Positions 1-64,000 of a DNA stretch of 64,000 nucleotides are shown here, one piece after another. This DNA comes from Artemia franciscana. Lineage: Eukaryota; Arthropoda; Branchiopoda; Anostraca; Artemiidae. A program made the translations under genes and the position numbers. The notes under the pieces were generated by a model. That model searched no databases. It saw only the letters and a list, made by a program, of their open reading frames with translations, and was not told the DNA's origin. Where the stretch lies: contig NC_088883.1 in assembly GCF_032884065.1 (NCBI RefSeq), positions 21,529,393 through 21,593,392 on the forward strand. Reading direction: 5' to 3'. Each line of letters opens with the position of its first letter. The first letter of the stretch is position 1.

Positions 1-261
1 AAGAGCTCTGAGACACAATATCATTCCAAACATCAAATTTTATTAAGATCCCATCACCTGCTCATAAGTTAAAAATACTTCATTTTTTCTATTTTTTTCC
101 GAATTAACCGGCCCCCCACTCTACCCCCAGGTGGTCAAATCGGGAAAACGACTATTTCTAATTTAATCTGGTCCGGTCCCTGATGCGCTTGCCAAATTTC
201 ATCACCCTAGCTTACCTGGAAGTGCCTAAAGTAGCAAAACCGGGACCGACAGACAGCCCTT
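1..261. other. Unassigned left edge
   Basis: Single-copy-looking AT-rich sequence with a short C-rich stretch near 112-130. I see no ORF, RNA or repeat match to the rest of the window. Homology to unit 2 begins near 262, so this marks the left edge of the segmental duplication. Confidence 0.5.
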
Positions 262-423
262 TTTAAATGACCAAAAAGATTGGATGGCAGCTAGCCCCTT
301 CCCCAAAAGGCCCTACAAGGTCGTCCTATTAAAATTTGGAGATAGCCATTTTTGTTGAAAATAGTTCAAAGTCCTACAAATATGGTTTTAATGATGATGT
401 TGCCCTTGATTGTCTCCAGGAAG

Positions 424-560
424 GGCTCTATGTGGTATCGGGCATATCGGTATCGCGCGTATCGGTATTGCGCGTATTGGTATCGCACGTATCGGCATCG
501 GGTGTATTGGTATTATACGTATAGTATCCGGTATATTGGTGTATGATGTTGGTATCCGGT
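424..560 (+). repeat. 15-bp minisatellite inside macrosatellite-1
   Basis: Degenerate tandem copies of TATCGGTATCGCGCG with a 15-bp period. The same element recurs in other monomers at about 1215-1275, 2090-2165, 9290-9420, 10070-10130, 10905-10975 and 11865-11935, with copy number varying from about two to six. It translates to Tyr/Arg-rich strings, which explains the spurious ORFs here. Confidence 0.8.
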
Positions 561-617
561 ATTTTTTCAGTCATTTTCTAGGCTCCTTTTTAAAAGCATG
601 CCCTGGGAAGGTACTAT

Positions 618-639
618 AGTTGCAGCAGTAGCTGCAATC
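618..639 (+). other. Stem-loop of macrosatellite-1
   Basis: TTGCAGC, loop AGTA, GCTGCAA, followed by a TTAAAGAGCGAACYAYAGCC-type motif. Better copies with an 8-bp stem (GTTGCAGC-AGTA-GCTGCAAC) are at 8697-8716 and ~11230-11249. A variant with loop GGTA is at ~9479-9496. The copy at 49159 has lost the right arm. Confidence 0.75.
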
Positions 640-2470
640 TATTAAAGAGCAAACTATAGCCCATAGTAACCGAAAGATAAAAAACGCTTTTAGAACTGAC
701 ACTGATTCGGGAATGGTAACTATTATTTTGGTTCGTCTTAAAAGTAAAAGTTTATTGCGAAAAGAAATTCATGGTGATCTCAAAGAAAAGCCTGAAACCC
801 CTCAAAATGGTGTCAGACCAAAATTAAAAGTGTACCATTGGAACCAGCATGGTCAAAAACATGTATACAGGGAAATTACTGCCCCCCTTCCTGAACAACA
901 AGAAAAATCCCTTTTTTCATGGTTAACAGTGAAGTGTTTACTGTTTTTTTTTCTAACAGGGCTAGGGGGTGGTTAGAACATGATATATAGATGTTTAATA
1001 GCTCATTCAAACGAAAATAAAATTTTCTAGTGCCCCTTTCATCGATTAACATGATTGAATGGAAACTAGCTCCCATCCCAAAGCACCCCCCCCCCCCCAA
1101 AGTCATCCAAACAAAATTTTGAGATATACATTTTGTTCAACATATTCAAAGGTCCAGTATCTACAGTAATGGTGATGATGTGACCCTCCATAGTTCGTGG
1201 GAAAAGGGCTGTACCCTGTATCAGTATCAGACATATCAAGATCACGCGTATCGGATGGGCGTATTGGTATCGTAGGCATCGTTTAGGTAGATTTTTAGTA
1301 GCTCATATAAAAGATTTTACTCATATCTACGTCCTTCCTATAAATTTCACCATCACCAAGATCCAAGTGGCACTAAAAACGGCACTTGTGGTGCCATGTC
1401 TCAAGTGAAAAAGCTGGGGCTAGTGGGCTACCAGAACCTTTTAAGGTGACGTTTCATAACGCATTTGAAAGGTATTGTCATATCTATGTGATTTCTATCA
1501 ATTCTACCATCCGTAAATATGATCATGGATGTAGAAGCAGCTGCAACTTAGTAAAGAGCGAACCACAACCTACAGGAACCAAATGAGGAAAAACGCGTTT
1601 TGAAAAAAACTGCCTAGTGGAAAAAAATTGCATTTGACAGTGAATCCGGAATGGTAACTATTGCTTCAATTAATCTTAAAAGTAAAAAAATTGACGCGAA
1701 AACAAATTTACGGTGATTTTGAGAAGAGCCTGAATCTCATCAAAAATGGCGTCAGATCGAAATAAAAAGTGCATATTGGAATCAGTAGGGTCAAAAACCT
1801 TTGTTAGGACAATTACAGTCCGCTTTTTTTTCCACCAGGGCTAGTAAATGACCAGAACATCATAGAGAGATACTTAATGGCTCATTCAAGTGGTAAATAT
1901 ATTTTCCACTGCCGTTTAAGGTGACCAAAAATATTGGAGGGGAACTAGACCCTCCTAAAGGCCTCTTCCCCCTAATGTCATCCAACCACAATTTTGAGAT
2001 AGCTATTTTGTTCGACAAAGCTCAAAGGTCAAATATCTTTGGTTTTGCTGATGACATGACCCTCCATAGTACCTGCGCAAAGGGCTGCACACTCTATCGG
2101 TATCGGACGTATTGGTATCATTTGTATCGGTATTGGCGTATTGTTATTGGGCGCATTGGTATCGCAGGTACCTTTTAGGTAGATTTTCAATAACTCATAT
2201 AAAAGATATTGCTCAAACCTACGTCCATCCCATAAATTCCACCATCGGCAAGTTCCTAATGGTATTAAACACGGCGCTTTTGGTGCCTTGTCTCAAGTGG
2301 AAAAGCTGGGGCTAGTGGCCTTCCAGAACTTTTTAGAGTTGACGTTTAATGGCTAACTTGAAAGTTGTTTCTCATATCGATGTGATTTTTATGAATTCTA
2401 CCATCCTTAAGTGTGATGTTGCACTAAAAACATCACTTTTTGTGTCAGTTCTTAAGTAGAAAATCTTGGA

Positions 2471-3745
2471 AGTATAAAACTATATCATCATTGTCATAAT
2501 TATGGTCCAAAACCATTAACTGGAGGTTTACAAGAAAACCTTTCATATGTTGCTCCTATAAGCCCCCTGAATAAGCTATACAATTAGGGTACAAACACTA
2601 ATATATCAAATTAGATTATTAGAGGCGTGGCTCTGTTAGTACAGCGTCGGACTTCAAGTTAGAGTGTCTTGTGTTCGATTTATGCTTGTTTTTTTTTTCA
2701 ATAAAGGCTTTGTCCCTTCTTTATGATTATTTTCAGACAATTCCTCTGTTTTTGTAAATTTAATGCACTCATTTTTTAAACCATGTCCAAGGAAGGGTAT
2801 TTGTCAAGCATTCTGATTCCAAAGGGAATAAAGGTTATCCAGTTCATTGATTGGAACGACTTTCTTAGTAGATGATTAAATCCTTACCCAACGAATGGTG
2901 TAATTTTGTCAAAACACTGGGGGGGGGGGGGGGGTTGAAGCTGGAGCCAATTTTTCCAAATCAAAAAAAAATGAGAGAAATCCGAAAAACGAGCCATTTA
3001 GCAATAAAAAAGGTAAAGATGCACCAAAGAAAACTGACCTGTTTCAGTGGATACTTGAATAGTTTTGACAATATTTTTGAAAAATTTCTATTTCAGCTAG
3101 GGGGGGGGCAAACTGGGGTGTGGCCAAAACCTAGGTTTGGGAGGGGTAGTTGTCCTCTCTCTCTAATTGTAAACTACACCCATGACTCCCAACCCTTTGG
3201 GAGTGTAGGGAAGAAGTGTAGAGTGTAGAAGTATAGGAAAGTGGTTCTGGAGCCACTCAAAGCTGTATATTAAAAGAAGGATTACTCATCGTTTACTTAC
3301 TTATTCAAATTATTTACTTGACAATTCCACCATAATAGTCTCTGCTTCTGTAAGATTGTGCATCCAAAGAGGAAGAAAGACAAACGAAAACAGTTCTGTA
3401 GGAGAATTCAGGTAATTCTTCCCAAAATTTTTGAAATTAAAAGAAACTTAGTTTATAATACAGTTTATCGTACCTACACAAGAAATGATCTTTTTTTGAA
3501 ATTTCTATTAATTTTTAGGTAATAAGTGGCTTTTCTATATAGGGACAAGTCAAATAACTCCCTAGGCCTAAAGGCACATTTCTGTTGAGCTAGTAATATT
3601 TCACACTAGCATTTCGAAACTTGTCCGCTAGCCAACCTTTTCTGTCGAAGTTACCGCCTGGAGCCACTTCCTTAAGTGCTAATAAAATTAATTTTTAAAA
3701 CAAAGAATTAAAGATATATTTCTTCTTTCTTATTTTTTTTTTTTT
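2471..3745 (+). repeat. Spacer of the segmental duplication, copy 1
   Basis: Non-tandem sequence nearly identical to 12240-13475. It contains the tRNA-like SINE, a long G run (2921-2935), a second G run near 3101 and a T-rich run before the hairpin. The ORF at 2872-3228 is broken in the other copy, so it is unlikely to be a gene. Confidence 0.7.
2620..2690 (+). repeat. tRNA-like SINE head, copy 1
   Basis: TGGCTCTGTTAGTACAGCG resembles an A box and GTGTTCGATTT a B box, at the spacing of a tRNA internal promoter. A loop around CTTCAAG sits between them. The acceptor and T stems do not pair well, and a T-rich tail plus CAATAAAGG follow. It reads as a tRNA-derived (possibly Leu-like) SINE relic rather than a working tRNA gene. 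It is carried inside the duplication; the second copy is at 12383. Confidence 0.55.
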
Positions 3746-3751
3746 CAGAGG

Positions 3752-3771
3752 CAATGCTATAGCGTTGCCTT
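3752..3771 (+). other. 8-bp stem-loop at start of macrosatellite-2
   Basis: GGCAATGC-TATA-GCGTTGCC: an 8-bp stem with one T-G wobble and a 4-nt loop, just upstream of the first macrosatellite-2 monomer. The unit-2 copy at 13484-13503 is perfectly paired. Confidence 0.75.
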
Positions 3772-4500
3772 TAGAAAAGGCCATTTTATGGAAGGGATGC
3801 CGTATAAACTTCAGAAGGGGCCCATTTGATTGGAAATTGAAAGATCTAATTCACTTTTCAAGAATCAAAATAGATCGGAGGGAACAGCCCCCCCCCCTCC
3901 GTGGCCTTTTTCCTCAAACCCATCCGATAAGAACTTTTAGCATGCCGTTAAAAAAAAATAGTTCGAAGATCATGTAACGAAAATTCGGGACAGGCGTTGT
4001 AAGAATTGCCCTGGGGCATATATGGTTGTTATGGAAGGGATGCGTATACAAAATTCAGAGATGACTCATTTTATTGGAAATTGAAAGTTCTAGTTCAGTT
4101 CTTAAGAATCAAAGAGATCGAAGGGCAAATAGTCTTCGTCCACGCCCCTTTTCCCTCAAATACATTCGATAAAAATTTTGAGATAGCCGTTTCGCTAAAA
4201 ATACTTTAAGGTTCAGACAACAAAACTCCGGCGTCGACAAAACCCCCCTGGACCCGGGGCTAGGCGTTGTAAGTTATGCCTTGGGGGTATATATGGCTCT
4301 TATGAAAGGGATACTCGTATAAACCTTAGACAGGGCTCATTTAATTGGAAATTGAAAGTTCTAGTTCACTTTTTAAATGTCCAAAGAAATCCAGTGGCAA
4401 CTAGCCCCCACACCTTTTTTCCCCAAACCCTTCCAATTATAATTTTGAGATTGTTCTTTTGTTGAAAATAGTTCAAAGGTCAGGCAAAAAAAAACTCGTT
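3772..4500 (+). repeat. Macrosatellite-2 array, copy 1
   Basis: Two to three tandem monomers of about 250-270 bp. Each contains GGCGTTGTAAG, a TATATATGG stretch, ATTGAAAGTTCTAGTTCA, then ACTAGCCCCC and the GAGATAGCC core. Related to the long array at 13540-17330. ORFs at 3765-3977 and 4006-4209 are repeat-derived. Confidence 0.8.
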
Positions 4501-5050
4501 GCTGACGAGTTGACGGTTATAACAAAGAAAAATCACATAAGTCAAAACACAAATAGTACTCAGTAAAAAGCAAACACAATCCACGTGATGAACAGCATGC
4601 CGCGTCACAAAAATGAATGAATTCGATCCACACAATCTTCCAATTACATTTTTGCATTAGTTACTGGCTTGGTTGAAGAACAGAGAAGTTGTTTTTGCGC
4701 GTGCTTTTTACCTACTCTAAGTCTGGAATTGCATGCAATATGGTAAGCTATATTTTAGATGGCTGATATCTTTAAGGTAAATTTTCGGGTACTGAGGTCA
4801 ATAAAGGAAGAATAAAACTTCGAATCGTATGAGCATGTTTTTTTAGATATTCATAAGTCGTTTAGCGTAAAATACTTCTTCCTAATATTGTGAAATTTAA
4901 TAGAGATTAGATGGAAAATTTACCACCAAAATGATTGTATCTGATTTCGGTACTTGTATAATATAGCACTGACCTAATAATCTTCATCTAAGTAGAATCT
5001 GTTTCAATGACGCTCAGTCCTAATCAAATATACCTAAGTATGGTAAAAAA
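4501..5050. other. AT-rich spacer; part repeated inverted at 7700-7800
   Basis: No ORF or RNA supported. The stretch ~4940-5050 is the inverted counterpart of ~7700-7800 (ATTAGGACTGAGCG-like motif). The flank of the MITE is therefore also repeated, and the real element may be longer than its TIRs. Confidence 0.45.
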
Positions 5051-5054
5051 TATA

Positions 5055-5320
5055 ATAGTTTAGAAATAAATTTAGGCTATATATTTGCACATTAGGAGGA
5101 GGGGGTAAAGTATAGCGGGTCTGCATGCATAAAGTGTTAGGTATATTATTCTGCATATTATGATATAAGAATTGTTTTTTAATTTCACGCTGTCCAAATA
5201 CTTACCCCACCTCCACCCTAATATTCAAATATATAGCCCAAATTATATATTTCCTATATATTCAGTCATTTCTTTGTCTTGTCTCACGCTAAGTTGAGAG
5301 AAATTAAAAAAAAAAACGGT
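5055..5320 (+). mobile_element. Palindromic MITE, copy 1
   Basis: Left part GGCTATATATTTGCACATTA, right part CTAATATTCAAATATATAGCC and then TCTTGTCTCACGCTAAG. The ends are inverted repeats around a unique ~100-bp centre that includes CGGGTCTGCATGCAT. No coding capacity. It matches 5494-5810 in the same orientation; the left TIR is shortened. Confidence 0.65.
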
Positions 5321-5493
5321 CCTACAATGCGTCACTAGATGAGCAACTTGAGTGGTCGGGGAGTTGTCTTGTGTCTAAACTAAGAACGACTCTGGTAGTC
5401 TCATAAGTGTAAAGGTCTTGTATGATATAGGCCCTACTGCTCAAGTTAGTCATTCATAGGTGCATTATAGAACCGTTTTTTTTTTTTTTTTTT

Positions 5494-5810
5494 GTTAGCT
5501 TCTTTCAACTTAGATTAAGACAATACAAAGAGAAGTGGCAAAATAAATGGAAAACATATAATTTGGGCTATATATTTGCACATTAGGGGTGGGTTAAAGT
5601 ATAGTGGGTCTGCATGCATAATGTGTTAGGTAAAATTATTCTTCATATTATGAAGTAAGAATTGTTTTCTAACTTAACTCTGCCCAAATACTTTACCCCC
5701 ACCCCAGCCCCTAATGTTTAAATGTATAGCCAGAATTATATGTTTCCTATATAATCAGTCACTTTTCTTTGTCTTGTCTCACGCTAAGCTGAAAGAAACT
5801 AACAAAAAAA
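5494..5810 (+). mobile_element. Palindromic MITE, copy 2
   Basis: The clearest copy, about 315 bp. The left arm starts TTAGCTTCTTTCAACTTAG and the right arm ends CTAAGCTGAAAGAAACTAA. The arms are inverted repeats of about 120 bp through the GGCTATATATTTGCAC block. There is no ORF, so it is non-autonomous. The superfamily is unknown because no target-site duplication is clear. Confidence 0.7.
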
Positions 5811-5814
5811 AACA

Positions 5815-7362
5815 ACCCTTTTCATATACGGAATAATTTCTGTTCGTTTTAAGTTTTCATGTCGCTCCTTACTTGCAGTTAAGAAAATTGCTTTTTTTTA
5901 TTTAATTTCTGAACGTTTTTGAATAAATGCACGTTTTGATTTTGGCTCACTGCACATGAATAGTTAAGGCGAAATTTACATATTATATTTGTTTTGGCTA
6001 AATGGTTTTCTCATAGTTTTGATCTGACGACTTTGATAAAAAAGAGGTGGGGGAGGAGGCCTAGTTGCCCTCCCATTTTTGGCTAAATAAAACTGCAACT
6101 AGTACTTTTTTACGAATGTTTTTATTAGTAATAAATATCCTTAACTTACAAATTAACATACGTAACGAACTTCTATATTCGTATATTTTTATAACGTATA
6201 TGAGAGGTTCACCCCCTCATCAATACCTCGCTCTTTACAGTAAAGCTTGAATTTTGTCCCAATTCCTTAAGAATAACCCTTGAATCACAAAGGCCATAGA
6301 ATAAATTGTTGATGTTACTAAAAATACTTTAGCGTAAAGAGTAAGGTATTGTGGAGGAGACGAACCCCCTAACATACGTAATATTTGCTGTTCGTTTGAA
6401 TTTTTAATGCTGCTCCTTAATTCCATTTGAAAAAACTTTTTTTATTTATTTTCTAATTGTTTTTTTTTTAATATTGCTAGAAAATCCTGTGCCCCCTTCA
6501 CGGAAATTCTCTTCCCTCATGATAAACTCCTCCATGGAAAGACCCTCCACGCAACCCCCTTCCCCTGACCCACCCCCACCCCAACGCGAAAAAGTCCCCC
6601 TGAAAACGTCTATACACTACCGAATAACCCTTACTATTTGTAGACAATGGTCAAAGCTTGTATCTTGCAGCCCCTCCCCCGGGGACTCTGGGGAATTAAC
6701 TAATTCCAAAAAACATAGTTATTAGGTTTTTAGACTATGCTGAACAAAAAGGCCATCTCAAATTTTTGACCCTGTGTTTTGGGAAAAAGAGCGTGGGAGG
6801 GGGCCTAGGTGCCCTCCAATTTCTTTGGTCACTTAAAAAGGGCACTAGAACTTCTAATTCCGTTAGAATAAGCCCTCTCACGACATTCTGGGACCACTGG
6901 GTCGACACAATCACCACTGGAAAAAAAACAACAAATAAACACGCATCCGTGATCTGTCTTCTGGCAGAAAATACAAAATTCCACATTTTTGTAGATAGGA
7001 ACTTAAAACTTCTACAGTAAGGTTCTCTGATACTCTGAATCTGATGATGTGATTTTCGTTAAGATTCTATGACTTTTAGGGGGATTCTCCCCCTAATTTC
7101 CGAAATAATGTTATTTTAAGCTGAAATAAGGCTATTTTATGATTTTTAGGGGATGTTTTCCCTTATTTCTAAAATAAGGCAAATTTTCTCAGGCTCGTAA
7201 CTTTTGATTGGTACTTTATGAAACTTCATGAAACTTATATATTTAAAATCAGCATTAAAATGTGTTTATTTTGATGTAACTATTGGTGTCAAAATTCCGT
7301 TTTTACAGTTTCGGTTACTATTGAGCCGGGTTGCTCCGTACTACAGTTCGTTACCACGAACT
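5815..7362 (-). mobile_element. Hairpin element, copy 1 (minus)
   Basis: Reverse-complement relative of 24915-26640. Its start on the minus strand is the 9-bp hairpin ACAGTTCGT-GGTA-ACGAACTGT (7339-7362). It runs through the core module near 6740-6870 and an inner imperfect palindrome (~6190-6390). It ends at the CGCTCCTTACTTGCAG arm near 5820, where the outer half of the end palindrome is missing. Non-coding: ORFs here are not conserved in the other copies. Known relatives lie at 50446, 62040 and 63605. Confidence 0.7.
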
Positions 7363-7439
7363 GTTTGAAAGGTCTTATGTGATATAGGCCCTACTGCTCA
7401 AGTTGTTCATTCATAGGCGCATTATCGACCCTGTTTTTT

Positions 7440-7700
7440 TTTCGTTATTTTCATTCGGCTTGGCTTTAGACAATACAAAAAGAAGTAACAAAATAGATGG
7501 AAAATACATAATTTGGGCTATATATTTGCACATTAGTGGGGGGGGGAATAAAGTATTTGGACAGTATGAACTTAGAAAACAATGATTACTTCATAATATG
7601 CTGAATAATTGTACCTAACACATTAGGCATGCGGACCCGCTATACTTTATCCCTCCCTCCCTAATTTACGTATATGTAGCCCAAATGTGTTTCTTTAGTA
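7440..7700 (-). mobile_element. Palindromic MITE, copy 3 (opposite orientation)
   Basis: Same TIRs as copies 1 and 2, but the unique centre (ATGCGGACCCGCTATACTTTA) reads in reverse, so the element is inserted the other way round. Homology with copy 1 continues past the TIR into 7700-7800. Confidence 0.65.
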
Positions 7701-8685
7701 TTATATTTTATCATACCTTGGTTTATTTCATTAGGATTGAGCGCCAGAGAAACACTAGAATCATATTAGGTAGGAGTTAAATCATACAAGTGCCATTGTA
7801 AATTTTGAGAATCTATTTGAAAAAAAACATAATTATTATAAATGTTCAGCAATTATTGATTCTTCAGCATTATATTTATGGAAGAGAAAATTTTAAGAAT
7901 GTATTTTGTTTTTCAGTAGAGCGTAAATGCTGTTCTGGCTTGTACCAGCTTTTGAGGACGGTTTTCTTACTCCTGTTTGGGGTAATTTTTGTTCGTTTTA
8001 AGTTTCAGCTAATTGTTCATTATAATTTCTCTTTAATCAGTGTTGCTTTAGGTTGAGAGCTCATCCATAAAAAGCTTTGAAAACGAGAAGGAGAACTAAT
8101 GTAGTAAGAGATAAAAATGCACCAAAAAGCATTTTATAAATTTTTATTCGCAAAATACAAAACTGCAAATATTTTCTAGACATATTTTTCTTCAAGCTGT
8201 AGAAAAGATTGGTAACTAAGGCAAAGCTTAAAACCAGTTGTGTAAATTCAAAAAAGTTTGGTGGGGAAGGTAAATGTATTTTTCAATATCTAGTGGGGGG
8301 ATTTGTCTTTTTTTTCAATGTAAATATCAAGCAAATGCATTTCTCTGTGAAATTAACCCAAAAACCCTATCTTCCAACATCTAGAGGAGTGGAGTGAAAA
8401 TTAAGCCCTCTCCCAATTCATGCCACTGTCCGAAACTGGGGTAAGGGCTGAATTGTAATATCACACACTTGATACGAACTTTTTGTTCTTGCTTTATTCT
8501 GCTTATTGGAGTGGATAAAATTACTTTCTTGCCTTCGATCAAGAAAAAATATGTTAGCTAATTAGATTTTACCCTCATTACATCAATTTTGCTATATATT
8601 AGCTGCTACAGACTAGAAACAATGCAACATCACAAGTTTTTTTCCCCCTGGATTTTACTTAAAATTTGTATTAAGCTTACAATAT
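7701..8685. other. AT-rich spacer
   Basis: The first ~100 bp is the inverted counterpart of ~4940-5050. The rest shows no supported gene. ORFs at 7805-8056 and 8209-8397 are low-complexity and lack splice or promoter context. Confidence 0.4.
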
Positions 8686-8689
8686 AATA

Positions 8690-11600
8690 TCATGGTTGCA
8701 GCAGTAGCTGCAACGTGTCTTGAAAAAGACCGTCTTGTGAGAAATAATTGCCATCTGATACTCAATTAGGAATGATAACTATTGCTTCAGTTAATCTTAA
8801 AAGTAAACGCATATTGCGAAAACAAATATATGGTGATTTCGGAAAACAGCCCAAAGCCCCAATTAAGCCCCATTAACAATGGCGTCAAATCAAAAAAAAA
8901 AGGGTACCATTGAAATCAACATGGTGAGAAACCTTTCTTAGGACAATTGAAGTCTTTCGCCTTGAACACCAAGGATAATCACTTTTTTGCATGGATAGCA
9001 CTGACCACTGATGAGTTTCCTTTTTTTTTCACCATGGCTAGTGAATGACTGGAACACAATAGAGAGATGTTTAATGGCTTATTCAGGTGGAAATTAAATT
9101 TTCTAGTTCCCTTTTTAAATGACCAAAAAGATTGGAGGGCAGCTAGCCTCTTCCCCAAAAGGCCCTACAAGGTCATCCTATTAAAATTTGGAGATAGCCA
9201 TTTTTGTTGAAAATAGTTCAAAGTCCTACAAATATGGTTTTAATGATGATGCTGCCCTCGATTGTCTCCAGGAAGGGCTCTATGTAGTATCGGGCATACC
9301 GGTATCGCGCGTATCGGTATTGCGCGTATCGGTATTGCGCAAATCGGTATCGGTAGCGGGTGTATTGGTATCATACGTCCAGTATCCGGTATACTGGTGT
9401 ATGATATCGGTATCCTGTATTTTTTCAGTCATTATCTAGGCTCATTTTTAAAAGCACGCCCTGGGAAGGTATTATGGTTGCAGCGGTAGCTGCAATCTAT
9501 TAAAGAGCGAACCACAGCCCATAGTAACCAAAAGATAAAAAACGCGTTTAGAACTGACTCTGATTTGGGAGTGGTAACTATTATTTTGGTTCATCTTAAA
9601 AGTAAAAGTTTATTAAGAAAAGAAATTTATGGTGATCTCAAATAAAAGCCTGAAACCCCTCAAAATGGTGTCAGACCAAAATTAAAAGTGTACTATTGGA
9701 ATCAGCATGGTCGGAAACATATGTTTAGGGAAATTACTGCCCCCCTTCCTGAACAACAAGAAAAATCACCTTTTTTCATGGTTAGCAGTGAAGTGTTTCC
9801 CTTTTTTTCTAACAGGGCTAGGGGGTGGTTAGAACATCATATAGAGATGTTTAATAGCTCATTCAAACGAAAATCAAATTTTCTAGTGCCCTTTTCAATT
9901 GATTAACATGATTGGATGGTAACTAGCTCCCATCTCCAAGCCCCCCCCCCATGGTCATCCAATCAAGATTTTGAGATATACATTTTGTTCAACATAATTC
10001 AAAGGTCCAGTATCTATAGTATTGGTGATGACGTGACTCTGCATAGTCCCTGGGAAAAGGGCTGTACGCTGTATCGGTATCAGACATATCAAGATAACGC
10101 TTATCGGTATGGGGGTCATAGTATCGCAGGTACCGTTTAGGTAGATTTTTAGTAGCTCATATAAAAGATTTTACTCATATCTACGTCCTTTCTATAAATT
10201 TCACCATCCTTGTTTCAAGTGAAAAACTGGGGCTAGTGGGCTACCAGAACCTTTTAAGGTGACGTTTCATAGCTCATTTGAAAGGTATTGTCATATCTAT
10301 GTGGTTTCTATCAATTCTACCATCCGTAAATATAATCATGGTTGCAGAAGCAGCTGCAACCTAGTAGAGAGCGAACCACAACCCATAGTAACCAAAAGAG
10401 GAAAAACGCGTTTTGAAAAAAACTGCCTAGTGAAAAATAAATTGCATCTGACGGTGAATCAGGAATGGTAACTATTGTTTCGGTTAAACTTATAAGTAAA
10501 AAAATGACACGAAAACAAATTTACAGTGATTTTGAAAAGAGCCTGAATCTCATCAAAAATGGCGTCAGATCGAAATAAAAAGTGCACATTGGAATCAGTA
10601 GGGTTAAAAACCTTTGTTAGGACAATTACAGTCCCCAATTTTTCCACCAGGGCTAGTAAATGACCAGAACATCATAGAGAGATACTTAATGGCTCATTCA
10701 AATGGCAAATATATTTTCCAGTGCCCTTTTAGGTGACCAAAAAGATTGGAGGGCAACTAGCCCCTCCTAAAGGCCCCTTCCCCCTAAAGTCATCCAACCA
10801 CAATTTTGAGATAGATATTTAGTACAAAATAGTTCAAAGGTCAAATATCTTTGGTTTTGGTGATCACATGACCCTCCATAGTACCTGGGCAAAGGGCTGC
10901 ACACTCTATCGGTATCGAACGCATGGGTATAATGTGTATCGTTATTGGCGTATTGTTATTGGGCGTATTAGTATCGCAGGTACCTTTTAGGTAGATTTTC
11001 AATAACTCATATAAAAGATATTGCTCAAACCTACGCCCTTCCTATAAATTCCACCATCAGCAAGTTCCAAATGTTATTAAACACGTCACTTTTGGTGCCA
11101 TGTCTCAAGTAGAAAAGCTGGGGCTAGTGGACTTCCAGGATATTTTAGGTTGATGTTTAATAGCTTATTTGAAAGCTATACCTCACATCTACGTGACTTT
11201 TATCAATTTTACCATCCGTAAATGTGATCATGGTTGCAGCAGTAGCTGCAACCTAGTAAAGACTGCACCACAGCCTGTAGTAGCCAAACATTGAAAAACG
11301 CGTTTTGAAAAAAAAACTTCCAAGTGAGAAAAAATTGCATCTGACTCTGAATCAGGAATGGTAACTATTACTTCGGTTAATCTTAAAAGTAAAAAATTGT
11401 TGCAAAAACAAATTTACCGTGATTTTGATTAGAGCTTGAAACCCATCAAAAATAGTGTCAGATCGAAATAAAAGTGTATCATTGGAATTAGCAGGGTCAA
11501 AAATCTTTGACAGGACAATTACAGTCCTTCAGTTTGAATACCAAGGAAAATTACTTTTTTGCAGGGGTAGCACGGATGTGTCGACTTTTTCTGTTTTTCC

Positions 11601-12240
11601 ACCAGGACTAGCAAATGACCAGAACCTCATAGAGAGATTTCTAATAGCTCATTCAAACGGAAATTAAGTGCTAGTGCCCATTCAAGTGACCAAAATATTG
11701 GAGGGCAGCTAGCCTCTCTCCCTAAATGGTCTTCTCCCCCAAAAGTCATCCTATAAAATTTTTGAGATAGCTATTTTATTCAACATAGTTCAAAAGGATA
11801 ATATCTTTGATTTTGATGATAATGTAACCCTCCTCTGTCCTCAGGGAAAGGGATGTACGCTATATTGGTATCTGGCATATCGATATTACGCTCATCGGTG
11901 TTGGCGCATTGTTATTGGAAGTATTTGTATGGCAGGTATCTTTTAGGTAGACTTTTAATAGCTCATATAAAAGATATTTCTTATATCTACGTTTTTCTAT
12001 ATATGCCACCATCCCTGAGTTCCAAATGCCACTAAAAACGGCACTTTTGGTGTCATTTCTCAGGTGGAAAAGCTGGGGCTAGTGGGCTTCCAGAACTTTT
12101 TAGAGTGACGTCTGGCTCACTTGAAAGTTGTTCCTCATGTCCACGTGATTTTTATCAATTCTATCATCCATAAGTGTGATATTACACTAAAAATATCACT
12201 TTTTGTGTCAGTTCTTAAGTAGAAAAGCTTGGAAGTATAA
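8690..12240 (+). repeat. Macrosatellite-1 array, copy 2
   Basis: A partial monomer (8690-9118) followed by four monomers starting near 9119, 9902, 10733 and 11684 (spacing ~780-950 bp). The last monomer matches the end of the unit-1 array, so one extra monomer exists here. ORFs at 9188-9439, 9262-9489, 9688-9906, 10259-10471 and 11455-11667 come from the repeat. Confidence 0.8.
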
Positions 12241-13475
12241 AACTATATCATCATTGTAATAATTATGGTCCAAATCAATTAACTGGAGGTTTACAAGAAA
12301 ACCTTTCATATGTTGCTCCTATAAGCCCCCTGAATAAGCACACAATTAGGGTACAAACACCAATATATCAAATTAGATTATTAGAGGTGTCGCTCTGTTA
12401 GTACAGCGTCGGACTTCAAGTTAGAGTGTCTTGTGTTTGATTTCTGCTTGTTTTTTTTCAATAACGGCTTTGTCCCTTCTTTATGATTATTTTCAGACAA
12501 TTCTTCTGTTTTTGTAAATTTAATGCACTCATTTTTTAAACCATGTCCAAGTAAGGGTATTTGTCAAGCATTCTGATTCCAAAGGGAATAAATGTTATCC
12601 TGTTCATTGATTGGAACGACTTTCTTGGGTGATTTAATCCATACCCAACGAATGGTGTAATTTTGTCTAAATACTGTGGGGGGGGGGTTGAAGTTGGAGC
12701 CAATTTTTCCAAATCAAGAGAAAATGACAGAGAAATCTGAAAAACGAGCCATTTAGCAATAAAAAGGTAAAGATACACCAAAGAAAATTGACCTGTTTCA
12801 ATGGATACTTGAATAGTTTTGACGGCATTTTTGGAGAATTTCTATTTCATCTGGGGGGGCAAACTGGGGTCTGGCCAAAACTTAGGTTTGGGAGGGGTAG
12901 ATGTCCCCTCTCTCTAATTTTAAACTACGCCCCTGACTCCCAACCCCTTGCCACTTAGTGGCTGGAGAAGTGTAGGGAAGTGGTTCTGGAGCTACTCAAA
13001 GCTGTGTATTAAAAGAAGGATTACTCATTGTTTACTTACTTATTCAAATTATTTACTTGAAAATTCCACCGTAATATTCTCTCCATACGTAAGACTGTGC
13101 ATCCAAAGAGGAAGAAAGACAAACGAAAACAGTTGTGTAGGAGAATTCAGGTAATTCTTCCCAAAATCTTTGAAATTAAAACAAACTTAGTTTATAATAC
13201 AGTTTATCGTACCTACACAAGAAATTATCTTTTTTTGAAATTTCTATTAATTCTTAAGTAATAAGTGACTTTTCTATATAGGGAAAAGTCAAATAACTCC
13301 CTAGGCCTAAAGGCACATTTTTGTTGAGCTAGTAATATTTCACACAAGCATTTCGAAACCTGTCCGCTTAGACAACCTTTTCTATCGAAGTTACCGCCTG
13401 GAGCCACTTCCTTAAGTGCTACTAAAATTAATTTTTAAAACAAAGAATTAAAGATCTATTTCTTCTTTCTTATTT
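12241..13475 (+). repeat. Spacer of the segmental duplication, copy 2
   Basis: Near-identical to 2471-3745 except for indels, mainly in G and T runs. The ORFs at 12536-12781 (-) and 13225-13407 (-) are not supported because they do not stay open in copy 1. Confidence 0.7.
12383..12450 (+). repeat. tRNA-like SINE head, copy 2
   Basis: Matches 2620-2690 with a few substitutions (GTGTTTGATTT in place of GTGTTCGATTT in the B-box region). It is a passenger of the segmental duplication, not an independent insertion. Confidence 0.55.
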
Positions 13476-13483
13476 TTTTCAGA

Positions 13484-13503
13484 GGCAACGCTACAGCGTT
13501 GCC
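13484..13503 (+). other. Perfect 8-bp stem-loop before macrosatellite-2
   Basis: GGCAACGC-TACA-GCGTTGCC, a perfect 8-bp stem with a 4-nt loop, followed by TTTAGAAAAGGCC. Partner of 3752-3771; a third version with wobble pairs is at 38754-38773. Confidence 0.8.
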
Positions 13504-13539
13504 TTTAGAAAAGGCCCTACGACTCAAATGTTTTTGTTA

Positions 13540-16500
13540 TTATTTATTTATTTTTCCCAGGGGCAGTTCATTTCTAAGGGGTCGTCGCATAAACCTTGGA
13601 GGGGGCTCATTTGATTAGAAATAGGAAGTTCTATTGCCCTTTTTAAGAGTCAAAAGTAACTGGAGGACAACTAGCCCCCCCCCCCCCTTCCTACGCCCTT
13701 TTCCTCCAAATAAATCTGATACAAATTTTGAGATAGCCATTTTGTTAAAAATACATCAAAAATCATATAAAAAACTCCTGTGTCGAAACAACCCCCCAGG
13801 ACCCGGGGAGAGGCGTTGTAAGTTATTCCCCGCGGCATAGATGGTTCTTGGGGAAGGGATGCTCATATAAACTTCAGAAGGGGCTAATATGATTGTAAAT
13901 TGAAAGCCCTAATTCGCCTTTTAAGAATCAAAATAGATCGGAGGGAATAGCCCCCTCGCTCTTCGCGCCCTTTTTCCTCAAACCCATCCGACAAGAACTT
14001 TTAGCATGCCATTTAAAAAAAAGAATAGTTCGAAGATCATGTAACGAAAATTCGGGACAGGCGTTGTAAGAATTGCCCTCGGGGCATATATGGTTGTTAT
14101 GGAAGGGATGCACATACAAGCTGCAGAGATGGCTCATTTTATTGGAAATTGAAAGCTCTAGTTCAGTTTTTAAGAATCAAAAGAGATCGAAGGGCAAATA
14201 GTCCTCCTCCACGCCCCTTTTACCTCAAATACATTCGATAAAAATTTTGAGATAGCCGTTTTGCTAAAAGATACTTCAAAGTTCAGACAAAAAACTCTGG
14301 CGTCGACAAAACCCCCCTGGGCCCGGGGCCAGGCGTTGTAATTTATGCCCTGGGGGTATATATGGCTCTTATGAAAGGGATACTCGTATAAACCTTAGAC
14401 ACGACTTATTTAATTGGAAGTTGAAAGTTCTAGTTCACTTTTTAAGAGTCAAAAGAGATCCGGTGGCAACTAGCCCCCACGCCTTTTTCCCCCAAACCCT
14501 TCCGATAATAATTTTGAGATTACTCTTTTGTTGAAAATAGTTCAAAGGTCAGGCAAAAAAAAAAAAAAAAAAAAAAAAATCGGGTTTCAATACAATCCCC
14601 AGGACCAGATGTTGTAAATTATACCTCGGGGTATATATAATTCTTATGGAAGGGATGCTCGTATAAACTTCAAAGAGGGCTCATTTGAACGAAAATTTAA
14701 AATTTTAACTCACTGGTTATGAATCAAGAGAGATCGAAGGGCAATTAATCCCCCATTCCCTTTTTCCCCCAACCCATCCGATACAAATTTTGAAATAGTG
14801 ATTTTTTTTTAAATAGTTCAAAAGTCAGATAACAAAACTTCGGTGTTGAGACACCCACCCAGGACCGGGTGAAGGCGTTGTAAGTTATTTCCATGTGGCA
14901 TATATATTTTTTTTATGAGAGGGTTGCTCGTGTAAACTTCAGAGAGGGCTCATTTGATTTTAAACTGAAAGTTCTAGTTTACTTTTTTAGAGTCAATTAA
15001 GATCCGAGGACAAAAAGCCTCTCCACGCCCTTTTCACCCAAGCATCCATCTGATAAAAATGCTGAGATGGTTGTATTGTTAAAAATAGTTCAAAGGTCAG
15101 ATTACGTTGTCGACACAACCCTCTAGGGCCCCGGGGCAGGCATTGTAAGTTATGCTCAGAGGTCACAAATGGTTCTTATGGAAGGGATTCTCGTCTAAAC
15201 CTCAGAGAGAGCTCATTTAAACGGAAATTGTAAGTTCTAGTTCAATTTTCAAGGGTATAAAGAGATTCTAGGGCAACTAGCCCCCAGCCATTTCCCCTCA
15301 AACCTAACCGATAAAAATTTTGAGATGGCAATTTTTTAAAAATAGTTGAAACATCAGATAACAAAAACTTCTGGATTGACACTACCCTCATAGAGTCTGG
15401 GGGCAAATGTTTTAAGTTATACCCCAGAGGCGTATAAGGTTTTTACGTGAGGGGTGGTCGTATAAGCTTCAAAGGTGGCTCAATTGATTAGAAATAGAAA
15501 GTTCTAGTTCACTTTTTAAGAGTTAAAAAGATATCCGGGCGCAACTAGCCCCCTAGCCTTTTTCCCAAATCCATCCAATGCAAATTTTGACATTTTTTTA
15601 AAATAGTTCAACATCAGATAACAGAAACTCCGGGCTCGACATAACCTCCCAGAGCCCAGGGGTAAGTGTTTTAAGGTATTTCCTGGTTTTTAAGTAAGGA
15701 ATGGTCGCATAAACTTCGAAGGTGGTTCATTTGATTGGAAATTGAAAGTTCTAGCCACCTTTTAAGGGTCAAAAGTTGACAGAGGCCATTTACGCCTCCC
15801 CCCTGAAACAAACACCTTCTTTTCCTAAATTATATCAAATGAAATATTTTGAAATATCCAGTTTGTTTGAAATAGTCCGACGATAAGATAACAAAATTTC
15901 GTTGTCAGCATACCCCCTCCCCCCTAGAGCTAGGGGAAGGGTTATACCTTATGCTGCAGGGGCATATAAGTTTTTTATGGAATGGGTGTTCGTATAAACG
16001 TTGGAAGGAACACAAATGATTAGAAATTGATAATTTTAGTTCACCTTTTAAGAGTCAAAAGTGATTCAATGGCGACTGGCCCTCCCATCCTCCTAACCCT
16101 CTCTCCAAATGCGTCCATTCTAAGTTTTTTTACAACTATTACTTTCAAAATAGTCCAAAGATAATATAACAAAACTCCAGGGATACAATAGCCCCCCCCC
16201 CCAGAATCCGCAGGCAAGTGTTGTAAGATATTTCGTGGGGCAAATAAGGTTTTTATTCAAGAGATGGTCGCATAAACTTTAGAGGGGGCTTATTCAATTG
16301 TAAATAAAAGTTTCTAGTGCCTTTTTCAAGAGTCAAAAGTTATCAGAGGGCAACTAACCCTCCTCCTCGGGGTCCTTTTTCCCAAAAGTATCCAATCAAA
16401 GTTTTGATATAGCAATTTTGTTCAAAACAGTTCAAAGATCAACAATACTTTCGGGGTCGAGACATCTTCCCAGAGCCAGAGGACAAGCATTGTAAGCTAT

Positions 16501-17330
16501 ATCCCTAGGGGTATAGCTTACAGTAAGAATAAACATTAGGTTTTATGTGAGGGGTGGTCGTACAATTTTCAGAGATGGCTCGTTTGATTGGAAATTGAAA
16601 GTTCCAGTTACCTTTTTAAGAGTCATCAAAAGTAACCAGAGGGTATCTACCCCCTCTCCCACACGCCTTTCCCTCAAATACATCCAATAAATATTTAGAG
16701 ATAGCCATTTTGTTAAAATAGTCCAAAATTCAAATTGCTATAAGTCAGGGTTGAAAATCCTCCATAAAACCCAGGACCAGAATTGTAATTTCTGGAATTG
16801 GCAATTTCTTAAGAATCAAAAGTGATCAAAAAGTAACAAGCCCCCCCTCCTCTTGTACCGTTTTCTCCAAATGCATCTTATCAAAATGTTGAAATAGTCA
16901 CTTTGTCCAAAATAGTCCACTATTCAAATAACTATAACTTAGGGTTTGAAAAATCTTCCCTAGCTCCCAGGGCAAGGATTGTACCTTACGTAAGTTGCCC
17001 ATTATTTGAATATAAGGTTTTATAGGAGGGGCGGTCGTATTAACTTTGGAGGCGGTTCATTCGATTGGAAAATGAAATTTCTAGCACGTTTTTAATGCTC
17101 AAAAGTGATCAATGGCCAACTCGCCCACGCCCCACTTTCCCAAAGGGGATCCGGTCAAAATTTGAAGATAACTATTTAGTTCAAAATAGTTCAAAGGCCA
17201 AATGTTTATGCTTACGGGTTCGATCCCCCCCCCCAGCCCGGAGGAAATGCCCAGGCTGTAAAAGAGCATACAAAGAACTTTTTGGGAATAGTATAAAGTT
17301 GTATTTCTTAGATCAACTTGAGGAGGCATA
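13540..17330 (+). repeat. Macrosatellite-2 array, ~270-bp monomers
   Basis: About 13 tandem monomers with landmarks at ~13813, 14061, 14333, 14610, 14873, 15146, 15407, 15664, 15932, 16213, 16488, 16778 and 16974, spaced mostly 250-280 bp. Each carries ATTGAAAGTTCTAGTTCA, GGGCAACTAGCCCCC and the AAATTTTGAGATAGCC core. The monomers at the left resemble each other more than those at the right. A ~24-nt A run is at 14556-14579. No genes. Confidence 0.85.
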
Positions 17331-17599
17331 AAACTAAATTATACAACATTATTTGAAAAAGTTTCTCCAAACTGTTGAAAAAGTTTCTCCAACATACAAA
17401 TAGCAAGCAAAACTATGGATTATTACAGAATAAAACGGAAAAGATATAAAACACAATTTTTTCCATAAAAAAGACTATGGTAATAAAAAAAAACAGAAAT
17501 AATTCAGAATAAACAGAAATAAAAATGTTTTCTAGGGCTCCATTATAATTGCGCCCTAAAAAAATATAAGAGCTCCAAATAAAGAGCTCCATGAAACTA

Positions 17600-18570
17600 A
17601 AAAAAAGTAGAAAAATAGTAAAATAACCTTTCAACCGTAAAACTACCACAAATCACCAAAAATAAATAAATAAAAAAGAAGGCATGGAAGGCGTTGTAAA
17701 TCCTATTCGTGTTAATTTTTGCTCGTTTTGGGTTTGACTTGTTTATTTATTGTAATTTCTGTTCGTTTTAGATTTCATTTATTTATTGATGGTGATAGTA
17801 GGAATCCTTTGGTCACTTCACACCGGAAATCGCTATCCAGAGTGCGGAACCCCTTTTTTGTATACCTCCATACCAGGAATTTTATTTCCCAAGCGTGCCA
17901 AAAGAGACATTCATAGCGCTTATACATGTTTTTTTCTTGTTTCTAAGAGCGATAACACACATTTTCTTGTTTCTATGTCATTTTTCTTGTGTTTTTGGGT
18001 ATGAAGACATTTATTTTTACATTCTAAGAAATCCCTCAGTCTAGAAGATGTTTTTTTATTAAAACATGTTAATATCCACCGAATAGAATTTCCAAGACAC
18101 CTCCCGAAAAGCGTTTGATTATGAATTTTTCCCAGGCTAGGAGGTATATCATGTTTATTCAAACACGGAAATATTCACCACATAGAAGTCTAGAAGTCTA
18201 ACCAAACATCTCCCACTTACAATTCCAATGTGAATTCCGAGAAAAAACATCTTTACAAAAACATGTCTAAGCCTGTTGTTTGTACAAATAATTCCTAGGA
18301 AGAGCGTGTATACTAGTGCCCTAAGAATAAAGCTTTCTTATAGTAATTTGACTTATTAATAAGCATATAAATTCTTTGTTCCCCTTCTTCATTGCTGCAA
18401 AGGTTTTTTTCCGATCACATTTCCCCATCCAGTACCTGAAAAACCTTATTTCTGATCGCATTTCCCTATCCAGCACCTGGAAATCAATTTTTCCAGTTGT
18501 ATTTCCGTATCAAACAGCTGAAGAACATTTTGTCGATCACATTTCCCTATCCAGCAGCTTCACAGTCTTT
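17600..18570 (+). repeat. Foldback element, left arm
   Basis: Reverse complement of 20010-20520 plus 21864-22110. Diagnostic shared blocks: AACCTTTCAACCGTAAAACT (17628), AGTAGGAATCC (17798), ATACCAGGAATTTTA (17870), AGGGCACTAGTATAC (as its complement, ~18315) and ATCCAGCACCTGG-type subrepeats (18425-18560). About 110 bp at 17665-17785 looks like an insertion absent from the right arm. Confidence 0.7.
18400..18560 (+). repeat. Subterminal ~38-bp minisatellite, left arm
   Basis: About four copies of a unit containing GATCACATTTCCCTATCCAG at 37-40 bp spacing. It is the inverted counterpart of the array at 20040-20290. Confidence 0.65.
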
Positions 18571-20009
18571 TTTTGCGTCGCCATAACGGCCAAAATTTAA
18601 CTTCCCAAGCTGTTTTCTAAGAGCACTCTTTGCGTTAATGTTTTCTTGTATGCAAAAGTATGTCATTTGTTTGAGTTAGGAAATAAATTTTTATAGACAA
18701 ATCTTTTTTTTATGAATTTTCTAACCATTTTTTCGTGAATTTCCAGACATCTGCCGAAGTCTCATCTTGGAAACTTGTCCCTCCTACATAATTTAACCCA
18801 TTTCTAATTTTTTTTTTAAGCAAATTTCCTTCTTCACCTAGAAACTTATCACTGAGAATTTTTGGGTCAATACATGCTAAGAGCTGACAAGTGATCAAAA
18901 GAACATTTCACAACATTGTAGAGATATAGCCATTTCTAGTGTACCTTTCATACCAGCTTTTCAAGGGTTTACTCCCTGCATGCCGTACTCACCTTTTTTC
19001 ACTCCCAACATTCCTTGTTTCAACTTCATGCATACCCTAACACAGCAATACTATTCAAAAGGTTTTATTTATTTTATTAATTCAGGACAAGTTCTTTTCT
19101 TTGTATTCCTCCTAAATCGGGTTTTTACATTGGAGTACACTTCTTTTTTCACTTCCAACATTGCTTTTCGACTTTATATATACCCCAGCTCAAACCAATA
19201 CCATTCAAAAGGCTTTATTTTATTCATTCAGAACAAGCTCTTTTTTCTTTAATAAAAAGTTTTTGTAAACCTGGTTTTTACATTGCCATGGGGAATGATA
19301 TTTCTGGAATTCAGAGGCTTGAGCCTTTCACACTTACAACGAGCCTCTTCTTCCCTCTTTTTCAATGGATTTTTAAAGCTTAAGCTTTAAAATTTTCATT
19401 TTTGAAGCTTTTGCTTTTAATTTTTTTTTATAACTCTTATGCTTTCACGATTTTTAGTTTTAATATGTTAGTTTTGAGGTTCAGTTTAAAAAATTTTAAT
19501 TTAAGATTTCACTGTCAAGGTTTTAGCATTAAAGACTTACTTTTAAACTTTAGTCTGAAGCAACAGTTTTAAAGTCTTAATGTTAAAGTTTTATTTTACA
19601 AGTTCAAATTTACACTCATTAAAAAAAAATGATAATTTTTTTTTCGAACAACTCAAATTCTTTTTTGACATTTCCAGACCTAGAAGAGCCCTCTGAAATC
19701 ACTTTGGGGGGATTATATATTTGAAATTTGGAGGCCTAAACCTTCTACACCTAGAGCGACCCTCTCCTTCCCTCTGGTTCAGGGGATTTTAAAGAATAAG
19801 TTTCAAAATTATTTACTTTAAAACTTTCACTTTTCATATATTTTAAATTTTATTCTTTTAAGATTTCTTTTTATGTTTTAGTTTAAGTTTCAGTTTTGAA
19901 CGTATTTTGAGGCTATGCAGTCAAAGTTTTAGTTTTAAAGTCTTAAGTCTTTAAAGTCTTCTAAAGTCTTACTTTTAAACAGGCAAAAAAGGCTTTGCAG
20001 CTGCTGTAT
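18571..20009. other. Interior of foldback element
   Basis: AT-rich, no credible ORF. It contains two internal tandem pairs. One has a ~150-bp period at 18985-19260 (ATTCAAAAGG, TTTTTACATTG). A degenerate ~430-bp pair is at ~19290 and ~19720 (TTCCCTCT near TTTTAAAG). No transposase is visible, so the element would be non-autonomous. Confidence 0.5.
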
Positions 20010-20520
20010 ATGAAAGCGTCATCGGTAAAAAAGGCATTGAAGGTGTTGGATATGGAAATATGATCGAAAAAAAGGCTTTTCGGGTGCTGAATAGGGAATT
20101 GCAATCGGGAAAAGCTCCTGAATAGGGAAATGTGATCGGAAAAAGCGTTTATAGTGGAAGGATAAGGGAATACGATCGTAAAAAAGGCTTTTCGGGTGCT
20201 GAATAGGGAATTGCAATCAGGAAAAGCTCCTGAATAAGGAAATGTGATCGAAAAAAGCGTTTATAGTGGCAGGATAAGGAAATGCGATCGAAGAAAATGC
20301 TTTGCAGCTCTGAAGCAAGCGAAAACAAACTTTTTGTATATCCTTCTTTATTATTAAATCAACTTGTAATAAGACAGCTTTATTACTAGGGCACTAGTAT
20401 ACGCGCTCTTTCCAGGAGCTATGTTTTGGCAAACAATTAGCTTAGACATGTTTTTGTAAAGAAGCTGTTTCTAGGTATTCACATAGGGTATCTGTACTAT
20501 GGGAGGTGTATTATAAAGAA
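20010..20520 (-). repeat. Foldback element, right arm (inner part)
   Basis: Inverted match to ~18190-18570, including GCTTAGACATGTTTTTGTAA and GGGCACTAGTATACGCGCTC. The arm is cut at ~20520-20570 by Helitron-derived element A and continues at 21864. Confidence 0.7.
20040..20290 (-). repeat. Subterminal minisatellite, right arm
   Basis: A 112-bp higher-order unit (GGCTTTTCGGGTGCTGAATA at 20074 and 20186), itself built from ~37-bp subunits of the GATCGNAAAAAGC type. Confidence 0.7.
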
Positions 20521-20559
20521 ACTTGACGGAAGGTTAAAATTATATGTGTTTTTGTGTGT

Positions 20560-21769
20560 GCATGTTTCATAATGGTCCATGGGAACACAATCCGTATTCA
20601 GATCTATACCTCACGATTCTAATGATTGCCCATGAGCTTTGTTGATGGTGATTGCTAATCGACCATTCCCTGTGTCGCCGTCGTCATTTATATATCCCCC
20701 TGTGCCCCTGGCGTTCCCGTTGTAGTTGTGTCCCTGTGTCCCGGTCGTCATTTATATTCCCTGTGTCCCGGTCGTCATTTGTGTCCCAGTGTCCCAGTCT
20801 GTGATTTTTCTTTGAGTGTCCCGGGCGTCATTTATATTCCTTGTGTCCCGGTGTCCCGGTCGTCATTTGTGTCCCGGTCTGTATGTACATTCGTTTTTGA
20901 ATTGGTCTTTTTTTTACTATAAAAAATAACTATAAAAAAACTATATTTTTATGGTTTTTAGTTTTTTACCTTTTTTTAGTTTTTTTAGTTATACCTTATG
21001 ATTCTAATGATTGCCCTTGAGCTTTGTTGGTGGTGATTACTAATCGAATATTCCCTGTGTCCCCGTCGTCATTTATATATCCCCCTGTGCCTCACGGTGT
21101 CCCCGTTGTGGTTGTGTCCCTGTGTCTCGGTCGTCATTTATATTCCCTGTGTCCCGGTCGTCATTTGTATCCTGGTGTCCCGGTCTGTATATACATTCTT
21201 TTTTTAAATGGTATATGATGAAATAAAGTTTTGTATTTTTCCCCTTTTTTCTTTTAGTTTTTTTTGGTTTTTACTTTTTTTAGTTTTTTTAGTTTTTTTC
21301 TTTTTTCTTTTTTTTTATTTTTATTTTTTTTAGTTTTGTTTTTCTCCTTTATTTTTAATTTTTTTTCCTTTTTTATTTTTTTTTATTTTTTATTTTTTTA
21401 GCTTTTTTAGTTTTTTATTAGTTGTTAGTTTTTTTTCTTTTTAGTTTTTTTGTAGTTTTTACCTTTTTTTTAGTTTTTTTAGTTTTTTTTTTACTTATGT
21501 CCTGGTCGTCATTTATACTCCCTGTGTCCCGGTCGTCATTTGTGTCCCGGTGCTTTGTTGATGGTGATTGCTAATCGAACATTCCTTGTGTCCCGGTCGC
21601 TTTCTCTTTGAGTGTCCCGGTCGTCGTTTATATTCCCTATGTGGCGGTGTCCCGGTCGTCATTTGTGTCCCGATGTCCCGGTCTGTAATTTCGTCAGTCT
21701 AAAACATGACGTCAGTCGACAAACAAACATGACGTCACTCGACAGACACACACACACACACAGACAACT

Positions 21770-21863
<94 letters not shown>
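20560..21863 (-). mobile_element. Helitron-derived element A (minus)
   Basis: Read on the minus strand it starts with a (TA)n block (21772-21862) and AATAAGTTGTCTGTGTG, the Helitron 5' region also seen at 27983. Next come alternating blocks of a GACCGGGACACAAATGACG minisatellite (21498-21690, 21050-21195, 20675-20890) and A-rich simple repeat (21222-21497, 20908-20992). Pieces of the helicase C-terminus sit near 21549-21590, 21000-21053 and 20571-20672. No CTAG end is seen: the 3' end is truncated at ~20571. It lies inside the right arm of the foldback element. Confidence 0.75.
21772..21862. repeat. (TA)n microsatellite
   Basis: About 45 uninterrupted TA repeats next to a (CA)n run at 21742-21762. 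Both mark the 5' end of Helitron-derived element A. Tyr-Ile ORFs across it are artefacts. Confidence 0.95.
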
Positions 21864-22110
21864 GGCATAGAAACAAGAAAATATGTGTTAGCGCCCTTAG
21901 AAACATGGAAATATGTGTTAACATTACAAGCCCATGTAGCAGCAGGCTTGAAAGGTAAAATTCCTGGTATGAATGTATACCAAAAAAATTGATCGCGCCT
22001 GCTCGATAGCAATTTTTGGTTTGAAGGGACCAATGGATTCCTACTGGTGATTTGTTGTAGTTTTACTCTTGGAAGGTTATTTGACTATATTTCTACTCAT
22101 TTGTGGTTTA
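21864..22110 (-). repeat. Foldback element, right arm (outer part)
   Basis: Inverted match to 17610-17990: ATGGCATAGAAACAAGAAAA, ATTCCTGGTATGAATGTATA, ATTCCTACTGGTGATTTGTT, AAGGTTATTTGACTATA. Homology fades beyond ~22110. Confidence 0.65.
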
Positions 22111-22690
22111 ATGAGGCACTTTACTTTTCTTTTCAAAAACTTGTTTTGTGGAAATTTTTTTTGAATTATTTACCTGAAAGGACCATACAAAATAAATGCT
22201 ACATTTATTTTAACCACTCTTTCTACCGCTGATGTGCTAACCAAATCAATTAAGCATTCAGATTGGTCTTGCATAACATTAAATAGAACTGAAGTCTAGT
22301 TCACTTACTCGTCCTACTTCACCTTATTGACTTTATTACTCCTTACTCTGTGAATGCGAACAATACACAAGTATTGTTTCATTTCTCAGCCTTTATGTAT
22401 TGTTAAAGTACATCTCAAGCAACTTTTTAGTGTTCAAATTCAAACTTTCAGTCAGTTTATGACAAATCTGTTGACAGAAACTTTCTCTTCACATAGCCTG
22501 GAATCCAGAATCCAGTGCTAGACTTTGTCTATCAAGACTAACCTAGTCAATAAATAAAAATCATTCTTTTAATCGCCAAGAGAAGATGTTTTGAAACAAG
22601 CAAGTAGTCTTCAGTCGCAAAACAAGCTGCCTTGAAAATCAGTTGTTAAAAGTCTGCATAACGAGGCTTTACTGGTAGTTCTGAAAGAAT
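22111..22690. other. Unassigned AT-rich spacer
   Basis: No supported gene or repeat match. Confidence 0.4.
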
Positions 22691-22699
22691 TGAAAAATA

Positions 22700-24480
22700 A
22701 AAAACTTGTGAGGACTCTGGTTCTGAAAATAGGAGTTTCAGGGAATTTTCTACCACCCTTTTAGAAAACATCCAACCAATCAAAGCTCTGACGGCAGAAG
22801 AAATTGACCAACTGCTCGATGCGTCCGTCATTAGAGAAATTGTTAGGGGAATTCTGGGAATACAGATGGATAGGCTAATCCTTGGATCACCCCCAAAATC
22901 ATTGATCCCTGTAGGCGGACGTGCACCCATTCTAAAAGAGTAGATCGATAGAGCCAGGAAGAGTACAACAGTAGAAATGAAAATCCAGCAACCTCTACGA
23001 CAATAGGTCAATGAATGTGAGTCAATCAATAGGTCAAATGAATGTGATAGGTCAATGACCATTTCTGTGAAAAAAAATGACCCCACGATGACGCCTAACT
23101 CGAACATTTTACTATCTTTCCAAATACCACAGTACCCAGCAGACCCAAGCCCTTCTCCACTAAAAGACGAAGTAAATTTCAGCAATAAAATCCCTAAAGA
23201 CCAGCAAAGCCAGTGCCATAGACAATGTTCAGTCAGAACTGCTAAAACAAGGCCCTAAGGAACTGGCTAGTATATATCATAATGTTGAAACAAGTTTCTG
23301 GGAAAAGGGCAACTTCCCCAGGTTTCGGATGAAAGCCACCATCGTTCCCTTTTTAAGAAGGTGAAAAGGGTAACTGTTAAAACTAGAGACCAATAAGACT
23401 GAATAGCCAATTGGTAAAGACCTTTCAAAAATACTTCTTAGTCGTCTCAAATCTCTGACAAACCTTGTCTTACAGGAACACTAAGCAGGCTTTCGAACAG
23501 AATGCTCTACCAAAAACCAGATTTTCCCTCGGCAACTGATGGAGGAGCATATCAAGTCTGCGAAAGAGCCGCTACTACTCATGATCGACTTCAAGCAGGC
23601 TTTTGACTTGATATTACCAGATGGATTAAGGTGCATTCTGCTACATCATGGAGTTCCTAAAAACATGGTAGTCATGATCAGAAGCATATACTGACATTTT
23701 ATTATCCTGGTCCAGACACCTGAGGGACTTACAGATGATATACCAACATCAGAGCATGTTCTCTAAGTTTGCCTCTTGTCACCCCACCTCTTTAACCTAT
23801 TCCTCAACACAGCGATTTCACTTGCTAAAACTGTAGACAGTGCAGAGACTGGAAGGAAGCTTATCGACAAACTGACATATGCCACTTTATTTAACTCCTT
23901 CGTCTATTTAGGGAGCCTCCTAACTTCTGACAACGAATTCTCAAAAGCAAAGAAGCAGACTTTTCTTGGATAATGCCAGCTTCAAGAACATCTTACCAAT
24001 TTTGAAAAGCAAGACTCTGTCAACTTCTCTAAAGGTGCGACTCTTCAAATCCCTTACAATCCCCACCGCTATATACTCCAGCGAAACTTGGTCAATAAAG
24101 GCTGATGATGAGTGATGAATCTCTGCATTTGAAACAAAACTATAGACGCATACTTCGAAAACTACTCCGCGTGCCCTGAGCCATTATGTACTGTATCAAA
24201 AGCCAACACTCTCTTAGCTTGTCCATATTCGGTAAAAGTCAGCAATCAGCCACCAAAGATTACTTTCGAAATATGGATTCGCGGCACACACCCTTAAAGA
24301 AGGTGTCTAAGAGATGGACCGACAACTTCCTGACCCATAACCTCCGCTTATTACTACGTCTAGTGCCAGGAAGATTGAAATACCGTCACTAAATTCATCT
24401 TTTGCTCAGAAAAGAAGAAGCCCTAAGACAGCCACAAAGTCAATACTTGGAAGTCTATTAGGGAATTTCAAAAAAATTGA
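22700..24480 (+). pseudogene. Non-LTR retrotransposon (LINE) reverse transcriptase relic
   Basis: Conceptual plus-strand reading over several frames gives reverse-transcriptase landmarks in order. They are SLKTSKASAIDNVQSELLKQ (~23195), MKATIVPFLKKG (~23327), PLLLMIDFKQAFD (~23571; motif A with the first catalytic Asp) and PHLFNLFLNTAI (~23782). FVYLGSLLTSDN (~23902) and a C-terminal IPTAIYSSETWSIKADDE (~24062) follow. The reading has many stops and frameshifts. Between LIDKLTYAT and FVYLGS the YADD catalytic box and the connecting segment are missing, so it cannot be active. The upstream piece (LTAEEIDQLLDAS near 22790) may belong to the same ORF2 linker. The clade is probably CR1/Jockey/RTE-like but cannot be fixed by eye. 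No endonuclease domain is seen, so it is 5'-truncated. Confidence 0.75.
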
Positions 24481-24914
24481 AGTGGAAACACTTACCTAAC
24501 CTGAAGTCTCACTGAATTTCCACAGTCAGTTCAAAAGGATATAGCCAGTCAAATAGAGTATCTCCCTTGCGTTCTATTATGCGGCCAAGTTGTCACTGCC
24601 ACGGGTAAATCCATGCAAACATGAAAGTCTCGAGCGATAACGGAGATTATAAGAAAACCATTGATTCTAATTGATTTTTAACCCTGTTCATTAGATTTTG
24701 GAGGAAATTAATGATTTCTCAATATACACAGTAAAAATGCATTGTCTTCCTTTCAACTTTGGCCAAAAAGGAAAACTCAATCATCATTTACAAATTCCGG
24801 TATCTGATGCCATCGATTTAGGAATTAGCCCATTTTTTTCGTGATCCTAGGCAATACTGAACCTGCACGAATTTTCACTTTGAAGAATTGCAACTCTGGA
24901 CAGTCGTTGTTTAT
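24481..24914. other. Unassigned spacer
   Basis: The LINE tail probably ends in this stretch. No ORF is supported. Confidence 0.35.
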
Positions 24915-26640
24915 CAAACAGTTCGTGGTAACGAACTGTAGTAAGGAGCGACCCGGCTCAATAGTAACCAAAACTCTAAAAAATGAAATTTTGATACCAA
25001 TAGCTACATCAAAAGAATCGCATTTTAATGCTGGTTTTAAATATACAAGTTTCATCAAGTTTAGTCTTACCCATCAAAAGTTACGAGCCTGAGAAAATTT
25101 GCGTTATTTTAGAAAATAGGGGGAAACGCCCCCTAAAAGTCATAGAATCTTAACGAAAATCACAACATCAGATTCAGCGTATCAGAGAACCCTACTGTAG
25201 AAGTTTCGTGCTCCTATCTACAAAAATGTGGAATTTTGCATTTTTTGCCAGAAGGCAGATCACGGATGCGTGTTTATTTGTTTTTTTGTTTTTTTTTTGT
25301 TTTTTTTTCCAGGGGTGATCGTATCGACCCAGTTGTCCTAGAATGTTGCAAGAGGGCTCATTCTAACGGAAATGAAAAGTTTTAGTGCCCTTTTTAAGTG
25401 ACCAAAAAAATTGGAGGGCACCTAGGCCCCATCCCACGCTAATTATTTTCCCAAAGTCAACGGATCAAAATTCTGAGATAGCCATTTTATTCAGCGTAGT
25501 CGAAAAACCTTATAACTATGTCTTTGGGGACGACCTTACTCCCCCACAGTCCCCGTGGGAGGGGCAACAAGTTACAAACTTTGACCTGTGCTTACATATA
25601 GTAATGGTTATTGGGAAGTATACAGGCGTTTTCAGGAGGATTTTTTTGGTTTGGGGGAGGGGTTGAGAAGAGGGGGATATGCTGGGGGAACTTTCCTTAG
25701 AGAATTTGTAATGGGAGAAGAAAATTTCCATGAAGGGAGAGCAGGATATAGGCTACTAGCATTATTTAAAAAAAAAACAATTAAAAAATAAAAGTGAAAA
25801 AGCTTTTTCAGCTGGAAGTAAGGAACAGCAATAAAACTTAAAACAAACAGAAATTATTACCCATATGAGGGGCTCACCTCCTTCTAATACCCCGCTCTTT
25901 ACGCTAAAGTATTTTCAGTAATTTCAACTACTTATTCTACGGCTTTTGTGATTCAGGGGGTCATTCTTAATGAATTGGGATAAAATTTAAGCTTTAGTGT
26001 AAAGAGCGAGGTACTGACGATGGGGCGAATCCCGTCATATATGTAATAAAAACATGAAAATACAAAAGTTCTTTACGTAAGCTAATTTATAAGTTACGTA
26101 AATCTTTTACCAGTAAAAAGATTCGTAAAAAATTAAAAGTTCTAGTTGCCTTTTTAATTAACCAAAAAATCGGGGGGCAACTAGGTTTCATCCCCCGCTC
26201 TTTTTTTCTCAAAATCATTCGATCAAAATTATGAGAAAGCCATTAAGCCAAAAAAAAAATATGCAAATTTCGTTTTGATTATTCCTCTGCGGAGAGCCAA
26301 AATCAAAACATGCATTGATTCAAAAACGTTCAGAAATTAAATAAAAAAAACAAGTTTTTTTAACTGAAAGTAAGGAGCGACATTAAAACTTAAAACGCAC
26401 AGAAATTACTTCGTATATGAAAGAGGCTGCTTCCTCATCAACGCCCCGCTCTTTACGCTAATATTTTTTACTGTTTTAAAAAGAAGAATTGAGAGAAAGA
26501 GTCAAACTTTAGCGTAAAGAGCGGGGCGTTGATGAGGAAGCAGCCTCTTTCACACACGAAGTAATTTCTGTGCGTTTTAAGTTTTAATGTCGCTCCTTAC
26601 TTTCAGTTAAAAAAACTTGTTTTTTTTATTTAATATGTAT
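24915..26640 (+). mobile_element. Hairpin element, copy 2 (plus, most complete)
   Basis: Begins with the 9-bp hairpin ACAGTTCGT-GGTA-ACGAACTGT (24919-24940) and then AGTAAGGAGCGACCCGGCTC. It continues through TTACGAGCCTGAGAAAATTT and a core module at ~25390-25510. An inner palindrome region is at ~25860-26050 and another core at ~26150-26250. It ends in a near-perfect long palindrome (26336-26637) and TTGTTTTTTTTATTTAAT. There is no conserved ORF. The superfamily is not recognised. The combination of one short terminal hairpin and one large end palindrome is not a standard TIR layout. Confidence 0.75.
26336..26637. repeat. Near-perfect palindrome, ~127-bp arms
   Basis: Left arm ~26336-26463, right arm ~26510-26637, separated by ~45 nt of spacer. 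I find about two differences across the arms (TATA against CACA near GAAAGAGGCTGC). Each arm holds GCGTAAAGAGCGGGGCGTTG and AAGTAAGGAGCGACATTAAA or its complement. A partly conserved version is at 62048-62196. Confidence 0.85.
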
Positions 26641-27709
26641 AATGCAACCAATTGTTTTAAACGATTCGACTGACGTCATGTTTTCGAATGATGATTACAG
26701 ACCGGGACATCGGGACACAAATGACGACCGGGACACCTGCACATAGGGAAAATAAATGACGACCGGGACACTCAAAGAGAAAGCGACCAGGACACAAGGA
26801 AGGTTCGATTAGCAATCACCATCAACAAAGCACCGGGACACAAATGACGACCGGGACACAGGGAGTATAAATGACGACCAGGACACAAGTAAAAAAAAAA
26901 CTAAAAAAACTTAAAAAAAAGGTAAAAACTACAAAAAAACTAAAAAGAAAAAAAAACTAAAAACTAATAAAAAAAATAAAAAAGCTAAAAAACTAAAAAA
27001 ACTAAAAAATAAAAAAAATAAAAAAAGGAAAAAAAATGAAAAATAAAGGAGAGAAACAAAACTAAAAAAATAAAAATATAAAAAACTAAAAAGAAAAAAA
27101 AACTAAAAAACAAAAAAACTAAAAAAAGTAAAAACCAAAAAAAAATTAAAAAGAAAAAAAGGGGAAAAATACAAAATTTATTTCATCATATACCATTTCA
27201 AAAACGAATGTATATACAGGCCGGGACACCGGGATACAAATGACGACCGGGACACGGGGAATATAAATGACGACCGGGACAGGAACACTAGTACAACGGG
27301 GACGCCATTGGGCCCAGGGGGATATATAAATGACGAAGAGGACACAGGGAATATTCCATTAGCAGTCACCACCAACAAAGCTCAAGGGCAATCATTAGAA
27401 TCATGAGGTATAACTAAAAAAACTAAAAAAAGGTAAAAAACTAAAAACTATAAAAAAGACCAATTCAAAAACGAATGTATATACAGACCGGGACACCGGG
27501 ACACAAATGACGATCGGGACACCGGGACACAAGGAATATAAATGACGCCCGGGACACTCAAAGAGAAATCACAGACTGGGACACTGGGACAAAAATGACG
27601 ACCAGGACACAGAAAATATAAATTACGACCGGGACACAGGGACACAACTACAACGGGGACGCCGGGGGCACAGGGGGATGTATAAATGACGACGGCGACA
27701 CAGGGAATG

Positions 27710-27905
27710 GTCGATTAGCAATCACCATCAACAAAGCTCAAGGGCAATCATTAAAATCATGAGGTATAGATCTGAATACGGATTGTTTTCCCATGGACCA
27801 TTATATGGTGCATGTTCAAGAGTCGGTAATTCTTACAATCTATTTATATGCACAGACAATGGGACAGCGAAGAATGTTGTATATTCGCAAGTTTTACGTA
27901 GTTAA
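27710..27905 (+). pseudogene. Helicase C-terminal tail fragment in B
   Basis: Corresponds to 32515-32717 of the Helitron helicase. It covers the ITINKAQGQSLE motif VI region, the FSHGPLY block and the VVYSQVLRS end. Indels and substitutions disrupt it, for example TCATGAGG in place of a GTGTGG-type codon run. Equivalent tails are at 34806-35003 and, on the minus strand, 20571-20672. Confidence 0.75.
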
Positions 27906-27911
27906 AAACAT

Positions 27912-27914
27912 ATA

Positions 27915-27982
<68 letters not shown>
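27912..27982. repeat. (TA)n microsatellite upstream of Helitron 5' end
   Basis: TA array with one GTA interruption. The TC start of the Helitron lies at its right edge. Confidence 0.9.
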
Positions 27983-27985
<3 letters not shown>

Positions 27986-28141
27986 ATATATATATAAATA
28001 AGTTGTCTGTCTGTGTGTCTGTCAGGTGTCGTCATGTTTCTGTGTCGACTGACGTCATGAAGTTCGTTGTCGTCATTTTTGCTATGACGGTGACGTCATT
28101 AAAGATATTTAAGACATATATGTTCACGTAGAGATCTATTA

Positions 28142-29248
28142 ATGTTTAAGTTTAAAATGACTGATGAACTTACAAAGGCAAAAGCCGATGAAGATGCTCA
28201 AAGAGTCTATGCCAAAAAACTTGCTGCTGATAGAGAAAGTCAGAAAAGAAAGCGTGCCGAGGAATCAAAAGAACAGCAAGGAAACAGGCTTGAGGCTGAT
28301 AGAGAAAGAAAGAACAGAAAGCGTGCCGAGGAACTACCAGAGCAACGCGAAAGCAGACTTGCTGCTAAAAGAGAAAGTGAAAAAAGAAGGCGTGCCGAGG
28401 AATCACAAAAACAGCAAGAAATCAGGCTTGCTGCTGATAGAGAAAGTAAGAAAAGAAAGCGTGCCGAGGGATCACAAGAACAGCAAGAAATCAGGCTTGC
28501 TGCTGATAGAGAAAGTAAGAAAAGAAAGCGTGCCGAGGAATCAGAGCAACCTGAAAGTTATCGCCTGGCATTCAGGTACAGCCCAGTCGATGATTATAGC
28601 TTGAGTAGATGTGTTCAAATCGGGACAATGTCTAAAATTTGTCCCTATTGCAAGGCCTTGAAATTCAATGGTGAAACAATGGGAATGTGTTGCGCCTCAG
28701 GAAAAGTTAAACTTCCTCTATTGGCTGCACCACCAGAGCCATTGAAGACTTTCCTTACTGGAACTACGTCAGAATCTAAGCGTTTTTTGTCACAAATCAG
28801 AAAATACAACTCATGTTTCCAAATGACGTCGTTTGGAGCCCAAATCGAAAATCTAGATCAATTTATGTCTACTTTCAAAGTAAAAGGGCAAATTTATCAT
28901 AGAGCAGGGTCCCTTCTACCATTCTCAGGTGAGAATCATAAATTTTTACAATTGTACTTCATCAGTGATAAAAATTCTGAATTGAATGCACGTTGCGAAA
29001 TTTCTCCCAACGTTGAAAGGACAATCGTTTCCCAATTGCAATATCTTTTCCACGAAAATAATAATTTAGTGCGTCTGTTCAAAACAGCCATCGATTTGAT
29101 GCCTACTGATACGCATAAAATTGTTATTTCCGCTGACAAAACGCCTCCTGGCCAACATGTGCGTAGATACAATGCTCCAACTATCGACGAAGTGGCAATC
29201 GTTATGGTCGGTGATCAGTTTTTACCTCGATATATTATTCTTCATTAG
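28142..29248 (+). CDS. RepHel segment 1: basic repeats, Cys cluster, Helitron_like_N
   Basis: Open stretch of 368 codons from the first plausible ATG (28142; a second in-frame ATG lies six codons later, MFKFKMTDEL). Residues ~25-135 are five imperfect ~23-residue repeats of the RLAADRESKKRKRAEE type, highly charged and probably helical, perhaps DNA-binding. Residues ~166-185 hold CPYCKALKFNGE then CC, a likely zinc site typical of Helitron N-termini. YHRAGSLLPF and FLQLYFISD follow, conserved Helitron_like_N blocks. The stretch stops at TAG 29246-29248, but homology continues in the same frame right after it, so this is a premature stop. Confidence 0.85.
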   Translation: MFKFKMTDELTKAKADEDAQRVYAKKLAADRESQKRKRAEESKEQQGNRLEADRERKNRKRAEELPEQRESRLAAKRESEKRRRAEESQKQQEIRLAADRESKKRKRAEGSQEQQEIRLAADRESKKRKRAEESEQPESYRLAFRYSPVDDYSLSRCVQIGTMSKICPYCKALKFNGETMGMCCASGKVKLPLLAAPPEPLKTFLTGTTSESKRFLSQIRKYNSCFQMTSFGAQIENLDQFMSTFKVKGQIYHRAGSLLPFSGENHKFLQLYFISDKNSELNARCEISPNVERTIVSQLQYLFHENNNLVRLFKTAIDLMPTDTHKIVISADKTPPGQHVRRYNAPTIDEVAIVMVGDQFLPRYIILH

Positions 29249-30358
29249 CGAAACGCTCAGTTGTTAAGAATTGCTGAAACTCATCGATGCTACGATGCCC
29301 TACAATATCCTATCATTTTTTGGGATGGAGCCGACGGCTATCACTTTAATATTAAATTGATGAATCCAGCCACTAACAAAGAAATTAATAAGAAATGCAG
29401 TGCAATGCATTATTATTCCTATAGACTAATGATTCGGCAGGATGAAGAAAATTATATTTTAAAATGCCGTGAATTGTTTCACCAATTTCTCGTTGATATG
29501 TATGCTAAAATTGAATCAGAACGTTTGCTATATATCCGCCTGAATCAGACCAAGCTCCGCTCTGAACAATACATTCATTTGCGAGATGCAGTTATAAATG
29601 ACGGTAATACCACAAACGTTGGAAGATTAAAAATTTTACCTTCGTCATATGCTGGCAGTCCCCGTCATATGCATGAATATGCTCAAGATGCTATTGCGTA
29701 TGTTCGTCTCTATGGTCGTCCAGATTTATTTATTGCATTTACATGTAATCAATCTTGGGACGAGGTACTGCAGCTTTTACTTCAAGGACAATCGGCGGTT
29801 CATAGGCATGACATTACGGCCCGTGTCTTCCGGCAAAAGTTGAAATCACTGATAAACTACATAGTAAAACTTGAAGTGTTTGGGTCAGTGCGATGCTGGA
29901 TGTACTCAGTGGAATGGCAAAAACGAGGTTTGCCACACGCACATATACTAATCTGGCTACATAAAAAAATTACTTCGAACGAAATTGATGATGTGATTTC
30001 CGCTGAAATACCTGATAAAAATGTCGATAAGGGGTTACATGATATTATTGTAAAAAATATGATACATGGACCTTGCGGTGCACTGAACGAAAATTCACCA
30101 TGCATGGCCAAAGGAAGGTGCACAAAGCAATATCCTCGACTTTTAGTATCCAACACAATTACTGGCAATGATGGTTACCCACAATATAGAAGAAGATCTA
30201 CTAAAGATGGCGGTAAAACAGCAATAATAAAGAAGCGTAACGGTACCACCATCGAAGTAGATAACCAGTGGGTTGTTCCATGTTCCCCATTATTATCAAG
30301 AACATTTAATGCACACATAAACGTTGAATACTGTAACTCCGTAAAGGCAATCAAATAA
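29249..30358 (+). CDS. RepHel segment 2: HUH nuclease
   Basis: Same frame as segment 1, open after the TAG (first ATG 29261). Landmarks in order: YDALQYPIIFWDGADGYHF, RLLYIRLNQTKLR, LPSSYAGSPRHMHEYAQDA, FIAFTCNQSWDEV, then WQKRGLPHAHILIWL. The two His of PHAH (29936-29944) bind the catalytic metal in this family. Downstream is the Cys-containing HGPCGALN...PCMAKGRCTKQYPR region and GYPQYRRR, then the NAHINVEYCNSVKAIK run. It ends at TAA 30356, exactly where related proteins read KYICKYVNKG. The first of the two tyrosines is therefore replaced by a stop; the second is retained downstream. Confidence 0.87.
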   Translation, partial: RNAQLLRIAETHRCYDALQYPIIFWDGADGYHFNIKLMNPATNKEINKKCSAMHYYSYRLMIRQDEENYILKCRELFHQFLVDMYAKIESERLLYIRLNQTKLRSEQYIHLRDAVINDGNTTNVGRLKILPSSYAGSPRHMHEYAQDAIAYVRLYGRPDLFIAFTCNQSWDEVLQLLLQGQSAVHRHDITARVFRQKLKSLINYIVKLEVFGSVRCWMYSVEWQKRGLPHAHILIWLHKKITSNEIDDVISAEIPDKNVDKGLHDIIVKNMIHGPCGALNENSPCMAKGRCTKQYPRLLVSNTITGNDGYPQYRRRSTKDGGKTAIIKKRNGTTIEVDNQWVVPCSPLLSRTFNAHINVEYCNSVKAIK

Positions 30359-30638
30359 ATATGTAAATATGTCAACAAAGGCAGTGACATGGCAGTGTTT
30401 GGCTTGCAGCCCGAAATCAAAGATTTCGACGAAATCATACAATATCAGGCTGGAAGATACATAAGCAGTAATGAAGCTGTTTGGCGAATTCTTTCATTTC
30501 CGATACATGAACGTAGTCCAGCTGTTGTTCACTTAGCGGTACATTTACAGAATGGTCAACGTGTTTATTTCTCGGAAACCAACGTGCAACAAAGAGCCCT
30601 GAATCCACCGGATACAAAATTAACAGCTTTTTTTCGCT
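30359..30638 (+). CDS. RepHel segment 3: second tyrosine and linker
   Basis: Continues in the same frame after the TAA: ICKYVNKGSDMAVFGL, then DEIIQYQAGRYISSNEAVWR and the PPDTKLTAFFR block. The Tyr in KYVNKG is the second catalytic tyrosine position of the family. Homology leaves this frame near 30636 and resumes in frame 1 (CKNDSFAKKLLYTEVPSYY), consistent with loss of one T in CGCTTTGC. The remaining open codons to 30787 are out of frame and meaningless. Confidence 0.8.
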
Positions 30639-30639
30639 T

Positions 30640-32160
30640 TGCAAAAATGATTCTTTTGCAAAAAAACTGCTGTATACTGAAGTGCCTTCGTATTACACGT
30701 GGAATACTAAAGATAAAGTATTTGAACGTCGAAAAGAGGGTAAGTCAGTCGACGGCCAACCTACCATCTTCAAAGATACCACGATAGGAAGACTCTACAC
30801 CGTTCACCCCAATCAACATGAATGCTTCTTTCTACGCCTGCTTTTGGTGAATGTACCCGGTCCGACATCCTTTGAGTATTTGAGAACTGTAAACGGTACT
30901 ATACATGACACTTACCGTAGTGCATGCCAAGCTCTGAATTTATTGGAGAATGACCAACACTGGGATAACTGCATCAATGACGCGTGCGAAACGTCAACTC
31001 CAAGTCAAATTCGTGCATTGTTTGGCATCATTTTAACAACTTGCTCTCCATCAGCTCCTACAGAGCTATGGGAAAAATATAAGTCAAAAATGTCCGAAGA
31101 TATACTCCATCGAAAACAGTTAGAGACGTCAGACATGACTTTTGATTTTACATCAGAAATTTATAACTACACTTTAGTTATTATAGAAGATTTGTGCGTA
31201 CGTATGGCAAACAAACCTCTTCAGGATTTGGGAATGCCTTCACCTACCCGTATCGCTGCTGTTTCGACATGTGTAGAATTGGATCGTGAACAAAGTTACA
31301 GTACGAGTGATCTATTGTCGTATGTACAAAATAACATTTCCAAGTTAACGTCGGAACAAAAAGACATTTATGATACGATAATGCATTGTGTCGATAACAA
31401 CGTTGGAGAAATTTTCTTTTTGGATGCGCCAGGAGGTACTGAAAAAACGTTTGTGATAAAACTGATTCTGGCATCAATTCAATCAAAAAATGATATAGCG
31501 TTGGCAATTGCGTCGTCCGGAATAGCCGCAACATTGCTGCCTGGTGGAAGAACTGCTCGTCCCGCTTTGAAATTGCCTCTGAATTTGCATTCTACAGAAA
31601 CTCCCACGTGCAATATTTCCAAATCATCTGGGATGGGTAAAGTATTGCAGCAATGCAAACTTATTATTTGGGATGAGTGCACAATGGCACACAAAAAATC
31701 GCTCGAGGCTCTGGATCAATGCTTGAAAGATTTGAGAGGGAAGTCGAAACCCTTTGGCAGTACATTAATATTGCTTGCGGGAGATTTCAAGCAAACATTA
31801 CCTATAATACCTAGATCAACTCCTGCAGACGAAAGGAATGCTTGCCTGAAAAATTCTAATTTATGGGCACACGTAAAAATATTAAAATTAACTACAAATA
31901 TGCGTGTCCGATTGCAAAACGATGACTCTGGTCAAACATTTTCAGATCAATTGCTGGCAATTGGAAACAGAAAGCTCCCAGTAGACTCAATTTCAGGACC
32001 TATACAACTACCTGCTGATTTCTGTAATTTAGTGACGTCCAAAAATGAATTGATTGAAAAAGTTTTTCCGAATATTCTAAAAAGTTAAAAAAATAATAAA
32101 TGGCTAAGTGAAAGAGCGATTCTCGCACCCAAAAATATAGACGTCCACAAAAATCAACAA
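30640..32160 (+). CDS. RepHel segment 4: Pif1-like helicase core
   Basis: Frame-1 reading, open to TAA 32086 (first ATG 30682), with homology beyond the stop (KWLSERAILAPKNIDV) to ~32160. Blocks: GRLYTVHPNQHECFFLRLLL, LTSEQKDIYDTIMH, then Walker A as APGGTEKTF. The family consensus there is GGTGKT, so Gly is replaced by Glu (codon 31441-31443). Walker B is LIIWDECTMAHK, the motif around LLAGDFKQTLPIIPR is intact, and LTTNMRVRLQND follows. The P-loop change should impair ATP binding even without the stops. Confidence 0.86.
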
Positions 32161-32167
32161 TATTGTT

Positions 32168-32717
32168 TTGACCAAGATTCGAGACCAGGCAGTCCTTTAC
32201 AAGTCAGTCGACACAGTTTTGGAACCAAATGAAGCGGTTAATTATCCATCTGAATTTTTAAATTCCATAGATCTTTCAGGGTTTCCACCACACTTGCTAC
32301 AACTAAAAATAGGCGTACCAATAATACTTTTAAGAAATATCAACCCACCAAAGCTTTGCAATGGCACGCGACTTGCCGTAAAAAAAAACAATGGAAAACC
32401 TAATAGAGGCCACAATCTTGACAGGGCCTTTTGAGGGTGAGGCTGTTCTTATTCCTTGCATTCCCATGATTCCAACGGATCTGCCTTTTCAATTTAAAAT
32501 ATTGTAATTCTCAATTCGATTAGCATTTGCAATCACCATTAACAAAGCTCAAGGTCAATCATTAGAAAAATGTGGTATAGATCTTAATACTGATTGTTTT
32601 TCCCATGGACAATTGTACGTTGCATGTTCGAGGGTCGGTAAACCCGACAATCTATTTATATGCAGCGACAATTGGACAGCGAAGAATGTTGTATATTCGC
32701 AAGTTTTACGCAGTTAA
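32168..32717 (+). CDS. RepHel segment 5: helicase C-terminus
   Basis: Frame 2 from ~32165: VLYKSVDTVLEPNEAVNYPS, then GVPIILLRNINPPKLCNGTR and LAVKK. At the A run near 32385 homology shifts frame to MENLIEATILTGPFEGEAVL. A TAA at 32505-32507 sits where relatives have a Gln or similar residue, followed by SIRLAFAITINKAQGQSLE (helicase motif VI area), [18 protein letters not shown] and a natural end VVYSQVLRS at TAA 32715-32717. Fragments of this end are repeated in elements A, B and C. Confidence 0.83.
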
Positions 32718-32744
32718 TTTGTATTGTATTTATCTATCTATATA

Positions 32745-33246
32745 TCTATATAAAAACGAGTTGTGTGTATGCATGTTTGTTTGTTTGTAAAAAGAGCGTT
32801 TGCATATGACGTCATTATTAGTAAATACGGCTTTGTATATGCACAGACAATGGGAAAGCCAAGAATGTTGTATATTCGCAATTTTTACGTAGTTTAACTC
32901 CTGCAGACGAAATGAATGCTTGCCTGAAAAATTCTAATTTATGGGCACACGTAAAAATATTAAAATTAACTACAAATATGCGTGTCCGATTGCAAAACGA
33001 TGACTCTGGTCAAACATTTTCAGATCAATTGCTGGCAATTGGAAACGGAAAGCTCCCAGTAGTGGAAAAGCCAAGAATGTTGTATATTCGCAATTTTTAC
33101 GTAGTTTGAAACACATATATAAATCTATCTATATTCACAGGTGGGACACAGGGACACAACTACAATGGCGCGTAACTAATATGGCGCGTAACGACTAGCG
33201 CGCGCGGGGGGGCTTGGGGGGCGCGAAGCGCCACCCCAACAGCTAG
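32745..33246 (+). mobile_element. Short chimeric Helitron derivative (502 bp)
   Basis: A second Helitron 5' end, TCTATATAAAAACGAGTTGT, lies at 32745 with A before it. It shares the CTAG end at 33243-33246 with T after it. Inside, a 169-bp piece (32896-33064) repeats helicase codons of 31816-31984 almost exactly (CCTGCAGACGAAATGAATGC against ...GAAAGGAATGC). Two copies of a helicase-end fragment (AATGTTGTATATTCGCAA; 32865 and 33078) flank that piece. Confidence 0.7.
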
Positions 33247-33249
33247 TAT

Positions 33250-33334
<85 letters not shown>

Positions 33335-33462
33335 CAGGTGGGACATAAGGACATAACTACCATTGCGCGTAACGACTTACGCGCGTGGGGGGGATTGGGG
33401 GGCACGAAGCGCCCCCCTCAGCTAGGTGTTGGGGTGGCGCGAAGCGCCACCCCAACAGCTAG
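33247..33462 (+). mobile_element. (TA)n plus extra Helitron 3' terminus
   Basis: A TA array (33258-33330), then TATTCACAGGTGGGACA and two successive hairpin-CTAG ends. The first is imperfect (CTAG 33422-33425). The second is a perfect GGTGGCGC-GAA-GCGCCACC hairpin with CTAG at 33459-33462. It may be the displaced 3' end of element B or the outer 3' end of the main Helitron. Confidence 0.7.
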
Positions 33463-33975
33463 TATTTTAATAATAAAAACTTTTATTTTATCTCTGTCAC
33501 GTTTGTCTTTACCAAAAATGCTAATTGGAATGAAGTTCGTCCAGTTTCAGTCCAGGTCATGAAGCTGATTCTTCTCTTAAGAGATAAGCTTGCTCAGTCA
33601 GAGAAAGTAACTAGTTTAATAACTGAAACTAACAGTTTGATATATATTGAGTCATCTGTAACCCACATATACATACAAGTTTAAAGGTGGGCAATAAAAG
33701 AATATTATTCAAAACACAATAAAATACGAAAAACCGGTATTTATTATTTTTGCTTTGTAAAAGAACACCTACTAGGTTGCTAGCTACCGCCGCAACACGG
33801 TTTTTACTTTTGAACACCCAACATCCCTACCCTGGGCTATCTCTTAGCTCGGGGATCAAGTTAAAACTCTCAGATATATTCGGGGGGACGTAGGAAAGGG
33901 TTTTAAAGAGACTGAGAGTTTTATGTTTGGGGGGGAAGGTATTGTAATATTTTTTTTCTGAAATATTTTTTTTTT
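33463..33975 (+). repeat. Helitron flank repeat, copy 1
   Basis: About 510 bp starting TATTTTAATAATAA, immediately after CTAG. Repeated nearly identically at 35576-36098 and, in part, at 35250-35375. It ends in T-rich TTTTTTTGAAAA. Not coding: the ORF at 33629-33817 (-) is repeated at 35742-35930 but has no gene features. Confidence 0.8.
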
Positions 33976-35249
<1,274 letters not shown>

Positions 35250-35384
35250 TATTTTAATATTAAGAACTTTTATTTTATCTCTGTCACGTTTGTCTTTACC
35301 AAAAATGCTACTTGGAATGAAGTTGGTCCAGTTTCAGTCCAGGTCATGAAGCTGATTCTTCTTTTAAGAAATAAGTAGTTAAAA

Positions 35385-35447
<63 letters not shown>

Positions 35448-35575
35448 CAGGTGGGACATAGGGTCACAACTACAATGGCGCGTAACGACTTACGCGCGCG
35501 GGAGGGCTTGGGTGGCGCGAAGCGCCCCCACCAACTAGGTGTTGGGGTGGCGCGAAGCGCCACCCCAACAGCTAG
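35250..35575 (+). repeat. Tandem duplication of flank plus Helitron 3' end
   Basis: 35250-35375 repeats the start of the flank. It then jumps to TAGTTAAAAACACATATATA, (TA)n (35388-35444), the TATTCACAGG block and another doubled hairpin end with CTAG 35572-35575. The ~326-bp unit is nearly identical to its left neighbour. Confidence 0.8.
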
Positions 35576-36098
35576 TATTTTAATATTAAGAACTTTTATT
35601 TTATCTCTGTCACGTTTGTCTTTACCAAAAATGCTACTTGGAATGAAGTTGGTCCAGTTTCAGTCCAGGTCATGAAGCTGATTCTTCTTTTAAGAAATAA
35701 GCTTGCTCAGTCAGAGAAAGTAACTAGTTTAATAACTGAAACTAACAGTTTGATATGTATTGAGTCATCTGTAACCCACATATACATACAAGTTTAAAGG
35801 TGGGCAATAAAAGAATATTATTCAAAACACAATAAAATACGAAAAACCGGTATTTATTATTGTTGCTTTGTAAAAGAACACCTACTAGGTTGCTAGCTAC
35901 CGCTGCAACACGGTTTTTACTTTTAAACACCCAACATCCCTACCCTGGGCTATCTCTTAGCTCGGGGATCAAGTTCAAACTCTCAGATATATTCGGGGAG
36001 ACGTAGGAAAGGGTTTTAAAGAGACTGAGAGTTTTATGTTTGGGGGGAAGATATCGTAATATTTTTTTTTCTGAAATATTTTTTTTTTTGAAAAGGGC
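35576..36098 (+). repeat. Helitron flank repeat, copy 2
   Basis: Near-identical to 33463-33975 (TTTGTCTTTACCAAAAATGC, CTGGGCTATCTCTTAGCTCG). Confidence 0.8.
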
Positions 36099-36303
36099 CT
36101 TTTACGGCCTTTTGGCTTTTTCTTGTTTATTTCCTTTAACTTGAAGACAAATCAACCAGTATTTATGAAGCGTTCTACACATAACACCGGCGAACCTCTG
36201 CTATATTATCGAGAGAATTTTGAAATAACAGATACAATTTGGAATTAAAGCTTTTTTTCAGGTACTCACAAGGAATCAGATAAAACTCAAAACGTCAAGT
36301 AAA

Positions 36304-36528
36304 ATGCAGCCAGTTGTTGCCATTCAACCTCTGAGCCTGACGATTGAAGAAGCAGAAAAATGGTGCCCCCATTGGAAACCATCAGTTTGGTTAAAGAAGC
36401 TAGATATTAATGATCTAAAAAAATATCGGAGGAAGAGATATTTCCCCATGACGTCGTCACCCCATAGTATTCCTAGCTATATGACTCACGATAATAATGA
36501 AGTTGAAGATTTTCTATTTCATAAGAGG
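36304..36528 (+). CDS. Candidate first coding exon
   Basis: Starts at ATG after a possible 5'UTR segment that follows an acceptor-like CTTTTTTTCAG (ending 36261). 75 codons beginning MQPVVAIQPLSLTIEEAEKW, then a basic stretch DLKKYRRKRYFP and an acidic NNEVEDFLFHKR end. If unspliced, the frame continues to a stop at 36631 through a more hydrophobic, less gene-like tail, so I prefer the GTTTGT donor at 36529. Composition is non-repetitive, unlike the Helitron debris to its left. No signal peptide or membrane segment. Family unknown. Confidence 0.35.
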
Positions 36529-37419
36529 GTTTGTAAATGGTGCAGTTTTGATATCTCATTTCTCATGTCTCCGATTCGGATTCGCTTAAATCTTATTTCT
36601 GGATACATTATATCCTACTTTTATTTAACTTAAGTTAAAAATGAATAAAGAAAAATTTCAGGGGAAAGAGATCCAACTCCCAAACAGCGAAAATCGAAAT
36701 TTCTCTAGCCCAAAACTTTTTTCAAGAAATAGAGTCCTTTAGATTCACTCAAGCAGTGGCGTCACATTTTGCCAATTGGTCAACCGAACATCCCAATCAT
36801 GGTGCCCCTGAAGTTACCTTTTGATACGGTAACCTGTTCCAAAAATTTGCTGATAAGCCAAATTTGCTGATTTGCTGATCAACAATCTATATGCACATAG
36901 TATGTTTTGATTTAGTTAAACTTTCCCCTAAACGTTTTCTCAGATGTCTATTTCAGTTTCCTCATCTTTAGTAGTACTCGTTACAGAAGAAGGGATGTTA
37001 GTGGTAGAAGTATTAATAGTTGAGATAGCAGTAAAAAAGTGGTAGCTGTATTAGTAGTAGCGTGCTAATACTGCCTTTTGGTCAATTGATCATCTCCCTT
37101 ATTATTTCCTAAAAGTTAAAAATCAATATATTCAGTCATTCCCGAGTTACACCCTTTTGACAACCCATATACAAATAATATGTTTTTATTTAGTTCAGCA
37201 CTCCCATCAACATTTCCTGAAAGACTCCCTTTGATGCATTTTGTGTTTTGGGAAAGTAGAAGTCAAACATGCATACTTTTTCTCAATACAACATACTCTA
37301 TGTGAACAATGAACAAATTTCATAGCTTACTGCTGTTTCCCTGAGGCCTCGGATGGAGTATTGACTTCCCAAAAAGCGTAATTGCTGAATCTTTCAACAA
37401 TGCTGACAAAAATAAATGT

Positions 37420-38700
37420 CTAAAACTTTATTTGGATGTTTGTTTTGGGAAAGGATGGGCTTAAGGGGGAGCTGATTGCTCTCAAATCACGTTGACTCTT
37501 GAAAAGGCCACTATAACTTCCATTTTCAAATCATAAGAGCCCCATCTGAGGTTTATACGATCACCCATTCCATAAAAAATGTATATGCCCCAAAGGCATA
37601 ATACAACCCTTGCTCCAGGGCTCTGGGGGATTTTCAACCCTGTGGGCATTGTTATATGTTTTTTGGACTATTTTGAACAAAATTGCTATCTCACAATTTC
37701 AATCAGACGAGTTTTGTGAAAATAGGTGTAGTCATAGGAGGGAGGGGGGCTAGTTGCCCTCTTTCACTTTTGAATCTTAGAGGGGAAGTAGAACTCTTAA
37801 TGAAGGCACCATAACTTCCAATTTCAAATTAAATGAGCCTCATCTGAAGATGTGTGACCACCAATTCCATAAAAAACCCTAGATGCCCCTAGGGCATAAT
37901 TAACAACCCTTGCTCAAGGGTTCTGGGGGGCTTTGGCAACCTTGAAGGCATTGTTGTATGTTATTTAGACTATTTTGGACAAAATGGCTGCCTCACAATT
38001 TCAATCTGGTGTGTTTTGTTAAAAGAGGGGTAATCAGGGGGGGGGGGGGGCTAGTTTCCCTCTACCACTTTTGAGTCTTAAAATGAAACTAGACCTTCCA
38101 ATTTCCAACCAGATGAACCTCCTCTAAGGTTTAAACAAACATTTCTTCCATAAAAACCTTAAATGTCCTTGGAACATAACTTACAACCCTTGCTCCCATA
38201 CTGGTGGTTCATGTCAACCCTAAAGGCTTTTTTTATATGATCTTTAAACTATTTTGAATAAAATGGCCGCCTCAAAATTTTTATTGGATGTATTTCCAAA
38301 AAATAAACGAAGTCTGGAGGGATAGCTGTCCTTCAAATCACTTTGACTCTTAAAAAGGGACTAGGACTTCTGATTCAATGAGCCCCCCCCCCTCCAAAGT
38401 TTATATGACCACCCTTTCCGTTAGAACAATATATGCACCAAGGGCATAAATTAAAACCCTTGCCCTGAGGTCAAGGGGCGGATTGTTATCCTCAAATATA
38501 CGATTTCCGGATTTTTCAACTACGGTGTACAAAATGGCTATCTCCAAATTTAATTGGATGTGTTTGGGCTAATAATGGGCATGGGGATGATATTTTCCCT
38601 CTGACCACCTTAAAAATTAAAAAGCGCAATAGCCCTCTCAATTTCCAATTGATTGAACCCTTTTTAAAGCTTCTACGACAATTGCTTATATACGAAGGAC
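37420..38700 (-). repeat. Macrosatellite-2 array, inverted
   Basis: At least four monomers on the minus strand with landmarks GACTATTTTGAACAAAATTG (~37668), 37968, 38247 and 38518, a spacing of 300, 279 and 271 bp. Same content as 13540-17330 but diverged, lying within the first intron of the candidate gene. The hairpin at 38754 follows. Confidence 0.8.
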
Positions 38701-38753
38701 CCTGGTCTAAAATAAATATAATGATACATTATTATCATTTATCGTTGTTTACT

Positions 38754-38773
38754 TAGGTAGCGCTATTGCGTTG
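38754..38773 (+). other. Stem-loop next to inverted macrosatellite-2
   Basis: GGTAGCGC-TATT-GCGTTGCC: eight pairs, two of them G-T wobbles, 4-nt loop. Counterpart of 13484-13503. It is preceded by GTTGTTTACTTAG, also present at 44706. Confidence 0.6.
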
Positions 38774-39148
38774 CCCATGAAACCGTGATTGGCATTGTGA
38801 TTTTTGTTTTACTGTTGTGGTTGTTACGACAAATAATAACTCAAAAACGACAAAAAATAGATTTTGAGTAACTTGCAAGGGAGCAGTAGCACTACACTTG
38901 TTTGTGGCAATTTTTCATGAACAATCTAAATATTAAAAAGTAAATTCAAAATCTGAAGCCAGCCCTAGAAAATTGTCGCTAACTCCCTTATTAAATCATG
39001 CTTTGAAGTGTCTTCCCAAATTCAATTGCAAAGAAAACCTAGAGAATAAATTGACTTTGGTCAGCTGAATATTGTTGAAGTTAAAGCTTATATTCAACTC
39101 AAAATTGTTTTTGAGGGTTCTGAATTCTTTAGCTTACTTTCATCGCAG

Positions 39149-39264
39149 AAATTACGTTTTGATGCCAAAGATGCCGATGAAGGATGCGACGAAACTGACT
39201 ATGAACCCCCTTTCCCGGATGGTTTGCCAAGCAGAAAAGAGTGCAAGCTGTGGAACTTACAATG
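39149..39264 (+). CDS. Candidate internal exon, acidic
   Basis: 116 bp between TTTCATCGCAG and GTAAGATTG, both good splice signals. Reading in phase 0 gives a hydrophilic, acidic peptide: KLRFDAKDADEGCDETDYEP, then PFPDGLPSRKECKLWNLQ. There is no stop, and the composition is unlike random AT-rich DNA. Two bases (TG) are left for the next exon. An overlapping frame (39072-39290) is also open but less gene-like. No family recognised. Confidence 0.45.
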
Positions 39265-40539
39265 GTAAGATTGAACTATTTATCTTTTAATTAGCACGAT
39301 CTAAAATTTGGTTAGCAAATAAATAAAGATCTATGTTTTATCATATTAGTTTTTTCCTTACCAATACACTTTTATTGTTCTAGGGTGGGGCTGGTAAGCA
39401 TTTCTTGGGAGGAAGTAGACTATAAGCAATATTATTTTATGTATATATTTTTGGAGATCTTTTCGAATAAATTTCCACTTTCCATGCTAAATATATCCAG
39501 AGCTGGTCAAAATTTGCATTGCTATTACTTTACCAAGTAAATTGTTAACTCCAAGGAAAACGATGAAAAGTCCCATATCGAATTTATGCTCCGTCAGTAA
39601 CATAGATTGGAAAAGTAACACAGTAGGACAGGACATTGGGATTGCCTTATTTTCTGTATTCATTACAAACTTTTCTCACCATCTCATGACAGATCATTTG
39701 GAGTGGCACAAATATAACTTCAGAGGTGGCTGACGAGCTACCACCGACTACGTTGTTAAAACATATGAGTTCCCTCAATTCATCAGACTTAGATTATTAA
39801 TTATGCTTTCATACCAATTGCTCTAGTTACCCTATCTTATGCTTTCAGTCTTTTCTATACCTTTTATATTGTTACTGAGTGTTGGAAGTCTAGCGCTTGT
39901 TAGAAACCAAGTATTGAGGTGAAAAGGCCACAATCGACTCCCATATTAAAGGAAAGGGAGTTAATTTATGTATAATCGAATGAATGATAATCTAGAAGAA
40001 AATACCGCTCCGTGTCTCCGATATGGAATCCTAGGAATCCTCCCTAATAGAAAATACCAAGTCTCAAGAGTTTGTATCTGTAAAATCTAAAACTGTCATA
40101 CAAACAGAAAACAGTTAATTCCTGACCTTTCTGTGGTAAAAATGTCCATAGACACGCATACGAAGGAACTTGTGCTTTAATTAATGACTAGAATGAATAG
40201 AGATGACTTGATAGCTGACTTGAAAGCTAAATGAAACCGTACAAATTAAAAGAAAATGGTAATTGGTAATTCTGTTTGTAGAAAGTCACCTCATATAGTG
40301 TTCGCCACATAGTAGTAATAATTGACCTCACGTAGCGACGTGGCTTAATTCACCAGTGTTGTAAGTGATAGTTTACGGAAAAACAGCCAAAATTTCCTCG
40401 TAAGTCATTTATTCACCAGATCAAGCCTCTACAGAATAAAAAAAAGTTATGTTCTCCTTTTGCTTTTGCACCGTTTCTTTCTTTCCTTCAACTTCTCCCT
40501 GGTGTCTTCCGAACATGGCTATTAGGGATGCCAGGGAGA

Positions 40540-40621
40540 GCCTCTACCCTGCTGAGGAACAATTATCACAGAAGCAGCTTTATTATTGTGGCTTTTCAAA
40601 TTTCCTCGTACTCTCTATTTT
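40540..40621 (+). other. Weak exon-like stretch
   Basis: After a pyrimidine-rich tract and CTATTAG, a stretch reads DARESLYPAEEQLSQKQLYY in the phase needed after the 39149-39264 exon. I find no donor giving the phase required by the 42936 exon, so I leave it out of the gene model. Confidence 0.2.
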
Positions 40622-41439
40622 TTCAATCGAGAAAAACAACTATATGGGTTCAGATGTATAAAACGCCCTTTGGCGGCTAAAAGGCTTGTATCCACTGGTC
40701 TCTTTGCCTTTATCAGTGACAGCAACTATGAATCTCAACAAGAATGAAATTATTCCAGATGGCAGGGTTTAAAATTAAAATGCCAACTGCTATCAACTAT
40801 GGCAAGTATTAGCCACTGATGTTTTGTCATCTAAAGGATAGCCTAATAAGGGTCAGTTACATATAAGAACTTAGGGTGAATATAAGGTAAACGGCTACTT
40901 ACTGCAGGCGTGAGACCAACATTTTTCCACTCATAAAGTGGAAAGGAATCTCCCAGACCTGGCAGTTGGGAAGGATTACACCTCAAAGGAGAACTAGTTT
41001 CAACCTGAGTATCAGCTAAGTCACGCGCACTTGAGGTTTTCCCAAATGACGTGAAAATTTGCTTCAGCCACGTCTCTAGTTCTTAAGAATAACTCATCCT
41101 CACTATTCCTAAGATTCAAAATAAGTTAGAAGAAATCTCGAGATTCTTTCGCTGCTCAAACATCGACTCTCATAATTAGCCCTCCCTGGTAATTTGTAGG
41201 GATAATCCTCCAGTTTCTGCAGTTATCCTTTCCATTCACACTGCCAGATTATCGCTGATGTCGGTAAGACGATGAGGTCCTTATTATCCACTTTTTCCTC
41301 CCCCTCCTTTATTCTAGTAAGTCCTCAAGTCCTGGTGGGTTGACCAAAATGGAAGATTAAATATTTAGAATGCATCTCGCTAATAAAACTATGCAGTTTT
41401 TCAGCGCAGACTAAATTTTTCGATTACACTCGCTCTTTA

Positions 41440-43640
41440 CAGCTTTTTCTTCTTCTTAGACTTTATTACTTTTAAAATTGGAATAAATAAATCATCATCA
41501 GTGGGAAATGAACCCCCAGCAAACATAGAGACTGGTACAACTTGTCTTGTAGGAAAATCTTGTGTTTGCAACAGCAAGATTTTTGTTTTGTTTGTGGAAA
41601 AATCTGTCAGTCCTTTGCTATGATCTACTGTGACTTTTTTTCTAGAATTCCTATAGATTATCGGAATTACTTTTATGACATACACATTCTATAATAATTT
41701 TGTTCAGAACCATTATTTTTTTATTCCATCAGGTAGATGCGGTGTGTTGATTGTGTGCTTCTTTTGTCATTAGTGGAAGTCACTCAAAAGAAGTGACATT
41801 TGGCTTGATAAAGGATATTAGTAACTGCTACGTGCCATAAGAAGTTGTCTTCTGGCTCTTCACTCTGATCTGATGGGCTGCTTTTTGCTAAACTTCCTGA
41901 ATTTTTTTCTTTTATCAAAGTAATGTTTTGTCTTTAAACTGCCTCTAATATCGTATATTAATAGTCTATCGGGTTGTCAGAGCTACGTGGTTTTGCTATA
42001 TACCTTCTGTAGTTTTTATGTAGTTTTTCTTTGCCGGTGGCGACATCTTGATTTTGTGCTATTTCTGAAGTTGGCATGTGGTATTCCAGTTGACGAGTAA
42101 AAGATAGTAAGAAACGCAGTATACTGTTTTTATACCTTGGAAATGATACTTTTGGTAAATTTAGGAAAGATCTAATGGTCATTTACTCTGATCTAATGGT
42201 TAATTTTGTGCGAAAAATCCCATTTTTTTTACTAAATCAAGGTTTTCTTTTTTAACTACCTTCAACATCGTACATATCTAATCTCTTGAGATGACAGAGC
42301 CACATAGTTTTGTGGTATTTATCCACTCATAATTTCTTCCTGAACACAGTTTTTATATGCTGTTAATTAAAGGTGACTTCTTGATTTTGAGTTACTTCGG
42401 TAGTTAGTACGTGATATTCTACGTGGTGAACAAAGAAAATAGTGATTGCAATTTACACTTTTTATACCTTGGAATTGATACTTTTCATATTGGTCCCTTA
42501 CACTTTATACAACTCTTTCCTCCCCCATAGATTTTCTTACTTTTAACTAGAAATGAATAAATCATCTTCAGTGAGAACTGATCGCCCAGCAAACATGGAG
42601 GCTGGTACAACCCTTTCGTGTAAGTTTAGAAACATAAGAAGCCAGTTTTGAAGACAGCACTTCCTTGCTGGCATAGTATATAACTCTTCTGGCACCAGAG
42701 TGCCAGAAGTGCCTTCTGGCACTTCACTTATAATAAATGAAGCAGCAGCCCTGTACTTGCTTTAATTTCAGTTTTAATTTCAGATTTGGTGGTTAAAATC
42801 ATTGAAGCTGATCATTTTTGGATAAAAAAATGCAGTTTGTATCGCTTATATTTTTATTCGTCAGTTTACCTGTGTATAGTTCGAAAACAGACACATATTA
42901 CAAACTTTGCATCCTAGCTTTATTTTTATTTTTAGCAAAACTAGTTCACGTCCAAGAACTTTTACAGACGTTTCGCACGAAGTTGCTTTTGGGGAGGAAG
43001 AGAATTGTATACAAGATACAACCAGGGAGGCAGAAGAAGAGATTGTTTCCTCTATTCTAGACACTTCTTACACGGAGATTGATAAATGTTTTAATTTCTT
43101 TAAGCAAAAGTATAATCTTGAGTAAGTCAATCCGATGGTTTATTCCATAAAACTTTATTCAAGTGTTTTCTTTCAGAAGTCAGTAACGCAAGACCCAAAA
43201 TCAAAATTACCGTGGTCTTGAGAAAAATCAAGTGTATTATTGCATTTTTAAGTGTGATTTTGTCATATTTTAGATGTTTTCTTCAATACAAGCATTCTCT
43301 TTAATCTAATTTTTCATTTCTAATTTAATTTTTGGGTAATTTCCTCATTTTCTGATTTCCTTAACTGTCATCATTACTTTAGTTATAACTAATTATAATT
43401 ATCACAAAGTTTTTTTTTCAGAACTGTTTGTTTTTATTCTATAAGGTAGAAGCAGTGTGTTGGTTGTATGCTACTTTTGCAGTTAGTCGATAATACTCAA
43501 GAGGAGGGACATGTTTCTTGATAAAGGATATTAGTAACTGCAACACGCCATTTCATATCTTGGATGGAGTACTTTAGCTAAATTGTTGAAAGCTCTAATA
43601 GCCGTTCACTCTGATCTGGTGAGTAGTATCCCTTACACAG
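41440..43640 (+). repeat. Diverged intra-regional duplications
   Basis: Pairs of similar blocks: 41450-41570 with 42530-42625 (CCAGCAAACATRGAG, GCTGGTACAAC). 41960-42165 pairs with 42250-42480 (TTTTTATACCTTGGAA, TGACACTT-free variants). 41720-41840 pairs with 43440-43550 (TTGATAAAGGATATTAGTAA). Old local duplications; no function evident. Confidence 0.6.
42936..43125 (+). CDS. Candidate exon, acidic C-terminal segment
   Basis: Follows TTTATTTTTATTTTTAG. One base completes a codon, then KTSSRPRTFTDVSHEVAFGE, EENCIQDTTREAEEEIVSSI and LDTSYTEIDKCFNFFKQKYN. It ends at CTTGAGTAAGT: either a consensus donor (GTAAGT at 43122) or the stop TAA (43123-43125) if this exon is terminal. The two readings overlap and sequence alone does not separate them. 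Strongly acidic and hydrophilic. No family recognised. Confidence 0.45.
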
Positions 43641-44004
43641 ATACAAGTGCACAGTATCCCCAGGATCCCTTCAACGAACACAGGTGCAAAATATACCATT
43701 CCTACGACTCACAAAGCATTATATCAGCTTCCGGCTATCGAAATTATTATCAATTAATAAAGATAGTTTAATTAAGCAACAGGTCTAAAAGGAATTTTGA
43801 CGAGGACTGTAATATACAAGAGGTTCGTAGTCTATATAGTTTTTGTTGTATGCAGAGTATACGAGGACTGCTTTGCGCATAATTTTAGCCTATCAAGACG
43901 TTTAAAACCCCTTTAGTTACCGAACTGTTTGTATATCATTTTTAGTTTTACAATCAGCCCACCCATCTAGCTATTCTCAAACATTTGAAATCTTTTATTT
44001 TTAT

Positions 44005-44158
44005 TAATGATTATTTATTATCGAGATTGATTATTTATTATTGGTTATTGATTACTGACTATTGGTTATTTATTATTGATTATCGATGTCAATTATTGGT
44101 CATTGATTATTGATTACTGATTATCGATTATTGATTATCGACTATTGATTATTGGTAT
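44005..44158 (+). repeat. 7-bp minisatellite
   Basis: Degenerate repeats of TTATTGA / TTATCGA, roughly 20 units, followed by a looser GGAACTTNGAATTT repeat (44195-44310). Confidence 0.8.
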
Positions 44159-44720
44159 TTGATTTTTTTATTTTGTTTTTGAACTTGGAATTGTTTCGCA
44201 CTGGGAATTTCTTTGGAACTTCGAATTTCTATTTCAATTTGAATTTTCTATAGAACTTCGAATTTTTTGAACTTAGAATTTTTTTAGCATAGAAGTTTTT
44301 TGGAACTTAGATATTTTTGAAACCCAGTTTGCTGACCTAAGGAATTTTTTTAACTTAGATTGGCGCAAGTTATTATCATTAAACGAAGTGAACTCAATAG
44401 GTTTTCAAGATGCTTGGTGTTTTGATTGTGAATATATTGGCGTAAGGAAGTCTTCGTGTGGTGTAATTCTTGAGTGTGCGTTTTTATTACTCAGTATGGA
44501 CTTCGCTGAATTGTAATGCTATCACTGGCATGTGTATTATAATATACATGTCTACAATACAGACTTATAGAGTAGTTTTTTAAGATGATTGAATCATAAA
44601 GGGATTTACAATCGGATGATCTCCTCCCAATTCTATGAAGGTGAAAAGGAACTGAATACTATTCAAGATGAAGAAAAATAAATAGGTTTGTATTGAGTTG
44701 AAGCGTTGTTTACTTAGGAA

Positions 44721-44972
44721 AATGTGCCTACGGATAAGTTTTTAATTGGAAAGTGCCAGCCAAATATACGGCATATCAGTTTGGAACACTTTGAGTATCC
44801 CAAATTTCTGTATTGGATACAAAACCCTGAGGACAAGATACGATTCTGTAGTTTATGGATTCCAAGAGACATTCCGTCTCGGGATATGGGCAGAAGACAT
44901 TCTAAGAGGAAGAACGAAACTTATAGTATAAATTGGGACCGCCCTAAGTGGCTGATGAATGGTGATAAGTAA
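44721..44972 (+). CDS. Candidate terminal exon
   Basis: After TTGTTTACTTAG, an open frame runs from the first base: ENVPTDKFLIGKCQPNIRHI, SLEHFEYPKFLYWIQNPEDK, then IRFCSLWIPRDIPSRDMGRR and a WDRPKWLMNGDK end with TAA at 44970. A polyadenylation-type AATAAA follows near 45008. It needs an upstream exon ending in phase 0, and the exon at 42936 does not, so it is not simply the next exon of that gene. An overlapping frame (44746-44931) is also open. The acceptor sequence GTTGTTTACTTAGG also occurs by a repeat at 38749, a warning. Family unknown. Confidence 0.35.
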   Translation, partial: NVPTDKFLIGKCQPNIRHISLEHFEYPKFLYWIQNPEDKIRFCSLWIPRDIPSRDMGRRHSKRKNETYSINWDRPKWLMNGDK

Positions 44973-45005
44973 CAAATGTTTTATCTGTATATGTATTTTC
45001 CTATT

Positions 45006-45013
45006 AATAATAA
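45006..45013 (+). promoter_or_regulatory. Possible polyadenylation signal
   Basis: AATAAA within TAATAATAAACAAG, ~35 nt after the stop of the candidate terminal exon. Confidence 0.3.
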
Positions 45014-45180
45014 ACAAGTTTTAACTTATATTTTTTATCTTAGTTCTTTTGGTTGGGGGACTTCCTGTTTTTTTTTCCTTTTTAAAATCTTTTTTATGTC
45101 TTAAAATGACGTTACATGTACTTATAATAGAGTTCAGAATGATAATGTTGTGAATAAGGATGGTTGATTCATAGAAAAAT

Positions 45181-45411
45181 ATGAGTGCTTCTACTCTTTC
45201 GGAAATTGAATGTCCCAGTGGCAATGAAATGAAGCCAATTGTCATTGTCTATTGTCATAGCAGAGTCATAGCCAGAGTGCCTATTGTCACAGCAAAAATG
45301 CCAAGGGGAAATCGGATAGTCCTCGAATGGGATGATAATGCTCACAAGATTATGAATACCATTGAGGATAAAAGCAAGGAGATCACTAATTCCACAAAGG
45401 ACATTGAATAA
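45181..45411 (+). CDS. Small ORF, 76 codons
   Basis: MSASTLSEIECPSGNEMKPI, then VIVYCHSRVIARVPIVTAKM and a charged C-terminus ending STKDIE. The context AAAAATATG is acceptable for initiation. The composition is protein-like, but there is no recognised family and no promoter. An antisense ORF overlaps. It could be a fragment of a lost element. Confidence 0.25.
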   Translation: MSASTLSEIECPSGNEMKPIVIVYCHSRVIARVPIVTAKMPRGNRIVLEWDDNAHKIMNTIEDKSKEITNSTKDIE

Positions 45412-45419
45412 ATTCAATA

Positions 45420-46329
45420 GGATGTAAAACATCTGTGTACGTTAATAGTATCATTGATAGTTTACCATTAGATACCATCATTGAACAGAATAATAGCAAT
45501 GATTAAATGTGAGACGAGCTTGTAAGTGAAGCCATGTAAAAAATTTCATGCATGACCCCGATATGAAATAAGTCCCATCTCAAGATAAAATATGATAGAT
45601 TATTTTTTTTGGAACGGACTCAAATTATTCAATTTTTTTATATGATAATATTCTGCAAGCCTTTATTTAAAAGAAAAAAATACTTACTTGCATTACTCCG
45701 TTATGATTTCAATTATTTTTCGATACAATTTTTGTATCGAAACAATTTTTTATTTTACAATGTCTCGAAATAACTATATATTTATGAACTGAATAGGCTA
45801 CTGTTCAAGATGAAGAAAAATAACTTTTTTCAAAAGTTTAAATTTTTAACGAATGAATTTTCATTTTGGGGGTTTATTTCTTTTTTTCCTTTTCTAAAAG
45901 ATTTCGCTTATTTTAAATTACTTTTGTTATGCTGTTATGATTTTCCATTTTCGTAGTAAATATTTCACTTATTTTCAATTTTTGTAGAGGAAATTTACAG
46001 ATTTTTACATTTTGTCACAATACTTTTCAATATTTTGTCTGCAAAAGCAAAATTTAAAATTCTTAAAGTGAAATCACAAATTTAAAGTTTTGTCTAGCAA
46101 AATCATGTATTTTCTGTTCATTTCGTATTGTTTTTATTTTCAATTTTTACCATTTACCATTTTTTATTACTTTCAACTTTTGTTGAAAGAAATTTAAATT
46201 AAAATTTAAGTATTTTTGCCAAAAAAACACAATTTTCTTAGCTTTTGTCCAGCATGTGAGGCAACCTATTTTTAATTACTGGATTATTGAAAAGAAAATG
46301 AAAGTTTGAAAACTTTAAAGTCAGAACTG
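45420..46329. other. AT-rich spacer
   Basis: Low-complexity AAATTT-type sequence. No supported feature. Confidence 0.5.
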
Positions 46330-46900
46330 GGAAATAAAATTTGGGTCAAAAGAAAGTATAAAGTGAATATAAGGCTACTAGATTGTAGCAGGAGTGTGTA
46401 TAGATTTCCCGGGCATGTTGTTAGGATACCCTTTCATTAATATTTAATTAAAAATCAAACTCAAAAGAAAGATTAAATTAGTCTGGAAAGAAACTAAAAA
46501 TTAACTAGGCGATGATTAGGTTTTAGCAGGGGTGTTCGCTGATCTATCGCGCGTGTTGTTAGGACCATTTTAATTAGTATGTGTTTAAAAATTAGAATTG
46601 AAAGAAAGAGAAAATTAGGTTCGAAGGAAAATATAAAATTTAACAAAGATGGTTCGACTGTAGCAGGGGTATGTGTGGATGTATCATTCTTGATTCAAGG
46701 AGGCATTTTCGCTAGTACCTACATAAAAACTGAACATAAAAGAAAGATGAGAAAACGAGTTGAAACAGAAAATAAAATTTATGAGAGGTAATTAGAGTGT
46801 AGGATGGGTGTACGCAGTTCACTACAATTTGAATAAAACTAGATTTGAAAGAAAGATAAAATCAGTCTCGATACAAAAGTCAGATATTATATGAATCAAA
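46330..46900 (+). repeat. Degenerate ~137-bp tandem repeat, four units
   Basis: Landmark TAGCAGGRGTRTG at 46388, 46527, 46663 and 46801 (spacing 139, 136, 138). Each is followed ~70-90 nt later by GAAAGAAAGAT-type sequence. The 46579-46791 ORF is inside a repeat unit. Confidence 0.65.
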
Positions 46901-47655
46901 CAAATATTTCCATGGAGGACGATAAGGGTTGCAGTTTGGAGAGGAAATCATTAGTAAAGTCCTTATATTTATATTATTGAAGCGCAAAATAGGGTTTCTT
47001 CTATTCTGGGAGGGGGAGGTGACACTTGCAACCGTATGAGCTTCTAATACGCTAATACTTAATTCTCTTAATTAGTTCAAACATATATTGCCTTCCATCG
47101 GGAAGATTTTCTGCTTGGAAGGGGAGGGGGGTCCAATGGGTGAACTTTCAAACAACTATAAATTGAAAGCTCTAGCGTAGTTTTAAGGTTCGAAAGTAAA
47201 TGGAGGCCAGTCACCACCTTACGTACACTTTTTTGCTACACAGCCCCCCTTTAGACCCCAAGACGTAACCAAAACTTGGACACTTATTTTGTAATGATGG
47301 TCAAGGGATCTACCAACAGCCCTGTAAATTCTATGAATTACTAATTGCTTAGACACGTTTTGTAGTAAAAATTGTGGAATATTTGGCATTGGATGCTTAA
47401 TTGGCTCAAGACCTTCAGGGATCGTTCTCTAGAGTAGTGGCATCACAAATGTTTCTGGGAGATGTGGTAAACAGTACTTATTCCAATATGCTCTGAAATA
47501 ACTGAGTTTGTATCATTTTGTTGTAGAAAAAATTATTTTATATAGCTGTGGTTGGAGGTGACCCTCTTTTTACTTATTCCTTCTAATGCTATTAATTGAA
47601 GAACTTTTTTCATTATATTCTATTGGATTGTAATTGTACTTGTGAAGACTGCTTC
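46901..47655. other. Spacer with one core-module remnant
   Basis: 47155-47290 matches the shared core (ATTGAAAGCTCTAG... AAAGTAAATGGAGGCCAGTC). The rest shows nothing. Confidence 0.45.
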
Positions 47656-47659
47656 CATG

Positions 47660-48985
47660 ACACTACTACTACTACAACTACTAACAACTCATCACAGCAC
47701 CAAGTCACCTGAGGCCAATACAGCTACGAACGCTCTTCCTCCATTCTAATCTATTCAAGGCCTGCATCTTTAAACCCTCCCCGGAAATTCTCATTTTCCT
47801 TAAATATTTCTTTATGACAACCTCCCACCTCAAGCACCGACGACTTGTTTTCCACTTAGCCCCTGACGGTTGGCCGAAAATGGCAGTCCTCGGTAATACG
47901 TCATCCTTTATCCGTAGAACGTACCCAAGCCATCCCAACCTTTCTCTCATTATAGCCCTAGAAAGTGAGATTGAACCGCACTTTTTGAACCACACTTTTC
48001 GTACCGTTTGAAATACAAACATTCAGCAGGTTACCTAGAACAATCCATTGGCAATTTCTCTGGAAGACATCTAGCAAACCATCATCTGCTATTCGGTTCA
48101 CCAGTGATTCAGAACCATATTTGACCACTGTCATCACTGTAGCTTCCAATTTTCAAATCTTGGTTTGCAGACTTGTCTTCCTATTCTTCCAAACTTTTTT
48201 CAACTGTTAAAATCGTCCTAAGATTTGGCTATTCTCATCCTAACAACTTCATTGCTCCCACCGTCTTTACTAACAATTCTACCAAGGTAAGTAAAACTGT
48301 CCACCTTATCAACCTTTTCGTTGCCCAACGTCACCTTTTCATCTTTACTTATTCCTAGTGTAAGTGACTTAGCCTTCTTGACGTTGATTTTCAAACCTAT
48401 ACTAGCACTTTGAACTCGCAAAACCTCTATAAGTTGATTCATTTTCCTCACACTTTCATCTAGGCTGCTCAAATAATCAGCCTAATCTAATTCCAGGGAC
48501 ATTTTTCTTTCCCATTTGATTTCATGTTCTCCCATTGCCTTTTCTGTGGTCCTTCAGACAAACTCCTTCAGAAAATTTTCCATATAAAGGGGGATACAAC
48601 ACAACCCTGCTTAACTCCTGATTTAGTACAAAACCAGCTGCTAACCTCATTTCAAACCTTAACTGCAGCAGTCTTAGTCTCTTAAATAGCACTAATCACT
48701 TTAATCCATTTGTATAGTATAGCATACAAGGATAATAGCTTCGCTAAAACTCTTTTATCAACAGATGCTTGCTCACAATGTTTAAAACTGAAGATCAAAG
48801 GTGTTTGATAACTCAGGCACTTCTCAATTATAAAGCTAAGAGTGAAAATTTGGTTGACCGATCCTCTACCCTTTCTAAAACGGAACTGTTCTTCTCTTAT
48901 CACTTTGCTTGCAGCATCGCTCAGTCTAATAAGTATCATATTACTAAGTAATTTTCCACCTAAAGACATGTCTCTTGACATGTCT
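47660..48985 (-). pseudogene. LINE reverse transcriptase relic (minus)
   Basis: Minus-strand reading, frames switching, gives the second half of a LINE ORF2. Fingers: GGKLLSNMILIRLSDAASKV and EEQFRFRKGRGSVNQIFTLS (~48960-48800). Palm: the GFVLNQELSRVVLYPPLYGK region (~48610). Then the catalytic box at ~48485, which reads LD*ADYLSSLDES, and IGLKINVKKAKSLTLGISKD with VDSFTYLGRIVSKDGG (~48370-48250). The tail is VVKYGSESLVN, RERLGWLGYVLRIKDDVLPR and LEWRKSVRSCIGLR (47715). The 3' end is a (TAG)n-like run at ~47665-47685. Truncated 5' near 48985. Same family as 50190-52580 and 55155-55880. Confidence 0.82.
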
Positions 48986-49089
48986 CTTGAAAAAGCTTAA
49001 AATAATTTTGATGGAAATATTTCTTAGATTGAGACTTAATCTTTGTTATTTTGACCCTCACCTCTGGATTAAAATAGCTGCATATCCTA

Positions 49090-49600
49090 CCTTGGGCCAA
49101 TTTGGTGAATGGAAGGGAAAAAGCCATTTTAAAAGGCTGCTACAATTTGGTATTCATCATGGTTGCAGCAAACGCCAAAGCCTAGTAAAGAAGGAGTTTA
49201 GCCCATAGTAACTAAAAATAGAAAATGCGCTTTGAAAAAACCTGCCAAGTGTCAAAGAATTGCCATTTCAAGTTGTTTCAGGCACGGTAAGCATTTCTTC
49301 GACAACTCTTAGCAGTAACAGTTTTTCTGAAAAGAGATTGATATAAATTTAGAAGCTGCCTGAAACCTCATGAACATTGTGTTAGTTCGAAAAGGAAACT
49401 ATACCATTGAAATTACCATAGCCAAAAGCTTCATTTAGGAAATCTACAGCCCCCCTCTTGAGCAACAAGGAAAATCTCATTGACTCAATGGAAGCATTTA
49501 TGCGTCTCCTTCTTGAAACTTTTTCCTCGCTGCTAGTGGGGCACTAACAAAAAATTAAACAGAAATATTTATGGGCTCGTTTGAAAGAAAATTAATGTGT
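49090..49600 (+). repeat. Diverged macrosatellite-1 monomer
   Basis: CATCATGGTTGCAGCAAACG (hairpin right arm lost), AGCCCATAGTAACTAAAAAT, GCGCTTTGAAAAAACCTGCC, then GAGCAACAAGGAAAATCTC and the core border. A solitary monomer far from the arrays. Confidence 0.7.
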
Positions 49601-49984
49601 GTAATGCTTTTTGCAAGTAAAAATGGAAAATTATGTGATAAAATGTATTTTTTAACAAAATACGTCATCATTTGCAAGATGATGCAATGCACGCGTCTTT
49701 TAACTAGATGTAATGGCTTGCGACGAATTAACATAGGACTTTTGCTATGATAGGAAGGCTAATCTCATTGGTCCATTGATTATCCTATTAACAATTGAAG
49801 ACTAGAGGGTGAACAAAACATACTTTGATTTACTTGAGTCCCGTTATTGAATGTACTATTATTTTCAAAAGGTATTTGATACTCGCTATAATATTTAACC
49901 AGAATGAAAATATTGAAAAAGTTTTGAAAATTTTGAAATTTTTCAATGAAAATTTTTCAATGAAAAATGAAAATTTTTAAAATT

Positions 49985-50155
49985 TTCAGAAAAATCTGAA
50001 AATTTTGATTGGATGTCCCTCGGCGAAATAGGTAAGTGAGACGAGGCTGCTAACCCTCCAATCAATTTTGACTCTTAAAAGGGCATAGAATTTTCAATTA
50101 AAAATCGATTGAGTTTGTTCCGAAGCTTCTTCGGCAACTCCTTCCATACGAAGTA
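49985..50155 (-). repeat. Core-module remnant
   Basis: AAAATTTTGATTGGATGTCC, CTCTTAAAAGGGCATAGAA and TTCAATTAAAAATCGATTGAG correspond to a minus-strand macrosatellite-2 monomer. Confidence 0.55.
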
Positions 50156-50189
50156 CCTTTTAGAAAAGAAAAGAAAAGAAAAAAATTAA

Positions 50190-52580
50190 TAATGCACTGT
50201 GCCCGGTTTGCTCTTTACTTAGGCGGTGCTCTGATACTACGTAGGCCTTTGATATACTCCTTAAGACAGAGTCCATCAAAAGGATGGACACAAATACTGG
50301 GCTTGTCACCATACATACAACGCAACCTGGCTTGACACCTAATTCAATATAAATACAGCTACTAATGTCATTACCCACTCCGACCGCATCAACGTTATTA
50401 TCGTATATATCACAGAAAAATTAATATATTGATTTGGTATCAAGCTGTTCGTGGTAACGAAATGTTCAAACTGTTCGTTACTGTTCAAACTTGAAACGAC
50501 TCGGCTCAGACGTAACCGAAACGCTAAAAATTGAAATTTCGATCTACATAGATATATAAAAGGAATCGACTTTTTATGTCAATTCCAAATATATAAGATT
50601 TAGAAAGTTTTGTTTGTCCCATCTAAAGTTATGAACCTGAGAATATTTGCCTGATTTTCTAAAAAGGGGCAAACACCCCAAAAAAGTCAAAGAATCCTTT
50701 TGAAAGTCGCGCCACCAGATTCAGCGTATTGGAGATTCCCACTGTATAGTTTTCAAGCTCTCATGCGCCAAAGTAGGGAATTTGGTATGTTTTACCAGAA
50801 CAAAGATTATTGATATATTTTTCTTGTATTTTGTTGTTTGTTTTTTCCAGTGGTGATCAAACCAACAGTCCTTGAATATCAGAAGAATGCTGATTCTATG
50901 CAAAATTAAAAGATCTGTCGCCAATTTTAAGCGACGAAAAAGATGGAAGGGCAACTAGCCCCCTTCCCACGTGCATTTTTTCTCCAAAGTAATCAGATCA
51001 AAATTTTGAGGTTGCAATTTTGTTCAGCATAATGGAGAAGTCCGATAACTATGCGTTTGGGAATAATGTGACCCTCCCCCGCAAGTCCTTGGGGAAAGGC
51101 CTGTAAGCTGTGAAATTTGCCCATAGTATTATTTGCATAGTATATGTTATTGGGAAGTACAAAGGCACTTCTCACGGAGGAGACTTTTCGCTTTGGGGGG
51201 GGGGGGATTTCAACCAAGTAAACTTTTGATGGAAATTTTAAACTTTAGAATTTCTCAGAATTCGTATACGAAACTCTTTTCATGTGTCTTATTTTCTCTT
51301 CGCCGGCTCAATTTCACATGTGGCGATTTTTCAGCGTAATATTCAAGGGAAATTCCCATTGCGGTTGGAACTGTCCGGAGGGATTTTTCATGAGGGAGGG
51401 GGCTGAAGAAAATCTTTGATAGGTGTTTTCATAGAGGATGGAAATGTTCCAGGAGATTTTAACACAGATATTGCGTTGAAAGAACTCTCCATGGAGCTTT
51501 TCTTGTCGAGGGAACTGAAGTTTGAATAGAGGAGGAACTGGAACTACTTGTATTATTTGAAACATGGTCAGAAATTAAATAGAAAACAGATTTTTATAAC
51601 TGAAAGTAAGGTTTTCAGAGTTCAGATTTTCAGAGTTTTTTTTCAAAAATAAATATAAATTGAAATCACAATAGTCTTATTCCCTCTTGAAAGGCTCTAA
51701 GGCCAAGAAACAGTATTAAAACTGAAAACAAACAGAAATTGTTCTTTTTATGAATATTTAAAGCGTTGCTTCGTCCTAACTACCTTGCTCCTTATGCTAA
51801 AGTTTGATTTCATGTCCTAATTCTCTAAGAACGACTCCTGGAACGCAAGGGCTGTTTAATTAAAATCAGACGATTTTTTAAATGGATAACAAACTTCAGC
51901 GCGTAGAGTGAGTTACTTAGGAGGGAGCAGCCCCCTTATAAACGGAATAATTTCTGTTTGTTTTAAGTTTAAATGTCGCTCTTTACTTTCAACTCGTTTT
52001 TTCTTTAATACCATACAAGAATAAAGCTCATCTATCAGCTAAACTAAACGCTTGCTTTTAATCTATAAAACTGAGGACTAAGGGGTCTGATGACTCAGGC
52101 ACATCTCTAACTCTACATAATCTCTAAGTCTAAAAAGTATCGTCTTGCTAAGTAGTTTGCTTCCGACAGAAACTAAGCTAATGCCTCTATAATTACCAAT
52201 GTCGCTCTTAGCACCCTTTTTATAGAGGGGTCTAGTTGAAGTTTTCCTAAAATCGCTAGCTACTTCCTTTTTACAAGAATTATATTCGTAATCTTCAGCA
52301 ATTTATATCTAACTTAGCAACCATCATATCTAAAAACTCCTTTCCTGTAATTTCAACTAATTGTGCATATTTTTTTTTAGTCGTTTTAGTGCTGTCATTA
52401 ATTAGTCCTCGCAAAATAAGATATGTTTTCGCTTCCAAAGCGTCTTTAAAAATTTCTTTCTTGATATCTTTTCATGTAATTTTATCACAATTTAACAGAT
52501 TTTAAAATGTTTTGCCCTTCTCTCTTAAACTTTTCACGTATCAATTATTGTGGCCCCGCTACTATCTTTATCTAGAACAA
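50190..52580 (-). pseudogene. LINE relic split by a hairpin element (minus)
   Basis: Right part (~52580-52013): SDFRKTSTRPLYKKGAKSDI, GNYRGISLVSVGSKLLSKTI, LFRLRD, then degenerate ELYSCMVLK. Left part (~50445-50190): LDTKSIY, FFCDIYDNNVDAVGVGND, ISSCIYIELGVKPGC and ILLMDSVLRSISKA. The two parts are adjacent in related LINE proteins (compare SLYAILYKWIKVISAI at ~48700), and 50446-52012 between them is a hairpin element. No YADD box is seen left of 50190, so the relic is also truncated. Confidence 0.75.
50446..52012 (+). mobile_element. Hairpin element, copy 3, inserted in a LINE
   Basis: Starts CTGTTCGTGGTAACGAAATG (hairpin decayed on the right arm), ACTCGGCTCAGACGTAACCG, ATGAACCTGAGAATATTTGC, core at ~50930-51080, GAACGACTCC-type middle. 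It ends TGTCGCTCTTTACTTTCAAC plus a T run. ~1.57 kb, diverged from copy 2 but colinear. Its edges coincide with the LINE break, giving the best estimate of the element's ends. Confidence 0.72.
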
Positions 52581-52799
52581 GTCCGGATTGACTGTTCCTT
52601 CTCAATTTTTTACCATGTCATTGCAATATTTTACTATTAGCCCGTTCTGCTGCATCTTCCAGATCTTTAGTAATTCTATCCACAGCCTTAACTTCAAACC
52701 TCCTTCGTTCATATTTCTTACATTCCACTCATTTTCATACGATCTATCACTGAAATATCTCTCGTACAAGCCCCTCCTTCTCTCCACTAAACTGAAAGC

Positions 52800-53089
52800 A
52801 TATTCAAATAAAAATGCACTGTGCAATGCATGTATTTTATTCTATTGAAATTTTCAATTCAAAACTATTCTCCAACTTAAAACTTATTTATTTGAAACGA
52901 GAAAAGGCCAAAACAAATACTAACTCAACTCAAAAATTTGAAAAACCTTAAAACAACCTTAAAGGTCGTGACTGATTGGAAGCTTCTTGAACATTTGAAG
53001 CATCAGAAGATGCAGTTTTTCGTTCTGGACTCTGTAGGGGTTGCTGATTTGAAAGAGGTCTGTCTGAAAAGTCTTTTCTTTGGTGTACT
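52800..53089 (-). CDS. Candidate terminal exon (minus)
   Basis: On the minus strand, an acceptor TTTTATTTTCAG (53101-53090) precedes an open stretch from 53089 to the stop TAA at 52948-52950. After one leftover base it reads VHQRKDFSDRPLSNQQPLQS, PERKTASSDASNVQEASNQS, RPLRLF. It is hydrophilic, Ser/Gln-rich and likely disordered. An AATAAA lies ~110 nt downstream (near 52835), included in the span as 3'UTR. Upstream exons are not identified. Low-complexity exons can arise by chance, so moderate trust only. Confidence 0.35.
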
Positions 53090-53094
53090 CTGAA

Positions 53095-55150
53095 AATAAA
53101 ACATAATTAGTCATAATTTATAATTTGAACTTTAGGCTTAGATTCACCATTAAAATTTAAAATTTCAGTTTTAAGGTTTTCCCTACAGACAGCCTTGCTT
53201 AACCATACGATTTTTTAAAACATCTGTCATATTTTTTATAGTGACTGGATGTAATTCCCAAATTACAATATTGAGAAAGCTACTGTTTGAGAGATACCAT
53301 GAATAAAGAGAAAATTGCAGCAAACGAAAAGGAACTTTTATATCTTTTCTTATTGATCTTAATATCGCGACCAGGGTTGCTACCGTTGGTAATTTATCCC
53401 CAAAGCTGGTGAGTTTTCACTCCCTTAGTGATTTTCTTTGTTGACTTTTGGCGAAATGTTGCTGATTTTTGGTGATTTTTCTAGTTAAATGATAGTAATT
53501 TTGTATTGTTCTCGTGGCAGCCTTGATTACGACAGTGCCCATTCAAGGTTTTGATGGCTATTGGTTAAGACGGGCACGGAGGTCTGGTATCTTTTCCATG
53601 TACCATCTCCTAATAAAAAGGCTAGTTAATGTAAGAAAAGACATAATCTTTTCCAATCACCTTGTATATGAATAAAGGCTAAGAACTACCTATTGTCTAT
53701 AATTTTGAAATTTCTTCTCAAGGTGGCAGAATCACGATGACTCTTAGTACGTTGAATAACACAGCTTAAAGCATTACTTATTTAGTAAAAAGAGTCTAAA
53801 GGATTCAATGATCTTTAGAAAAATATTACTACCAATGATGAATTAGATGAATATGTGAGAGTTCAAAACTACTAACAGTTACTTAGAGACTTGCATTTCT
53901 TAAGCTTTAAGATCACTTGATCAGTGGAAGTTGACGACACTATAAATGTACAAAAATGAAACGCTATAAATATAGGATTTTAAAGAGTTTTTGTATTTCT
54001 AACAAATAAAATTTGCATTTTAATCCTAAAAGTTAGTTAAAGTCTGCCATTTTCACCAAAAATCCAATTTCCACCAGAGTTTACACCCGTAGGCTTTGAG
54101 GCGTCGCAAAATCTGTACTTTTGGATAATAATTGGGCAAATCTTGATTAAGTTACCCAAGGTATTCTCCACTCAAATGATGACCATGTTTATTGTAAAAT
54201 TGTACTCAATTTTAGTTAATTAAAGGTTAAAAGTTAAAAAGGTTAATGAGAATTGTCTGGTTTAAAACTCAGAATTAAAGGCCACACAACAGATTATTTT
54301 GTTTTAAGTAATCTCAAATTAGAAAGCTCCCAATCGCAGCTAAAAACTTTCCTACCAAAAATTCCTTTGTGTTTCTAGCTTTATATCGAACCCACATTGT
54401 AGCGTTATAATGAAAGAAGGACTAGTATGGTCAGATAACGTTTACAGATGACGGATAAAAAGGTCCCATAATAAGTTGCCTTTTATGATAATAAGGTACC
54501 CTTTTTAGGCTTCACTGTGGATGCAAACAAAGGGCATAAAAGAGTATGGCAACTTCATAGGTAGAGGTAAAGTATAAAACTTTGAACAAACTGGGTGGAA
54601 GATCAGCATATTGCAGCTGTAAGGGTGATACGGCTTATTGTTAAATAAAACTATGGTTTGGTCTCATAAAGGAAAAGAATAACTGTTGGAAATTCCAAAT
54701 ATGCAAGATTAACCCTAAAAATGTAGGAACAGTCACTCTGAACCTATAGTTATTTATACTGAAATTTAATTTTAGATTTATGGAAAACAATATATTAGAA
54801 AATATACCCGTTAAAATTTTATAACGAAAAAGTCCTAATGTTTCTAATACCTCAAATAATGCAAAATTTATAATTTCTTCATAAATCGTATCAGCATTCG
54901 AATTTAAATACTTCAATATTACCAACCAAAAAGAAGACAATAATTTTTGATAACTTACAGGAAGAATATCCGTCAATTATAGCCTGAGAGTACTACTTGT
55001 GCTGAACTATTTCATTTAATTCACCAATTATTTTTGGCACTTTAATATGCCCTCAATGAAATTTGACAAAGTTTATCTACCGAAAAAGATTGCCGTTTTT
55101 CACCACATTATACCACCTATATAGTAGAAATGATTTCAACAGGCTTTTAC
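53095..55150. other. AT-rich region, one weak minus ORF
   Basis: The open stretch 54641-54976 (-) reads YQKLLSSFWLVILKYLNSNA, DTIYEEIINFALFEVLETLG and then low-complexity sequence. It could be an exon upstream of 53089, but splice sites are ambiguous. Nothing else is supported. Confidence 0.25.
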
Positions 55151-55154
55151 GTTC

Positions 55155-55880
55155 GTGTGCATGGCTAATTACTACTACTACTGCTAACAACTCATCGCAG
55201 CACCAAGACACCAGAGGCCAACACAGCTACGCACGCTTTCCTTCCATCCCAATGTATTCAAAGCCTCCCTTTTTACACCCTTCCAGTATATTCCCACTCC
55301 CTTTAAATCTTTCTTTATGGCGTCCTCCCACATCAAGTGAAGAAGATGTGCTTTCTGTTTAACACTAGACATTTGGTCGAAAAGAACAACTTTTGGAAAT
55401 CGGTCGTCCTTCATCCACACAACCATTTCAGCCATCTCATCCTCTCTTTCATTATAGCCCTAGAGAACGGGATTGGGCCACATTTTTTGTACAGCCTACT
55501 GTTCGAAATACGGTCTGTCAGCTGGTTACCCAGAACGATCCGTAGACAATTTGTCTGGAAAACATCTAGCAATTCTTCATCCACTTTTTGGAGCACCCAC
55601 GCCTCAGAGCCATATTTAACCACTGGCATCATTGTAGCTTCTAATATTCTAATCCTGGTTTACAGACTTATCTTCCTATTCTTCCAAACTTTTTTTTAGC
55701 TGGGAAAAAACACCCTGAGCCATGGGTATTCTACTTTTAACATCTTAACTCCTCCCCACGTATTTACTAACAATACTATCAAGACAAGTGAAGCTGCCCA
55801 TCTGATCAATCTTTTCATTACCCAACGTCACCTTTTCATCTTAACTTATTCTTAGTCTTAGTGACTTAGTCTTAGTCTTC
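55155..55880 (-). pseudogene. LINE C-terminal relic (minus)
   Basis: Reads MPVVKYGSEAWVLQKVDEEL, LDVFQTNCLRIVLGNQLTDR, ISNSRLYKKCGPIPFSRAIM, KERMRWL, then DRFPKVVLFDQ and LNTLGWKESVRSCVGLWCLG. Same C-terminal domain as 47715-48150. It ends at the (TAG)n-like tail at ~55168-55185. The right end enters the 835-bp duplicated segment. Confidence 0.8.
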
Positions 55881-57417
55881 TTAGCATGCATGGCTATGCA
55901 AAATTTATAATTTAAGATTAGGTTTAAGCTAAGCACCACCAAATATAAAGTTTGTTCAAACAGTTTAAAAATAATTTATTCAATAATTAAAAATAAATGA
56001 TGTGTTAAAGAAGCTGTCTTCATAGTAGACAAACTAACTGATGACGAGGAAGAGACTGAAATGGTTATAACTTCTCCTGATAGGTGGGGAAGTGATGAAT
56101 AAAAATGTAGCTAGGAAAACAAAAAGTCCTTCAATAATATTTCAAGTGATATTGCAGGGACGATAGAGCAATATCAACCATAGTTCCGTAACAGAAGGAG
56201 TAGCTGGAGATAATCCATCCAATCATTCTCTCACTTCTACTTTGGAGGCTGATGATTTAGACAACGTTCTACTAATCTGTTGCAGTAAAGCAACCCAATC
56301 AGTATTACAAGGATATTCTTAAAAAGTCGCACCTACAAAATTTTAACCTTGGAAAAAATAATAAAGGGATATACCAAATGGGAAACAAATAGCAATTAGG
56401 AATAACTACCTATACTGGGACAAAAGGTCAGTCACATGATAAACATGACCGAATTTGACGTTTTCTGTAAGTTTTAGGATGAAACTATTTCGTGCTATGA
56501 TCATATGGGATACACCACTATATGCTTCTCAGAATTGTGACATCAGCGTCATATTAAGCTTTGAAGAACTTGACAGTTCTTGACTCCTCCCCACGTATTT
56601 ACTAACAATACTATCAAGACAAGTGAAGCTGCCCATCTGATCAATCTTTTCATTACCCAACTTCACCTTTTCATCTTAACTTATTCTTAGTCTTAGTGAC
56701 TTAGTCTTAGTCTTCTTAGCATGCATGGCTATGCAAAATTTGTAATTTAAGATTAGGTTTAAGCTAAGCACCACCAAATATAAAGTTTTTTCAAACAGTT
56801 TAAAAATAATTTATTCAATAATTAAAAACAAATGATGTGTTAAAGAAGCTGTCTTCATAGTAGACAAACTAACTGATGACGAGGAAGAGACTGAAATGGT
56901 TATAACTTCTCCTGATAGGTGGGGAAGTGATCAATAAAAATGTAGCTAGGAAAACAAAAAGTCCTTCAATAATATTTCAAGTGATGTTGCAGGGACGATA
57001 GAGCAATATCAACCATAGTTCCGTAACAGAAGGAGTAGCTGGAGACAATCCATCTGATCATTCTCTCACTTCTACTTTGGAGGCTGATGATTTAGACAAC
57101 GTTCTACTAATCTGTTGCAGTAAAGCAACCCAATCAGTATTACAAGGATATTCTTCAAAAGTCGCACCTACAAAATTTTAACCTTGGAAAAAATAATAAA
57201 GGGATATACCAAATGGGAAACAAATAGCAATTAGGAATAACTACCTATACTGGGACAAAAGGTCAGTCACATGATAAACATGACCGAATTTGACGTTTTC
57301 TGTAAGTTTTAGGATGAAACTATTTCGTGCTATGATCATATGGGATACACCACTATATGCTTCTCAGAATTGTGACATCAGCGTCATATTAAGCTTTGAA
57401 GAACTTGACAGTTTTTT
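55748..57417 (+). repeat. 835-bp direct tandem duplication
   Basis: ACTCCTCCCCACGTATTTAC occurs at 55748 and 56583. The copies (55748-56582, 56583-57417) differ at only a handful of sites (for example GTGATGAATAAA against GTGATCAATAAA). The unit carries the end of the LINE relic plus unique sequence, so the duplication postdates the LINE insertion. No ORF. Confidence 0.9.
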
Positions 57418-57825
57418 GGGAATTGTACTACTATCACGATATCACAGCCTTCCTAGAGATAAAGTGTAGTAGGCCTGGTCAGATGACTTCTTCATTCCTA
57501 TCGGTGGATGGGTAATGAGCCCTAGAGATTTCTGAACACAAAGACAAATCTACATTTTACAAATAATAATGAACTATAAGAGGCGACAAAATGGCTATGG
57601 AAGGTCACTTTTAAATGCCTTGAACACTAAACTTCAGCAAACTTTCCTTAGGCGAACAAATCATACATTTATTGGCTCATCACAGCTGCAAAGTATTTAT
57701 CCAAGGAAAACTGATATGGTTCTGGTACAAAGCATGGGTGCTAGCTTGTTCATGGATATGCCTTCAAAATCAATCTGTATAGTGGGTGAGCAAAGGATGA
57801 ACAACAGCCAGCATTACCCCTTGGT

Positions 57826-58191
57826 TCAAAGGTGGTCATACATATGTTCTCTATTGTTCAGAAAGTATCCCATCACAAAGGCTTCTTTGGTAGCTTTTTC
57901 ATAAGCCACAATTTCCTCGCCCAGCTTCACTCGCATGGAATTCGTGCCACGGTCAATGTAGGTTAAGATTGCTTGAAGGGATGTTGTCTCGAAGAAACCA
58001 AAGCTATTGAAAAAAAAGATTGTTGTTTTTAAATCTACATGTCGGACCGAGTAGTTTTGGCTATAAAGTGAAAAGATAGCAGAGTTTTGTGTGTACATTT
58101 CTAGAAAGTGGATAGCTGCTTGTTCGGCAAATGTACTGCTTTGTTTTGAGTATTTTGATTTTATGTATTTTAATGAACATGAATTAAACAA
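57826..58191 (-). CDS. Unidentified ORF or exon (minus)
   Basis: Open for ~121 codons with protein-like content: SSTFAEQAAIHFLEMYTQNS, AIFSLYSQNYSVRHVDLKTT, FFETTSLQAILTYIDRGTNS, MRVKLGEEIVAYEKATKEAF. The stop TGA follows YDHL. The first codon of the stretch is TTG; no upstream ATG in frame, so it is more likely an exon than a complete gene. Predicted mostly helical and soluble. No family recognised. The opposite-strand ORF 57569-57904 overlaps its end and looks less convincing. Confidence 0.35.
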   Translation of the reverse strand: MFNSCSLKYIKSKYSKQSSTFAEQAAIHFLEMYTQNSAIFSLYSQNYSVRHVDLKTTIFFFNSFGFFETTSLQAILTYIDRGTNSMRVKLGEEIVAYEKATKEAFVMGYFLNNREHMYDHL

Positions 58192-58199
58192 GAATTCTC

Positions 58200-59960
58200 A
58201 AAACGTGGTATTTTGGATGATTTGAATCAGAGGAAAAGTCTTCCAGGGTAGTTTATCCGAACGACACAGAAGTTCAAATTTAAATTTGTTGCTATGTCAA
58301 ACTAAAATCAGTTGCCTGCAAAAATGTTCAATTATATAAGTGATATAACATTTCATTTCGATGCATTTGCTATGTCGATCGAGGAGGAGTCAGAACCAAT
58401 TAATAACTACCCAGAATTTCATGAATAGTAATAAAGTAATAAAATCAAATTCTTTATTGTATTTCCAAAGAATAGTTGCACCAAACAATTTTTGACTTTT
58501 TTAAAAGGTTGGAAACACTGCAAAGATGACTGGGAGTAGGGGGGCAAAGGCAGCTATAACAGATATCATAGCTGCTGTAGTTATTGCAACCAAATAATTT
58601 AATTTGAAATCTTTTATCTCTCTAATACTTTTTCTATATCATTGGTCCTTGGAGGGAAAGAGTGCATTGCACACGGAAAGTGTGTTGGCAATCGAGATTA
58701 ACATCATCCTGGTGAATAATAAATAGCTCTGGTAAAAAGATTTTGCTGAAGAAAAAGATTATTTCGAAGTCCCAACTATTATTAACAGAAAGTATTGTAA
58801 AAGAACTACCTTCTCAAAAACTATTAAAAAAGAAATACTTTGATTGAAAAGCATTCATATTATGTTTTTGTAAAACCAGTTGCTACCCTACCGATACAGA
58901 TAACTATACTGTCAATTGGAGATGAGAGTATCCACCTTCAATCTATTTGCATTCCAGAAATTGTTCTTAATTGTATTAATTGTTTGAAATCTTCAACACT
59001 CATAAGAAACCTTACCTTAATTTACTACCATTCTCTTACAAAGATTATAGCAAACCTCAATCGCTTTAAAATTTTGTAATTACATCTGAAATTTAAAGTT
59101 TTTATCTTTTTCTTGTAATGTATAATATATTTTTCATATAAAAAATCGAAATTAAAGCGAACAATTATCAGAGTAGATGTGCATTTACTAAATTGGTTTT
59201 TTAAACTTTTGGCAAATGGATGGCAATTAGCGAAGGCGATTGAGAAAATATTTATTTATCAAGATGGATATTCAGAAGTAGGGTTGCCATCTGTAGCTAA
59301 AAGCATCTGTAGCAGGGTTGCAATCTGTTGCCATCTATTTTGCACCATTCCATGATGTGTACCACTGTAGCACTTTCTACATTGAATGTAGCACGCTTTC
59401 TTTCATATGACCAATTTGAAAATATAGATATATAAAGGGTAATTACAAGATGTGTCTCACATCAAAATATATATCACAACATTTTTTGTGCATTGCAACA
59501 ATTTAAATATATTCAGATACAAGATATGTGTCTTTGTGCATATTTTCCAATTCGGCGCTCTGATCAAGTCAGAATATATTTTTGTTCCTTTACATTAGAA
59601 AGATTAAGAAATTGACCAACCTAAATACACTTAAAAGAGCCATGCAAGTGCCATGGCACAAGCTGCGACACGTACAAAAAATTTAAAGTGGAACTGAATT
59701 GTAATCAAACTTTACTCCAAACTGTAACATTGAAAATTGCTGTGTAGCACGCCCAATTAGGCAATTGTAGCAACTAAGAAACTGGCCGTATCGCCAATCT
59801 TGGTCAAAAGATGTTGGAGCAATTTGAATCGTTTTTAAATTAACTCAAGTCATTGGTGGAATATTTTTAATTATCAAAATTCATCCAGAAAGTTGATTTG
59901 ATAGCCTAGAAATTATTAATTTCGTCCTACGGACAATTCACTCCAATACCTATCATTTAG
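58200..59960. other. AT-rich spacer
   Basis: No supported feature. The ORF 58840-59079 lacks signals. GTAGGGTTGCCATCTGTAGC and a near-repeat occur at 59280-59340. Confidence 0.4.
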
Positions 59961-59973
59961 TCAAGCTAGCCCA

Positions 59974-59982
59974 TATAAATAG
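59974..59982 (+). promoter_or_regulatory. TATA-like box
   Basis: TATAAATAG in locally less AT-rich surroundings (CTAGCCCA upstream, CCGAG downstream), 99 bp before an ATG that opens a short hydrophobic ORF. Confidence 0.3.
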
Positions 59983-60072
59983 CCGAGAAAATTTATATAA
60001 TCCTGGACTGAAGGGACTGGATCAATTTTCAAGCAAACACATTTTTTGGAACAAAAACTCTAAAACAGGAAA

Positions 60073-60174
60073 ATGGTAAAATTGCAGATTTTGGCTGCTA
60101 TTTTATTATATTGGAAAGTTTTTGAATTTCAACGAATGAAACTCTATTGGATACGTCAAGGTTTTAACTATTAA
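60073..60174 (+). CDS. Possible first exon, hydrophobic start
   Basis: MVKLQILAAILLYWKVFEFQ, 33 codons to a stop. The first ~14 residues resemble a signal peptide start (Lys then hydrophobic run). With the TATA-like box it could be exon 1 of a secreted protein with a donor inside (for example ATG|GTAAAA or AAA|GTTTTT). No following exon could be identified, so this may be chance. Confidence 0.2.
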   Translation: MVKLQILAAILLYWKVFEFQRMKLYWIRQGFNY

Positions 60175-60179
60175 GTTTA

Positions 60180-61880
60180 AGCATCGAATTCTGCATTATG
60201 GAAGGCTTTTGAAGATTTCTTCTCGTCTCTACCCTTAAACTTTGGCAACGTTTATGTTGCCAAATTTTTACTTGTAGTGACTTCTGTTCATTTCAAATTT
60301 GATTTGAACATCCAATTTAAGTTTTATTGTTGTATCTTTGTTTTCTATGAAAGCTTATTTCATATCGGGTTTGATTTATTTTTATTAGTTATATCTAGTC
60401 GTTTTGATCTTGAATTTACTATAGGAATTTATTTCTATTGGTCTTAAGTTTAATATGGCTCTTTACTTTTCTGTGAAGAAATTCTTTCTCTGTAAGTTTT
60501 AATTAATTTGTATTCGTTTTTGATAGCCAAAGTTTCAAGTTTTTCAACATTCTACTTTCAACACCAAAGCAATTTCAACATCTAAATTTCATCAAAGTAT
60601 CAAACCATCAAAGTGTTATTTCAACAATAAAGTTACAAAGTTCAACCCCCTCCCTCAACATTCCTTAAAATTATTCACAAGTAGATGTAATAGCAGGTGC
60701 AAGCAGTCACAATCTCTGTTACAGGTTGTCGCTAACTGTGCCCGCTATCAGTGTCTCTTCTGAGAGTGTTTTCCAGGACTGACTATGTCAGTTAATTACT
60801 GGAAGGTAGAACAAGCTCTTAGCGAGACACACTGTTATAATTGATAGCCAGTTGTTTACTTTTCTTTCCCCTGGGCCAGATTAGTTTCGAATCTAGGCCT
60901 TTCGCAATATTCATTTACGAAACAGAGTTTCCGACTTTTTGGTCCATGAATCCCTGAGCATCTAAAAAAGTGTAATTTTTAACTAAAATGTGCCCATCTT
61001 GAAATATCAAAAACTAGAGGATTTGTTTTCAGAAGGAACTTTACAAACTACTTTCAAAACGGCAAGTTAAAGTCAAATATAATGAAAACAAAAAACAAAA
61101 AAAATCCGAATTCATACAAAATGACTTGTGACAACTCATATGAACATGTAATTCTTAATTCTCTTGCCTTTGAGAATATTCCTTACTTTCGAAATTTCTG
61201 GTAAAATCTAGATGATAAAAAAACGAGAAAAAACATTATTTCGTCAAAAGTGAAATTCTTTTTAACAAAATGCATATTGAGTTGTTATTCTGTTTGTCAT
61301 AAATTTTCAAAATGCGTCCTTGTTTTGCTCTTCTGTATTCCTAATTTCTAAAAGGCATCATTTTATTGCCCTTTTGTGTAATAGTTTCTTGGAACAAGGG
61401 AATGTGTCATTTTGACATGGAATGCGTCCAGTTGGCAACCCGGGTACGGCGCACTGTAGAAGAACCTAACCAAACCACATGACTTCTTAACCAAACTACA
61501 TTGAAATTGAGTAAATTTGCCAAAAGGATACAACAAACGAAAATCTTGCTACCTTACCCTGTAAATATATGTTGCCTTTAATCTGTATTTTTTTCATATA
61601 TTTTATTTATGTATTTTATGTATTTTCGTTATATAATTTGTTATATTTTGTCTTAAGTTTGTATATGGATTTTTTTTTAACTAGACATGTTTGTAATTGG
61701 TTTTAATAGGTACAGCAATTTAACCAGGGTAATTTTTCAAAATAATATTGTAAATAACTCTGGTTCTGTTATTATTATTCTCTTCCACCGTAACAGGGAT
61801 AGCAAATAGAAGCCCCTACTCTACAATGGAAAGTAGCATGTATGAATAATGCCAACGTTTTGATTTTTTTTTATGATATA
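60180..61880. other. AT-rich spacer
   Basis: Short TTTAAGTTTT-like low-complexity sequence and a T/A-rich stretch at 61580-61680. No gene seen. Confidence 0.4.
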
Positions 61881-61896
61881 CTAGCTGTTGGGGTGG
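61881..61896 (-). mobile_element. Helitron 3' terminus remnant (minus)
   Basis: CTAGCTGTTGGGGTGG is the exact complement of the last 16 bases of the Helitron ends at 33246, 33462, 35249 and 35575, preceded by ATATA. The hairpin's other arm is not recognisable. Confidence 0.5.
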
Positions 61897-62039
61897 ATAC
61901 AGTTGAGAAGGGGGGCTGTTCAACTGGATGCAAAGTCAATTTAGTCCCTTCTTTCGATATTATTTTAAAGTTGTTGTTTTTTCAACGCTGAGGAATAGCC
62001 TTTGGTCATGTGATAACTGATTGCGTTCTTGTTTGAACA

Positions 62040-63604
62040 TTACTCTGTATATGAAAGAAGCTGTTCCTTCTTCAACGCCTTGCTCTCTGCGCTAAAGTTT
62101 GACTCTTTCTCTCAACTCTGCTTTTTAAAACAGTAAAAACTTTAGCGTAAAGAGCAGGGCGTTGAAAAGGGAACAGCCCCTTTCATATACAGGATAATTT
62201 CTGTTCGATTTAAATTTTAATGTCACTCCTTACTTTCAGCTAGAAAAAAAATTGTTTTTCTTATTTAATTTCTGACCGTTTTTTAGTTAATTCATGTTCT
62301 GATTTCGGCTCTCCGCAGATGAATAATTAAAGCGAAATTTAAGTATTTATTTAGTTGGCTAAGTGGCTTTTCCGTAGTTCTGATCGAATGATTATGAGAA
62401 AAAAGAGGAAGGAGGAGGCCCAGTTGCCCTCCAATTTTTCGGGTACTTAATAAGGCAACTAGAACATTTTGTTTTTTACAAATGTTTTTATTAGTAAAAG
62501 ATATAAGTAACTTACAAATTAGCTTAAGTAACAAACTTCTATAGTCGTATGTTTTTATTACTTATATGAGAGGGTGCGCCTATTCGTCAATACCTTGCTC
62601 TTTATGCTAAAGCTTAAATTTTGTCCCCTGAATCAAAAAGGCCGTAGAATAAATAGTTGAAATTACTGAAAATACTTTAGCGAGTGAGGGTCAGGTACTA
62701 AGAGGAGGTGAACCCATCATGTGCGTAATATTTTCTGTTCGTTTTAAGTTTTAATGCTACTCCTTACTTTCAGTTGAAAAAACTTTTTCACATTTATTTT
62801 TTCTTTGTTTTTTTTAATTAGTGCTAGAAGATGCTGCGCCCCCTTCATGTAAATCTTCTTCCTCCATGACAAATTCCTCCATGGAAAGTTTTCCCCACAT
62901 AACCCCCTCTTCTAAACACCTCCTCCCAACCAAAAAATCCCCCTGAAAACATCTGTACACTTCCAATAACCATTAATGCATACAAACACTGGTCAAAGTT
63001 TGTAACTTGCAGCCCCTCCCATGGGGACTTCGGGGGAGTAAGTCGTCCCCAAAGACATAGTTATAAGGTTTTTCGACTATGTTGAATAAAATGGTTATCT
63101 CAGAATTTTGATCCGACGACTTTGGGAAAAGAATGTGCATGGGAGGGGGCCTAGCTGCCCTCCTAGCTGCCCTCCAATTTTTTGGTCACTTAAAAATGGC
63201 ACTAGAAATTTTCATTTCCGTTTAAATGAGCCCTCTAGAAAAGTTCTAGGACCACTGGGTCGATACGATCACCCCTGGGGAAAAAAAACAACAAATAAAC
63301 ACGCATGCGTGATTTGTCTTCAGGCAAAAAAATAAGAAATTCCACATTTTTGTACATAGGAGCTTGGAACTTGTAAGTAAGGGTTCTCTGATACGCTGAA
63401 TCTGATGGTGTGATTTTTATTAAGATTGTATGACTTTTAGGGGGGGGGGTTTCTCCCTATTTTCTAAAATAGGGCAAATTTTCTTAGGCTCGTGAATTTT
63501 GATGGGTAAAACTAAATTTGATGAAACTCATATATTTAAAATCAGCATTAAAATGCAATTCTTTTGATGGAACTATTGGTATCAAAATTCCGTTTTTTAG
63601 AGTT
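62040..63604 (-). mobile_element. Hairpin element, copy 4 (minus)
   Basis: Reverse orientation, colinear with copies 1 and 2: the end palindrome remnant (62048-62098 with 62141-62196), GCCCAGTTGCCCTCCAATTT core (~62420), inner palindrome (~62560-62720), second core (~63090-63240), AAAATTCACGAGCCTAAGAA (as complement, ~63484). It stops at CGGTTACTAT (63604) without the 9-bp hairpin. Confidence 0.7.
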
Positions 63605-64000
63605 TCGGTTACTATCTTAGTTATACACTAAAGCTTAAATTTTGTCCCAATTCCTTAAGAATGACCTCTGGGACACAAAGGCCCTAGAATAAATAGTTGA
63701 AATAACTAAAAATACTTTAGCGTAAAGATTGAGGTATAACGAGGAGTTATACCCTTCATATGCGTAATAATTTTTGTTGGTTTTAAGTTTTAATACTGAT
63801 CCTTACTTTCAGTAGAAAAAACTTTTCATATTTATTTTTTTATTGTTTTTTCAAATAATACTAAAAAATCCTGCACCCCCTTCATTGAAATTCTCTTCCC
63901 CCAAGAGAATTTCATCCATGGAAATATCCTCCCATGTACCCCCCCCCTCAACTCCCCTCCCTAAACCAAAAAAATCCCCCTGAAAACGTCTGTACACTTC
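63605..64000 (-). repeat. Partial second copy of hairpin element, to window edge
   Basis: CACTAAAGCTTAAATTTTGT and onward repeats 62600-62990 (inner palindrome, then CCTGCACCCCCTTCA and CCCCTGAAAACGTCTGTACA). The tandem junction replaces the terminal hairpin of copy 4. It continues beyond the window. Confidence 0.7.

What the first reader, a model, noticed from the sequence alone, without database searches (positions are those of the whole stretch)
24915..26640. Unnamed ~1.6 kb non-coding mobile element with a short hairpin at one end and a large palindrome at the other
Four colinear copies exist in both orientations (5815-7362, 24915-26640, 50446-52012, 62040-63604). Copies that keep the end begin with ACAGTTCGT-GGTA-ACGAACTGT; the other end is a palindrome. 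There is no ORF and no simple TIR pair. The layout recalls Helentron-type non-autonomous elements (terminal hairpin, inner inverted repeats) but does not match a class I can name.
Basis: partly seen in the sequence, partly recalled or inferred. Interest (0 to 1): 0.75.

Follow-up and report, generated by a model that had tools for sequence, protein, structure and literature searches.

The report
Abundant non-coding rolling-circle-type jumping element
The repeat is a very abundant non-coding jumping element of the Helitron/Helentron kind in what is most likely the brine shrimp genome, with unusual ends and a set of copies that appear to show its end hairpin acting as a stop signal for copying.

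Summary
Confirmed and extended. The focal copy is 24914-26633, minus strand (1720 bp, no ORF). Read 5'->3' it starts A^TTAAATA.., has a near-perfect palindrome of about 300 bp at the 5' end, a 13-bp subterminal inverted repeat (AGTAAGGAGCGAC) at both ends, and ends hairpin-TTGA. The exact hairpin occurs 29,141 times in the 1.27-Gb genome, probably Artemia franciscana. Empty sites show clean insertion after A, usually before T, without duplication. Best reading: a non-autonomous Helitron-like (rolling-circle) element. Its layout is Helentron/HINE-like, but target, spacing and end motifs fit no named class, so I file it as a variant. Strongest support is a read-through composite (element + 3' end + about 320 bp of other sequence + 5'-truncated second element). 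Its inner junction occurs exactly 557 times with a damaged inner hairpin and 58 times with an intact one; 12 of 12 sampled junctions continue as that composite. In a 14-copy tree the damaged ones form one younger clade. The arms of the 5' palindrome co-vary within copies. No autonomous partner was found.

The parts
24914..26633 (-). Complete element, 1720 bp, 5' end at 26633, 3' end at 24914
   Evidence: Sharp ends shared with copies elsewhere
24914..24917 (-). 3' terminus TTGA
   Evidence: TTGA after the hairpin in 22 of 24 distinct hairpins (read) and in 35 of 40 further ones
24918..24939 (-). 3' hairpin ACAGTTCGT-TACC-ACGAACTGT
   Evidence: DNA fold -8.6 kcal/mol for the 26-mer with TTGA; 29,141 exact copies genome-wide
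24940..24952 (-). 3' subterminal inverted repeat GTCGCTCCTTACT
26589..26601 (-). 5' subterminal inverted repeat AGTAAGGAGCGAC, 32 nt inside the 5' end
26369..26381 (+). Further copy of the subterminal repeat, inside the inner palindrome arm
26337..26633 (-). 5' terminal palindrome; outer arm 26509-26633, inner arm 26337-26461, loop of 47 nt
   Evidence: present in all 13 copies that met both end patterns
25786..25910 (+). Diverged third copy of the 5' arm (76%), inverted relative to the element
26130..26244 (-). Internal module, first copy
   Evidence: 79% identical to the second copy
25370..25486 (-). Internal module, second copy
5810..7368 (+). Second copy, lacking the outer 5' part, with an intact 3' hairpin
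50444..51991 (-). Third, degenerate copy
62032..63615 (+). Fourth copy, lacking the 3' hairpin
63621..64000 (+). Fragment of a further copy, cut off by the window end

Best explanation
It is a non-autonomous Helitron-like (rolling-circle) transposon family. An unseen RepHel enzyme is thought to nick the 5' end next to a host A (the subTIRs and the palindrome are likely recognition sites), peel off one strand, stop at the 3' hairpin-TTGA, and join the strand or its circle after an A, usually before a T, without duplicating the target. Shown: the ends, the empty sites, the lack of a target duplication beyond a possible AT, composites that end at the outermost hairpin, and the spread of one read-through composite. 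Inferred: the RepHel enzyme, strand transfer, and the hairpin as stop signal.
For: Empty sites: the joined flanks of L011 match five undisturbed paralogues at ATA^TTC. L024 (minus strand) is nested in a sister copy, and undisturbed sisters L027 and L021 read AAGTAA^TCAA. For L018, with its 5' end read as TTACATT, one of three empty sites is identical across the junction (GTTAGA^TAGACTG), and the other two differ at the next two bases. The 5' flank is A in 13 of 13 copies that met both end patterns (read, with L014 and L018 re-read). The 3' flank is T in 20 of 22 TTGA ends. Composites: L022 and L028, at different loci, share element + 3' end + about 320 bp + 5'-truncated element. The exact junction occurs 557 times with the damaged inner hairpin and 58 times with the intact one. 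12 of 12 sampled junctions match the L028 composite tail; in 11 of 12 the intact outer hairpin was matched by the pattern, and what follows it differs among the 11. The stem mutation cuts the predicted hairpin from -8.6 to -4.4 kcal/mol. The damaged ones form one clade (support 0.999) that differs by 2.1% within, against 4.4% among intact ones. Helraiser reads through more often when its hairpin is removed (PMC4778049, passages).
Against: No autonomous partner was found, though not every candidate was read. The base after TTGA is not always T: of 40 further hairpins the fifth base is T 26, A 11, C 3. All six empty sites read for L017 have A where the filled site has T, so A^A targets or a changed base are possible. 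Of 7 joined flanks searched, 4 gave no spanning site; only 40 of 2503 candidates were scored. An A^T insertion without duplication cannot be told from a 2-bp AT duplication by sequence. The damaged-hairpin expansion is a single lineage, so drift may explain it; and intact-hairpin composites also spread (58 junctions), so bypass does not need the damage.
Confidence: 0.85

Rival explanations
1. It is a true HINE: a deletion derivative of an endonuclease-bearing Helentron.
For: SubTIRs and 3' hairpin; no target duplication.
Against: Target is A^T, not TT, and the subTIR spacing differs. The OTU family gives 2 matches about 11 kb apart on C6, which I read as one host gene; OTU is not a defining part of Helentrons, so this is weak. 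Endonuclease domains were not searched.
Confidence: 0.3
2. It is moved by the abundant canonical Helitron of this genome (L059 type, PF14214 + PIF1).
For: Same A^T target type as canonical Helitrons; very abundant RepHel genes: 7436 candidates, 150 scored; domains.
Against: The L059 element ends in a GC-rich hairpin and CTAGT (read), unlike hairpin-TTGA. In one search none of 30 Rep loci (about 1.5 kb each side) holds the first 8 letters of this family's hairpin or its subTIR.
Confidence: 0.2
3. It is a foldback or TIR DNA transposon that has lost one end.
For: Large palindrome at one end.
Against: The hairpin end and the palindrome end are unlike each other and both are present in 13 copies; no long duplication at empty sites.
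Confidence: 0.04

Closest known systems
Helentron / HINE / DINE-1 (PMC4067079, passages and section 11)
   Same: Non-coding, very abundant, 13-bp subTIRs (as in DINE-1), short 3' palindrome, no target duplication
   Different: A^T (sometimes perhaps A^A) instead of TT target; subTIR 32 and 26 nt from the ends; a 5' palindrome of about 300 bp; partner unknown
Canonical Helitron (Helitron1), e.g. Helraiser (PMC4778049, passages)
   Same: A^T target, 3' hairpin, read-through capture of flanking sequence
   Different: No 5'-TC, no CTRR-3'; hairpin 4 nt from the end instead of 11; has subTIRs
Proto-Helentron-Pi of Phytophthora (PMC4067079, section 11)
   Same: 5'-TT and insertion between A and T without duplication
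   Different: Ends in CTAG and encodes RepHel; here TTGA and no genes
Helitron2 / FoHeli (PMC5148889, passages)
   Same: Asymmetric terminal inverted repeats, terminal hairpins
   Different: Other target sites and end motifs; those encode RepHel

Membership tests
Helentron/HINE | SubTIRs of about 11-15 bp at both ends | tested here: met
   13-bp AGTAAGGAGCGAC / GTCGCTCCTTACT; exact 3' copy in 20 of 40 sampled ends
Helentron/HINE | Short palindrome near the 3' end | tested here: met
Helentron/HINE | SubTIR about 2-4 nt from the 5' end and 38-60 nt from the 3' end (mite HINEs) | tested here: not met
   32 and 26 nt here (positions; published values)
Helentron/HINE | Insertion in TT | tested here: not met
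   A^T at the empty sites of L011, L018 and L024; A^A possible at L017
Helentron/HINE | Autonomous partner with RepHel plus endonuclease | tested here: inconclusive
   None found; the PF14214 search is swamped by canonical Helitrons and only 150 of 7436 candidates were scored
Canonical Helitron | 5'-TC and CTRR-3' | tested here: not met
   5'-TTA(A/C), 3'-TTGA
Canonical Helitron | Insertion between A and T without duplication | tested here: met
   L011 five of five empty sites read; L024 nested; L018 one of three identical across the junction; exception: L017, A at +1 in six of six
Canonical Helitron | Hairpin 10-12 nt from the 3' end | tested here: not met
   Hairpin present, but 4 nt from the end
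Rolling-circle (Helitron-like) elements as a whole | 3' terminator bypass with transduction of downstream sequence | tested here: met
Rolling-circle (Helitron-like) elements as a whole | Mobilised by a RepHel (HUH + Pif1) protein | not testable with these tools
   No coding copy identified; needs a partner or an assay
Foldback / TIR transposon | Inverted repeats at both termini and a target duplication | tested here: not met
   (a 2-bp AT duplication cannot be excluded)

The most novel reading that the evidence does not exclude
A distinct lineage of Helitron-like termini (5'-TT, subTIRs 32 and 26 nt from the ends, hairpin-TTGA-3', A^T target), in which an old bypass composite with an intact inner hairpin spread modestly, and one descendant lineage whose inner hairpin had lost a stem base pair spread about ten times more. 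This would be a natural experiment on how rolling-circle transposons define their 3' end and how composites become mobile units. Alongside it, the 5' palindrome is kept matched by conversion or fold-back copying.
Probability: 0.35. Interest if true: 0.65.

Novelty: new variant of a known kind. Interest (0 to 1): 0.5.

Why it matters
The family mixes Helentron layout with the Helitron target, which bears on how the two groups diverged. Its hundreds of composite junctions in two hairpin states offer a genomic test of the idea that the 3' hairpin is a transposition terminator, an idea tested with the reconstructed Helraiser (PMC4778049, passages). The genome is one in which Helitrons are reported at 8.81% (PMC11492255, passages), though I could not tell whether that figure includes this family or that it is the same assembly version.

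Tried and rejected
Autonomous partner. PF14214: 150 of 7436 candidates scored; the one read in full (L059) is a canonical Helitron ending in CTAGT. Nine hairpins with a non-consensus interior: four were fetched (L060-L063) and a fifth, C1:561152, was already held as L016; four were not looked at. L060-L063 were listed for ORFs and a tblastn with the L059 protein against the held loci (L029-L058 left out) matched only L009, L107 and the window; of these four only L062 was scanned with Pfam. Six 5' ends with a different interior: four fetched, two not. L107 has a Rep-like ORF, but it belongs to a separate canonical Helitron derivative. OTU: 2 matches. A pattern for a swapped 3' interior: 0 matches. 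A partner that shares more of the interior is not excluded. Endonuclease families were not searched.

Rows dropped. Of 21 hairpin copies with at least 2.5 kb held upstream, 13 met both end patterns and were used as full copies (L012 counted under L005). L016 has a 5' end too but ends TCGA and fell out by the pattern. L024p was first counted, then dropped because it shares its palindrome with the nested L024m; one search repeats the arm test with 13 copies. L026 was dropped because its 5' match is not a real 5' end. The 40 hairpins are 40 of the 42 listed between C1:1276649 and C1:1729737; C1:1539026 and C1:1687074 were left out. Of 12 joined flanks printed 7 were sent; 3 gave spanning sites. 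A split match of the L011 flanks at C134:237221-237404 was not read.

A genome-wide count of 5' ends did not complete. The source locus of the captured sequence was not searched. Papers: end sequences as words, 0 papers; Artemia with Helitron, 5 papers; (10 of 176 listed, none holding the word Artemia) listed nothing that describes this family. Repbase and Dfam were not available.

Full report
What was checked. Self-comparison of the window recovers the four colinear copies in both orientations. The focal copy runs from 24914 to 26633 on the minus strand; it is 1720 bp long and its longest stop-to-stop frame is 96 aa. The exact 22-bp hairpin occurs 14,565 times on one strand and 14,576 on the other in the genome that holds the window (1,270,528,402 bases, 6468 contigs), against 0 for the reversed control.

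Host. Its size and the length of its contig C2 (67,337,973) fit the Artemia franciscana assembly in PMC11492255 (1.27 Gb, 6486 scaffolds, 21 chromosome-scale, longest scaffold 67,337,973; passages seen). The match is not perfect: C1 here is 71.5 Mb, and the contig count and total differ slightly. I treat brine shrimp as likely, not proven.

Anatomy, 5'->3'. (1) TTAAATAAAAAAAACAAG... preceded by a host A. (2) A palindrome of about 300 bp at the 5' end in all 13 copies that met both end patterns; arm identity by BLAST 88-100%, loop 36-47 nt; in the window copy the fold is -149.7 kcal/mol, z -29. (3) Subterminal repeat AGTAAGGAGCGAC, 32 nt from the 5' end, and its inverse 26 nt from the 3' end. 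(4) Two copies of an internal module and a diverged inverted third copy of the 5' arm, which suggests that the element is itself an old fusion of two units (inference). (5) 3' hairpin ACAGTTCGT-TACC-ACGAACTGT and TTGA.

Boundaries and target. Among 24 distinct hairpins first read, 22 are followed by TTGA, then T in 20 and A in 2. Among 40 further hairpins on C1 (40 of 42 listed in that stretch), TTGA follows in 35; the fifth base is T 26, A 11, C 3, G 0. The 5' flank is A in 13 of 13 (with the 5' ends of L014 and L018 re-read as TTACATT). Empty sites: a copy in L024 nested in a sister, with undisturbed sisters L027 and L021; L011 with five of five read at A^T, one of them with a 13-bp change 11 bp further on; L018 with three, one identical across the junction (GTTAGA^TAGACTG) and two that differ at the next two bases; L017 with six, all of which carry A where the filled site has T. 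Four of the 7 joined flanks searched gave no spanning site, with only 40 of 2503 candidates scored. So insertion is after A and usually, not always, before T. An insertion at A^T without duplication and a 2-bp AT duplication look the same in sequence.

Read-through composites. L022 (3025 bp) and L028 (2891 bp), at different loci, share an element whose own 3' end is followed by about 320-335 bp that no other full copy holds, and then by a 5'-truncated second element that ends in an intact hairpin; the two are 96.5% identical over L028 1599-2891. The inner hairpin has lost one stem pair, which lowers its predicted stability from -8.6 to -4.4 kcal/mol. The exact junction with the damaged hairpin occurs 298 + 259 = 557 times, and with the intact hairpin 23 + 35 = 58 times. 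These are junctions, not composites: some copies, like L022, hold two, 193 bp apart. The damaged hairpin + TTGA occurs 403 + 358 = 761 times in all, so 557 of 761 lie at this junction; the other 204 were not inspected. Six loci of each kind were fetched from the inner hairpin onward (only 30 bp upstream): all 12 match the composite tail, 91.9-94.8% to L028 for intact and 92.3-99.2% for damaged ones (one damaged locus aligned in two pieces). The intact outer hairpin was matched by the pattern in 11 of 12, not in L118; after its TTGA the next base is T in 10 and A in 1, and the flanks differ. In an alignment of these 12 tails with L022 and L028, intact ones differ from each other by 4.4% on average (15 pairs) and damaged ones by 2.1% (28 pairs); FastTree puts the 8 damaged ones in one clade with support 0.999. 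So the composite moves as one unit that ends at the outermost hairpin, the bypass most likely came before the damage, and a single damaged lineage expanded later. That it is about ten times commoner fits a stop signal that was disabled, but it is one lineage, and drift is not excluded; the intact composites show that bypass and spread do not need the damage.

Palindrome arms. Within a copy the two arms differ by 3.7% on average, against 11.3% and 10.3% between copies for the outer and inner arms; 0 of 20,000 permutations reach this, and 3 of 20,000 when shuffled within three subfamilies that I defined from arm motifs (13 copies, the A-rich first 28 nt left out; L022 and L028 are relatives, so the copies are not all independent). 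A copy's own other arm is the nearest of all arms in 13 of 26 cases, so homogenisation is partial. Conversion or fold-back copying is inferred.

Mechanism. The best reading is a non-autonomous rolling-circle element: nick at the 5' end beside A, strand displacement to the 3' hairpin, insertion at A^T. For Helraiser the hairpin is reported as a terminator; about 11.7% of events read through with it and at least 36% without it (PMC4778049, passages). No RepHel with these ends was found here, so the enzyme is inferred.

Comparison. HINE/DINE-1 elements have subTIRs, a 3' palindrome and TT targets (PMC4067079, passages, section 11). Helitron2 has asymmetric terminal inverted repeats and hairpins (PMC5148889, passages). 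The proto-Helentron of Phytophthora starts 5'-TT and inserts between A and T. This family shares single features with each and meets the full definition of none, hence 'new variant of a known kind'. I saw no report of it in the listings; Repbase and Dfam could not be searched.

I also tested the order of bypass and damage with a tree.

Noticed in passing
window 28124-32714: A copy of the abundant canonical Helitron, about 85-96% identical to the L059 protein over its main stretches, split over several reading frames.
   Followed up: partly
L059 1240-6303: Open RepHel frame of 1688 aa (Helitron_like_N, PIF1, Pif1_2B, STPRs) in an element that ends in a GC-rich hairpin and CTAGT; 7436 PF14214 candidates genome-wide, of which 150 were scored.
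   Followed up: partly
window 20569-21719, 26666-27738, 32530-35486: Repeats with units such as ACCGGGACAC, in part shared with the non-coding part of the canonical Helitron L059.
   Followed up: no
L062 about 2960-3200: By eye, a stretch resembling an ISXO2/Merlin-type transposase remnant (recalled motif); the Pfam scan of six frames did not report it, so this is an unverified lead.
   Followed up: no
window 9087-9157, 10691-10767, 11647-11815, 14123-14263, 16282-16425: Short stretches matching this family, several of them the internal module, possibly other families that share it.
   Followed up: no
L022 1491-1878 (element coordinates): A 193-bp tandem duplication of the 3' end including the damaged hairpin; pairs of junctions spaced 193 bp also appear elsewhere in the genome.
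   Followed up: partly
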